Origin: Apus apus
Lineage: Eukaryota > Chordata > Aves > Apodiformes > Apodidae
NCBI RefSeq assembly: GCF_020740795.1
Contig: NC_067287.1
Location: forward strand, 12,353,501-12,417,500
Direction of reading: 5' to 3'
DNA length: 64,000 nucleotides
In this document: positions 1 through 64,000 of the stretch, in pieces
Layout of the letters: every line of letters starts with the position of its first letter
How positions within the stretch are numbered: the first letter of the stretch is position 1
Program-made: the position numbers and the translations under genes
Notes under the pieces: generated by a model
Told to the model about the DNA's origin: nothing
The model's input: the letters and a program-made list of their open reading frames with translations, nothing else
The model's database searches: none

Positions 1-1180
1 GGCATCTTTGTGCTGCTGCTGGAACCAGTTGTTCCACAAGCAGCAGCACTACTGTAAAAATACAGGCAGAAGCTGTTATAAAAGTCTCTGCGGGGAGCCA
101 AGGAAATGGTAATGTAGTAACAGAAAAAACCCAAACACTAGAGCTGATTAAATGACAGATAAATTTATTTCTGTGCAGAGACTCTACCTGTTTTATAAGA
201 AAAATGGGGAGAAAACACAAAGAAAGTGAGAACAATCTATCTGTTTCACAGCGAGGAAGCTTCTATGTTCTGTGCAGTCTTGCAGCAAAAGAGAAAATCA
301 AAATTTTGTTTTCTCTGCAAGTTTTATCTAGGAGAGGGGAAAGAAAACATTAAAAAACCAAGCCAGCTGCATCTCTTACTATTTCTTTATGAAGCTTTAG
401 ACTCCTGAACAGTGACCCTACCATCACTACCAGAACCTGTGAAGAAGGACAAACCCCCAACTATATCCAAAGGCAGTCTTGAGGGATTTCCAAGGTAAAT
501 GCCTCTTTATTGTAACACTGAAGATGATGAATTCACAGCATAGGTGTGATACACGATTATTAATTTCTTACAAAAACTAAGTGAAATATTTCTTATCAAA
601 ATTCAGCTTGGAACTATTTGTTCAATTTTTTTAATCTGATTTTCTTGCTCAAAATGGAATGTGGGGGTGTTTTAGGTAGCAGAGAGGGAACTAGTATCTA
701 GACTCTGAGAAAACTTTGCCTATAGTTGTAACATACTCAGCTGAAGTGGAATGGTTGGTTCTTTGTTGCTGTACTGATGATCCTGCCCCACCATCAGCTC
801 CTGTTAGGAGACTGCAAAGGGAGAGGAGGGCAGCGACTGGAATCCTGGTGGCAGAGCTGCCCAAGGAGGGAGGGAGAGCTGCCCCTCTCCTGAGAGCACA
901 TGGATCCTGGCAGTGTGGGGACTGGAAAGCCACAGTAGCTGAAGCAGAGCTGCTGTGTCCCTACCGTACCCTACCTACACTGCATGTTGCTCTGGGACCT
1001 GACGGTGGGAAGGAACAAGTCGGCAAATTCGGTGTTATCTGGAGGGGGCTTCGCTGAAAAGCCATTCCTGTGCCAAACCTGTGAGCCACAAAGGGACCTG
1101 ATTTTGAGAAGCTATGGGTGAAACCCATTCATTCTACACATGGTTCTTCCACGTGAACTGTTTCGATGGCTCTGACTGCG
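1..1180. other. Upstream flanking sequence, no gene seen
   Basis: Moderately AT-rich sequence upstream of the CLASP1 CpG island. A 113-codon open frame at 716-1057 (+) and an 80-codon frame at 691-933 (-) overlap on opposite strands, resemble no family I know, and have no convincing splice or initiation context. I see no repeat, RNA gene or exon here. It is probably intergenic, with distal promoter sequence at its right edge. Confidence 0.5.
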
Positions 1181-1651
1181 TACGTGTTGGGAAGGGCAGT
1201 GTTGCACCACTGCACGGGGGTCAACCCGTGCCTGCAGAGCAGAGGGCGCGGGCGGCTGGAGGTGTTTGCGATGCAGGGAAGGTTCCCCAGCCCCCGCAGA
1301 GAGGCCGACACCAGCCACGGGGAGAAGGCCAAGGCGCCCGCCCCTGGACGGGGCGCTTCCAGGTTTCACCCCAGCTCCGAGGGCTGCGGCAGCTCCCGCC
1401 GTTTGGGAGAAAGAGCCGCTCTTAAATGCAAGAAGGCGGCACAAAACGCTCTTTCCTTCAGCGGGGGATCGTGAGGGGGCTGGGCGCCGCCGTGCTGCCT
1501 GCGGCCGCTGCCGCACCGCGACATTCGGCCTCCGAGCGCCCGGGATCGGAATTCTCGCAGCCGGGCCCCCCAGCCAGGAGCGCGGGAGCCCGGGGGGGCT
1601 GCCTGCCGGGGCGAGCGCGTGGGGACGCGGGGCGCAGCCCCTCCCTGCCCC

Positions 1652-1838
1652 CGCCCGCACACCCGCTCCCCGCATATCCGCACACCCCCCGCACAGCCGC
1701 ACTCTCCCCCACACCCTCCGCACACCCCTCGCACACCTGCACACTCCCCGCACAGCCGCACACTCCCGCACACATCCGCAACCCCGCACACTCCCGCACA
1801 TCCCCCGCACACACCCGCACACCCCCCGCACCCCCCTC
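1652..1838. repeat. C-rich CGCACAC minisatellite in the promoter island
   Basis: About 190 bp made of imperfect tandem units of the form CGCACACCC(C)C, with variants such as CGCACAGC and CGCACTCTCC. The minus strand is correspondingly a GTGTGCGGGG array, which could form G-quadruplex or other non-B structure. It lies a few hundred bases upstream of the CLASP1 first exon. Copy number is likely to vary between individuals and to assemble poorly. Confidence 0.8.
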
Positions 1839-2029
1839 TCCGCCCCAAGGGCTCCGGCCGCGCGCGCGGCGTCGCCAGGACAACCGGCCCCGCCCGCAGC
1901 GGGTGCGGGGTTTAGGGGCGTGGCGGTGCCGCCCCCGCGCACGCGCCCCGCGCGCGCTGACCTCACCCCGCCGCGCCGGGGCCCCCCCGCACCCCCCGCA
2001 GGGAGCGGCGCGAGGCGGGTGCCCTCCAG

Positions 2030-2043
2030 CCCCCCCCCCCCCC
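2030..2043. repeat. Poly-C run (14)
   Basis: Uninterrupted run of 14 C residues in the promoter island. A length error is likely in the assembly. Confidence 0.9.
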
Positions 2044-2169
2044 GCTGCTCTATGGTACGGGGGGCGGGGGCGGGGCGCGCGCGAGGCCCTCCGCGCGTGC
2101 GCGCCGCCGGCCCGGGAGCCTTCTGGAGGGGCGGGGCGGGGCGCGGGCGGCGCGTGCGCGCTGCCTCCC

Positions 2170-2292
2170 ATTCTTCCCGGGGCCGCGGGGCGGGCGCAGC
2201 CATGGTGCGGTGCGGGGCCCGCCGCCGCCTCTGAGCGCCGCCAGACCCCGCACGACCCCGCGCCGCCGCCTCCGGCTCGCCCTGGCCGGCAG
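2170..2292 (+). other. CLASP1: CLASP1 exon 1, non-coding (start uncertain)
   Basis: The 3' boundary is read from a good donor, GGCAG|GTAACG at 2292/2293, just downstream of the densest promoter motifs. The 5' end is a guess. The exon would be wholly 5' UTR: its only ATG (2202) opens a ten-codon frame that stops at 2234, before the donor. It is inferred to splice to the acceptor at 14258/14259. RNA evidence would be needed to fix the start and to exclude other first exons in the island. Confidence 0.55.
2202..2234 (+). promoter_or_regulatory. Upstream ORF 1 in exon 1
   Basis: ATG with G at -3 and G at +4 (GCAGCCATGG), a strong initiation context. It is followed by ten codons, MVRCGARRRL, and a TGA. 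If transcription begins upstream of 2200, scanning ribosomes would meet this arginine-rich micro-ORF first, which would be expected to lower CLASP1 translation. Confidence 0.55.
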
Positions 2293-5200
2293 GTAACGCC
2301 GGGCACCCACCGCGCCGGGCGAGGCGGGCCGCTGCGCCGGGAGCAACCGGGGAGGGGGGGGGGGGGGGGGGCAGAGGAGCGCGCTCAGGGGGGCTTTGTG
2401 TGGTGCCGCCGCGGTGGGAGCGGGGTGGGGTGGGGCGGGGTGGGCGCCGGCGGGGCCGGGTCCGCCCGCCCGCGGCGCTGGGTCCGCCCCGCGGTGCGGG
2501 GGCTGGAGGGGCGGGGCGGCCCGGGGGCCTAACGGCCGCGGGGGACGCGGGGGCTGCCGGGGCCTAACGGCTGCCGCGGGAACCCCCGCCCCGGGGGGGC
2601 CGGCGAGCCGCGGGGCCGCTGCCCTCGGTGCGGCGGTGCGGGGGGCTCGGGGCCGTGCCCGCCGGCGGGAGCGCGGCCAGCCCTGCGGGGTTGGGCGGCG
2701 GAGCTCGGGCCGCCGCGGGGCAGAGGCCGCTCGGCGAGGGTCTCCCCCGGCGCGAAGGCTTCGTGAAGGGAGGCGAAGAGCAGCTTGTGCTGCGTCCGGT
2801 CAGCGGTGCGGGGTTGTGGTAACGTCTTGAGGCTGCTGCGTTTTTAAAACCGTCTTGTGAGTGGGGTTGGGTTCAGCCCTTGTGTTTGGCCCCTTTTTTG
2901 TGCGCGCGTGGTGCTTTGCTTCATTTATTGCCATCAGAATTTCGAGTGCAAGTATGTGCCTGCGCAGGGAGGTGGTTTGATCATTAGGCAAATCCCGCAG
3001 AAATGCCTCAGAGATGCTAGGTCTGAGCGAAGAGATGGTAGTTATTTGTCAGGGAGTTTATATGGGCCAGTGCAGACTACACTTAAGGTGTGTGTCTTCA
3101 GATGCCTACGAGGAAAGGAAGAGCCTCCCCTCTTCCCCAGCCCTCTGCACAGCTTCTTGGGAAAGGTGGGCTGCTGAGGCAGGGTGACAAGCTCAAGGTT
3201 GTGTGGGAAGCGTGTGGTGGAGTAGAGCCGGGACTTCCCAGGTGCGAGGGTTGTTCTGACCAGTAGATCTCTGTCCCTTTCAGATTTGCTTTGTAAGTCA
3301 ACATTTAGTGAAGGAGAAAAAGGTTACGCAAAGGAGCCTGTGCTGAGCTGGTGTCGGCAGGGCAAAGGTGTGGTCTCCACCTCAGTTCGTGTTCTAGTCT
3401 CAGGCAAAGACATTGAAGTCCATTTTGCTACTCAGCAGTGCAGACCACTTCTCTGCATCTCTTGAGCAGTTGCATCTCTGCTGCATGTTCCTCTTGATGC
3501 TACCTGAGTGCTGTAGAAGACAAACTGAAGAATTGTTGCTTGATACTTGATGATGTAAATCCACCATTTAGATCTGTAGATCTCAAATTAGATCTTGCAA
3601 AGGCATTAGAAACGTGTTTGCTTCTGTGTGGGATTCTGAACTGGATTTAAAAGAGGTTTGCAACTGGAGTTGGGGCTGCAGCTGGATATGTTGGAGAACT
3701 TCCAATAGTGTTAAGTTTTCACAGGAGCAAAGGACTACACCAGTTTCAAGATGGAACTGCAGTACTGTCATATTCGGGGTCCTCCTTATCGTGGCAGTGT
3801 AGATTGCTGTGTGGAACAAGCCTTTGTGCTGCAGTCCTGGGCTTGGCTAAGTCCAGCTTTTGCTTGTTTTCTCTGTTGAATCCTGTCAGTTAGTGGGTCT
3901 GAAGCCTGGGAGTTAGGAGACAGAGTAATAAATGTCTCACCATGAGTGATCCTTGCTCTATTTCATAGTCACACATTTAATTTTTGTAAAAAACTTGGTA
4001 CCAACATAGATGGATTTTTTTTTTTTTATGCTGATGTCTGCATTGTCCCTGTGAAATCCTTGGAATTGATCTGGCAGCTTCAGAAGTTTGTTTCAAGAAG
4101 AAAAATGCCATGAAGTTTAACACTTTGGCCTTGTTTCACTTGGTTGATACTGTACAGTGCTAAAAGTGACACAGCAGCATGCTTGTGAGATTAAAGTGTT
4201 TATCTAGTTCATGTGACTTTCCCTAGAGGGACAATTGCAGAGAGCGCCCACAACTGCAAGAGCTAGTTTTCCAGTTATCTCTGAAGTTCTGTAGGAATCT
4301 TAAATCTGAGCTACAAGTGTTAAAAAAACCAGTTTACAAAACCAGCAAAACTCAAACTGAAATTATACATCTGGTTCTACCATATGTTAGTCAGTCCTTC
4401 CCTATCCATCAGACATTCGGGCTGTTGGTTTTTAGAGGATGAGAGCTGACAGCATGTCTGATCACTTCTGTAGTGAGTTACAACATGAGGAGCTAGTTCT
4501 TCCCCTCAGCAGCCTTTGTGTTAAGGGCAGGTCATGCTGTATTGTAAGAAATACGAAGGAGACTGGACAGGAGATGTACAGATGGGTAATTACCTCCACA
4601 TTTCAACATACAGGCAAATTTTTGTGAGAGTAACATGGCTTTGAAGCTTGTGGACTTCCATTATGGGTACCCTTCTGACCTCATATGACTTTGGATCTGG
4701 CTCATGTGTCACCCTGAGTCTCTCATTATCTCAAGCCTTGCCTAGACTAGGGCTGGAAATCTCAGCGTGCCTCTGGATCAGGCTTCCTGCTCCTCATGCC
4801 TTCTCAGCTGGCAGTTGTAATTGAAGTTTTCTCCTGGATTCTGACACTGCACCTCCAAGGAGTGCTTGTCAGTGCATTAAAAAAATGCTGACAAGTACAT
4901 AAAGGCCTCTCAGCTGAGTGCATAAAATCAACTTGTTCGGTCTATTTATTTGTTCAGACTGTGACTTCAGTAAACTGTAAGCAGACTAACTGTGAGGAAA
5001 GGGGTTTGCTTCCTTCCTTGATGAAGAGTTGCTGTTTGTGGCACTCTAGCACAGAGCGGCCATACCCTGCTGTTTAATGGTGTACACTTCATGTTACTCT
5101 TTGCTCAGTTTCTTCATCAGCCTATGCAGTGTTGAAGTTTGTGTTGCATGTTTCTTTAGAGTTAACTCAAGTGTTTTGGTTACTATCTATTGCACCAACC

Positions 5201-8200
5201 AGTTATCAGTTCTGGAAGATCTCTGAAAGCCTGATGTGAGCTTTGCACAGCAGGACACTGAAGGGCTAAACACACGCAAGTTCCTTGGTGTTCTGCACTA
5301 GCGTCTGTCATAAACATGAGAGGTAGCTTTCTCTTCTCTTTGGCAGCACTAGCACTCTTACACCAAAAGACACCGAGATCCAAATAAATTGGATGGAGTT
5401 GTAACTGTTCAAGTTATAGATGGACAACCACTGGGTTTTGTGGTTTGGAAGGCTGCAGGTGCTGTCCAACAAGTTTGATCTCAATTCCTGGTTAGTATTT
5501 GAGTTAATCTGATTTCCTGTTCTGTCACTTAATTAAATCTCTGCATGTTTGGCTCTACAAAGATGTAGATGTCCATTCTATGTCTAGAAACAGTATGCCA
5601 AGTAGAGTAGCAAAATTATTTGTTAGAAAAGTATTATTATCATTAGTTTATTGGAAGTGAGTAGGCAGATGTAAAAATCTCATTTGTTTTCCCCGCCAGC
5701 AAAATAATAGGCAAAACAACCTAACCAGGCCATTCCCTGTTGTGGTGTTTCTGGGTGTCAGGTCTAAGCTGGGGCCCTCTCTTTATGCTTTGCTTGTACA
5801 TGCTTCATATTACAAGATATTTCAGAAAGCCAAATTAAGCCAACAATTAGTTGCTTAGGCAAAGATCTGATCAAAATGTAGTCAGGTTCTGACCTGTGTT
5901 TCAAAGTGATGCTGAGCAGAAGGGAGGAAATTGCAGGTATGTCTCTCTGCCTGTTATATTTCAGGTGGTTTCTGAGCCCAGCAGTCTCTTAATTGCCATC
6001 ATATTTCAGCCCAATTCATGGTATTGTCAAACAAAAACAATTTCTGCTCCTCATCCTGTGCTCCCTCTGTTTTATAAATCTTAAATGTAGTGGTGACTTT
6101 TCTGCAATTCCATGCTACCTGTGTTGGGGCTTCTTTTTGGCCATCTACTCATTTGTGATTTCAGATGCCATGCTGAACAGAATCTGCTTCACCTTAGCAG
6201 AGAGGGTTACCCTTGTTGCCCTCCCTGGAACTGACCTGGTCCTAGGTGCTGGTTTCTCCTGGCCCCCTTTCAGCAGCTGAAATCCAGCTGCTGCTGGGAG
6301 TTTTGTTCCTGGCCAACTATCTTCCATGAGGGCTGGCAGCCTGGAAGAACAGGGGTAGGCAAAGAGCCCTGTTTTGTCATGCAGACAAGTTTGTGTTTAG
6401 AGATCAAGAAAATAACCTTTTTCCCAAAACTGTTGACTTACAAACTGCTGCTGTTGCATCCCATAGCCAGTCTGTTACATGCTCCTACCTGAGTTCCTGC
6501 CTTGTTCAGTTTTGGGTGTCTGGTTGGCTTTTCTACAGTAGCATCTTGGCTTGACTTGTGGAAAGTATGCATGAAAGGAATTACCTTAGAATTGGAGGTG
6601 CTTTTGTCTGTGGCTGCAGTATCTGCTTACCTGCCTGAGGCTCTTCTGTGAGTGAACTTATTCAATCTGCAGATAGCATGAAGTGGGGTTTTTTCCCCTT
6701 CCACATAGCACACATTTTAAGATTGTTTAAAATACACTTGCACATTTTGAAAAAACCATGTGAGATGCAGAGGGAAGAAGTCTTACTGAAAGGTGCTTAG
6801 TTGGACACTTGGTGTCCCTTGAGGGCTTGTACCCAAAGTGTAATCTTGTGTGTTATTTTTTCATTCCAATCTACCATTTTACTGCTAGCACTTGTGTCTC
6901 AAGTACTTCCTTTCAGGGTAGTTGTGCTTTGGATTTGTACACAAAGACTTAACCTGCTTCTTTTGTGTTTCTAGCCAGTTATGTATACAGCAGTAGGCAT
7001 AACAAGGTTCTACAGCATTTGTTGAGTATGGAATTTATATCAAACCCACTGATCACTTTAAAACTAGGTTATCCCGGTCTTATATCAGCGTGTGGTGTTA
7101 TGGCTTTTTCTTTCCTAAAGGGAATATCTTACCCTTGGTTCCTGCTGCTACTGGAGACTTGCTTTGCAGAGGCTCTGGGAAAGGCACTGATTTTCTGCCC
7201 TATTCCTGCCTGTAAAATAGGAGGTTCTTGGTGTTCTCCCACCCTTTTCTTCAATTACTGTATGTTAAGAGGCTTTCCATCTTAAGGATCAGCTAAATTA
7301 GTGATCTTAGGCTGAGGGACTTCATATATTGCAGTACAGATAGAGATTACAAGATTCAGATGTGTGCTGTGATCTAGTCATCCTGCTAGCAATCTGGCAA
7401 GTGATGGGCCACCCTGCTCTCATTCTCAGTAGTGCTGTGTTTCCAAACCTTGCTAAGCATTTTACCCACAGGCTACAGGTGAAAGTCTCTTCCTTTTCTT
7501 CCTGTAATCTTCCAGATGATCCAATAGTTCTGCTGGGTTGGGAAGGAGAAGGTTAGGACTTGACTCTGGAAGGTTCTGTCCTGTACTCACAGATGCAGTG
7601 AGAAGGGGGCTGGACACCATCTCCATTCTTCTGGTATACAACACCCCCATCCCTCATGGGACCCTGTGCTCCCTTGGCTCTGATGCTTTGCAGAGCAGAG
7701 CTGGAGGTCCTAGGGAGCCAGTGCTGTTTGGTTTGCTGGCCAGGGACCCACAGGTGTCAGAGCTGGAGTCTGCAGGCTCTAAGGTAAGATTAGATCTCCA
7801 GTTTAAGGGAGAGAGAATATTTTTGTACACATAAACCCACAATTTGGGTACTATTCACAAGGCAAAGTGTCATGAGGATAGTTGTTTGGTGTTTTTTCTC
7901 TGTGGCCCAGTAGGCCCCTCATGCCCTGGAACCATAAACTGAAATGCCTACAAGAGGGAGTCACACAGAGCAGCTCCTAACAGCATAGGATTTTGATCTG
8001 CATCTCAATGCTCAAACTGTTAAAAAGGAAGAAGACCTTGAAAGCTCATTCTAGACTTGTCCTTGGTCTCAAAGTGAAACCCAAACTAATTTCAGAGAGG
8101 GGTTGTATTAGGGAAACAAAGGATGTTAAAGCTCATCTAATTTTCTACCCTACTCTTGGAGGGTTACTCCCACTCTGCAAAGTGGTTCCATTAGTGTAGG

Positions 8201-11200
8201 GTATTTGGGTCACATTGAAGTGACCTGCAAGTTGTCTTGATTGGCTGCAGCTTTATTACTGGCAAGGTTTTTTGAAGATTCATGCTTCACTGAAATCAGT
8301 AGCTCTGTAATGAGGTGTTCAGTTACAGAGGCAGCAGTGCAGACCTTCAGTGGAGGCATAAATGTTCCTGTTATCTGAAGCTTATCTCTCATCTTACCCA
8401 GGGTAAGGTAATGCAACTTTCACAGCTAGCATGTGGCTGAGAAGTATTGTGTGAGGACTGAAAGGCCTTAGCTTAAGCCCTGGAAATCTTTCAGCTGCCT
8501 TTATTTTAGAAATCTGCCTCAGTTTTCGTTGTGGCTGTGAAGTTGTGTCCTGATGTAGATTGGTCCCTGTCTGTACTTTAAGCCTAAAGCCCCTAATAGA
8601 GTCCAAGCAAATTTGGAAAAAACCTAATATTTATCAGAGTCTTAGCAAGCCTTCAGCCAGGTGTGGTTCTCATGAAGGTGCACTGCCCACAAATTTGACG
8701 TTTTACAAATGCTTCGCTGGTGTGGCTGGTGCTGTGGGTGGAGGAAAAAACCCTCTCTTGAAGACCTGTAAACACTCCCAACAATGAAGCTGCATCCATG
8801 TGGGCAGTGCTTTGCTTATCAACAAGGCTGTCCTGGCAAGTACTAGAAGTGTGTTGGCTATTCTGTCTGAAGACAGTTACTGTGTAAGGGGTGTGGAAGG
8901 AGTCTCCCAAGTGCAGTTAGAGGCACTTAGTACACTGAGATAAGCACAGGGCTGTCCCTAGAAAAGCATGAGTTGTCAGGCTGGAAATCTAAGATACCAT
9001 CTTTGGATTAAGGGAAGACTCAACTACAAAGCAATGCTAATTACTGATTTAAAACAATCACGGTAATTGTGCAATATTGCTGGGCACTAGAGAAACATTA
9101 TTGCCTTCTTCTGGAGAGAGGTAAACAAAAGGAAGCACCCATTTGTCAGTTTTTGGGTGGGTGTCTCCTGCAAACTGCCTTTGGCTCCAGGAAGGGGTTG
9201 CTTTCTTCAAGTATGACACTTATTTTACTTGCCATCTCATTCTCTCAGAGGGTTTGAAAAACTAAGAATACTTTGAGCTGCTTTGTCCACTGCCACTTGC
9301 ACGATGATGGAACAGTAGGCTTGATGAAGTGCTTAGAGAGTATCATACTTTGTAAACGCTTGATACCATATCCCCTCTAGGCAGGGAATGGCTGAACCAG
9401 TTGAAACAAAAATAGAGAAGAATTAATAGACACAGGGCTGAGGGTTTCTAGCCTTCGTGCAGAGCTGCAGTTTGACACTGTGCCTTGTTGGTAAGATCTC
9501 CATCTAGTCTTTGCTGTACATGATTTCTAGGTGCTGTTCTAATTGCTCTTGCCCAAGGGTGCTTGGCTGGCAAACCCAATAGCGAAGGATTTATGCTGTC
9601 CACCTTCCAGTTATGGTGAATTACTGCAGTTTTGATGCCTGGTGGCTTTTATACTTGAAAAATTGCTGCATTTCTCTAAGGTGGAGCTCTTCTGAAGGAG
9701 AAGAGGAGTTTTGTTGTGGAAAGCCACGGTTCACAGAATTGTCTGCCTGATGTACCTTAGACTAATCTCGAGCTCAGCTTTACATGCTGTTAGGTCATCA
9801 GACTAGGGAAAAAGGAGGGTTGCTGGTACTGTGTTGCTGTGTTATTTCTGCGACTGTTGGGCTATGGCTTACCATATACAGAACAAAAGACACTAAAGAA
9901 GTGTTGTCATGTTTATTAGTTTAGCTTACTGGCTGAAAGTAGGAACAGAGGTACCTTCAGGAAGGTGACTAGAAAGGTCTGGTTATTGAGTGGCACTGAC
10001 TCTTGTCTGGAGTGATAGTGAGCAGCAGCAATATTTTTCCTTTCGGCAAGCTTGTGCCTTAAGTTAGCTCTGTTGGAGCAGCTGCCTGGTGAGGTTGTGG
10101 ACTGCCCTGGTTTGTCAGCAAATGAAGATGATGGTGAAATGTGGTAAATATGGTAACCCCAACTGATCAATAGAGCAGCAGAGGTTGGGAGGTAATTTTA
10201 AAATGGAATAGCTGTGTTGGAAGAGCTCCCAAGTACAGATGAACACCCAGGAGAGTAGTATTGCGTTCTTTACATGTTTCAGGTTTTCTTCCTCATTGCA
10301 AGAGGAAGAAGTTTCAAAGTTTCCTGTAGAGTTTTCCTAAGATAAAGTCTTATTTGACGATTTTACGTGTTTCACTTAGTCTGGGGTGAGTAGGGTTCTC
10401 CAAAGCATTGAAAAATGTTAGTTTGCTTATGTACCCAGTTTATTGTTGCAGCAGCATTTTAGGTAACAAGTATTTCCTTATTATTTGGGTGAACCTACTC
10501 TACATGCTGAGCCAGTTGCTTTGCTTTTATGGTGTTATGGTGGCAGCATCTGGGCTGAGTAACTTTGGTCTGTTTGGTCTTTGTCAGCTTTCTCCTTTAA
10601 CCTCATCGTTTTGAGCTACAAGCTGGCATTAAATTTAAGCCTTTCTAGTGGCTCTGATAGCTCGTGGTGGAAAATTTAGGCATTACTGACAGGGGCTTTG
10701 ACGAAACACATAGTTTTGATGGTTTATTAGTGAAAGGAAATCTCATTTTTGCAGTGACAGAATTGAGGTGGTGGGGAGAATGTGTTTTTGTTTTTTTTTT
10801 TTTTTCTCTTGAATTATCTTTTCTACATGTCGACAGTATGTCAAATATAGCCTAGCCTGTCTCCCTGAGAGCAAACTGCGACCCCAGTTGGAGGACTGGA
10901 GAAAACCCTTGCTTTGGAGCCTATATTTTCAACCCTCCTCAAATTTGGAGGAGCTCCAAATACAGGGCGCGTGCCACCGAGTTGCTAGTTTTACTTCTGT
11001 GGGAAGAGTTTGTACTCAAAATTCTAGTCCCAAATTGTGTCTTGTAACACTGACTACCTAAACCCCATGGCTTTTAAATCCTGCAGGAACATAAGCACGC
11101 TACTGGGGTTAAGACTGAACTTTTTTCCAAAGCTTATGTGAGGAGCATCTGCCCAGATTTTGAACTTGATGAGATATACTTCATTGTCTAGGAGATTCAT

Positions 11201-14200
11201 TTTTTGTCATTTGGGTCTTGGTTTTCTGAGGTGGTATTTTTTTTATTTCCTCTTGTGAGGAAGAGGGGGAGACCACAGACTTCCTAACATGTGTGGAAAA
11301 GCTTTTTTTAAGTTAAAAAGGTGCAACTTAAACATCTGCTGGCTGGTAGATGCAAGCCAATTTGAGCCTTTCCTCTTGGCTTACTATTTCAATTTTCCTC
11401 AGGATTTAAATATATTTCTGGCCCTTCTTGCCTGTACAAATTTGGTGGTTGTGCTATATAACATAGTGGATCTCCTTTGGATTACAGTCATAAAGATTAT
11501 GACAAATCTGTTTCCTGTAGTGCATGATAATTTTTAGAATAACCAAATTCTATACCTTCCTTCACACGTTAAAAAACGAGGAACTCAGGAGAGAAATTTG
11601 TTTATATTAGTTTGACTGAAATGTTTCTGTGCTTGTAGCAGAGGCTTATAAACTCATAAATGTAAACCACATAGAAGAAAGACTGAAACTTCAAATGCTC
11701 CTTTCTTATGGCAGTATGGCCAGCTAATGGTTTCTTGGATGTGTTTGGACTTGTCTATGTGTGAAGTTAATAAAAAATGTCTATTCTGTGGTAACTTGCA
11801 GTCATTCACACCCTCCTGTAATCTGAATTTTCAAGTTTAAGCAAGTTCTTAATTTCCATTTTAAAAGCAATTAGGGGACTTTCTTCACCATGGTCTATCG
11901 AGTCCCCTTATGAACACGTATGCAGCTTCTGGTGTCCAGAAGCAAACTACACAGCTAACTTTAAAGGTTTCAGCTAGAAAATGGTAGCTGCTGAATATCA
12001 CTTACCTGCCCCATCTCCAGTAGCTCTCTGCTAGTAAGCTGTCCAGTGAAGTGCTGCCCTACTGTGTGAAAATCCTTCAGTTAGATGCTTAGACTCCTGT
12101 GTGTGACACTGTCTTGCATAACAGCAGTGCCCTCAGCATGGAGCAGGCTCAGCCCATGCTAGAGGGCAGGGACACTCAGTGTTCAAAGGTACGGAAAGGG
12201 AGACTGTGAGGAAAACTTTGGCTGCACTTTTAGGATTGCTTGAAGCAGCCCTATTCTTTGTGCTGCTGTGGGTAGTCAGAGCTGTGTTGTGAACCATTTT
12301 GGTTGAGGATGGGAAAACTCACATCTTCCAGAGTTGATGCTAAACTGAACTGAGTGAGAAACTGTACCTTCAGCATTAAGAAAAGACATGGCTTTCCTCT
12401 ACTTTGGAACCAATGCCTCTCTTTTAGAAAGAAAAAAGGCATTACTCCAAGAGTATTGATTGAGGTGGTGTTAACAATGTTAGAATTTGAAGTCAAATCA
12501 CTCTTGAAGTGACTTGGCAAACTCTCTTCATTATGCTTCTAGTTCTTTAGACAGTTCAGGCTGGGGTGATGGTCATGAGGAGTAAATTGTCATGGCACTA
12601 ACTTAAAGCCCTAGGTGTACTGTGTGTGCAGTTGCAGCTAATACTTCCTTGTTGCTCTGGAGGATGAGGTTTTGCTGGCAAGGAAGCAGTTTATTCTACA
12701 GGCACAAACAATCCCTTCTGGCTGATGGCAGGATTTGTCAGACAGTTGGCTGAGGTAAGTCCTTGGATGTACAGAACCAGTTTTGTTTGCTGTCAGCCAG
12801 CAGGGATCTGAACTGGCTGTTTGGGACTGAGGGACCTGTTCTCTGGTGACTCCTCCTGCCTGGTGAGTAAGCAACGCAGCCAGTGTGGGCAGCTGGAATA
12901 TGTCTGGCAGCACTTGAAGGGTTAGGGAAGCTCAAGGCAACAAACCTCTGTACTGCTTCTAGATGCTGTGTTCGGTGGTGCTAAGATGTGGCAGTTTGTA
13001 ATTCTGGCCAAGGGGATAGATATGAGACAGTAAACTGAAACAGTCTGCTGTGCTAGGTGTGCTTTAGTCTCCCTGCTAAGGTTTTTGTGTGCATCCCATC
13101 TGCTGTAAGATCCGCTTTGTTTTATTTAGACTTTTGTGAAGGCCTTACTTACTCAAACAGAAGGTATTTAGATTTGCTGCCTCAGTACTTCCAATTTGTG
13201 TGAACTTGTGTCTCCAGTTTCCTTCCAGTTGTTTATGGAACCAGGTGTCTGCTGCATAGCCTCTTCCCTTGCTCTGAGCTTGACCTGCTTTCCTCCTGCT
13301 GACAGGAAAAAAGTAGGGCAGATTTCTAACTTGAGATATTATTAGACAGGAAACAAAAAGATGCTCTGGATTTTTATCACCCCCTCCTGAAAGAGCTAAC
13401 GTGACCTGGGAGTTCTTCAGGAAGCAGTATGGTGATGCTGAGAACCTTGGTCTTTGGGAGGGACAAAAAGGCTATAGCTGGGTCCCTATTCAAGTCCTTG
13501 GACAGGAAAGTTTCTAGGCTTGAGGACCATAACCAAACCCCAAACATAGCCATTTTAATTTTTTTTACACAGAAGCAAAAAGTGTACTTTACACATGATG
13601 CTATGCCTTTGAGTGGCAGAAAGGTTTGGGTTGGCCTTTCTTTTCTATAGCCTTGTTTTTTGGGATGCCACAGGCGCTGTTGGTTGAACTGTGTTTACAC
13701 TGTTGCTGTGTCCTGGGCATGTGTAGTCAGGTTTTAACAGAGTTCAGCCTGGAAACAGCTTGAGCACCTAGTTTTTTAAAACTGCTCATTTTACATTCCT
13801 GGAGCACAGTGTTAGTGTTGTATCATGCTGGCCAGCTGATGGCATTTATTGCTGAAGGCCAACAGTCAAAACAGGATCCAGAGCTCTTCCTGCTTTCACT
13901 TCTTAAAGCAGATGTGTTTTCCTGGTGACCTGCTTAAGGATTTTGTCACTACCTTTGTGGGTGGATGGTGATGATAGTAGTTGCAATAATGCTGATTACT
14001 AATCAGTTCTTAAGCCTCAGATTTACTGTCACTAGAACTTCTAGGGAACTGATGGGTAACTGTTGTTGTAAAGAAGAACCAAAGGCTTTTGTCCTGATCT
14101 ACCTTGTCTGATTCCTTAAAACAGAACAATGCTGCTGGTATCCAGCTTATCACTGCTTTGCAGCTGTATGTGAAGAACCTATTTTGTGACATGCTTTCAA

Positions 14201-14258
14201 TCTTTTTTGCTCCAGTCTTAATTTAACTTATAATACTATTCTTTTTCATTTTTTGCAG
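2293..14258 (+). other. CLASP1: CLASP1 intron 1
   Basis: A 12.0 kb intron from GTAACG to a pyrimidine-rich acceptor (TTTTTCATTTTTTGCAG). After the island ends near 2800 the sequence is ordinary, moderately AT-rich intronic DNA. The open frames in it are short, overlap on both strands and look random. I see no RNA gene and no clear transposable element; a run of 15 T residues lies at about 10792-10806. Confidence 0.75.
2354..2371. repeat. Poly-G run (18)
   Basis: Eighteen consecutive G residues about 60 bp into intron 1, close behind the exon 1 donor. It is a G-quadruplex candidate and a likely site of sequencing error. Confidence 0.9.
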
Positions 14259-14538
14259 AATGGACTACTGAATTGAGAATTATTGCAGACTCAACAGTAC
14301 AGCACAGCTCGTTGCTCCGTCTATTACTAGTTATTTAAATTGGACTTTTAATATCCTGCCAGCTGCTGTTCACACACACATGGTGCATTGTTGCCATTCT
14401 CAGAATTGCATCTTTGAAACCCAGACCCTCAGTAACCTTCATCGAACAAAGAGGCGACCTCCTGCATACACTTATAGAGGGATTTTTTGGACCTGCTGCC
14501 CTCTAGCTTTCTTGCTGGTGCTGTATTTCTAAGACACT
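14259..14538 (+). promoter_or_regulatory. CLASP1: CLASP1 5' UTR portion of exon 2
   Basis: 280 bp between the acceptor at 14258 and the CLASP1 start codon. It contains two further upstream ATGs. One, at 14260, gives the three-codon frame MDY then TGA. The other, at 14380, opens a 50-codon frame. With the exon 1 ATG this makes three upstream initiation codons in the presumed spliced leader, suggesting that CLASP1 is translationally controlled. The ATG at 14539 has A at -3 and G at +4, better than either upstream ATG in this exon. Confidence 0.7.
14380..14532 (+). CDS. Upstream ORF of 50 codons, in frame with CLASP1
   Basis: ATG at 14380 (C at -3, G at +4, moderate context) is followed by 50 sense codons and TAA at 14530-14532. 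The stop is followed by GAC ACT and then the CLASP1 ATG, so this frame is the same as the main CDS and ends six bases before it. The peptide begins MVHCCHSQNC, has a basic centre (RTKRRPP) and ends in a hydrophobic stretch (PLAFLLVLYF). No family is recognised. It may act only as a cis-acting uORF; production of a stable peptide is not shown. Confidence 0.45.
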   Translation: MVHCCHSQNCIFETQTLSNLHRTKRRPPAYTYRGIFWTCCPLAFLLVLYF

Positions 14539-14733
14539 ATGGAGCCCAGTATGGAGTACTGCTTAGCGCAGGTGCTGCAGAAGGATGTTGGAAAGAGACT
14601 TCAAGTTGGCCAGGAGTTGATAGATTACTTCTCAGATAAACAGAAGTCACATGATCTTGAACACGATCAAACTATGCTGGATAAAATGGTTGATGGACTT
14701 GCCACTTCTTGGGTGAATTCCAGCAATTATAAG
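14539..14733 (+). CDS. CLASP1: CLASP1 exon 2 coding part, residues 1-65
   Basis: 65 codons from ATG to AAG, ending at the donor AAG|GTAAGA (phase 0). It encodes the start of TOG1: QVLQKDVGKRLQVGQELIDY near residues 11-30 and LATSWVNSSNYK at the end. The start is chosen because it matches the known CLASP N-terminus and has a strong context. An in-frame TAA lies six bases upstream. Confidence 0.96.
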
Positions 14734-17700
14734 GTAAGACTTGTCAGATGAAATGTGATTACAGTCAGAAGTTTTAAAGTGAAGTGCTACTTGATCCCAG
14801 TAAAATTTGTCCAGTAGACTTGCTAATACACTGTTCTGTAAACTAATAATTATGCTGAATCAACCATTCTTGGCCCATTTCTTGGTAGCTGATAGTTGAT
14901 GTGATCTTGAGGACTCAAGGTAGTAGGAATTCAGTAAATGGATTTATCTTTAAATGGATTTACATTTGGTATTAACACTATACTGTGTCCTGTTTTTTGG
15001 TATGCCTTATTAACTGGTTATGTGCTTTTATCAATTCCATAGTTAGCAATGCCAGTGATTTTCAGCCACATTGAAAAAGTTGATAAAACTGCAGAAAACA
15101 TAACCAGCAGTATCTTTTTACTGTCATTAAATCTTGTTAGAATTTTTTCCGATTTCCAATGGGCAACTTAAGTACAGTTGATCTACTGCACTTAGCTCAG
15201 TAAAGGTAGTGTGTGTGTATATGTATGTTGTGTTGAATTTGACAGTGTTGCAGTACATTGGTAGGACATGGAACCCCACTGCCTTATTATCCCTGTCATG
15301 CTGCTTCATCTCCCTACAGGTCTTAGTGAGGAAGTCCTTACATTTCCATGGACTGTGGGATTGGGGAGGGGTTCTCAGCTGTTGCTTGTAAAACTTCTGT
15401 GCTGGTCCCTTCGGAAGGTACTCTTAATAGAGTACTTAAGCTATAGTACTGACTATAATAGGATAATTTGTTCCTTTCCAATAAGTCCAGAAAAAACAGA
15501 GTTCAACTTCCTCCAGAGCTGAACCTGAAGATAACTGGGAGTTGTGCTGGAGTTCTTTCCTGTAGTAGTGAAGGGGAGACTAGCCATATAGGTTGCAAGT
15601 GGTCTGGAGCTTACCATCCTCAAATGAATTGACATTATTTTTAAGAGAAATTTTGATTGAGAAGTGGTTGTGAGATTGCAGTGTATTGGTCAACATATTC
15701 TGCACAGCTGCATCTTTTCCTTCATTTTTGTCAATAAGCAGCTGTGATAGAATCTGTTTGGTATGTAGGAAGAAAAAGAAACCTAAGCCAACAGGCTACC
15801 AAAGCCAGTACATTCTCAACAGAGGATCCATTCTGAATGACCATATGGAGAAATCTTAATTTGCTGTCATTAACAAGTGGCATATGTAACATTTTTGGAG
15901 AGCACTGTGTTGATATTCCCCCTTTTCCTGCTAACTGGCTTTCTCAGACTTCCGTGATTCTTATTGCAAAGGTAGTTCCAGCACACTAAACTTGAAATTG
16001 TTTCAAACTATTCACTGTGGTATTCGTTCTCCAGTAACAAACTGGTGGCACTTCTGTACTGCAGTGAGACTGTTCCAGAACTCATGCTTCTAAGCTGACA
16101 TTCATTAATGTGTGTGTTCTATAGATAGCATTTGCTGTGTTTAATGAGTTTTAGTAAGCATAACAGAGACATGTCTTCGACGTCTGGAGGGTGTTTTATC
16201 AGTGAATGAGCATAACAGAATGTGAAACGTTTGAGTGGGGCAAGTTGGCTACCTGGAGGTTAGTGATGTAGTGAGGTCTGCTTCAGTATCCCACCAAAGC
16301 TTACTACTTAATCATATGCCAACCTCTTACTTTTGTTTTAGTGCCTGCATCTGTGTTGCTGTTGTGTTTCTTCTTGACTGCTTGTTAAGTGAGGGTTCAG
16401 AAGCTCAATCTGTCTGGTGTGAGGGAGAACAGGGTAGCTGGTGTCATCTGATCCTGTTCATGGATTACTGTAACAACCCTGAGAGTGAAAGGCCAAGCAT
16501 TGCTGCCCTAGAACAACCATCTGGAGAGCTAAACTGCAGTTGTTAAGCCACAGTTGAAAAAGCCATATTCTGCACACTTGACACTTTTTCAAATTATGGG
16601 AATCAGTTTAAAACAAAGATTGAGATCATCTGCATGATCTGAAATTTCCTAACACTTCAGTGATAGTGTGTTCTGAGACTTAGACTGGGTTTGGATAACA
16701 GACCCACTAACTTGGGACAGCTTCTAATTGATTCAAGAGTCCAGTTAGGATTCTTCTAACTAAACACTTGTGCTTATATGTTTTCACTTGGGGAAACATC
16801 AGCAAAGCATAGAGAAGTGACATCCCTTAGACAATCCAGTTCAGTTTGGATTAAAAGAAGCCTCAACTGATGGTAAAGTTACTATGGTGTTACAGGGAGG
16901 GCTCATGCTGTCTCCCTCATTGGCATAGAAGTTTGAGCTATGTAAGTCATGATCTTCATTGACATTTTTAGGCTTTGGTCGTTTTTGTTCATTGTTTCTA
17001 TTTTAACCTGATGGTATTTTAAGTCCTTGACCTCAGCACTGGGTTTGGAGACAAAATCTTTTCTTTCAAGTGATGCAGAAAAATAGAATAAGGGGAGGGT
17101 GGAAGAGGTACTGTGGTGCTGTCCAAATCTGTAAGAGCATCATGTGTGAAACAGGGTGAGACCTAACACTTCTGACAGCACTCAGCACTCAAAACTCTTC
17201 TAGCAAATGGCCTTGTGACCTGGTCACTGATCTGTACTTTGTAACAGGCAGCTGCCTTAGGTACAGAAGTTACTTGGGTAGTTCAGGATGCTTTTAAAGT
17301 CAAGGAAACATGAGGGTTGTTATATGAAGCAAGGTACTGAGGTCCAGTGCAAGGCCATTTACGTATCTGTGCTTGTCACGGGTGTGCTTGAAATGCACTT
17401 GAAGTGTATTGCCTGGCCCACATTTTCCCGGCAGTAGTTAGTTAGGTGGAATACAGAAGAATGATGCAGGTTGAAAAACATTATTTCTCTTTGAGATCTC
17501 TTACTCTTCTCTAGACCTCAGTTACATAAAGCAGACAACCTATGTTTGTATGGGCACTGTAAGTTGTGAAACATATAGTGAGGTTGGGTTGGGGAAGGTA
17601 TTGCAGGATGCTGCAGACCGAAGAGGAATCCTGCTTCTGTTGTTAGTTCACATGCTTTGTCTGCATGGTCTGTGCTATTTCAGGATGGTCATTCAGCTGG

Positions 17701-20700
17701 ACTCTGTTTCTTCCTTGGTTAAGAAAAAAGTTATTTTTCAGAGCTTTGAATCCTTGAACAGTAACTAAGGCCTGCTCTGAGCTGGTCTATCTTGATGTGC
17801 AGCAAAACAGCATAGCAGTGTCAATGTCTTCAGGACATTCTTCTAGCTTCACAATCCTATAGCAAGGTGACAAAGCTGAAATCAGTAATTCCTTGAACAG
17901 TCTCACTTTGAGCTGCTTGTGGCACCATTTGGTAATGCTCCCATACGCAGGATCTCCTGACTCGTCTGTGGCCAACGTGCCTTTCTTAGTATCCAGACTG
18001 TGATGTCCCATTGTTTCGTTTTTGAGGGCTAGTGTGAAGAAGTATGTCCAGGATCTGAAAGTAGTTTTCTACTAGACTGTTACTCCTAGAGGTGGAATGA
18101 GGGTGTTTGGCAATGACCTTCTTGCCTGCTTGCCCACAACAGAGTATTGTACCATTGTTCTCATCTAGCAATGGGCATGAGGTCTCCTGTACCTTTCTCT
18201 TCCCTGTGGGGTGTGATCTATGCTGTTGGAGTTGCGGTTTACACTGGAGGTACCTGGTATTGGTGTTCACTGTAATAACATCTGAGAGTGAACTCAGCTT
18301 AGAGATTTGGTAGTGACAGAGCCTTCAAGCAAGTCAGGTCCATGAAATTTGAGAGGTGCTACTTAGTGTTCTCTTACATCAGAGTGGTAGGAGAGGCCTG
18401 TTTGAAGTGAAACTGGGTAGAAGTTTGCAATAGGGAACTAGTTGAGACTTTTTGGTGTTATCCTGCACTTTGGCAGGTAGTAATTTTTTTGGTGCTGTGC
18501 TGCCCTCAAATGCACAGGCTATGCTAGCCAAGGAGGGTATCTTACCCTTGCATGGGGTGATCCCTTTGCCCTGGTGCAGCTTGAGCTGTGTGAGGCTCTG
18601 CTCAGCAGCTTGCAGGACGAAAGGGGAGTTAGGAACTGACTGGGCTTTGCTTGTGAAAGGGGAGTTAGGGACTGACAAGGTTAACAGACCCCCAGTGGCT
18701 GAGGATACTTGCACTTGTGAAAGCCTCTTGGCTGAAGAAGCAGAGCTGTGCTGGTAGACCCAGTCTGTCAAGGTGAGAGCTGTGCAGGGCTCTGTCCCAA
18801 GCTTTGTTGTATTCATGTGTGTAGGATTTCAGTTTTGGCTTGTTTTTGTTACTTACAGAGACATCACACTTTTTTATTGTTAAATTTTTAGAGACTTTTT
18901 TGTATGTTGAAATATTGCAGGAAGATTTCCTCTGACAAAACTCCTAATTCTGTTAGAGAAAACTGCCTTCTAGTCTCATCTGTGTCTCAATATCAAGTAT
19001 TACAAGAGCATGATTCACTGAGCTGAAGAGAAATAAAATTACATGCATAAATTAGCTGGTTTTCTTAAATTGTGTGTTGAATAATTTTTTTGGCTTCACT
19101 AATTGAGGGGTAGAACAGATGGTGCAGGCTTAGTTTAAAGTGGCATCCATTAGGGTTACTTAAGCTGATGAGTGGTTGTTCACTATAAGCATACATTTGT
19201 TCTCTGTACAGTGTTTATTTTGGTTGAAATTCAGTGGAAGAAATCCTGATTTAAGAAATAATTATCATGCATGACTGTGGGTTGATATGATAATTTGCTA
19301 AGTGTGTTCTGTTGTGTATTTAATGCACAGAGGAAAAAAGACTTAAGGAATTAAAAAAATAGACTTGTAAAGGGTTTCCAAGCAGCTGCTGTTAGCTGGT
19401 GAGTTTTGGGATGCCAAGGGGGGTACATGAGGCTCAGTAATACAAACATTGATTTAGCAGTTGCATCCCTGATAACTTTTTACTGTGAACCTCTAATTGC
19501 TAATAAAAATGAATCAAAACTGATTCGTTTTGATGCTAAAAGGATATGAGAAATCAACTACCGAGGAAGAATGATCTGAACTTGTGAGTAGAGGTGATTC
19601 CTAGTGTATGCCTATATTGCAACAGGCATCTTGGCAGAAAACTGCTTTTCTTGCCTCTTCATGTGGAGAGAAGAGCTATCCCAGGAAGGGCTAGAGACTC
19701 AATGGGCTTGAACTGCATTTGCAGAGTGTGGCCAATCCTTGTTTTTTGGGCTGCTGTGCTGGCTTGTTCTTAATAGGTGAGTTTTCCTGCCTTAGATTTA
19801 GGAAGGAGAAGAATTTTGGCTCCAGGATATCCAGTTTCCTGTAGGCATTAATGGTAATTCCCAGTCCAGCTGATCAGTTTTTTTCTGTGGCTCTAGTAGC
19901 TGGGCCTGCCTTTCCAACATTTACTGCACTGTACAGTAATTTGATCAGATTATGGTGCCAGCTCTTGTCTGTTTGGTATCAGCAGTATGGGGAGTGCCAC
20001 AGAAGATGCAATGCAGAATAGATCTGTAGCAGCTGGGCTAGATCAGATTTAATACTAGCTTCAGTCCTCCATATTTAGGACAAAAAATGAACGACTGTAG
20101 GAAATCAGCATTTACATTTTTTTGGTGGCTTTTCTTAATGCTTACAAGGTAATGATAGGTTGTAGCAGGAAGGTTTGTTCCTTTTCCAGAAGAACTGTAG
20201 TGTAGTAGTAATACTTTGTAATTGTTTTATATAAAATGTGGATGTGCATAAAGTAGAGTTTGTGAGCTGGAGTGTACCAGACAACAGGATCTTTCAGTTG
20301 TTTACCTAGGTATTATGAAATCAAGTAGGAATGATGAAAATTTACAGGATCCCAAGGAGTGTGAAGACCAGAGACCCAATGCAGAAATAAATAGGAGTTT
20401 GTTTCCATAGTGGCATGCAGTACACACAGTGCAACTCTGTATCCTGTCACACCATGGCCGGCTGTGGTTGGTGAAAGATTACTATGAAAATGTGATACAA
20501 AGTGTGTCCCTTGTATATCCTTCTGGTTTGTAGAGATTTAATCCCCTGGTCTTGCTTTCTGACCAAATTTGTATTACATTCCCACAGGATTTTAGTGCTG
20601 GGACTGACTCAGGACAAGAATATTGTTACTGGCTTTTTTTAGAGCTGTTTTTTCTTGAGTGCTTGGAGGTGTGGCTGTCTCAGCACGTTGGCAAGGCCAA

Positions 20701-23700
20701 ACAGGCTCTTGTTGGGATCTGAGAGGCTGGTCAACACACAGCAGGCTGAACCATTGTGGGTACTAAATTGAGATGATAAAGCTATTCCTTTAATGCTGGT
20801 GTAGTGTTTCAGTTGCAGCACTTCGGTGCTTGTCACTAGGGTTTGTTCAGAGGTTTAACACAGTTCCCTGGCTCTTGGGAAACCTTGAATGTATTACTTG
20901 GCTGCAGACTGAGGGTCACAGCTGATGCATTGGTGGAAAAGGCAGATTATTGGGGATTTATTTCTGTGAGGATAAGGGTAAACTAATGCTGTTGTACAGT
21001 GCCTTGTTGAGCTCTTCTGTGGCATGTGTTGTATAGTTCTAGTTGTGTGTCTGCAAGGAAGGAATTCAAGCTGGAACAGGTGCAGGGAAGGGCTAGTGTG
21101 GTGTTTGGGGGGGTTGGAGAGCCAGCCTGGCCAGAGGAGACTAAAAGTTTGGCTTGTTTGGTTTACAGTATGAAGGTTGAGAGGGTATACGACTACTGAC
21201 TATAAATACATCAGAGGGGTGAACATCAGGGAGGGGAAAGAACTATTAGAGCTAAAGGGCAAGGTTAGCACAAGAACAAATGGGTATAAACTGACAGTGA
21301 GTAAATTTAGGATGGATGTGAGATGAAAGTTGCCTGCAGCAAGAGCACTGAGGGTCTGAAAAACTCTTAGAGGAAAAGATAAGAACAAGGCAACAGTTTG
21401 GTTTTAGGGTAGGTCTTATGACAATTATGAATAGTTTATATTCTATACAGAATAACAGGATTATGTACAGTGATAAAGTTCATTTCAGTCCTTTGCTTGT
21501 ACAGTAGAATGGGTATGACAGTGTCTGAAACTGCTCTAAGTGTACTGGCTTTGATTTTTTGAAATTCCAAAGTGACTCAGAGGCTCTTCATGTTATGCCT
21601 GAGGATCATGTTCCTGTTACCTCGGTTGGAATTAGCAGGCACTCATGCATATGTGATCCAGCTCTCCTTGTTTTTAGTAGGTAACAGGGTGAGTAGGGGA
21701 GAATTCTCATTTGCCCTGACATTCTGACTCCTGAGGATCACTATCTGAACTGGAGGTTAATTGCAGTGATGGGTTTACAGGCTTCTGGATTTTTTGCTAG
21801 TCTCTAGATGGCTCAATGTAGTTAATTCTGTTGTTCTCTTGATGCTGAAAGAAACATTAGTCAGCCTGCAGGGTCCCCCAGCAACAACAGCCTATTAGCT
21901 TCTCACCTAAAAGTAGGAATGCTCTTCCAAGTCTTTTTTGTGGTATATTCCTGAAGGCATCTTGAAGGCTGCTCTGGTCTCATCCTTTGAAAAATCAACT
22001 GCTGACAGTCCTAGTGGCAATGAAGTCTAGTTGCCTCTGACTTAGTCTGGTTTTACTCAAGTTATTTTTTAAGTAGATAAGTTTTATGAAGCCTCATTTC
22101 CTTTGGCTTTTTCTATGTAGATTTGCTGGTGTTTAATGCTGTGGGTTTTTTTATGCTGAAGTCTGTCTCTTAATGGAATCTCTTTTGCTTGGTTACTATA
22201 TTTGTAAGAGCATAATGGCTTTGGGATCTCTGTTCTACCATGTTAAGTTGAAGCTTGCTAAAATTGTTACAGAAAACTGAAATCATGGAGAGATGCAATA
22301 ATATATGAATGACACATTAATAACTTACTGATCTCTTCCTTAAAAATAAGACTGAAAAATACCTGATATGTAGTAATGAAATATTACAGAAAACCGAACC
22401 CAAACAAACCAAAACCATATTCCAGTGTGTTCTTAGCAGTAAGTGCAGCTATGTCAATTTTTGGAGGACCAGCCCATGAGACTAGGCAGTCTGGTGAAGG
22501 GATACTTATTTCATTCAGATATGTGATTCTGGCTCTTGCAGCCCTTCTTTGCAGCAGTTGCATTTTGAGACTGAAAGGTAAGATTTCCTGTATAGTAGTA
22601 GGATCAGCTCATAGAATCACAGGGTAATTGGGGTTGCAAGTGCTCTTGGGTTTGTGAAGTTTCATCCACCCTATAATTGTTTAGAGTCAAGGCATTAAAA
22701 CTTCATTTCTTGTTTTCTAACAAAATTAATTAGCACATAAGTGTATTTCAGTGTCTATGTGAATCAACTCCCATATAAATGTTTTTGAGATGCCAGTGAT
22801 GGCAGTGTAGCGTTTTGGGTTTATCTTAAAAATGTTTAAGATGAGCCACCCAAGGTACTGGTGACAATCTAGCTGAGGCTCAAAGTAGTCTTATTTGTCT
22901 GCTGCTCGGCTTGCCTAGATCTACAGGTTTTCAATGAGCATATTGTTCTGTGTGAGTTTGTATAAATCTCATGTATTTGTATCCTATGTATTGTCTGCTC
23001 TGTGGCCATATTAGATGCAGGAGGGAAAGTGTGGAACACAGTGGAGACATGTAGTCTGATTTTCTGCAAGTGAACATTACCTCCCACGAATTGTTCATTA
23101 CTCTCCTCTTAGATCAGATTTCTTTTTGATCAGACAAAACCTGCTGTGTTCCTCATTTAGTACTGCTTTTGTGCCAAATATGAAACTTTAAAACAAAGCA
23201 ACATTTGAGTATTCAAGAATTAGAGCAAAGAGTCCCAGTTATCAGAGCGTACAAAGCAAGATAATTTTTTATATCATGGCTGGAAGTTTAGCCAGAGGAA
23301 AGAATGTGTAGGATTGGGCCCTGAATTAAGTGTGAGAAAGAATTTTCATGCCTTATAATGCTTTTTCATCTCCAAATGTAGTTTGTTGAGAGAAGCTTGT
23401 AGAAACAATGAGCAATTTGGTTTGCTATATCCCTCTTGATGTTGGCCCTGTCCAGGCGGGCAGGACGTGCGCACAAGTGCGAAGTCTGGCAGGATCTGTC
23501 TTTGAGATCTGGAAGCATTGTGAGGTTAACTGTGGTGTTACCAGCTTGCCAGGGTAGAAGTGTTTGTGCCTGTCTGCTCGTGATTGAGAATCTGGCAGTA
23601 CCAAATGGAAAACCCAAAGTTACTTCTCAGTGTATTTTGAAATTATACTGTTTGAGTAATATTTGCATTTACTGTGAATTGTATGTTAGAAATCAACTCT

Positions 23701-26700
23701 TTCCGCTAGTTGTCTTAGTTCTTTGTGTCTGTTAGAACCATATCTTATTAAAAGGCAGTATTTTTGCCTTGCATTGTCATGACTCCATTTGACTAATATC
23801 AAGTGACATGGTAGTGTTGGGTCTAATTGGAAATTTAACTGCAAATGGAGGCATCCCTGCTAATGCAGTGATGTGGAACAAATGTCTGCTTTTAGCAGCT
23901 TAGGAGGACTTAATGTCTCACTATTGGGAGCTTAAATGAAAGGGTTGCCACTTGTTTAGTGCTGTTTAAAGCTGTATGTTACAGGCTTTTACTGTTGTAT
24001 GCCTATCACCAAAGTTGTCTGATGGAGCCAGACCTGTTAAGAACCCAATTTCTGTAATAGCTTCATAAATATAAAAAAGTCTAGCCTTCACATCAAAATA
24101 GTGTACCTGAATTTTGGAGAGAATTCTGTTTGCTCTTAGTTGATGGAGTTGGTCCAATTGCACCAACTTAATTAAACCAAAACTCCCCAATGGACAGTGT
24201 ATCTGTGCAGGTTATCTGTTTTAATTAAGAGTGCTGTGGGCAGAATGATCCTTGGACAGATGCTGGGGTACACTCCTAGCTTTTTATATTAAGATTCTGG
24301 AGAAGATAGTTGTGAACTTGGTTTAACTGAGTCATTCAGAGGAGCACTGTGGTGGTGTATCCTGAGGAATGAAGGGTGCCACTCATACACTGCTATTATG
24401 TGCATGGCTGGTCGTCTTGACCTCCAAAAAGAATTTCTCTCACACTGCTTGGATGTTGTGTACAAAGTAGAAACTACTCGAAGGTTTTAGGAGGTACCTG
24501 CTCTTACAGATTGGAATGTTTTTCTTTTGTCTGACTGGCTAAAGCTTTTCTTTCAGGCCTGCATAGGTGGCTTTCCTGATAGTCTGTCTGCCTGCCTCTT
24601 CTATCTCCTGTCCCTTTAGGTGTTTGGAAAGTTGTTACCTGTATAATGTTGCTGGACAGTGAGTAAGTTATGGGAGTAAGTGTGCTTGTGGAAGACTATC
24701 AGCTCCAGTCCCTGTCTAGATCTGAGCTTTCTTGTAATTTTTAAAGAGCTCTGCTTCTTTGTTGCTTGGGCCCTATTATCTCTGGGCAATTTAATCTTTC
24801 CTTCCAGAATTTCCTGTTCTAGTAAGTGAGCTTACAATTAATAAGAAACTTTTTGCAAGCAGAGGGGCATGTACAAAGAAAGGGCAGTGGTTCTTGTTTG
24901 GAAACTTGCACCCAGAAGTGATGTGATGGGAACTGGTATTAAAGATGAACGGGAAGGCAGGAGCTGACATCTTGGGCCAAATAACAGTGCTCTTGGAGGT
25001 AGAGAGATGAAAACCTCAATGTGTGGAAATGCTAGAGAGGGGTAGGGGTTTGGAGAGGATCATCCTAGCCAAGGTAACAGGGTAAGACAACTCCCTCTAC
25101 AGCAGTCATGACAGAAGTGGGGCTGAGCTGGAATATTTGGCAAAGCTGGAAGGGGCAGGATATGTGAAAGTAGAAAAGTGACCTACTGAAAACCACATGA
25201 GAACTTCTAGCTGTTTAGGACAGATGGAAAAGGCTGGATTTTAGGTCTGCATGAAATACTTCAAGGTGAGACTTACTATATGTGAAAGGTATCCTTCAAG
25301 TTCCTAGGCAGGGAGAGATCTTAATTGAGTGTTAGGTACTAGCATGGTCTTTTCTCAGCTGCTTACCCTTCACTGTGCTATCATTGAGGTCTTTGGGGCT
25401 GATGGTAATTGTTATCTTACAGGCATCTTTCAAAGAGTTTTCTGGTGGCTGTTTTCAGGAGGAAGCGGTGTGTGGGAATTGTAGCAGGAGAGTGCTGTAG
25501 TTGAGGCAAACACAGATGAGCAAGAGTTGGTTACTTTTACTGAATATAAGTAATGTGAAAGGTGCTATGAGGGTTGTATGGGTAATGTGTTTGTCTGTGG
25601 AAAACAGGTTTCTCCTGATGTAGTAGTGAAATCATCTAGGTCATGTGAGTCTTACAGGTTCCACGGTTCTTTCAGCTAACATAAGGGAGGGAAATTAAAT
25701 GAAACTTGACTTAGAGAGGAGAGGCAGGATGAATTGCTGGAGTTTGTAATTGTTGCTCTGTGTGGATACTCCAGACTCCTGTGTTGTTTTTTTCTGTTTT
25801 TAACTGGAATCCAAATTTATTGCTACTGTTTTGCAGGAGTGCATTTAAAAGCTGTGCTTGGGATGTATCACACACTTACTGAGGAAGTCTGGGGAGCTGT
25901 GTAAGTGGCCATGTCTCAGAGAACTAGTTGTTGTGCAGATGGGATAGCACTGGTGGTTCAGGAGGCCTGGATAAAGCTCTCTGGGAAATCTGAGCAGATG
26001 TGTGAGAGCTGGAGAAGAAGACAGCTGCTGATCTGAGGAAAGATGGGGATGTGGGGGAAGGATGAGGGTGAGAGACTCTGCTTTCCCTGTGGGGAGATAC
26101 ACAGTAGTGCATGTCATATGGCAGTCTGAGAGGAACAGGGCAGGATAACAGGTTCTGGTGTGCCTTTTTAAACTAGGGTGAGGTAAGCACAGGCAAAGAA
26201 GAGTCTAAGGGCAGGACTTTGAGCTGGTGGTCATCAGGGTGGGAGGTGAGCCAGAAACAATTTCTGGGAGGTCAAGGAGATTACTAGAGTCTGTTTATCT
26301 TCCTTCTGTTTACTTAATTGCTCTCAACAGTTGTAGTGACTGGTATCTTTAAGCTGAGAGGGTGGAAATGAAATGTGTTACTGGAGGTTGCTTTCTGGGG
26401 ATCAAAAAGACACTTGTGATAAGTGAGAGCAGCAGTTCTGGTAAGTGAATGTATGCCAGAAAATGGCTCTGCAGCTGAACTTGGCTGAGCAGCTGAAGCA
26501 AAAATGCTCTAAGAGCTGCCTTTTTCTAATCAGGAAAGGTGGGGTAGGGTTGGAACAATGGGAAATCTGGTAATTAATTAGCAGCCAGATCCTGCTGCCA
26601 TTTTCAGACAAATGCCAACTGATGCAATGTGCTGCCTAAAGCATCCAGAGATGGGATGTAATTTTGGATGAACACCAAAGCTAATGTAGGGGAAAAATGT

Positions 26701-29700
26701 GTCTGAAGTTTTAGTTTTAACTCTTGAAATGCTTGTAATAACATCTATGCTGGTGTTACTTGAGTGCATATTAATATGGATTAATTTCCACTTTAAATCT
26801 GTTTCTTAGGGAAGTTTTTATGTGGGAGACATTCCTTTGAGGCTAATGTTTGATAATGTTTGGTAATGGGGGGGAACTAATCTTGTTTACTCTTCTTGTT
26901 ACAAAAGAGTATGAGATTGACATTTAAGATTTTCCCACTACCCCTATTAAACCTTTTGAATCTTGCTTCCTTGTGATCATTTTTGTGGTTTTAAAGTAAA
27001 AACTTCGTTAGTCTTTTATTGTCAACTGTGAATTTCTATCAGAAGTTTTTATCTTTCATGCCAGTTACTGTGGCATTGTGTGAATGTGGCATCTCTGAAA
27101 TATGCTGTTTTGTATAAAGCGTTTACAAAGTAGAAGATGGTAAAAAAATTCCCGTGCTTTTGCTAATTTTTATACTGCTGCAGGAATTGATAAGAGAACA
27201 ACCCAAGCCTTTTCTGGTTGTTTGCAGTCTGGCACCAGTTTCCCACCTTTGGTCTTTGGGCCATGTGGAATTAAGATTGTTTAGGGAGCTATAAAAGATA
27301 ACTTGAAGAAAGTGAGGCTGTTGCCTATGGGCTTACATTTGCTCTCTAGAGATCCACATCTGTACTAGAAAGTATGTAGAAGGTGGACATTTCAGGAGCT
27401 TGAAAATGATTGTATGTGAATCTTGAGGTGGGGAAGTCCTTTTTTGGCAGATAAGAAAAATATCTGACTTTCTGCATGTTACTGTGGTATATGCCATGTT
27501 TGTTTCTGTAACAAAAAATAAGTTGTTGGTCAGAATTCTTCATTCTGATCTTTTCCCTTTATTTGATTTGAAAATCTTAAACCAGGTTAAGCCCTAACAC
27601 TACTCCAGAAGAAACTGTTTACTCACAGAAAATAATTGGTTTCAGTGCAGGAGGAACTAGTTGGGATTTCATGACCTGTATTGCATAGAATTTCAGAATA
27701 ACTGACCTATTGAGCCCCTTCTGCTTCTAAAAATCTTTTATGGGTGCAAATAACGTAGGGCAAAGAGATCATGGTCTTTGCTGGCTGTGTTATTTCATGT
27801 AGTTTGATGATAGGCAGATAATGCTGTTTTCAATCAGGTTTTTCCTCTCATCCTTGTTTCATTTGTCCTTCTCAGATCAGTGGTATGAGAAGGATGTTCC
27901 CTCTTCCAGAAAATACTTGTTTCTGCATTTGGTTATTTTGGAGGAAGCTTAGAATCTCGTTTTACTGGAATTGTTGTTATAGGTTGTTATAGGTTGTTAT
28001 AGGTATACATGTAGCTGAGAAGAGCAGCTGGCTCACCAGCATTACAAGCTGGATTGTGATTTGGAATCCAGGCTTTAGTGAAGGAGAGTCATTGCGCAGA
28101 ATGTTATTTGCTTGAGTCAGTGCTGGTTGATTCACCAGAGTGGTTGTCCCTGATCAGATTTGTAGAGGGTTACTGTTCTGTGGCAAACAGCTAAGAATGA
28201 GGTGTTTGGAAGAGTCCATAAGAAGATAGTTGATTGTCCTAAGACCTGCTGTTGGGTCCAGATTCTTGCAAGAACTTGAGGTGCATTCTGCTTCCTTTGA
28301 ACTGGGGGCTGAGGCTTGGCAAGGATTGAACCCAAGTAAGGCTGAAAGGGGTCCATTGCCATGAGATCATAATCTCTTTCTTGCTGACAGGTTCAGTGTT
28401 TGTGGATGACACACTTAAGGTGCATATGGATATTGTTTTCATCTTTGTACCTGTCTGTTTTACATCTCTGCTGTTCAGTGCTCATTTTGGGAACAGTTGC
28501 ATACGTGAGATCTTATTTTTTCTTTTATCTAGCATCAAAAGATTAAAAAGAAACTTGAAAAGAAGCATATGCTCTTCATTTGACTTGCACAGCTAATTTT
28601 TTCCTTAATGCAGTGAGCTCCAGGTTTGATAAAAGCAAGTTTGTGCGCATGCACCAGGAGTCCTCAAGGGGAGAGTTGGGGAGGATAAAGGTTTCCAGAG
28701 GAACTGTAATATCCTATTTTTTTTATAGTCTTTTGTTAGTAATGAGCGGTAAGTGATATGTCTGCACTATAGACAGTTGAACCTCACATTAGTCTTTATA
28801 TAGTTTTCTAGGCCTAGTGGATCTTGGACTGTGGTTATGTCCCAATGCCTTGTATAGTGACTTCTTTCAGCAGGGACTCTGTCTAGAATATTTGGGTTGA
28901 AGCATTTAATGGATTCCTTCAGAGCAAGTAATGCTGTTTGATGTTTGATGCCTAAAGCCTTGATTAAAACTATTCTGTGTATACAATTTCCTGGAATTTC
29001 TACTTATTAGGAGGAACCCTGTTCTCCGCTGATCTTGGAAGATTTGATTTAGAAATATTTAATGCATATTTTTTGCTACATTTACTGTAAGTAGTTGGTT
29101 TGGAGATTCATTGCTTTTTCTGATTGGCATAGTTAATAATACACGTATCCCAAAATCTTTGATGCTAGATCAAAAGAGAGAAAATCATTTTGGAAGGAGG
29201 AGATTAATATAAATTCTGTTGTACTCTTCATCCAAAAGGATCTGGAATTACTTTTCATATGAACAGAATGGCTAAACTCATCATTGAAGCTTGCTGTTGT
29301 ACCTGCTTGAACAGTGAGCTTGGCACAAATGGATTGTTTTCTGTCAAGGGAATTGTATTGCTTTAAATACTGATGCCATGTTCTTTAGTCACCAGACATT
29401 AAGGCTGAGGTTGTATTTAGTTCCTAGTTCACAGAAAAAGTAGCAAGGCAATCCTACAGGGAAAATTTGGCAATGGGCTAGTGAATTGTAGTACTCCTTG
29501 GCCTCTGAACTAGTAATTGGGCTGCCAGTGGAGTGTGGAGCAGGTCTGGAAGCTCAGCCCCCAGCACATGGAATGAGTGGGAGAATGACAGCTCTCACCT
29601 TGGGGCTGTGCTAGAGGATAGGGCCCTGCTGCACCTGATGTCTTGCTGAGCTGTCCTTGTTTCAGTCGTGCTGGTCCTGATGGCCATGTGCTCCTGTGGC

Positions 29701-32700
29701 AGGCAGGTGTCATAAGTTCATGGTAGCTAGGTGCCTGCCTGATGTCCTTCCTCTCTTTACAAGCAGAAACTTGTTCTGATTCTTGCTGGCAGCCGGAATG
29801 GTCCTTTGCTGTGAGATACAATGTTTTCCAAACTGTGTTAGCAGACAGTCTCCTCTTTAATTAAAACAAAAGCAAAACAAACAGTAAAAACAAGGCTAGA
29901 CGTGAGTTAAGACTGTGCTTCTCTCTTGTTTCCTTGGACTTGATTTGAAGTTTTCCACACAGTATTTCTGGAGTTACAGAAATAAGCCCTTGTGTAACTT
30001 GGATATAAAGTGTTGCAGCGTACTTGCAGTGTACCCTGCTCCCCTTCTGCCCTCTGAATGGAAAAGAAAATGCACTGAAGTTATGGGTGCTTGCCGAAAC
30101 AGTAGTGGAGAGGTTCTTTCTCACTGTCCCCTGCTTCACGTGAAGAAACTTTTCCTTCTCCCGTTTGCTTCACCAGCAGTTGCATTAGTTAGCTTGGCTA
30201 ATGGCTACATTGCTCTTGCTCTGCCTGCAGTCTCTGCCCTCCACAGCTCTGGCCAAAGAGCCCAAAGCTTTTGTGTACCATGCTTGTGTGGTAGCTCTGA
30301 TTTGACTGAACACCAGAGCCTGGCATGTGGTGTTGTCACCTCCATTTGGAGGAAGAGGTGCATAACCAGTCTTAGGAAAATGCTTGCACCAGACATGATG
30401 AGAGGGAGCCCACCTCAGTCTGCATGACTGAATTAGACTGGCAGGGAAGGGAACTTGGTAGTAGAGAGGAAATCCCTGGATAATTTTCACACTTAAGTTT
30501 CTGTGAAGCTATAAGTCACTCCCAAAAGAATGGAGACTGCTCCACAAATTCCGGTTGAGAAGAAAAATTCCTTGCTATGTGCAAGAGAGGCTGGATGGTT
30601 TGCTTACTAGTCTTGCTGCTTTAGAGGTAAAAGCACGATTAAACTACTGTAGGTGGGTTTTGTGTGCATCTAAAGATTACTATTACAAGTTAGATGCCAT
30701 TTGCCTGGATTGCTGAACTGTGAGCAGCTGAGTGGGAACTGGGTTTCTGCTTGTGAACAGGCTTGCTGGGAAATCAGGTGCCCTTGCAGGCATTATCTCC
30801 AGGGGAAAAGGTGTTTTCTCTCTTGCTTGTATATTCAGGTGCTCTAGCTAATGCCACATGCAGATGCTTCTTCTTCCAGATTAATGTTGTCTTGTTCCCC
30901 CAGGTCTCGAGAAGGCTATTTAAAGAAGGGAGAAGTGTATTGGCAGGATTTGGTTGCTGAGTCTTGTCTGTTTACTCCAGCCTTCAGACTACTGCATTGA
31001 ATTCCCTCAGAAGCTGCAGTAAAGGCTTAGTTGCTGCTGAGCTGGTGGCCTTAGCAGCAGTTAATTGCGATTATGCCTCCAGTATTTTGGGCTCTTGGGA
31101 AATAACTAGAGGGCAGAGCCTTACCATTTCCCCCTCCCTGAATGTATTGCATAGTGTAGGTATGAAAGAAGAAAGCTTCTGTTGTAGATCTCTGTTAGCC
31201 AACTAGTTCTGCTCCCAGCCTGACCTGTGAAGGAGCTGTGTGGATTTTGTTTAATGTCAGTTTAGAGGAGAGAAATAATGAAGAATGGCTAATACTGAAG
31301 AGCCTGCCATTGACTCTTAGCTTGCAGCAAACCCTTCTTCCTTCTTTACTTGCTGAGGCTATAAAATAGAGGTGTTAATGACAAAATCCAGGTTTGAAAA
31401 CCACAGGTCTGTACCACAATGAGGGTTTTCTGTGTAGGAAGTCAGAACAGCAGTCCAGCGTATTTGCAGGGTAGCTCATGAGAGTTTTTTGTACCTTGCA
31501 GACATCAGCAGACTTTTCTTGGTATTTCTGTCCCACTTGTAGTGTTTGCAGGCAAAAAGGAGACACTGCCCCTGCCGGTAGCCTCCTGTTCTCTGTGATG
31601 GAGAAAGGAAGAAGACACACAGTTCTAGCAGCAGTGCAGAGTGGCCCACTTGCAAATCTCTAGCCCTTTTTGTTTGTATGTTTTCAGGGGAAAGCTCTGA
31701 AGAAAGTGTTGGAGCATTCAGGGACTACATATAGCTTTTTAGGAAACCTTAACCATGAGCTAAACTGTATTTTCTTCCCTTGTGGTTTTAAGATGAATGG
31801 GTATTGCAGTAAAGTGATACAAGTGCTACATGTTAATGTGTACAAATAGCCTCTGGTAATGAATGTGTTTTGGTGGTCTCTGCCTTTATGGTATTCAGGC
31901 TATCCATAGAAAAAAAAGCTCCTGAGATAAGGTTTTAAAATAAAGTTTTTGTTTCCAAGTAACTTTTTTCCATTTTTTCCCCTCTTTTTCCTGTTTCCAG
32001 TACTGTTTAATATCTTCACTTGTATGAGGATCAGCGAGTCTGTTTGCACGGCCTAGGAGCACAGGTTGTGAACCTCACAGCTTGAGTCAGGATATGTACG
32101 AGGCTCATTCTTCATGCAGGAACTGGGCTGTTGCAGACTTGGGTTCAGCTGACAGCTCTGCCACTGGCTGGCAGCATACAGTGTCCAAGTGTATAATGTC
32201 TTTCCTTCTTCTTGATTCTCTGTTCTTTTGGGAAAATATGTGCTTATTAAGTTCAGGATACTGGTTGTGTAAGGCCATTGTAGTGATTTGAAACTGGGAG
32301 CTGATATCAAGACCTGTAGCTGGAGAAGGATGCCCAAGTTAAGATCAGCTTGTTTCTTACCCACTCCAGAGCCAACAGCTAAGGATGATGTGTGAGTGCT
32401 TCTCAGCATAGACCTTGCCTTGAGGTTTCATTCAGTGGTGGATCTCAACTACATAGAGGGAAGACACTTAGATATTGTAAAGCTTGGGAAATAATGAAAA
32501 TTCCCTTTTTGACATACTTTTGTACAGTTCACTTTAAACTTGTCCCTAATGAGCTAAAATACTATAAGCCTAAAGTGAATTTTATATTTGAGTGGCCTGC
32601 GGACTTTTTTTATGAGGTTTAGCTCACTTAGTTCTATAAGTGGGTTCAATTTAATTGCAGAAAGGCTGCTCTGTGTTTTTTCTGACTTCAGTCTTGCTGT

Positions 32701-35700
32701 GGCAGAGCAGCACAACTGAGTCACAGTGAGACTGAAGCTGGTACAAAGTATGCTGAATAACTAACCTTGATCCCGTTCATGTGGTGTCCAGCATGTGTGG
32801 TCTGTGAAGTTAGATGTATGGGGTTATTAGAAAACTGTTCTGAATAGCCCAAAGTTTATTAGGACCTATTGTTTGCTGTTGAATAATGAATGTCAAGTAT
32901 GAGGAATTTTATTGGGTCTTGGACCAGCGCAGCGCAATAGAATCCAAATGCCTGCTTGCATCTTGCTTGCGGGAAGGAGGAAGCTCTTTCATGTTCTCTG
33001 TGAGTGAGCACTTGCCTAGCTTACTCTGCCAAGAAATCTCATTACATGTATGTTTCATAATTTTTAAAACTGAACCCAAAATAAGTTTTTTGTCAAGAAA
33101 ATTTTATTTGTGTTTGTTTAAGTTGGTGTCATTGGTGTAGTGCAGGGAAAGAAAGGATGGCTATGGTTTGGGTGTCAGAAGAGGGAGTCTGAGGTTCAAC
33201 TTAGCCTTTTAGTGCTTTGTGGTTGTACATAAATCTTGAGTTAAGCCAGTGTTGGAAAGTTTTGTTAACAAGAGTGTCAACCTTACCCTGGGGAGTAACT
33301 TGTAATTTATGTCTACAGTGGATTGCTAATAAAAGTCTATTGTCAGTTTGCCTTCTATTGTTCACAAAGGATGTTTACCAACTAGTAACGTAAGTTACTT
33401 TGCTGATACTGTATTTCTAGGCAGGGAGGAACTTTTGAGGCTTTATAGGTATTGTAAATAAGGGACTTCAGGAAATAGTTAAATCCAGTTTCTTGTTCAC
33501 AGAAGGCAACCAGATGTCTTCTGTCAGATGTTAAATCCAACCAATGGTTAAAATGCATCCTGTGAAAATTGCAGAGCCTCCTGAATTAGTCTGTTCCAGT
33601 GCCCTTCTGCTCTTCATGCTTAATTTCCTTTCTAGCTAATCTAACAGGTTTTCTCTTTTATCCTTCTGAAGGATATAGGAAAAGTTGATCACCACTCTTG
33701 TTCAAGCCCATGCTAGCAAAGTCTCTCCAGTGTAGTTTCTGCCAGAGGCTGGTAGTTTGTGCTTTGTTCTGCAGTGCATTGGCAGAATTTTGTCTGTGCT
33801 AAGTATCCTCTAATTGCTAGATCTAGTGTGATTCCAGGATAAGGGCACACTGTTCTTTCATCCCAGAAAGGTGATAAGTAATTGAAGGGTGGAGAACAAT
33901 CAGCTCCCTGGCCTGTAGATAGAGCTGCTCAAGGGCAGAGGCCTTGCTTATGCCTTTCTTAGACTGAGGGATCATGTGCCGTTGGAGGTGCAACACTTTC
34001 ATTATTGAATTAAGGAACCTGCTAAATGAATCTTTAGCCATTTTACACTAGCTGCCCTGGCTTCTAGCTCCAGTTCTGTGTCAGTGTCATTAACAGAGAT
34101 GTGGGAGATAGGGGATGAAGCTTTGAAGACTTTGTAGGCAGAGATACTTGTGGTCTCTAGAAAGGCACAGCATGTGGCAGGGAAAAGAGCACGCTGGCAG
34201 ATGGGAGTGAGTGTAGCTACAGTCATATCAAGGAGACAGCATTGTGAAGCTTTGTGCTGTGGTAGACAAGAAGGTCACAATGTTGATTTGTCACCCTGGG
34301 TAGGAACTTCTGCTGTGATCAAGAATGTGATGATATGAATTAAAGGCATTTCTGGGGAAGGGGATCAGTAGAAGATGGTAGAATTGATCTGTGTGCACAG
34401 AGAATTTTGCTCTTGGAGATAGAGCCCAAGTCAGTCTCCTCTGAGTGAACTTATTGCATTTACAGCCTGGAAAGAACAGTGGAGAAGAGAAATGTTCTTG
34501 GAGGCTTGCAGCAGAAGAGTCCTGGACAAGTCAGTTGGGCTGTAGTTTTCCTTGGTGGTCATTGTGCTTATAAAGTGTCTTACAGCAATCTGAGATACAT
34601 GGTAGAAGTAACTGGTGATGTTAATAGTGCTTTGGTCTGTTACTGTGTATTAGCAGTATTCAGTATCCATTCCTTGATGGAGCAACCTTTTTGGTGTTCC
34701 TCCTTAGTTTTGCAGCCTGAGGAAGGGCACACTTCACGTGTTCTCTGAAGCTGATCTGCAACACACTGCTGTCTTGAGAGATGCTGAATGCACACAGGGA
34801 GAGCTTGAAAGGAGTGAACAATAGCATTTAGGCCTGCCTCAAAAGAAGTTTCTGAACTGCAGTTGTGAGCAGAAAACTGGCTTGACTTTTGCTCTTCTGC
34901 TTTAACTTGGTGGGGCTGGAGAGCTGTGGTGTCTGTCAAGCTCCCTCCTAAGCATGGCACATGCTGGGCTTGCTTTTTGCTTAGCTTGGTTGTGTGGCAG
35001 CTATGTTCAGGTAGCAGGGGCCACAGAGATTTGAAGTTAGAAATCCTCCAGCCATGGTCTGACAATTACTGCTAGGTTCTTCTGTAGGGCCTTTATCATA
35101 TAAACCTGTCTTTCCTTGGACTTAACGAAAACCCAGAACACTGAAGGTATGAGAGGCACTGTTGTGATAGGGCCCTGATGGGAAGTGCAAGTATTGGATC
35201 CTACTTGAAGTGACTTTCAGGCTTTTACTGGGTGGGCACAGTAGTAAAAAACATTCTCTGAAGTCTGTTTAGGCAGGATGTAATTTGTAGTAGAAAACAG
35301 CTTACCCCTATGTTGCTTTCTGTCAGCTGGCTGGGTTGTTGGTTCTCCACTCCAGAGGGCTGAATTAAGATCTCTTCTGATGTTGTTTGTTAACCTTCCC
35401 AGGCTTAGTGCAGTTTGCCAACTGCTGTCAGCTCAAGTTGCAAGTGCTCTGGGTAGAGACAGTTCAGACCCAGAGATGAAGAAGACCTGACCAACGGCTT
35501 GGGAAGCAGACCTGGGAGCCTAATCCTGGCTCTGCTGTAGGCCTGTTTTGTGGTGCTCAGAGTCAGCTGGGAGTGTACCAGTTTCTCTGTAAAGTTGGAC
35601 ACAAAACCTCCTTTTGTCCTTGCAGAGACAGTGTAGGCTACAAGGGTGCTATTTGCCTACATGCTACTTTACACAGGCAAAAAGAACAATACAATGGGTG

Positions 35701-38700
35701 TTGGTTACTATTATATCCCTTCTCAAACCATCCTGATAAGGGATTTTAGACTAAGTTCTGAGGAGCAGGGACTTAGGTTGTTTTCCATGGATATTTTGCC
35801 TGAGACCTTGTGTTTCTTGCTGGGGATAAAAGCAAACTGTTTATGCTGCCAGATCCTGCCTTCTAGTTCTAATAATCTACCGATCAAGGAAAATTTTAAG
35901 GAAAAGTAATGCAACTGAATCTGTCTTGCAAAATAAAGTTTCTGCTCTCTTGGGTTATTTAACAAGTCACTTAAAAAAATTGTCAAGGCATATGTAATGT
36001 TAGCACATACCCAGGCAACTCTTTGGTCTACTAAATAGATCATATGATCTTTAAATTAGCTTAGTAGCTAAAAATCTATTTCTAGAATTATTTTTTCCCT
36101 ATCTAATACAATTTAGGTGACCTTTAAGGTCTGAGTTAAGTCATCAAATGGTAGAAGTATGCAGTGACTACAGCTTCCCCTGTTCTGTTTCTGGGGAGCA
36201 TGATGTTAGTGCAGACAGCTGGCTTCGGATTCTGGGTTTATGCTAGTCTGATGGGTCAGAATCTGGCCCACAGCAGCAAATCTGAACTCCTTGCCTTTGA
36301 TTAAAAAGTCAAGATAAATCAAAAAACAGTGCAGAGCCTGCGCATCTCTTGCAGTCCTTTAAAGAAAAGAGTTAATGAATCTTCTCTGTACTTCTGTGTT
36401 GCTTTGTGTTTGTGGCATTATCTTTGATGTTTGAATTGGAAGTCAAGGAATAGAATGTATATATGTGATCTCAAAAAATTTCAAATCCTTTAAAGGATGG
36501 AGGAGAAATACCTTTAAATGGTGATGTGAGTGTGCAAGTAGCTCTGTATGGTTTTTTTTTCCCCTGCATATATAGATAGATTTCAGGCTGAACTTCATTT
36601 GTAACTGGACTGCATGCTGGCACAGTCCCAACACTGCAGGCAGATGTGTATGAAGTAGCCAAATAATACTTTCCAACATACAGACTGTACTGCTAGACCT
36701 CAGTGTGACAAGTTTATGATAGTAATAACATTCTGTAGTTCCAGATGAGGATATGAAAGTTCTTGAAAAAAACACTAGCTTATATTTACTATCTTACTAG
36801 AGTGCAGGGAAGTGCAGTTAGCTTACAGAGATGGAGGGTAAGAACAGATGTAACTGTAGCTGGATCCCCCTCCTAATCAGTTGGTGGTATTTGTTTTGTG
36901 GAAGATTTAGCAACTGATGTAGTTGCCTTTTCTTACAACATGTGTGCAGAAACCAGAAGCAGCAACTTGATCTCTAACCTGCACCACAATCACTGGTATC
37001 AGGAAAGCATGTTATGTTTCTTGGTGTTATCCTCAGGCATCATCATGTCTTAACTCCTCTTTCTCTACATGTTGTTTTCTAGTCTGACATAGCTACTATC
37101 TGTGAAACTCAATCTCCTGTTCTTCTGAAATACTGTCTGCTGTAGACTGTAAAAGACTTGGAGGCAGCTATCCCTCTTCCTTCCTAAACAAAGTTGCTGT
37201 TGACACGGACTGATAGAGTAGTAATTGGAACCTATCACTGTGTATAACTTTGAACTTTTTAATTTTATCAGATTATGTCAAGTTAAACAAACCCTTGTAG
37301 ATAAATAAGTCAAAAACCCATTGCTGTTTCTTCACTGAAAAGAGTGTACCAAGTCCTGCTATGGCTGGAAATACTTGAACTTGACATGTATGTGCTGAAT
37401 TTACTACCTAATCCATGTCTCAGGTCCTTTATACCTTCATGAAAGCCTATTGAAGTCCAGAATTGTCATGGATCAGATCACATAGCTGGAGATTATTTGT
37501 AGAGCAGGATTTAAAAAAAATACTATCAGTTCTGCTGTTTCACAGTGTGCCAGTAAGATCATATTGTTAGTGACACAGAAGTTAGTTTAATCAATTCATG
37601 AATTGACAGGGCTGCTTCTAGCTAGAATATACAAAACTATTTCAAGATTAATGAACATGTGAAGTCAATGACAGCTTAAGTCTTATATATTAAGAATCAA
37701 ATCAAATGCTTTGTAGAATTGTGACCAACCTGGTCTAGTTTTGAGCAGTGGGGTGGGTGTAGTGTTGGACTATTTGGTCTCTGGAGATCCTGTCTAGCCT
37801 GTTTTTATTGGTGGGCCCTCTTCTTATGCTAAAGAGCTGTTGTGTCTTTTTATGCTGTGCAGAATGTGCAGGAGGGCTGGATGGAATGGGAGTAAACATT
37901 CTGGCATCCTTTTCAGGGCAGGTTAACAATATCACATTATCTTGTCCACCATTGTGAGTGTGGTGTTTCAGAATTCACAAGACACCAGGTCTTGGTTCTG
38001 GGAGTTCTCGGAATGACTGCTTCCCCTTCTGTCTAAAAGATATTGCTTAATACTAATGGGGCACTTCAGTTTTGAGTAGTTGCCTCAAAGTCAAGTAACC
38101 ACTTGTCAAATTGCAGCAGGAAGGCTTGCACGACTTTCAACCTGTATGAAAAGAAAAAGACAGCATAGGACAAAGCAGTCTCAAAGATGTGAAGGGCACA
38201 TTTTTATAGGTCTTAGTGCTGCTGATTTCTGTTTGAGCTGTCACCTAGTCTGTGCTTTCAAAAACTCCAACAAGCCTCCCTTAGGATCTTGAAAACAAGA
38301 CAATTAAATTCTGCCTTTGAACCTGCTTGTGGTGACGGGGGGGGTACCTGAGTCTTTTGAGTCTCTTCCATGGCAAATTACAAATATTTCTACATTTCTT
38401 AAAACCAAAACCAAATAAACCACCAAAACCCAAACCTGTTTATTTTAACTAAAATAAACAATTTGAATAATAGCTGTTCCATTCCCCTTCTGAGGTGAAA
38501 TGTGACCTGCATCCAGCAGGTTACATTTTTTTCTTCAAGGTTATTTTCAGTGTTGCTTCAAGTTTCTGCAGTGTTGGGGTGAGAAAAGCCCCTCCCTCTC
38601 TGAAACACGACGCAGCCTCTTTTTTTGCTAAGGTATATTAAAATTCTTAAGTTTTCACGTTTTTTTAGTGTGCTGTGCTATTAACTGCTTGCATAAATAT

Positions 38701-41700
38701 AAAGTATATCCTGTTGAGCAGAAAGTTAGGAGGCTGTTTTTGATAAAAAGTGAGAGCAAACAACTAAGACAATTATAAAACAAGGATCTTTAAAATCACA
38801 ATAAAACTGGGTATTGAAACACTTGATTCAGCTTACCCTTTGTGTTGAAAATGATGATGTGAGTTGTGAAGGAGAGATAAATGTAGTAAAAACATTGTGA
38901 AAGATGAGTAGAGCCTGTCCTGGAGGTACCTGCCTCATCTGTTTGTGCTTTCCCAGGGTGTCAGCTGTTTGTGTGCCCTGTGCTGAGCTGAGTAGTTTCT
39001 TGTATTTCATTTAAAGCTTCTGTTCCTCTGATGTACTTCAGTTTGATTTCCATTTAAGATAATTAACCCAAGAGCTAATGATTTAGTTGAACATTTAATT
39101 ATTTTTTTTTCTTGTATTAAACCACAAGAATTTGTGGAACCTCTATATGTGAGGGATGTTTGTTTATGTAGTTGCGGTGCTAGACCATCAATAGGAACTA
39201 TTTGCCCGACTTGCTTAAATGTGTTTTTTCGAGCTGGATATAGAAGCCAAAAGGTACGTGGTTTGTCCCTATAATTTTCCAATTGGTTTTCCACTTGTGC
39301 TCTCAGTTGCTCAGATGGCTTGTTGTTTGTTTTTTTTTCCCTTAAGAAAATGCTGGCTCCTTCAAGCAATGCAGCATGAAGAATTCACTTTTCTTCCCTT
39401 GAAGTGTTTGGTGTTTTGGAGTGTTGGTTTGTTTAGGTTTTGGGCCATTGTCTTCCTGCAGCTAATGAAGGCATCTTGTACCTTTCTTTTTCTCATTGGA
39501 GTTCTCCTCTATGATTCTGTGTTTCCTTGTTGTACTATTAGGTCCTAGTGGTTTGTGTCTGGAGACTCTTCTCAAGGGTGTGGGAGCATATGGTAGATGC
39601 TGAGCAGGCAGTCTGTGCAGGGCTGGGAGCTGCTGTGAAAAGGTCCAGTCTTTGGGTGTTTCCAGAGTTTTGCAAAGGCTGTGGCTGCTGAAAATACTAT
39701 TGCACTCTTAATTCCATGTGTTTTTTTTCTTACCAAACAAGGCAAGAATTAAAGCTTCATTAGCTGTGATCTAGCCAGAGATGTTAGCACCTGGTAATTA
39801 CCCTCAGTCAGCTTCTGTTGACTCCTCACCACAGTGACTACTTGGCCTCCCTTGAGAGTTCCTCAGGTTTTGTTTTTTTTTTCCACGTTACCAGCAGCTA
39901 GTGGGTCTTGGCTGTGTTTACACCTATTTGATGTCCTCCTCACGGGACTGTCCATGCAGTCTGTCATCACTTTGCAGGATTGCCATTCCTCATAAAAGCT
40001 TATAGTGTCTGGTGCTAGTGGTCAAGGGGGGTAGCTGGGTATTTGAGCATCCTCACCTCATCCTCTTGCCACTCTTCTGGAGCCCTAAGGGAGCAGAGAA
40101 CACTGTGGGTGATTACCTGCTATGTTGTTTGCCTTGTTTTAGCCAGATGCTGTCTAAAACCTCAGAATCACTTCTTCAATTTAAAAATGTCCTGAGCACT
40201 TTCTATTCTTGTAGGTGTTGGAGATGGCATTGGGCTCTGAGGTGCCCCAGCTAATATAGTTCTGCCTAAAGGTGGATTACCAGTGCAATTTGTTTTTTTT
40301 GGCTTTCTCTGTGCACTGTAGCAGGGTTTTGCCTCTAATGGAGGGAAAAACACTTTTAAAAAACCAATCTGGCCTGTTAATAAGGCATATGGCTACACTA
40401 GCAATTTACTAGTTGTCATAATGAAGGCTTGCAGTTTTGCCATGATAAAAGCTTTCAGTTTTCCCAAGAAAATAAAGCAGGGCATTGGAATAGCTTTTTT
40501 CCTTTCCCTGACATTCTTGTTGCTTTTCTGTAAGAGATCTTAGCACTTATTCTATGATGCTTCATTTTGCCTTTGGGCTCCTGAGATGCAACTTGTCCCC
40601 AAAGCTACAAGCTCATTCAAGGATGTGGTGGTCCTGAACCCCAGGTGACACACACAGGTGTGATCTCATCAGTGCTCACAGAGCTACAGCCATTTTTCCT
40701 TAATGGCCGAGGACTTGGCTGTAAGTGTAAGTGCTCAGCTGGGGGCAATGGAAATGTACAGAACGGTGGCAGTGTTTGTGACTAATGTGTTTAACAGCTT
40801 TGTGGTGAGGAACCAAAGGCTTCAGCAGTTGGTAGTGCAGGTATTTTCCTTTTGATGTTGCTTTATGTGAAGACACAAAGCATTGAGTACATGCTATGCA
40901 GGTATCTATATCTGTAAGGTGCTGCAAAACCAGGACTACCTTTCTGAAACAATGTTTGCTGCTGATGATTTTCAGGAGTGCTTAGGATAATTCAGCCAGG
41001 AAACTGGTGTAAATTGGGACTCTACCTTTAACTGCAAAGTCTCCTGATGTATTACCATGAGTGCTGCTTCCCTGGAAGCTGAGCATGGACTGTGGGGAAG
41101 GAAGAGCAATGCATATCTGGATATACTGCTAGGAGAAAAGGTCTTCAAGCATGAGGTGGAAGAGACAGGGAAAAGGGATACAGAGATGAAAGCTGATTTG
41201 GGGTTTAAATCCTGCCAGGTCTGTTGAGTGTGCTGCTAGTTGGATTTTCTGCACAGTTACGTGCTGTAAGGAGCCTCTCTGTGCTGATACTTTCCAGTGT
41301 ACAGGATCTGGTGTACCTGGTATTGCGTAGAGTAGTTCCTTGTTCTGGGCAGAATGACTGGCTGTATAGGAGGGCAAAAAAACCTTCTGAAAGGTTTCTA
41401 TAGCTCTTTCCCCTTCCTTCTAAATCCAAAATGGATGTCTAGCTTGTCCTCAGCATCTTAAACAGAAGAAAAGTCACTGCTGTGTTTGAAAATTGGAGTT
41501 CCCATGATGATTAGTTAAATTCTCTAAATCTCACAAATCTACAAATCTGTCTATAGGTTATGAGAAATAAAAGGGGTATTTTTGCCCCAGGAAGCTGCTC
41601 CAGGAGATTGTGGTCTTGGTTCCAATAGGAAAACTTACATGGCCACACCAAAAGCCACTCTTTTGAGACATTGCTGTATTGAATGACAAATCAATGACCC

Positions 41701-44700
41701 AGCATTCAGAATTGTTCATGAATTTTGAAGGTGATGTCTGAGACAGAATGGGTGGTATCTCATGGGTGTAAAGAGAGAACCCAGGAAGAACTATTTCAAG
41801 TCTTCCCTTGCTCAGCTGTTTAACCACAGCTTGTAGTCATGCCAGTGAAACCAGTTGTATTGCTGTTGCTGCCTCCTTGTTTGGTGTTGGTTTTGCAAAC
41901 TGTGTTTTACAGAAAAGCTCATATGACCTGTCTGTAGTGGGATTGTTGGGCAACTCAAGTTGCCAGTGCAGATGTGGTCCTGCCTTGAAACGTGAAATGT
42001 TGGCTACTGGAACAGCAGAAGGGGATGGACTTCTCCAGGATGAATGTAGTTCTATTTGTGTGCAGATGGAATACAGCAGTCATCATTTCATAAACTAATT
42101 TCATGTTTCTTTCCCTGATGGGAGTTGTATTATTGCTGCTGTACTGACCCAAAATACCTACCCAATTTCAAAACTAAATTTGCAAATGTCAGCTAATTTT
42201 AGCTCTTGCTTGGTCTTGAGTGTCCAGCTCAGTTACAGTGGATGTTCTATGTCTTGAGGAATTAGAACTGCTTCCTGTCTGATTAGTAGGGGTCATCAGG
42301 CAGTGATGTGGGGCATCAGTGCTGTGTCAGTTTTCTGAATGTGTTCTTTTGAAGCTGAAGTGTTCTTTTTCACAAATCTGCTTCCTTGGTGAGCATTTAC
42401 TGCTAGAGCAGATGATGGTAGGCTTTCTGCTTTCTGATACATGGAGCTGCTCTGTGATACATGGAGCAGCCTACAAGCCTTTCAACACCACCCAGGTATT
42501 AAAGGACAGATGCTTTGAGTTTTTTGAATGAAGTTTTTTTTTTTTATGACCTCTTAAAAAATAGTATCATCTGTCCTGAGAAAGGCTTTGTTGCATCCTG
42601 GGAACTAACTAGAACCTTTTTACTGGGAATGATAGTGCCTTTAGACCTGGCAGCTGGAGTGAGGCAGCAGAAGGGCTTGCTGACAGCCCCATGGAAAGTA
42701 CTCTGAGACATTACAAATTAGCAGCAGATGCCAATTGAGCTGAATACTGGATGGCACAAATTGCTTTATTGACTGTCTTGAGGAACCTCAGTGTCAAATA
42801 AGCAAAGTACCTGAGCTGCAGACCTGTGGCTGTGCCACTGTGTTTCTGCAGTGGGCTTGGGAGACCAGAGATGGCTCTTTTAGGAGCCTGTGTTAAGTAA
42901 GGGGATAAAAGTAGCAGCTCCTGCCCTGGTATTGTCTTGGTTGAGGGTTGGGGGCCTCTGTGCTACTAGAGTTACTGGTGAGTTGAGTCCTGCCTTGCTT
43001 GAAGCGTGAAGCAAAGACGTGCTCTGATGTAAAGGCCTGAAATAGCTCTGTAGTTATCAGCACTGCAATGTTATCTGAAATTTTGGATGGAGAGTTGCCC
43101 TTCCTGTGCCTTTGTGGAGTGGTGCCTGCCAGCTGGCTTTCCTGGGGAGGGGTGTGCTGCAAGATCACAGCAATGGGCTGGCTGCTGACAGGGCCTGTTG
43201 CTTTTCCAGCTCTGCCTCACAGTCTCCCTGCTTTTGAGGTGTCTCCTGGTCATACGAGTGTGTTAATTCCAGCAGAGCTTCCATAGCTCCTTCGGTAGTG
43301 AACTGAGGTGTGCTCTGAAGTGCAGTCAACCCAATGCAGCAAGGGCTGGAATTCAATTCATGTGTCATTCATTTGCCAGTCGTGCCTCTTGGGTTTTCTG
43401 TTCTCTCTGAGATCCAACAGATCTGTTAATCCATACACTATTTCAACTTTCCACCTTTGACCTTTGGGCAGCTTCAGAGGCAGATGGCACATCAGGGTTG
43501 ATACATGAATCCAGCATGGAAGGAGTAACATCTGGTCACCTCAAGTGTTTGTTTCCTCGATAGCTTTCCAAGCCACCACTGTAATCACGGTGCTAATTAG
43601 TTCTCCATTTCTATAAGCACAACAGCAGAAAGTCTTGGGAGGCTCAGCTTATCCTGGGGGCAATCTGCAGGGTAACTGGCTGTGTTTGCACTGCGATGGT
43701 TTCATTTAATATTTCAGTGATGTGTTCCTCTCGCTCTTTCCAGCTTGCAGGCAGTTTGAAGAAGAGATGCATCCCTTCCTCTCCCGGGGTTACGTTTATC
43801 CCCAGGGCACCCCTGTAATTGCAGGCAGCTGCAATACACTTCTTCATGCAGGATGCTGCTGTGATGGGGCTCTGATCAGACAGCTGTGAAGGATGGCTGG
43901 TGTTCAGAGTCCCAGTGACTTTTCTTAACAGCACCTCTGAGCTAATGAGGATGTAGAGCCTGTCCTCTTGCTGGGGTTCTGCTGCTGGAGCCCAGCCTGG
44001 AGGAGCCCAGGGAGCTGGCAGGCAAGTGGCAGGGATGAAGGCTTCAGGCAGCAGGGTCTGGACCTGGCCAAGCATTTGTCACTGGTAGATTAAATCCGGT
44101 GTGCAAGATGAATGTGCAAATGACACACAGCTTATAAAAGCATGGGGAAAATTCTAGCTTGGCCTGTGGGTAGAATCTAGACCTTGTTGGCAGGCTGCAA
44201 ATGGTGTTGAATTAGAAAAGTGACATGATTGAAGGCTCTGTTGCTGTGTTTGGAGGATTGTTAGGAGAAGGTCAAGTGGTATGTTGGGAAAAAGTCAGGA
44301 TCCAGGTGCTTTGATGGTGAAGCTTCTTTTTAGGAGGCTTGATATGGAATAGCTGCTTCCTCTGCACATCGTTCTTGGCTCCCTTGCTGCTACAAAGCTG
44401 AATTTGGAGTGAATCCATAGGGCAGGATGAGGGGTGGAGAGCTCGGGTTGCGGACCAACCGGAGGAGGGTAGAGCAGCTGCGGCGGCCAGGGCAGCCTCA
44501 GCGGGAGGGAGGGAGGGTTGGTGAGCGGGGGTGCTGGAGGAGGCGGCAAGGTCGGTGCGGACAGCGGCGGGAAGCGCTGCTGCCCCGGCAGCGGGCGGCG
44601 TGCGCGGGGGTCAGCGTACGGGTCAGCGCACGCCGCGCCGGGAAGCGGCACTAGGACAGACACGGGTCCACCCGGACCTGCCGTGATCGCATCGCGCCGG

Positions 44701-47700
44701 GCACGCGGTGCGGGGTTCCAAAAATTGCGCCTCGCGCAAGGCGGGCGCGACTGTGTTGTTGCGGTGTCAGCAGGGCCGCCCTCGCCAGGCGCTCATCGGG
44801 CGGCCGCGCACCCCCAGATAAGGACGGTTGGCGGACCGCCGCGCGCGCCGCCGCTCCAGGAGAGCCGACCGCGCTCTAGGTGCAGGCGAGGGGCGGCCGC
44901 GCCGGCGGGCCCGCTGTCCCCCCGCCTGGCCCGGGCCGGCGCTCCGCTGCGTCGGGGCACGGAAAGCGGCGTTTCTGTCGCGGCTCGGGCTCCGTTTTAA
45001 GCCTTTTTTCGGCCGTGGCGGCTCTACCCAGAGTGCTCTGCGCCTGCCGGAGTGTATTTGCATAAGTGGGTGGGCAGCCGGGCGGTGGCGGCGGCGGAGC
45101 GCGCCCCCTGCCGCCCGCCCGTGGTGCTGCACCGCCCCGCCAGCTGCCGCGGCCGTGCCTGCCTGTGTGTGGAGATACATACAGACATGTATATATACAT
45201 ATAGGATGTGTATACACACGTACACCTTCCGCAGGGAGCGGGGCTGACAGCCCTGGTGACATGGCCTCAGAAGCCTGGCTGTCTGTAGCGCTCCCAGCAG
45301 TTACTACCCTCAGCACCTCACAAAAAACCTGCAGAGCTGTCTTGTACCAGACTTATGATCTGTAGGGTCTCCTCGAGTACTTAGTGCACGAGCTACACTG
45401 TATATTCAGTATACAAACCATTTTTTTGTGGAGTGAAGCAAAGTTAATCAGTGGGTTTTTTGATCTGTAGCCTCCTCAACTGAAGCTCCTCTCCCACTGT
45501 TATTCCCTGGGCTTCAGTTATGTCACACAAGTATTTGGTTTAATTTCTACAACTGAATAATTAGGCAGCTGTTAGTACACATGATTTTCTAATTGTAAGT
45601 TTAATAATTACAATAAACTATAAATGTTAGCTACAGCAAATACTGAAATTGTTATTCATATGCTATGTGTACGTTGCACATACATATGAATGAATTTAGC
45701 ACTGAGCAGCAATTACAGTCATTGGATTTGTCAAGCTCTTGGCAGTGAGTTTTGGCTTGTAAATCTCACAGGGAACGATCATTTGGGGACTTTTCTGTTT
45801 GCAAAACACTCTGCTTGTCTGTCAGAAGCCGTGCAAAGAGGAGCTCTCTGTATCTGTGCACCCTGTTTACCTGGGTGAGCGCTGCTGACAGCGTGGGTGA
45901 GAAGGGGCTCTCTTGGGTGCACTCTCTGAGGCCAGGGGCAAAGGGCTGCAGGCTGAAACACTGTCTGTCCTGTACCTGCAGGTGGTTCTTCTGGGGATCG
46001 ACATCCTTTCGGCGCTGGTGTCCCGCTTGCAAGATCGCTTCAAGGCCCAGATTGGCACAGGTAAGGGCTCTGTGTGTGAGGGGGGATGTCACTGTGGCTC
46101 TGCTGGGATCTGCTCTGGCTGCTCTATACCAAGCCTTCTTGCTCCCTGCTTTGGAGGCTCTTGGTGGTTTACAGGCTCTGCTGAAGGTCAGGAGGGCTGG
46201 TCCCTCCATTGGGTGAGGGAATGGTAGAGGGGCTGTGCTGGTCTGAAAGTTTTCTTCAGAGGGATTTAGATGTTCCTGTTTTCTTTCTTCAGTGCTGCCA
46301 AGTTTACTTGATAGGCTGGGAGACTCTAAGGACTCTGTGAGGGAGCAGGATCAGACCTTGCTGCTAAAAATCATGGAACAAGCTGCTAACCCTCAGGTAT
46401 GTTTGACAGTCCTTTGCAGTGTGAGTGACTGCTTAAACTTTTTTCTGTCAGAGGGTTTTCTTCTGGGGCTCTGTCTGATGGCTTCATCTCCCTATGCCTT
46501 GGCATGAGATGTTTCACTTGAGAATGCTGTTGTGTGTCAGGATACATGTGGGACTGTGGAGTTCCCAAGTATGGGATGGATGTATGTTAGAGTAGCTGTT
46601 CTGGGTCTTTAGAAGGTACTTGCTTTCTGTAAGTAAACTGTTGTTTTAGCTAATGGGGAGTTACTGCAGAATCAGCACAGAACAAACAATTACATCTAAA
46701 AATGTCTTTCTGCTTCTTGTCCTGTTCTATTTGGACGGATGTAAAGGTCCATGTCTGCTGGAAGAAAGAACGTCTCTTCTCCCACCTCCTTTTTTCCTGT
46801 CTCACCATGTTTGTCTTCCACAGTACGTGTGGGACAGGATGCTCGGAGGTTTCAAACACAAGAATTTCCGGACAAGAGAAGGGATTTGCCTCTGCCTTAT
46901 TGCAACGCTCAATGCGTAAGTCAGAACCTCCTGTAGACCCGTGCTATGTACACCAGCCTAGTTTGGATCTCACACCAGTGCCCTTCTGTTCTTTATTTCC
47001 AGATCTGGAGCTCAGAGTTTAACACTGAGTAAGATAGTGCCACATATATGTAACTTACTTGGAGATCCAAACAGCCAGGTAAGCTTCTGGTGTGAGTCAC
47101 TTGTAAAGGTTGTGCTGATTTGCTTTTGTGGGTAAGTGTGGGGCTCTGTGTTCTGGCTGGTAAATCAGTTAGATGTGCTGTTGGTGGTGAACTCTGAACA
47201 ATGCTGTTTATGAAGAGCACTTGGCTGGTTTTGAAGAGGTATGATTTGAAGTATGTCTAAACCAGTGTATCAATTACTCTGAGTTCAACAGAGTAACATG
47301 AATATGCAGGTGAGATGAACTGAACAGAAAATGATTGTGGGAAGGGAACTCCTGTGCCTTGCAACATGAATATGAGGGAGGTTGCAGGGATCCCTCTGGG
47401 CTCAGTGCAGCACCCTTCACCTTCAGAGAAGGATCAGCCTGGACAAGGAGGGTAAATGGGATCAGTGCACTTCTAGAAGTTGTACAGGGAGATTCTGACT
47501 CAAGGGTGGAAGCTGTGTAGGAACCTTAAATCAGAGATGCACACCAAATGAAAATACATGCTGAAAAATATCTCTATGCTTTTTGTCTTGCTCTGGACAG
47601 GATCTAATCTGAAATTAGATGCAAGTATGAGAGATTACTGAGAAGACAGGGTGGGGAAGCAGGGTTCAAACTAATGTAGTGCAATTTGTGTACAAGGAGT

Positions 47701-50700
47701 TTAATATCCCTGTTACCCTCCCAACATGGGTAGATGTGTCTGTGATCCAGGTTTGGAGCAGGTGTTTAGCTGGAAGGAAGGATGGGACAGCCAAATGGGG
47801 AATGGGCTTATGCTGGCTCTGGAGTTGGGCATGTTCCCTTCCCTACTGAAGGGCAGGATGGGTGGTGAAGCAGTGTTCTTGCGTTGGTTTAGCCAATGCA
47901 TGAGGGTTAGTTAGCCTGTCTTCCCAAGGAGCTTAGGGGGAAGTTTAATCTTCACCCTCTTATTGCACAGACACCTTAATCCTGCCATTGGTGAACTGTT
48001 AGAAGATTTGGAGTTGGTGAGAGGACTAGGACACATTTTCCCTCTGCACTGCCCGTTCCCTGTGCCTGGCACAGCTCGTTATCCCAGTCCCCTGCTGCAG
48101 TGGGAAATGAAGCTGATCTCTTGCCCGTGATCCTGGGTCTGGTGCTTCATCCCCGGAAATCCCATGCCTGAACTCATCAGACGCAAATGGTGTCAAAGTG
48201 GCGTCTGGTTGAAAAGCACTTGTCTGGGGTTGGGGATGGCACTGCGCTCCCTTGGGGCTGCTTCCGGGCTCCCAGTGCGTTCTCCTGAGCTCTGGGATAC
48301 CTTATGCTCGGTCAATGCTGCCCTCTCTTGGTGAGAGATGATGGAAAAACACAGATCCAGGTCAAGTGCGGCACTTTTCCTCTTTTGTCGTAGACGTAGA
48401 AGCTGTTTTAGTACTGCCCATCTCAGTGGTTTTTAGGTTGTTTTCAACTAATGCAGTTTAAGAGCTCCTGTAACCCAGTAAGTGTCTTGTAGGACAACTG
48501 TATTAGAACCATGACTGTTTTCTCAAAAATAAAATCGAGCATTAAAGCTTTGCTATTGCAGACTAAAGCAAGTATAGTAGCAGGTGCTCCCTGCCTTGCC
48601 TCAATATGGGGTTTAACCAGTCCTGTAACTGTGCCTCTGGTTAACCTGGTGCACAAGCAGCCCTCCCTGGTCACATGTGAAGACCTTGGGTTGGCTGCTT
48701 CATGTGCTGTGGCTGGAGCAGGCACACGGTATGTCAGTGTGCCCTGGGTGCAGGTACATGGGAGATGCAGGTGCTGTCACCTCTCCTCCCTGGCTGCAGG
48801 TGGTAGAGAATGAGGCTGGGTTGGGGTCTCTGTACCCAGAAACTGGAAGCATCAAAGAATCTGCCCTGAGCTGTGCCCAGAAAGTGTCCTGCCTGGTGGT
48901 GTGTGGGGCTGATGGGCAGAGAAGAGAGGTGAGACCACTGAGTAAGGGCTGGCCTGAGTGAAGGCAGCACTTGGGAACTGCTGCATGGGAAGGCTGTGGA
49001 GTGTATGTCTGCCCTTCAAGTCCCACCTATAGGCAGTTCTAGTTTGTGCCCACAAAATATCCTGTGGCTGGTGCTGATGTGTGCAGCTTCTTGGGTATTT
49101 GCTGGGCCATCACCTGAGAAGCAGAAGTGCATGGCTGTGTAGGAATTCCTGTAGGCAGAGCAGATCGTTTACCTTCTGCCTGCTGTGTCTGATGGCGGAA
49201 GGGAGTGCAGTACAGAAAGGTGACACTTGAATCAGATTTGTAGCTCTTGTGTTGGGTGGGAGGAAGGATGTGCTCAGTAATGTTTTGTAAATCACTTTGA
49301 AAAACATGCAAAATTTATAGTAACTCAGGTGATTGATTATTCCTCCCTCCATATTTGGTTGTCGCAGAAACGTAAGTTTGTAAGACAGCATCAAAAATCA
49401 GTTTGCTTCATAACCTACTAGTGGTATCATGTCTATTTGTCCCTCCTTCCTTTTTTTTGATGCAGTAAATGGAGCTGTTGCACACAAGGGGTGGAGTCTG
49501 GCAAAGGCAGCTGAGCTCCCTGTATGTGTCCCTACATATGAAACCTTTCACTGTCTTGGCTGCCTTTTCAGTAAGAGTAGTGCTGCTGATGCTGCTACTC
49601 TCTGAAATGCAGAGATGGAAGCTTCTTCATGAGCTCTGTGGTAGCATGTATAGTGGCTGCTGGTTTTGCTGAGAAATGTGCAAACTTCTTTCTCCAAGGT
49701 AGGGCAGGGTTTTATTGGTTTAAATTCTAAAGATGATTGATTTCTCCCATATCTCACATTCAGGTTCGAGATGCAGCAATAAACAGTCTTGTGGAAATTT
49801 ACAGACATGTTGGTGAACGTGTAAGGGCTGATCTCAGTAAAAAAGGATTACCCCAATCCCGGTGAGTTGGAAATGCTTTATGTTTTTGGTTTTTTTAGGC
49901 TGCTTTTTAATCCCATCCTTCCTTTAGGAGGCTTCAGGAGCTGCATGACTGAACCTTCTCCTGTTTTGTTTCATCCTACACATGCTCAGGTTTCACTTAA
50001 TGTGGATCCTCAACCTTTGCCCAAGTATGTCGCAGCATCTTGGGAAGACCAATAAAATTGCTACAGATGTATACATAGTTAACTGAGTTAAGACTGAATG
50101 TGGTGTTTTTCCTGTGTTCTGCGTGTGTAGAGAGGATGCTTCAGAGCAGCTTGTGTGTAAGCAGTTTAGAAAGCTGTCATAAAGAAATAAACAGTAAATA
50201 TCTGTTCCTAGGCTTTATCAAAAAAAAACCAAAACCAAACAAAACCGCACACCAAAACAAAAGCCCCATCCCTCTGTGTGTGCCACTTCAGGTATGGTAA
50301 GAAAGCTGTTCTGTAGCTTGCTGCCATCTCTGATGTGCAGGATGGAGCATGGTTAGACCTGAGGATGGAGTAGATGGCAGCGTGTGAATGCACAGAGGCA
50401 GGAGGGAGTGAGGGAAGCGATGGCTTGAGTTGGGGTGCACATGGAAGGTGGGAGGACAGCCCAACAGTGCTGTTGCCTCTTGTTCTCCAGTGATAATAAC
50501 TGCTGCCACAGTGTGGCTTGAAGTGATAAACTCTGTGGGAAGGAATAATGAGATGTGATAAGGGTCTTCTGCTCCATCAGGCATGGGTCAGACAAGTGTT
50601 GTGTAAGGTTGGTATTTCTGCAAATGGTTAAGATAGACCAAATAGTAATGAACTGGAAATGCACGTAAAATTAGACATGTTACATCTTCAGTAATATAGT

Positions 50701-51001
50701 ATTTCCATTTGTATTTCTTATGTCTCTGCAGTATCAGTTGGTTCTTAGTTTTTCTTATCAGCAGTTTCATATTGTGATTTTACTACTTTAAAATTTAAAA
50801 ACCCTCCACACTGACCTTCTTGACAGTGTTCTCAATGACTCAAGTGAACCAAAATTTATTATGTAATGTCTTAAACTAGATTCCTAAAAATTGAATTCAA
50901 CTCTTCACTGTTATTTCTTTAACTTTCAAACAGGTTGAATGTAATTTTTACAAAATTCGATGAGGTCCAAAAATCTGGAAACATGATTCAGAGTTCAGGT
51001 G
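14539..51001 (+). CDS. CLASP1: CLASP1, N-terminal part (TOG1 domain), split over exons 2-8
   Basis: CLIP-associating protein 1 is a microtubule plus-end protein that suppresses catastrophe and promotes rescue. It acts at growing ends, kinetochores, the cell cortex and the Golgi. Coding parts are 14539-14733, 45982-46060, 46293-46396, 46824-46915, 47003-47078, 49764-49861 and 50934-51001. They join in phase to 237 codons plus one base with no stop. The product starts MEPSMEYCLAQVLQKDVGKR and includes LQDRFKAQIG, REQDQTLLLKIM, YVWDRMLGGFKHKNFRTREG and FDEVQKSGNMIQ. These match vertebrate CLASP1 as I recall it; CLASP2 has a clearly different N-terminus (MEYFCAQVQQKDVGG). The segment is the complete TOG1 HEAT-repeat domain. 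TOG2, the SxIP region, TOG3 and the C-terminal domain must lie beyond the window. Differences from the human sequence as I recall it are mild (Ser4, Tyr7 and His38 here). All six coding introns are GT-AG. Confidence 0.95.
18619..18676. repeat. Two-copy direct repeat, 36 bp period
   Basis: The 22-mer GAAAGGGGAGTTAGG(A/G)ACTGAC occurs at 18619-18640 and 18655-18676 with one mismatch. It gives the SVPNSPF duplication in the chance antisense frame there. Confidence 0.8.
21075..21390 (+). mobile_element. Old CR1 retroposon fragment
   Basis: The run AGTTTGGCTTGTTT, then TATAAATACATCAGAGGGGT, then ACAAGAACAAATGGGTATAA, then AAATTTAGGATGGA is characteristic of the 3' part of an old CR1 LINE family shared by birds and other sauropsids. 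It is in plus orientation, 5'-truncated and diverged, with no intact reading frame. Assignment is from memory of CR1 consensus sequences. Confidence 0.7.
22609..22672 (-). mobile_element. CR1 3'-end fragment
   Basis: CATAGAATCACAGGGTAATT, then GGGGTTGCAAG and, after a short diverged stretch, TTTCATCCACCC, is the reverse complement of a CR1 3' terminus. It is about 65 bp and severely 5'-truncated. Confidence 0.55.
27974..28003. repeat. Tandem decamer TTGTTATAGG x3
   Basis: Three perfect consecutive copies of TTGTTATAGG. Confidence 0.95.
33480..33680 (-). mobile_element. Possible degraded CR1 fragment
   Basis: Within this stretch, CTGTTCCAGTGCCCTTCTGC and the following TTAATTTCCTTTCTAGCTAA resemble, in reverse complement, the CR1 region that usually reads CCTGTTCCAGTGCCTCAC and then TTTCTTCCTAATATC. 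It is strongly diverged and the boundaries are uncertain. Confidence 0.4.
38396..38440. repeat. A-rich CCAAAA-type low-complexity tract
   Basis: Run of AAAACC/AAACC units. A similar tract lies at 50220-50265. It has no coding meaning. Confidence 0.7.
44714..44829 (-). ncRNA. RNU4ATAC: U4atac small nuclear RNA
   Basis: U4atac pairs with U6atac in the minor spliceosome, which removes U12-type introns. Read from 44829 leftwards, the RNA begins AACCGTCCTTATCTGGGGGT. This aligns with human U4atac and can pair with U6atac (stem II, with one G-U in place of A-U). Nucleotides 26-55 (44804-44775) form the 5' stem-loop: lower arms GCCGCCC and GGGCGGC flank GATGAGC and GCGA, the k-turn bound by 15.5K and PRPF31. 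AACAACACA (44760-44752) is the stem I segment. Nucleotides 82-103 fold as a GC-rich 3' stem-loop (GCGCC/GGCGC). The Sm site AATTTTTG lies at 44726-44719. Human-bird differences in the 5' stem preserve pairing, which argues for a functional gene rather than a pseudogene. The 3' end is approximate. Length is about 115 nt against about 126-130 in human, the difference lying in the 3' stem-loop. It is antisense to CLASP1 in intron 2, as in human. Confidence 0.93.
44866..44884 (-). promoter_or_regulatory. Candidate proximal sequence element of U4atac
   Basis: On the minus strand this reads TGCACCTAGAGCGCGGTCG, about 37-55 bp upstream of the RNA start, where SNAPc binds in vertebrate snRNA genes. 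Only the CACC core and a following A fit the usual PSE consensus, so the call rests mainly on position. Confidence 0.35.
45025..45063 (-). promoter_or_regulatory. Distal sequence element of U4atac: octamer plus ZNF143/SPH site
   Basis: A perfect POU2F1 octamer, ATTTGCAT, lies at 45056-45063, 227-234 bp upstream of the U4atac start; vertebrate snRNA DSEs sit near -220. Beside it, TACCCAGAGTGCTCTGCG (45025-45042) fits the ZNF143/Staf binding consensus with about two mismatches. An octamer next to an SPH site is the standard composition of snRNA enhancers. Both read on the plus strand, and orientation is not critical for them. Confidence 0.75.
45166..45981 (+). other. Intron 2 tail between the CpG island and exon 3
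   Basis: It contains a short TA/CA-alternating tract (about 45175-45225), an AT-rich stretch with several homeodomain-type TAATTA/AATAATTA sequences (about 45540-45660), and the polypyrimidine tract and acceptor of exon 3 (TGTCCTGTACCTGCAG). Long open frames overlapping exon 3 (45752-46216 + and 45766-46209 -) are in other frames and are shadows. Confidence 0.6.
45982..46060 (+). CDS. CLASP1: CLASP1 exon 3, residues 66-91 plus one base
   Basis: 79 bp, entering in phase 0 after TGCAG and leaving in phase 1 at ACAG|GTAAGG. It encodes VVLLGIDILSALVSRLQDRF then KAQIGT, a conserved TOG1 helix pair. The split codon (G|TG) is Val92. Confidence 0.96.
46061..46292 (+). other. CLASP1: CLASP1 intron 3
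   Basis: 232 bp GT-AG intron. Nothing else is seen in it. Confidence 0.95.
46293..46396 (+). CDS. CLASP1: CLASP1 exon 4, residues 92-126
   Basis: 104 bp after TTCTTTCTTCAG, ending CAG|GTATGT in phase 0. It encodes LPSLLDRLGDSKDSVREQDQ then TLLLKIMEQAANPQ, the second HEAT unit of TOG1. Confidence 0.96.
46397..46823 (+). other. CLASP1: CLASP1 intron 4
   Basis: 427 bp GT-AG intron with no further feature. Confidence 0.95.
46824..46915 (+). CDS. CLASP1: CLASP1 exon 5, residues 127-156 plus two bases
   Basis: 92 bp after GTCTTCCACAG, ending ATGC|GTAAGT in phase 2. It encodes YVWDRMLGGFKHKNFRTREG then ICLCLIATLN, one of the most conserved parts of TOG1. Confidence 0.96.
46916..47002 (+). other. 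CLASP1: CLASP1 intron 5 (87 bp)
   Basis: Very short GT-AG intron with a good polypyrimidine tract (CTGTTCTTTATTTCCAG). Confidence 0.95.
47003..47078 (+). CDS. CLASP1: CLASP1 exon 6, residues 157-182
   Basis: 76 bp. The first base completes Ala157, and the exon ends CAG|GTAAGC in phase 0. It encodes SGAQSLTLSKIVPHICNLLG then DPNSQ. Confidence 0.96.
47079..49763 (+). other. CLASP1: CLASP1 intron 6
   Basis: 2.7 kb intron. It contains a possible 46 bp cassette exon at 47971-48016 and a CTCF-like motif at 48318-48331 (both under findings). Short open frames on both strands around 48.4-49.4 kb are unremarkable. Confidence 0.85.
49764..49861 (+). CDS. CLASP1: CLASP1 exon 7, residues 183-214 plus two bases
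   Basis: 98 bp after ATCTCACATTCAG, ending CCCG|GTGAGT in phase 2. It encodes VRDAAINSLVEIYRHVGERV then RADLSKKGLPQS, the last canonical HEAT helices of TOG1. Confidence 0.96.
49862..50933 (+). other. CLASP1: CLASP1 intron 7
   Basis: 1.07 kb GT-AG intron. A CCAAAA/CAAAA-rich simple tract lies at about 50220-50265. Nothing else is seen. Confidence 0.9.
50934..51001 (+). CDS. CLASP1: CLASP1 exon 8, residues 215-237 plus one base
   Basis: 68 bp after TAACTTTCAAACAG. It encodes LNVIFTKFDEVQKSGNMIQS then SG, and ends in phase 1 at GGTG|GTGAGT. The phase-1 G is expected to pair with the next exon to make the Asp of the DKNFDDEDS segment that follows in CLASP1. A second GT three bases upstream (TCAG|GTGGTG) would remove one glycine without changing the frame. 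Confidence 0.93.
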
Positions 51002-54000
51002 GTGAGTAAAAGAACTTGTACTCTCTCTTTGGGGTTTTCAGCAATTTTCAATTGGTAAGGCTTTCAAATGGACATAGAGCAAGTATTCTGTTAGAGAAAA
51101 CAAGTATGGGTGATCAGAAATATACACATCTTTTGCAGCAAATAAAACTGATTTTTGTTTAGCTTGCTCTGTCTCAGTAGTATCAGGAGGAGAAAACATT
51201 AATTGGATATGTTCTACCATGTAGATTGCCGTTTTCTGGAGTTCAAGGAGACATTTGTGCACTGTGGTGAGAGATTTTGCTACATGGTGTTAAGCACATG
51301 CTGTAGTGGGAAAGCTTAATGGTGGGATTTCTGGGATTTCTGTTGGCTTTCTTCTCTAGGGGAAGGAGGAAAGATTTTGGAGCTTAATATATATTTTTTT
51401 GTATTTTCCAATCCAAATTAAGGTGATCTTAGAAAATCGATTATATCACAACTGATTAGAAGAATGTTCTATGAAATAGGTGAGAGATACATAAGAATCA
51501 ACTTCAATTAAGAGCAAGAAACTAGAGTTAACTTCGATTTGCAACATGAGTTTTAGATGTACAACAATTTTTGCATGTACATGTCCCAGAACAGCACCAG
51601 AGATCATTTAGTAATTGTTAGCTTTTGAGAGGTAGTGTTTATCTGTAGACAGAGCATCCTAGTATGTGCTCTGGTGTGATTTAAGGCTGTTGGCACCACT
51701 GAAGATATCAAAAGAAGCAAGATGGGACAATGAGGATGACCTTTTCTGGGCTGACAACTCTGTCATCCCTTGCCAAGAAAGCAAACACTGTTTTAAAATT
51801 AGGGAAGGATTCCATAGGAACACTTTTCTTTAAGTGCAAGGAAAGCATCAATGTGTATTAGATGTTAGTTTTTTGCTTCATTGAGAATTATTTTTAAATA
51901 TCCCTTTCTCTGTCACGGTTTATGTTAATTCGAAGATCTAACTTTCTTGTGTATGCAGTGTCTGAGACCTTACACACCCGATCTTGTGTCCTTGCCTTCA
52001 TTGAACGGTCTTTTGTGCTTCTAGACAGTAGTACTCCTGTCTTCCTCACTGTGCTTAACCTGATCTGCCGATGTCTTGTTGTCCTTGCTCGTGCTGTGGC
52101 TGGATGCAGTCCCTAGAGCATGTGTGTGTTAGCATTTCTTCTCTGTTGAATCTCCTGTGTGGGCACTGAGACCAAAAAGTAGCCTGGGGAAAAAGGGAGT
52201 TGGGAAGAGTGGAGTCCAGAGTGTTAAGGGCTCAAAGAGAGCAAAGCATAGGAAGAATAGGAACTCCTTCTGCTCTACTAGGACTGTTTCGTCTTCCTTA
52301 ACAATAGCAAGTCTGTAGTTACATGAGCTAATGTAAAAATAGTTCTCATTTGTGAAGCTAATAATGAGGATATTGATTAATATATTTTTTTTGTGTGTTT
52401 GAGGGTTCAGTTTCCCATATTGCCATAGGCTGGTTGGTTGTTTCTTCCTCATCTTCCAAACACAGAACAAATAGAGCATACATGCTCCCCGTATCTCATG
52501 TGTCAACAGCTCTGTGCAACTTCCAGTTTATCTTCTTGAGGCTGTACAAGCCAGTGGAGGAAGCTTATCTTCACCCATGGTCACAAGTTTATTATGGCCT
52601 AAAGACAAGCTAAGTTTGTCAGGTTTCTTGTGTCCCTGACACCTCCTGCAGCTGTTTAACAAAGGTGACACTTTCAGCAGCTGTCAAAATCACCAGGAAA
52701 GATGATAAATGCTGCACATCCAAAAGATTTGCCTTTTTCAGGAAATAGCTGTCTCGGTCTCGTTATTCCTTGGAGTGTGGCAGAGTACAGTATTGATGAT
52801 GAGGCTGTTCTCATTAGCACCCCTCCTTTTAGATTGTAATGCTGCCAGGTGCTGCCTCTGAGGGTATATATAACATGATCGAGTCTTCAACCTTCATGTT
52901 ATGTGGCCTGGATCAGATGAATTCAGGCAATATGGTGGAGTTGTACTGTGTCCTAGAAGTTGGTGTTAGTCCCTCTCTGTAGTTAGCATGTGCTATTTTG
53001 AGCTCTGTGCAGGCTGCATGAGTGTCCCAGAGGTTTTTGGGGACAGACTGCAGTCTGTCAGCCCTTGTCTGCATAAAGTGGCACTGCAGGAAGAGCAGCC
53101 TCTGCTCCCTCACCCTGGCTGTTCAGCCCTGAGCTTCTCCCCATGTTGGTTGCATATCGGACCTGGCTGAAAAGTAACACTCTTTGACCCTTGGGGAAGG
53201 GCTTTCTGTTGTTCAGGGTTACTGCGTGTCTCTGAAACAGAAAGGGTAACTGAAGCTAGATCATGAGTTCCCAGCTCACAAGCAAAGATCAAATCTGAAC
53301 TTCTTAACATTGTTTTATGGGTGAATTTGTACTTCTTCAATCGGTAACCAAGAGCAAGCTGTTGGCTGAAATGTTACACCTAAATGATCAGGAGGACTAG
53401 GGAGGTGCTAATTACAAGAACTGGAAGTGGTTTTCAAACCTGCCTTATTGCAAAACATAGCAGTACTGGGCAGGTGGGAAAGCAACTTGTGGTTTCTGAA
53501 ATTATAAAATATGGGAAAAGAACTGGTCAAAGAACGAAGACTAAAATGCCTGTCATCTGAGGCTACTGTTTGGCAAGTTTCCTCTAGCAGGTTACTAAAG
53601 GTGCAGATAAAAGAAAGTAACTGCAGCAATGTTTTTTTGTGTAGCAGGAGTAATTTGGATATTGGTGAGTGTTTTGTAAACTGCTCAAGATTCCTTAACT
53701 AATGCTTTCCAAGATACAAAGAGAAAATTCTTCAGTTTATCAGAAAAAGTGGTTAAAATAATAGAGCATTTGCTGATCCCATGAATAAATCCAATGAATC
53801 AATTATAATTAGAATGTGGATTTTAAGTCTGTGAAAATAATTTGTATGCCTCATTTACTTTTCTATATTGTGGTCCATTAGTGTCTCTTCAGTTTTTTAA
53901 TGGCTTTATTTTTTTGGCTAGGCTTTGTTTTTAGCATTTATTAATACAAAAGTCAAATGCATAGTGGAGCAGGGGAGGTTTGCATAGTAATCTGATGTAT

Positions 54001-57000
54001 TTTATTAAGTCAGGGAGGTTTTGCCATGCTGAAGTACACTTCTTGTTGCTTAGGCTACTGCCAGCCCTTACTGCTAGAATATGAAGTTAAAATCCACATT
54101 GAATTTCTTGATGATTCTCACTGCATCTCTGTTTTGTTATTTGGCATATAATTAGTCAGCCTCTTGAAACAAAAATTATAGTCTTTCCCCCTTTCGGCTT
54201 TCAGCAAGCTAATTATTTTCTGTGTAACTGCTTTTGCTAATTATGCAGATGCCTTATTCCCCTGGGACAAATACATTTTCAGCATGAAAGAGCCAATAAT
54301 TGCTAGCTAGTCAGCTGCTGGTTTTGTGTGGCATTGTGTGATGATCTCTAGTTGAATGTGATACAGAGAAGAAGCTATTGAACATAAGCAGAGACTCTAG
54401 GAAATTCACATGCATGAGTTTTCTTGCTATTATATCTGGAAGGACCTGAACATAAAGTGTACGTTTTTTCCATGGATTTTATTTGACTTTGGATCAGACC
54501 TGGACTCTAGAAGACTTTATCATCAAGCTTCAGGACAGAGTAAGAATGAAATAAGTTATCTACTGAGAGATACAGGATGATAGGAAGTGATGACCTAAAT
54601 GAAAGCAATTAGTACCACCAACATTTTGGTGTGTTTTATATGTTCTTGATCATTGCAATATTGTAACACAATTGTTTTATGTAAAACCTCTCTTTTTAGC
54701 TTAAGTCTCACAAATGGAGATGCCTCTACATGGCTGTGTGCAGGGATGCTGCAGTGGTGTGCCAGTATGGCCCCTGTGGGTAGGGAGGGGATTGAACTTT
54801 CTTGTTTATGCTGAATTTCAACTTGGCTTGGGAGAAGAAGATTTAGGGACAGTTAGGTGGCAGTGGTCTGTCTTGGGCTGCAAGGAAATCAAAGCAGATG
54901 TTAACACAAGTATGGAGCTGGGATCTCTCCCCACAGGTACTCACTTAGAGTAAGGTGAGGGGAGAATGTAATTTGGGTAGTTGCCTGCATGAGTTGGTGT
55001 TCTAAGAGCATGCAGGTTAACTACAACAATGCTAAAATAACAGATGAGAATTCAAGTTTCTGAGAGTCCATGAAGAAGGAGCAATGTTACTCTTGAGCGG
55101 AACTACTTCTGTATTTAAGCTACTGTTTAAAGTAAATATGCTATTTGTTGAATTAATTCTGTTTATGATGAAGTTGACAACTTGGAGGCAATTAGATGGA
55201 AAGCAGAACTATTCTATATTCCTGTGTTTTGCTGGTAATAAAGCAGAGTCACTGAAATGCTATTTTGATATTTATTATAAGGATGAAAAATCACCCACGC
55301 TTACCAAGCATTGCCATGTGTCTGAGTGGGATATTTTGTTTGTCAACAAACATCCAAGCACAAGCATTAGAGGCTGGAAGGAGGGGTTTTGAACTAACAA
55401 ACATTATACTGTGCTTTTCTGCACTCATATGTCCTTGTGCAATTTAATTTCCCTTATGGCTTGTTCTCTGTGAAGACTGTTTTCAAATTGAAATAGAAAA
55501 CCAAAGTGTAAATTTTAACTCGGCACTCCTGTGGCATTAAATAAAAGCCAGGAAATACCCCTTCATCTCATGGGGGCTGAGAGCAGTAATGTCTGAGTGA
55601 TAGTTGCACGAGTGCTATTAAGTGATAGCACATCCTTGTGGAAGATGTAAATGGGCAAGACCCTGGGAGCTCTGCCCCCTTTCTTTTACACAGCTTTGGA
55701 AATAAGCTTATTGCTGCCTCCTGGCTTGTAAAGTCTCCAGTGCAGGAGGGAGGGATGTGAGCAAGCAGGCAGAGGAGGACACATGGTGTTCAGCTGGATG
55801 CTGAGCAGGCTTTTATTTTGGAGGAGGGGTGGCTGAGTTGCTGAGACATGTACTGTAGGGCTGCTCCCGGAGCTCACTGCTCTTGCCCAGCATCTCACAA
55901 GCACTGCAGAAATGACTACGGGGAAAGGTAGGTGTTAATGAACGTGCCACAGGGATAGATGGGTTTATTTGTCAGTGTCTGAATGTTTGCCTTTAATTTC
56001 TTTTTAATGGTGTAAGGAGACTGAAGCAATCTTACAGTAAAAGTGAAACTTGAAAAAAATAGCCTGTAAACATCTGCAGCCTGATGGCATCATGCTCAGC
56101 TTAAGCTGCTATAAAATGTTATAAATGATCTGTTTTGGGTGAAGAAAGAGTATAGATAAGGGAAGTGTGTATGTATAAGGGAAGAGAACAGGTTGTGAGA
56201 GGTGAAGGACAGGTATTTTCAGATAGCCTTCCTGGTCTGTGATGTTTTTGAGTGATTGCTAAGGCTTTCATTTCCTAACTGTCTATTTGCAGCATCAGTT
56301 GGGAAGATTATTTAAATTAATAAGCACTTTTGAATTTAACATTGCTTCATAGCTCCAAGAACATGCCAGATGGAGACATCACTGGCTTTTCTGTGTTTTT
56401 GTGTTTTAACTGCATTTCTGTAACAAAAATGGTAACTGCAGGAGCTAGAGGAGCTGGAGGGGATTAGGTAAAATGGGAAGGTGGAGGAATTCTGTATCCA
56501 TTCAACTGTGAAGAATTAATTTAGAGGATGGAAGCATGTATTGCATTTATTTTTGGTACATCAGAAGCCAACATCTTTTTTTCTTGGCCTTCAGAGGAAA
56601 TTATTTGTTAGCTCCCTTTGCAAAAGCTGCATCTTTTTTCTTCCCCTTCTTTGTTCAGTGTACCTGTTGTTGTCTTGTTGAAGTCCTTATTACACTGGAT
56701 GTAGTATATGAAATTTAGGAAATCTGAGATTGTTGGTATGAGTTCTCTGAACCTTGGGTATATATTGATATTTACTGTCTCAAGGTATGAGTTAACTGGC
56801 AGCTTTTTGTAATGGATTGGAAGGTGGAAATCACCTGGGCAAATTGGATGCCATGAACTTGATGTTACAGGTGACAGTGCATGCCATTTTTAGAGGCAGT
56901 TCTTAAATATAGGGGCTTGGATCCTTTTGGACTATTATGATTTCATAATGTTCTTCTAAGGCAGTTACTACATGTGTTTTCAGAGGAGGCAGGGGATGGA

Positions 57001-60000
57001 TATGTATGGTGTTACTTGTGAGCAGTCAGTAAATGTGTCCCAGCTCCAGGAACAAATCACCAAGTCTTGGCTGGTTCTCCTTCTCATTCCAAACTGCATC
57101 CCCTGTCACTGGACAGTGTCACCATTTACAGCTGAGAGACCCTTTCAATCTGGCTTCTCCTGTCCAGGTAAAATAGAATAACATTATTTTTCCAAATTTG
57201 GCATTGTGTTGAATAATTAATGTGCTTAACTTTTTATTAAAGAAAACAATTATATATTGTTGTTGATTACGCATGATGATTTCATCATGCTGGGAACTTC
57301 TCAACTTTGAAAGATTGTCTTGTGGAATGCAAAGCCTGGGGCCATATTCCAGCTGGTCTTATCAGCTGGGAAATGTCTGACCTCTAGGTTCAGACCATTG
57401 GTTGTCTGAACTGTGGTAGTAGTGAATGTCAGAAGAAAAATAAGTGTGTAAGTTGTTAGTGCTATTGTGTCTTCTGAAATGAATACAAAGTACTTTGACC
57501 CTTGGACTCCCTTGCAAGGAAGCAGGAGACCAGAGTTACTTTGCTTGTGTGTCTATCATCACTTCCTTAACCCCTGATGGTTTTATATGAATACAGAAGT
57601 GCTATTCTGGCACAGCTTTGGTGTAACGAAGCAGAACCACCCTACCGGTACATGTCATGGTATTTCCAAGAGATGTGCATCAAGTGTAGGCTAAAGGAGT
57701 GGGCAGCTAAATGAGGTGATGCCATTTAGTATGGACCTCATGAGCAGAAGATGAACATGCATGATTCCATTATCACTGATGGAGGTTAAATGTATGAAAA
57801 TCCTGCACATGTGGAGATGAGCTTTATACAGGGCCTGTATCTTCCCATTTGGCAGAAGTACCATGTGGAGATGAGGGACCTCAATGATTGTCTTAGAGTA
57901 CATGAAACTTGGAACATGTTGAAAGGATGAATATACAGTACAGTGTCCATAACAAGAATTAGAACAAATCAGAAAAGATCCTACACCTTCCCCATGAAAG
58001 CTGCAGTGATATCTGGAGAAGCTTCAGTGCCGATCAGATTTCAGTAATGCTTAGTAGCGTTCCCATTTTCTCTGCTGTGGTCTTCCTCCAACTTCTGTCA
58101 GGTTTTGCTCTGTCAGGTTGGTTTAATCTGTATAACAAGGCATCAAGTCTACAGTGGTCACTGTCTTTAAATCTTTGGACCAGTTTCCTGGTATGTTCTG
58201 TGCTGTTTTGCCCAGCTGTGTCTCCTTTGTAGATCTTTTGTGAGAAAGAGGTTAGGGGTCAAGGCTGGAGCACTATTAACTCCAGTTATATTTTTTGAAT
58301 GGAAGGACTAACTTTAAATCTAATTATTTTTGGTCTGTTAGCTTTGTTAATTATACACAGCGTCTTCCAGGGGCTAATTTATCAATGGGATGGTTCATAC
58401 ACATGCATGTGTGCACATTGATTACTGAATGCAGCAGTGATTTTAAGTCACCTTTTAATTCTCAAAAATTCTGAGAGGTGGGGAGTAGAAACTACTCGAA
58501 TATCTTAAAGGAAGGTTGCCTTACTAAGGGCAACTTGGCGTGAGTGGAAGGTATCCCATAGTTGTATATTCTGCAGATTTGTGAAACTTATTTGGGTTGT
58601 GTTTGTTGTCCATGTTTTCACACACTCTGTCTTTAGTGCTTTTTGGCAAAGCACAGTGAGGCACTTCAGTGCGTATAAGTGAAGGTATCACATGCTTTCT
58701 GCTGCTATGGAAAGAATTACAGAAGTGTTCTTGACTAGGAAACTTTGCCTGAGGCTCAGAAATAATTCAGTCTCCACAAAAAGCTGTGGAGGGGTGGAGG
58801 TCTTCCGTCCCCTTCTTTGTATTTTGGCTGAGTGCTAGGTTCTTGAGCATAGTCTCCTGATACTTTTTATGAGCAGATGCTTTGGGCTGTTTTTATATAG
58901 AATCACTGTCCCAGTTTAGAATTAAATTGCTGTCCCTAATCAGCAGCCTCAGTGATAGCCAAAGACTGCTTGGGAGTGAGATAAAATGACTTGCATCTCT
59001 TGTGCTGCTGCTCTAATTTCTTTTGAGATTTGTTTTCAGGTTGAGCATGTAATGAGTGAACTGAGTTTAGCTGCTGTAGTTAGCAGCCTCTGAGGACAGC
59101 AGTCACCCCCAGGTAATCGGTGGTCAACAGAATAGGCTTTTAGGGGCAGTGAGAGTACATGAGTTGTGTTTCATTTGCTGGTGACAAAGAGCACCCCTGC
59201 CCTTGCAGAATAGCGTGTGTACAGCATAACTGTGGGAGTGGCAACTTGTGTAACCATGAGATGTTGTTCAAGTGTCTGGACTGAAGAACACCTGCTTGAT
59301 TTCTAAAGAACCTAAGAAAAAAATGCTTGCAGGCTTGAAGGACTTCTCGTATCTCGTCACTTTTCATGTTCAAACAATTGACTGGATAAGATTGGACTAC
59401 CAAGTCCATTTCTGAGAAAGACATACTACTGTACACATAGTGTATCCAGTTTTAATATACAGTGGTAGAACAATAGCTGCAGTTACAGCCATGTGAGTTA
59501 GGGGCATGAAGAGGACTTATTTCCAAACACAGGAGTGGACAAGTGTTCATCTGTTACTCTAGTGGGAAGTACAGTTAATGCTTTGTCTGTACTTGGCCCT
59601 GGTCTGGCATTACATTGCCCTTCTCCTTCATGTTGTTTGGTCCGAGTGTTTTGTTTGTAACATAGATATAGGGATGTGAAATAGAGCAAAACCAAGCTAT
59701 AATAAGTAAAAGTGTCCTATTTTTATAGTATTAAGACAGCAAATACTGTATAATGGCTGGGTTTCTTCTGCCTGCTGAAGGAATTAATTCTGCCCAGCTG
59801 CTCTGTCAAAGGAATCTTTTTGTTGCATTGTGCAAAGCAGTTTGAGTCTCTTTCTTGTTTATTCCCCTGAAGCCCAAAACTGCAGACAGCCCTGAATTAT
59901 CCTGACTTGGTTTACATCCTATGTGTAGCCTGCAGTGAGTTTGCTGCAGCCAAATCTTCATGAAGAAAATTGCTAATGGCTGCTGCTTTGCAGTTGGCCT

Positions 60001-60744
60001 TCAGATTCAAACCAGGTGAATTTTACCACAAATTATGCACTATAGAGGAAAAGAGAAATATCTTCATTCACTGTACAGTGGCATCTGAACTATTCCTAAG
60101 AATGGCAAAATCTGTATCAACTTCATTCTAGACCTGTTCCTTTTCCTGTCACAGACCTGGCCCACCCTCATTCAGAGCTTGTCAGGGCACCATGAAAATC
60201 CTTTAGATGCTTGATGTGGAAGCTTGTGGTATTAGATGCAGATCCTAATGTCCATTGAATGTGAAACATCTCTGGGCTTCATTGGAGTCCAGGATGGTGG
60301 TTGATAGTTTTGGGTGCTTGTATGCAGAGGTAGCAAAGATATACTTACACTTATTTTTTAGTCCAAATCTGCTCCCTGTATGGACTCTTCCTAATGATTT
60401 CAATGGAAAATGAACAGGACCCTTTGTAAAGTGCTGATTGACTATGTTGTAATAGCCTTGTTAAAGGTGTTTTAGGCATGATTGCTCCTTGTCTTTCAGA
60501 GGGAAGGGAGAAATACAAATTTTATGTATGAAGCAGGGTTGGCACTGCATCTCCCAGTGTTTTCTTTCTGCCATTGGTGTTGTCTCTTAAGGAGTTGGTG
60601 CTGCCTCCACCCCTGTGTAATGTGACTGTTCCCTTTGGGTGCAGTGTGGGTAGAGAAGATGAGTACATCTTTACGATATGATGTGTGTATGCCATGTACA
60701 TATCCCCTGAGTAATGGGACTCTAGTAGAGCTCTGGCTCATCTT
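51002..60744 (+). other. CLASP1: CLASP1 intron 8, proximal part
   Basis: No sequence matching the next expected CLASP1 exon (an AY AAA AAT TTY GAY GAY start) was found, so intron 8 continues through the window. It is mostly unique AT-rich DNA. Points of interest are the homeodomain-site-rich stretch at about 53740-54340 and a candidate alternative first exon ending at 55927. Open frames such as 55084-55392 (102 codons) have no recognised homology. Confidence 0.75.
55848..55927 (+). other. Candidate alternative first exon of CLASP1 (TOG1-less form)
   Basis: ATG at 55912 (G at -3) is followed by ACT ACG GGG AAA and a single G at 55927. Next comes a strong donor, AAAG|GTAGGT, so the exon would encode MTTGK and leave in phase 1. 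That is the phase in which exon 8 leaves, so it could splice to the same next exon and replace TOG1 with five residues. Published CLASP2 beta and gamma isoforms are made in this way from internal promoters. The 5' limit given here is nominal; a TATA-like TTTTATTTT lies at 55811-55819. A chance ATG-donor pair cannot be excluded without RNA data. Confidence 0.35.
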
Positions 60745-61552
60745 TATAGAGTTTGGGTTGGACGGGACCCTAATGATCACCAAGTTCCAACCCCTCTGCA
60801 TGGGCAGGGGTACACCTTCCACTAGACAGAGTTGCTTAAAGCCCTGTTCAACCTGGCCTTGAACACCTCCAGAGAGGGGACATCCACAGCCTTCCTGGGC
60901 AACCTGTTCCAATGCCTCACTGCCCTCACAGTAAAGAATCCCTTCCTAATGTCTAACCTAAAGCTATTCTCTTCCAGTTTAAAACCATTACCCCTTGTCC
61001 TATCACTACACACCCTGGTAAAAAGCCGCTTCCCAGCTTTCCTTCAGGCCCCCTTCAGATACTGGAAGACCCCTGTAAGGTCTTCTTGAGCCTTCTCTTC
61101 ATTCTTTTCTCCAGGCTGAACAGGAGAGCCTCATAGAAGAGGTGTTCCAGCCTGCAGATCATCTTTGTGGCCCTCCTCTAGACTTGCTCCAAGAGCTCTG
61201 TCCTTCCTGTGTTCAGGGCTCCACAACTGGACACAGTACTCCGGGTGGGGTCTCACAAGTGCAGAGTAGAGGGACAGGATCACCTCCTTCGACCTGCTGG
61301 CCAGGCTGTGGTTGGCTTTCAGAGCTGCAAGTGCATGTTGCCTACTCGTGTTGAGCAACATGTTGACCAACAACCCCAGGTCCTTCTCAAGGCTGTTCTC
61401 AATCTATTCTCTGCCCAGCCTGTATTTGTCCTTGGGGTTGCCCCAAGCCCAATGCAGGACCTTGCACTTGGCCTTGTTGAACTTCATGAGGTTGACATGG
61501 GCCTACCTCTCAAGCCTGTCAAGGTCCTTCTGAATGGCCTCCCTTCCCTCTA
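60745..61552 (-). mobile_element. CR1 retroposon, 3' half, minus orientation
   Basis: About 800 bp that reads as the reverse complement of a CR1 LINE. Landmarks on the plus strand are GGGTTGGACGGGACC, CTAGACAGAGTTGCT, AACCTGGCCTTGAACACCTC, CAACCTGTTCCAATGCCTCA, CCATTACCCCTTGTCCTATC and, near the left edge of the reverse transcriptase region, CCTTGCACTTGGCCTTGTTG. In translation the minus strand shows RHWNRLPRKAVDVPSLEVFK and VRPHPEYCVQLWSP, typical of the C-terminal part of CR1 ORF2. Several frame breaks and internal deletions make it inactive. Confidence 0.92.
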
Positions 61553-61770
61553 GTGATCAGACACTTGAACATCCTGGCCAGGGAAGTGGTGGAGTCGCCA
61601 TACTTGGATGTAAATGAACAACTTCAGGGCATGCTCTACCAGCTGAGATTGTAGGTTGTGTTGTGGTTTTTTTTGGGATGTGGTTTTGTGTGGTTTTTTT
61701 TTTTTTTTTTTTTTTTTCCCTGTGGTGATCTTAGAGGTCCTTTCCGACCATGGCTATTCTGTGATTCTCC
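61553..61770 (+). mobile_element. CR1 3'-terminal fragment, plus orientation, inside the CR1 cluster
   Basis: GGCCAGGGAAGTGGTGGAGT, then CGCCATACTTGGATGTAAAT and, after a T-rich expansion, GTGATCTTAGAGGTCCTTTC and TATTCTGTGATTCT, is the last about 200 bp of a CR1, ending in the usual ATTCTGTGATTCT tail. Orientation is opposite to the flanking CR1 pieces. Confidence 0.8.
61694..61717. repeat. Poly-T run (24)
   Basis: 24 consecutive T residues within the plus-oriented CR1 tail, preceded by GGTTTTTTTTGGG/GGTTTTGTG units. Probably a local expansion. Confidence 0.95.
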
Positions 61771-62205
61771 TACAGGGGGCAGATCTTACATTTCCAAGGC
61801 TCTGCCTCTGCCTTCTGTGACCCGGACACCCGGACGGTGTGACCAGAGAGCCCTTACCAGTGAAGACTGAGGCAAAAAAGTTGTTTAATACCTCAGCCAT
61901 CTCCATATCCTGCCTGACTTCTGTTTTCTTCTGCAGAGGGTCCATGTTTTCCCTACTCTGCCTCCTATCACTGATGTACCTGCAGAAACCTTTCTTACTA
62001 CCCTTCATGTCCCTGGCCAGGTTTAACTCTCTCTGGGCTTTAGCTTTCTGAACCTGATCCCTGGCTTCTCAGACAACTTATTGGTATTTCTTCCAGGCTG
62101 CCTGTCCCTGCTTTCACCCTCTGGAGACTTTATTCATCTAAGAGTGTCCAGGAGCTCTTTGTTCATCCATGCAGATCTTCTGGCATTCTTGCCTGCCTTA
62201 ATAAG
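61771..62205 (-). mobile_element. CR1 ORF2 fragment, between endonuclease and reverse transcriptase, minus orientation
   Basis: The minus strand encodes [20 protein letters not shown] and [15 protein letters not shown], the conserved CR1 ORF2 segment just before the reverse transcriptase. The frame is open for 84 codons (62008-61754) and then runs into unrelated sequence. To the right, homology continues with CCATGCAGATCTTCTGGCAT to about 62205. The reverse transcriptase core expected between this piece and 61552 is missing. Confidence 0.85.
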
Positions 62206-63729
62206 ACCTGACATTTCTAATTAGGTCTGATTTATGAAAAATGGGTCTAACTTTGTTCTTGATTGTTTAGATTGCTCCCCCTGACCTCCCCCCAGCTCTT
62301 CCTTGTGAGCAGGAGGGATCAAGGACAGTCCTGGAGCCAGCTCTGGAGAGGCTGGGCTGGGCACATGTCTCTCCCTCTGCAGCTCTGCCAGTGCACTTCA
62401 GCTCCGATTTACACTCCTGCTGTTTGAGCTCTGTGCTGGGCAGGAGCTCAATCTGCAGAGACTTCTAATCACTCAGAGCTCCCATGATGTGGAGAGACAG
62501 TCACGCTTCTTTTCACTGAAGACTTAAATAAGAGCTGATCCCAGCTTCCATAGGCAAAATATTTATGCACCAGTTCACTGAAACTTATTCTCTGTCCCCT
62601 TCCCCTTAAGAATCTTCGTACTTGTCTCTAGCTTTTCCCAGATGTGGATTTTTCTTTATTTGCTGTGTCTTGTCTCACTACAGTGGGCTTTCTCCAGTGA
62701 TCCGAGTCTGGGGTGGGTCTTAACATACCCACATTGTGCTTCTTGCTGCTCCCCTTCATGTTGCTCCCTGAAGCTTATTTATTAGCATGGGCTCTAAAGC
62801 AGCCTTGTCCCTCTCTTTCCAGACTATTTCTTGTTTGTACCAGTGTGGGATAAGCAGCTCTGTGCAGTCTGTTGCCTGAGAGTGTGGGATATACTGTAGT
62901 GTACTGGGGCACTGGGAAGTTTGAGACAAAGGTGGGACAGTGCAAGGTCCTGTAGACCAGTTGGAGATAAACATGGAGCCTATCTTTTATCTGGCTAGTC
63001 CACATTAAAAATAGAATTAAACCTTAGTATTTTGTTTGAAACCCTTGGTGGGGAAAGGTGGTTCCTTGAGAACCATGGGCAACAGTGTTGTTTGTATGAA
63101 CCAGGCAGAGAGCTCCCATCAGATACAGCAGGAAGGTCCCTTCCGAGCCTCTGATGTGTGTGTGAGAAAAAGGTTTGATCTTTCCACCAGCCTTCTCCTG
63201 GGAAGGCTGGATCCAAACCAGCACAGTTTACATGCCCTAGAAAATACTGCCTGTTGGAGGTGAGAGTATACCTGAACAATGTTTGATAGTCTCCTTGCCT
63301 TTGTCCAGTAATGACCCTACCAGCCTTTTTTTAAAGCAGGTTGTCCCTGCTGCTGTATAGCATGGAAGCAATTTCTATAAACCAACACAGTACAAACACC
63401 AATAACAGAGTGAAGAGCAGCTCATCTCTTTAATTTTTAGGCTAGAATCTTGACTTTCCTGTACTTATAATGCATGGACCACTAATTCTTCTGAATTGGA
63501 AATAAGACCTTCTCCAGTGTCACAGCCTGGGTAGGTCATTGTTTGAGGGCTTACAATGCTGTTTTGACACCACTTCCTATGTTAGGTCCTGAGGGTGGGT
63601 CCCTCACATCCAGCAAGAGATTTAAATTGTGTTTTATGCAGGTTTCAGTAGTTCATGTACTATAGGGGCTGAGGGAACAGTCCTAGGCTCATTTTTTGCC
63701 ATGAGCAGATAGTATTTTCACTTGGAGTA
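62206..63729 (+). other. CLASP1: CLASP1 intron 8, distal part
   Basis: Unique-looking intronic sequence between CR1 fragments. Short open frames on both strands (62756-63279) show no homology that I recognise. No exon, RNA gene or regulatory element is supported. Confidence 0.6.
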
Positions 63730-63900
63730 TGGTGAGCGAAACACTGGAACAAGCTTCCCAGAGGGTTTCTATCCTTGGAGACTTTTAAAGCTTGGCCTCA
63801 TGGGGTTCTGAGCAATACAATTTTGTATTTGTTTTTGTATTTGTTATTTGTATTTATCCTGCTTTTGGAAGGAGGTTGGATTCCTTGATTGCCAGTGTTA
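63730..63900 (+). mobile_element. CR1 3'-end fragment split by a simple repeat
   Basis: ACACTGGAACAAGCTTCCCA, then GAGGGTTTCTATCCTTGGAG and, further on, CCTGCTTTTGGAAGGAGGTT and GGATTCCTTGAT, follow the CR1 3' consensus. A (TTTGTATTTG)-type tract at about 63818-63857 interrupts it. Confidence 0.7.
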
Positions 63901-64000
63901 TTTGAGATGATGTTTGTTACTGAACACTTCCGTTTACCAAGGGTGCTAACAGGGCTAAAGGCAGAAGAAAATGTGACCTCAGTTAACAACACAACCTGAT
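63901..64000 (+). other. CLASP1: End of window, still CLASP1 intron 8
   Basis: Unremarkable sequence. The CLASP1 gene continues beyond the window. Confidence 0.7.

Follow-up and report, generated by a model that had tools for sequence, protein, structure and literature searches.

Minor splicing requires a U4atac. Both the RNA itself and the nesting of its gene in human CLASP1 are already in print: a passage of a 2023 review has the human U4atac gene overlapping or sitting within CLASP1 (PMC10228655), and an excerpt of PMC3499247 records that human RNU4ATAC is bound by SNAPc, Pol II, POU2F1, ZNF143 and GABP. Excerpts of two further papers state that part of the human U4atac 3' stem is dispensable (PMC4667643) and list 23 disease-substitution positions in the human RNA (PMC7337319). 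For birds, a 48-bird Rfam survey describes U4atac as found in some species and apparently lost widely, and suggests missing data or divergence as the explanation (PMC4378963). A search at the level of titles and abstracts, with subscription journals mostly outside its reach, found no description of the U4atac-in-CLASP1 nesting in birds. The locus described here lies in a 64-kb stretch of avian DNA (the window), and we are highly confident that it is a functional, single-copy U4atac gene with its own Pol II snRNA-type promoter, placed antisense in a large CLASP1 intron.

We scanned the window with 4227 Rfam families, and U4atac (RF00618) was the sole family at gathering score; the same scan found no other family at E<=1. 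The RF00618 match lies on the minus strand at 44714-44828, covers the whole model (1-132) and scores 86.7 bits (E=2.3e-13) against a gathering cut-off of 53 bits. The initial annotation had called a minus-strand U4atac gene here and had proposed a covariance-model search as a check; that search returned a significant match above the cut-off over the full model, so that both the identity and the strand hold. The annotated span and its end at 44714 also stand, while the other end, 44829, adds one 5' A to the Rfam match. The gene as given here (44714..44829, minus strand) is 116 nt long and has a G+C content of 69%. It carries AACCGTCCTT, a 5' stem-loop with a k-turn, AACAACACA, a short 3' stem-loop and AATTTTTGG on the minus strand, which is to say that each of the landmarks previously named is present. 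The segment that pairs with U6atac as stem II occupies 44811..44829, as located by its duplex with the U6atac of the same genome, and is followed by the 5' stem-loop with its k-turn (44770..44809), which is supported by the Rfam alignment, the cofold and the compensated pairs described below. The cofold also places the stem I segment, ACAACAC, at 44753..44759, where it pairs with the U6atac 5' end GUGUUGU. Next come a shortened, G+C-rich 3' stem-loop (44727..44748), around which the Rfam alignment has deletions, and a predicted Sm-binding site, AATTTTTGG, at 44718..44726; all of these features are on the minus strand.

The window locus was the only U4atac place found by DNA search of the 1.10-Gb, 110-contig assembly, and an RF00618 search of the whole assembly at E<=10 (49 of the 35405 first-look candidates scored) gave a single match, the window copy. 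At that threshold matches also turned up in 11 of 14 control genomes, though never above the cut-off. A better intact copy elsewhere in the genome, which the initial annotation had put forward as the finding that would overturn its reading, was not found in the assembly.

Compared with the human U4atac sequence, the gene is identical at 83 of 131 positions. The human disease-substitution positions are better preserved, with 20 of the 23 listed unchanged (hypergeometric P=0.007), and among them positions 116, 118, 120, 123 and 124, in the Sm site region, have letters identical to human. The three others are n.5, which is G here with a G-U pair kept, n.66, which is A here, and n.29, which is C here. 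C is the human disease allele at n.29; in this bird it is paired with G54, the human pair being U-A. Three stem pairs of the 5' stem-loop are changed on both sides relative to human, and at 26-57 and 27-56 the human U-A and A-U pairs have both become G-C. The human pair 20-63 is lost here, and 11 of 14 are therefore paired in that register of the 5' stem, compared with 12.

We also searched the assembly with the U6atac model (RF00619). Four U6atac places were returned, at 135.5 (on contig C20), 90.5, 74.7 and 41.8 bits, all above the cut-off, with 46 of 77595 candidates scored; U4atac and the best U6atac are on separate contigs, C7 and C20. When U4atac nt 1-80 and U6atac nt 1-60 were folded together, the minimum-energy cofold was the canonical three-way junction of stem II, 5' stem-loop and stem I. 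The stem II duplex with the same genome's U6atac has an energy of -27.6 kcal/mol, a value reached by none of 5000 single-base shuffles (best -21.5), and the stem I duplex has -9.8 kcal/mol, which was reached by 125 of 5000 shuffles. Folded alone, U4atac does not take the canonical form at minimum energy (z -0.87, with 37 of 200 shuffles as stable); since the canonical form arose only with U6atac, free folding is useless as a test of U4atac.

The first 50 bases of the best U6atac differ from the Rfam consensus at one position, C40 to U. The U4atac base opposite U6atac 40 is position 11, a less conserved, lower-case g in the Rfam consensus and an A here, so that the stem II pair 11-40, g-C in consensus letters (which are not an ancestral reconstruction), is A-U here and pairing is kept. 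We take the human letters at these positions to be U11 in U4atac and C40 in U6atac, a mismatch. Among the weaker U6atac copies, L003 and L005 have U40 as well, L004 being too diverged to tell, and the presence of U40 in these diverged copies indicates that the change is probably not recent. From pair 11-40 we think it somewhat probable that U4atac and U6atac have co-evolved in this lineage. With n.29C as its normal letter, paired with G54, the gene would be a natural laboratory of compensated snRNA disease alleles. As for the U6atac copies themselves, the best (L002; G000:C20:8199337-8199464, minus strand) has a PSE-like element matching 11/12 at -66 and, nearer the start, a TATA-like TTTAAATA recognized by eye, which fits a promoter of Pol III type 3. 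The diverged copies L003, L004 and L005 are above the Rfam cut-off and have, in the stretches searched, no exact octamer and a PSE of only 7 or 8/12; they are probably pseudogenes.

The region upstream of U4atac was compared with promoter motif consensus sequences taken from PMC5493778. An exact match to the octamer of a distal sequence element, ATGCAAAT, lies at 45056..45063 on the minus strand (-234 to -227), and a ZNF143/STAF-like site agreeing at 16 of 18 specified positions lies at 45024..45042 on the plus strand (-213 to -195); the upstream region thereby holds the combination of an octamer and a ZNF143-like site near -220 by which a distal element was recognized. The chance expectation of the octamer is at most 0.002 in a 41-position bracket that was set after the site had been seen, and octamers are not enriched across the whole window (2 versus 3.66 expected). 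ZNF143-like scores of at least 16 were obtained for 0.35% of random 88-bp window segments and for 6.45% of segments from the local island, the site itself included, and also upstream of the weak U6atac copy L005 and of the U4 gene L007, so the site alone is moderately specific. Closer to the gene, a candidate proximal sequence element (44872..44889, minus strand, at -60) has a weak score of 7/12, where the U4 genes L006 and L007 score 8 and 6, the U6atac L002 scores 11, and six probable pseudogenes (L003-L005 and L008-L010) score 6 to 9. The candidate proves nothing alone, because the probable pseudogenes score as they do. Likeness to the L006 element as proof of the candidate was considered and rejected: the same register gives 13/22 (60 of 10000 shuffles as good), slid registers match as well or better, up to 15/22, and the pseudogene scores apply here too. 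The best 3' box, about 25 bases downstream of U4atac, scores 9/12, compared with 11/12 in both L006 and L007. Taking the motifs together, we favour a predicted independent snRNA-type promoter for U4atac.

A proximal element no better than those of probable pseudogenes, a weak 3' box and a non-canonical free fold are what could be expected if the locus were a pseudogene or retrocopy with retained likeness. We regard this as very improbable: no other U4atac copy was found in the assembly, minor splicing is generally known to require a U4atac, the stem changes are compensated, and the upstream region carries an octamer without mismatch together with a ZNF143-like site.

The initial annotation had named CLASP1 as the host, and this is borne out. 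With a human CLASP1 query, tblastn gave six stretches on the plus strand that jointly cover residues 1 to ~236, and the exon at 14539-14733 matched PDB 6mq5 (CLIP-associating protein 1) with 128.8 bits, compared with 55.1 bits for CLASP2 (5nr4). This exon (14539..14733, plus strand) is the first coding exon, its coding part being M1-K65, and the second coding exon, defined by tblastn and splice sites, is at 45982..46060 on the plus strand. The intron between them (14734..45981, plus strand), with a GT donor and an AG acceptor, holds the antisense U4atac ~1.15 kb ahead of the second coding exon. Directly 5' of the ATG exon is a run rich in pyrimidines that closes with AG, and a G+C-rich island lies at ~1-3 kb of the window, which together point to an upstream non-coding exon; the intron is therefore likely to be intron 2, to judge from these sequence signals. 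The earlier designation of intron 2 fits these signals, though exon 1 itself was not located. A U12-type host intron, as a feedback link, was also considered and was rejected, the donor and acceptor of 14734-45981 being ordinary; RTATCCTT occurs in the window at chance level (4 versus 3.5 expected). Two observations on repeats may be added. A C-rich tandem repeat is present at 1668-1835 of the window, in the G+C-rich island by the probable CLASP1 promoter, and three matches to CR1-like 3' tails, with two mismatches each, compare suggestively with 0.25 expected (at least three in 0 of 100 shuffles), though they are too scant to fix a clade.

The arrangement of the two genes bears on how U4atac is expressed. 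The 2023 review states for human that U4atac expression depends on CLASP1 transcription and intron splicing (PMC10228655), which would have the RNA processed from the spliced CLASP1 intron as part of CLASP1 expression. That statement fits poorly here, because U4atac is on the strand opposite CLASP1 and the CLASP1 transcript contains only its complement; U4atac moreover has distal-element motifs of its own, and human RNU4ATAC, in the excerpt of PMC3499247, recruits SNAPc and Pol II. Origin from the CLASP1 intron is accordingly an extremely improbable account, and transcription of U4atac from its own promoter is the one that we adopt. A second possibility, compatible with that account, is that the antisense unit does more than produce U4atac and also regulates CLASP1, for example by polymerase collision, or that the surrounding island is an alternative CLASP1 promoter. 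Window positions 44001-45000 have 63% G+C, against about 40-50% around them, and this island spans the U4atac gene and its promoter within the intron; the antisense gene stands ~1.15 kb ahead of the second coding exon, and Pol II at human snRNA genes is detectable up to 1.2 kb beyond the RNA (PMC3499247). Nesting can, however, be conserved by itself, because an intron is a neutral home, and we consider a regulatory role unlikely. We take human RNU4ATAC to be antisense to CLASP1 as well, and it is plausible that the nesting is older than the bird-mammal split. On shared chromatin or mutual constraint of the two genes, which the initial annotation raised, our results speak neither for nor against.

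Judged on sequence, the U4atac described here is real and most likely functional; as an ortholog it is ordinary, a known gene in its known place. The transcription, processing and splicing function that we infer for it would run as follows. Transcription would start at ~44829, directed by Oct-1 and ZNF143 bound to the distal element and by SNAPc near -60, and Integrator would cut the 3' end. The RNA would acquire Sm proteins, form stems II and I with U6atac, be bound by 15.5K/PRPF31 at the k-turn and enter the minor tri-snRNP.

Two features give this U4atac its interest, the compensatory pair between two RNAs and the human disease allele that sits in a compensated pair, and both could aid the interpretation of RNU4ATAC variants. 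The locus supports an intact single U4atac in a bird, a member of a group with apparent loss in PMC4378963, and the gene's G+C content and its G+C-rich island could make U4atac hard to assemble. Origin as a CLASP1 splicing product, the view given in print, is disfavoured by the strand and the distal element, and the nesting, if seen in other amniotes, would offer a fixed point for synteny.

Set beside the described systems, the gene resembles human RNU4ATAC in stem II, the k-turn 5' stem-loop, stem I, the Sm site and its location inside CLASP1, and it has motifs for POU2F1 and ZNF143, both of which bind the human promoter according to the excerpt of PMC3499247. It differs in length (116 nt here, 131 nt in human), in its G+C content of 69%, in a much shorter 3' stem-loop, and in the letters at positions 5 (G), 11 (A), 66 (A) and 29 (C, opposite G54). 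The U4 gene L006 of the same genome (RF00015) has much the same distal arrangement, its exact octamer lying at -231 and its STAF-like site at -219, and at -60 it has a PSE-like element of 8/12; L006 and L007, in contrast, encode a major-spliceosome RNA, form a tandem pair and have stronger 3' boxes. These two U4 genes are ~650 bp apart, and L007 has a best octamer of 6/8 in the stretch searched. With the 48-genome avian Rfam survey (PMC4378963) our analysis has in common the covariance-model approach and the finding of U4atac in a bird, as the survey had in some; the survey saw widespread apparent loss of U4atac, whereas here there is one intact copy.
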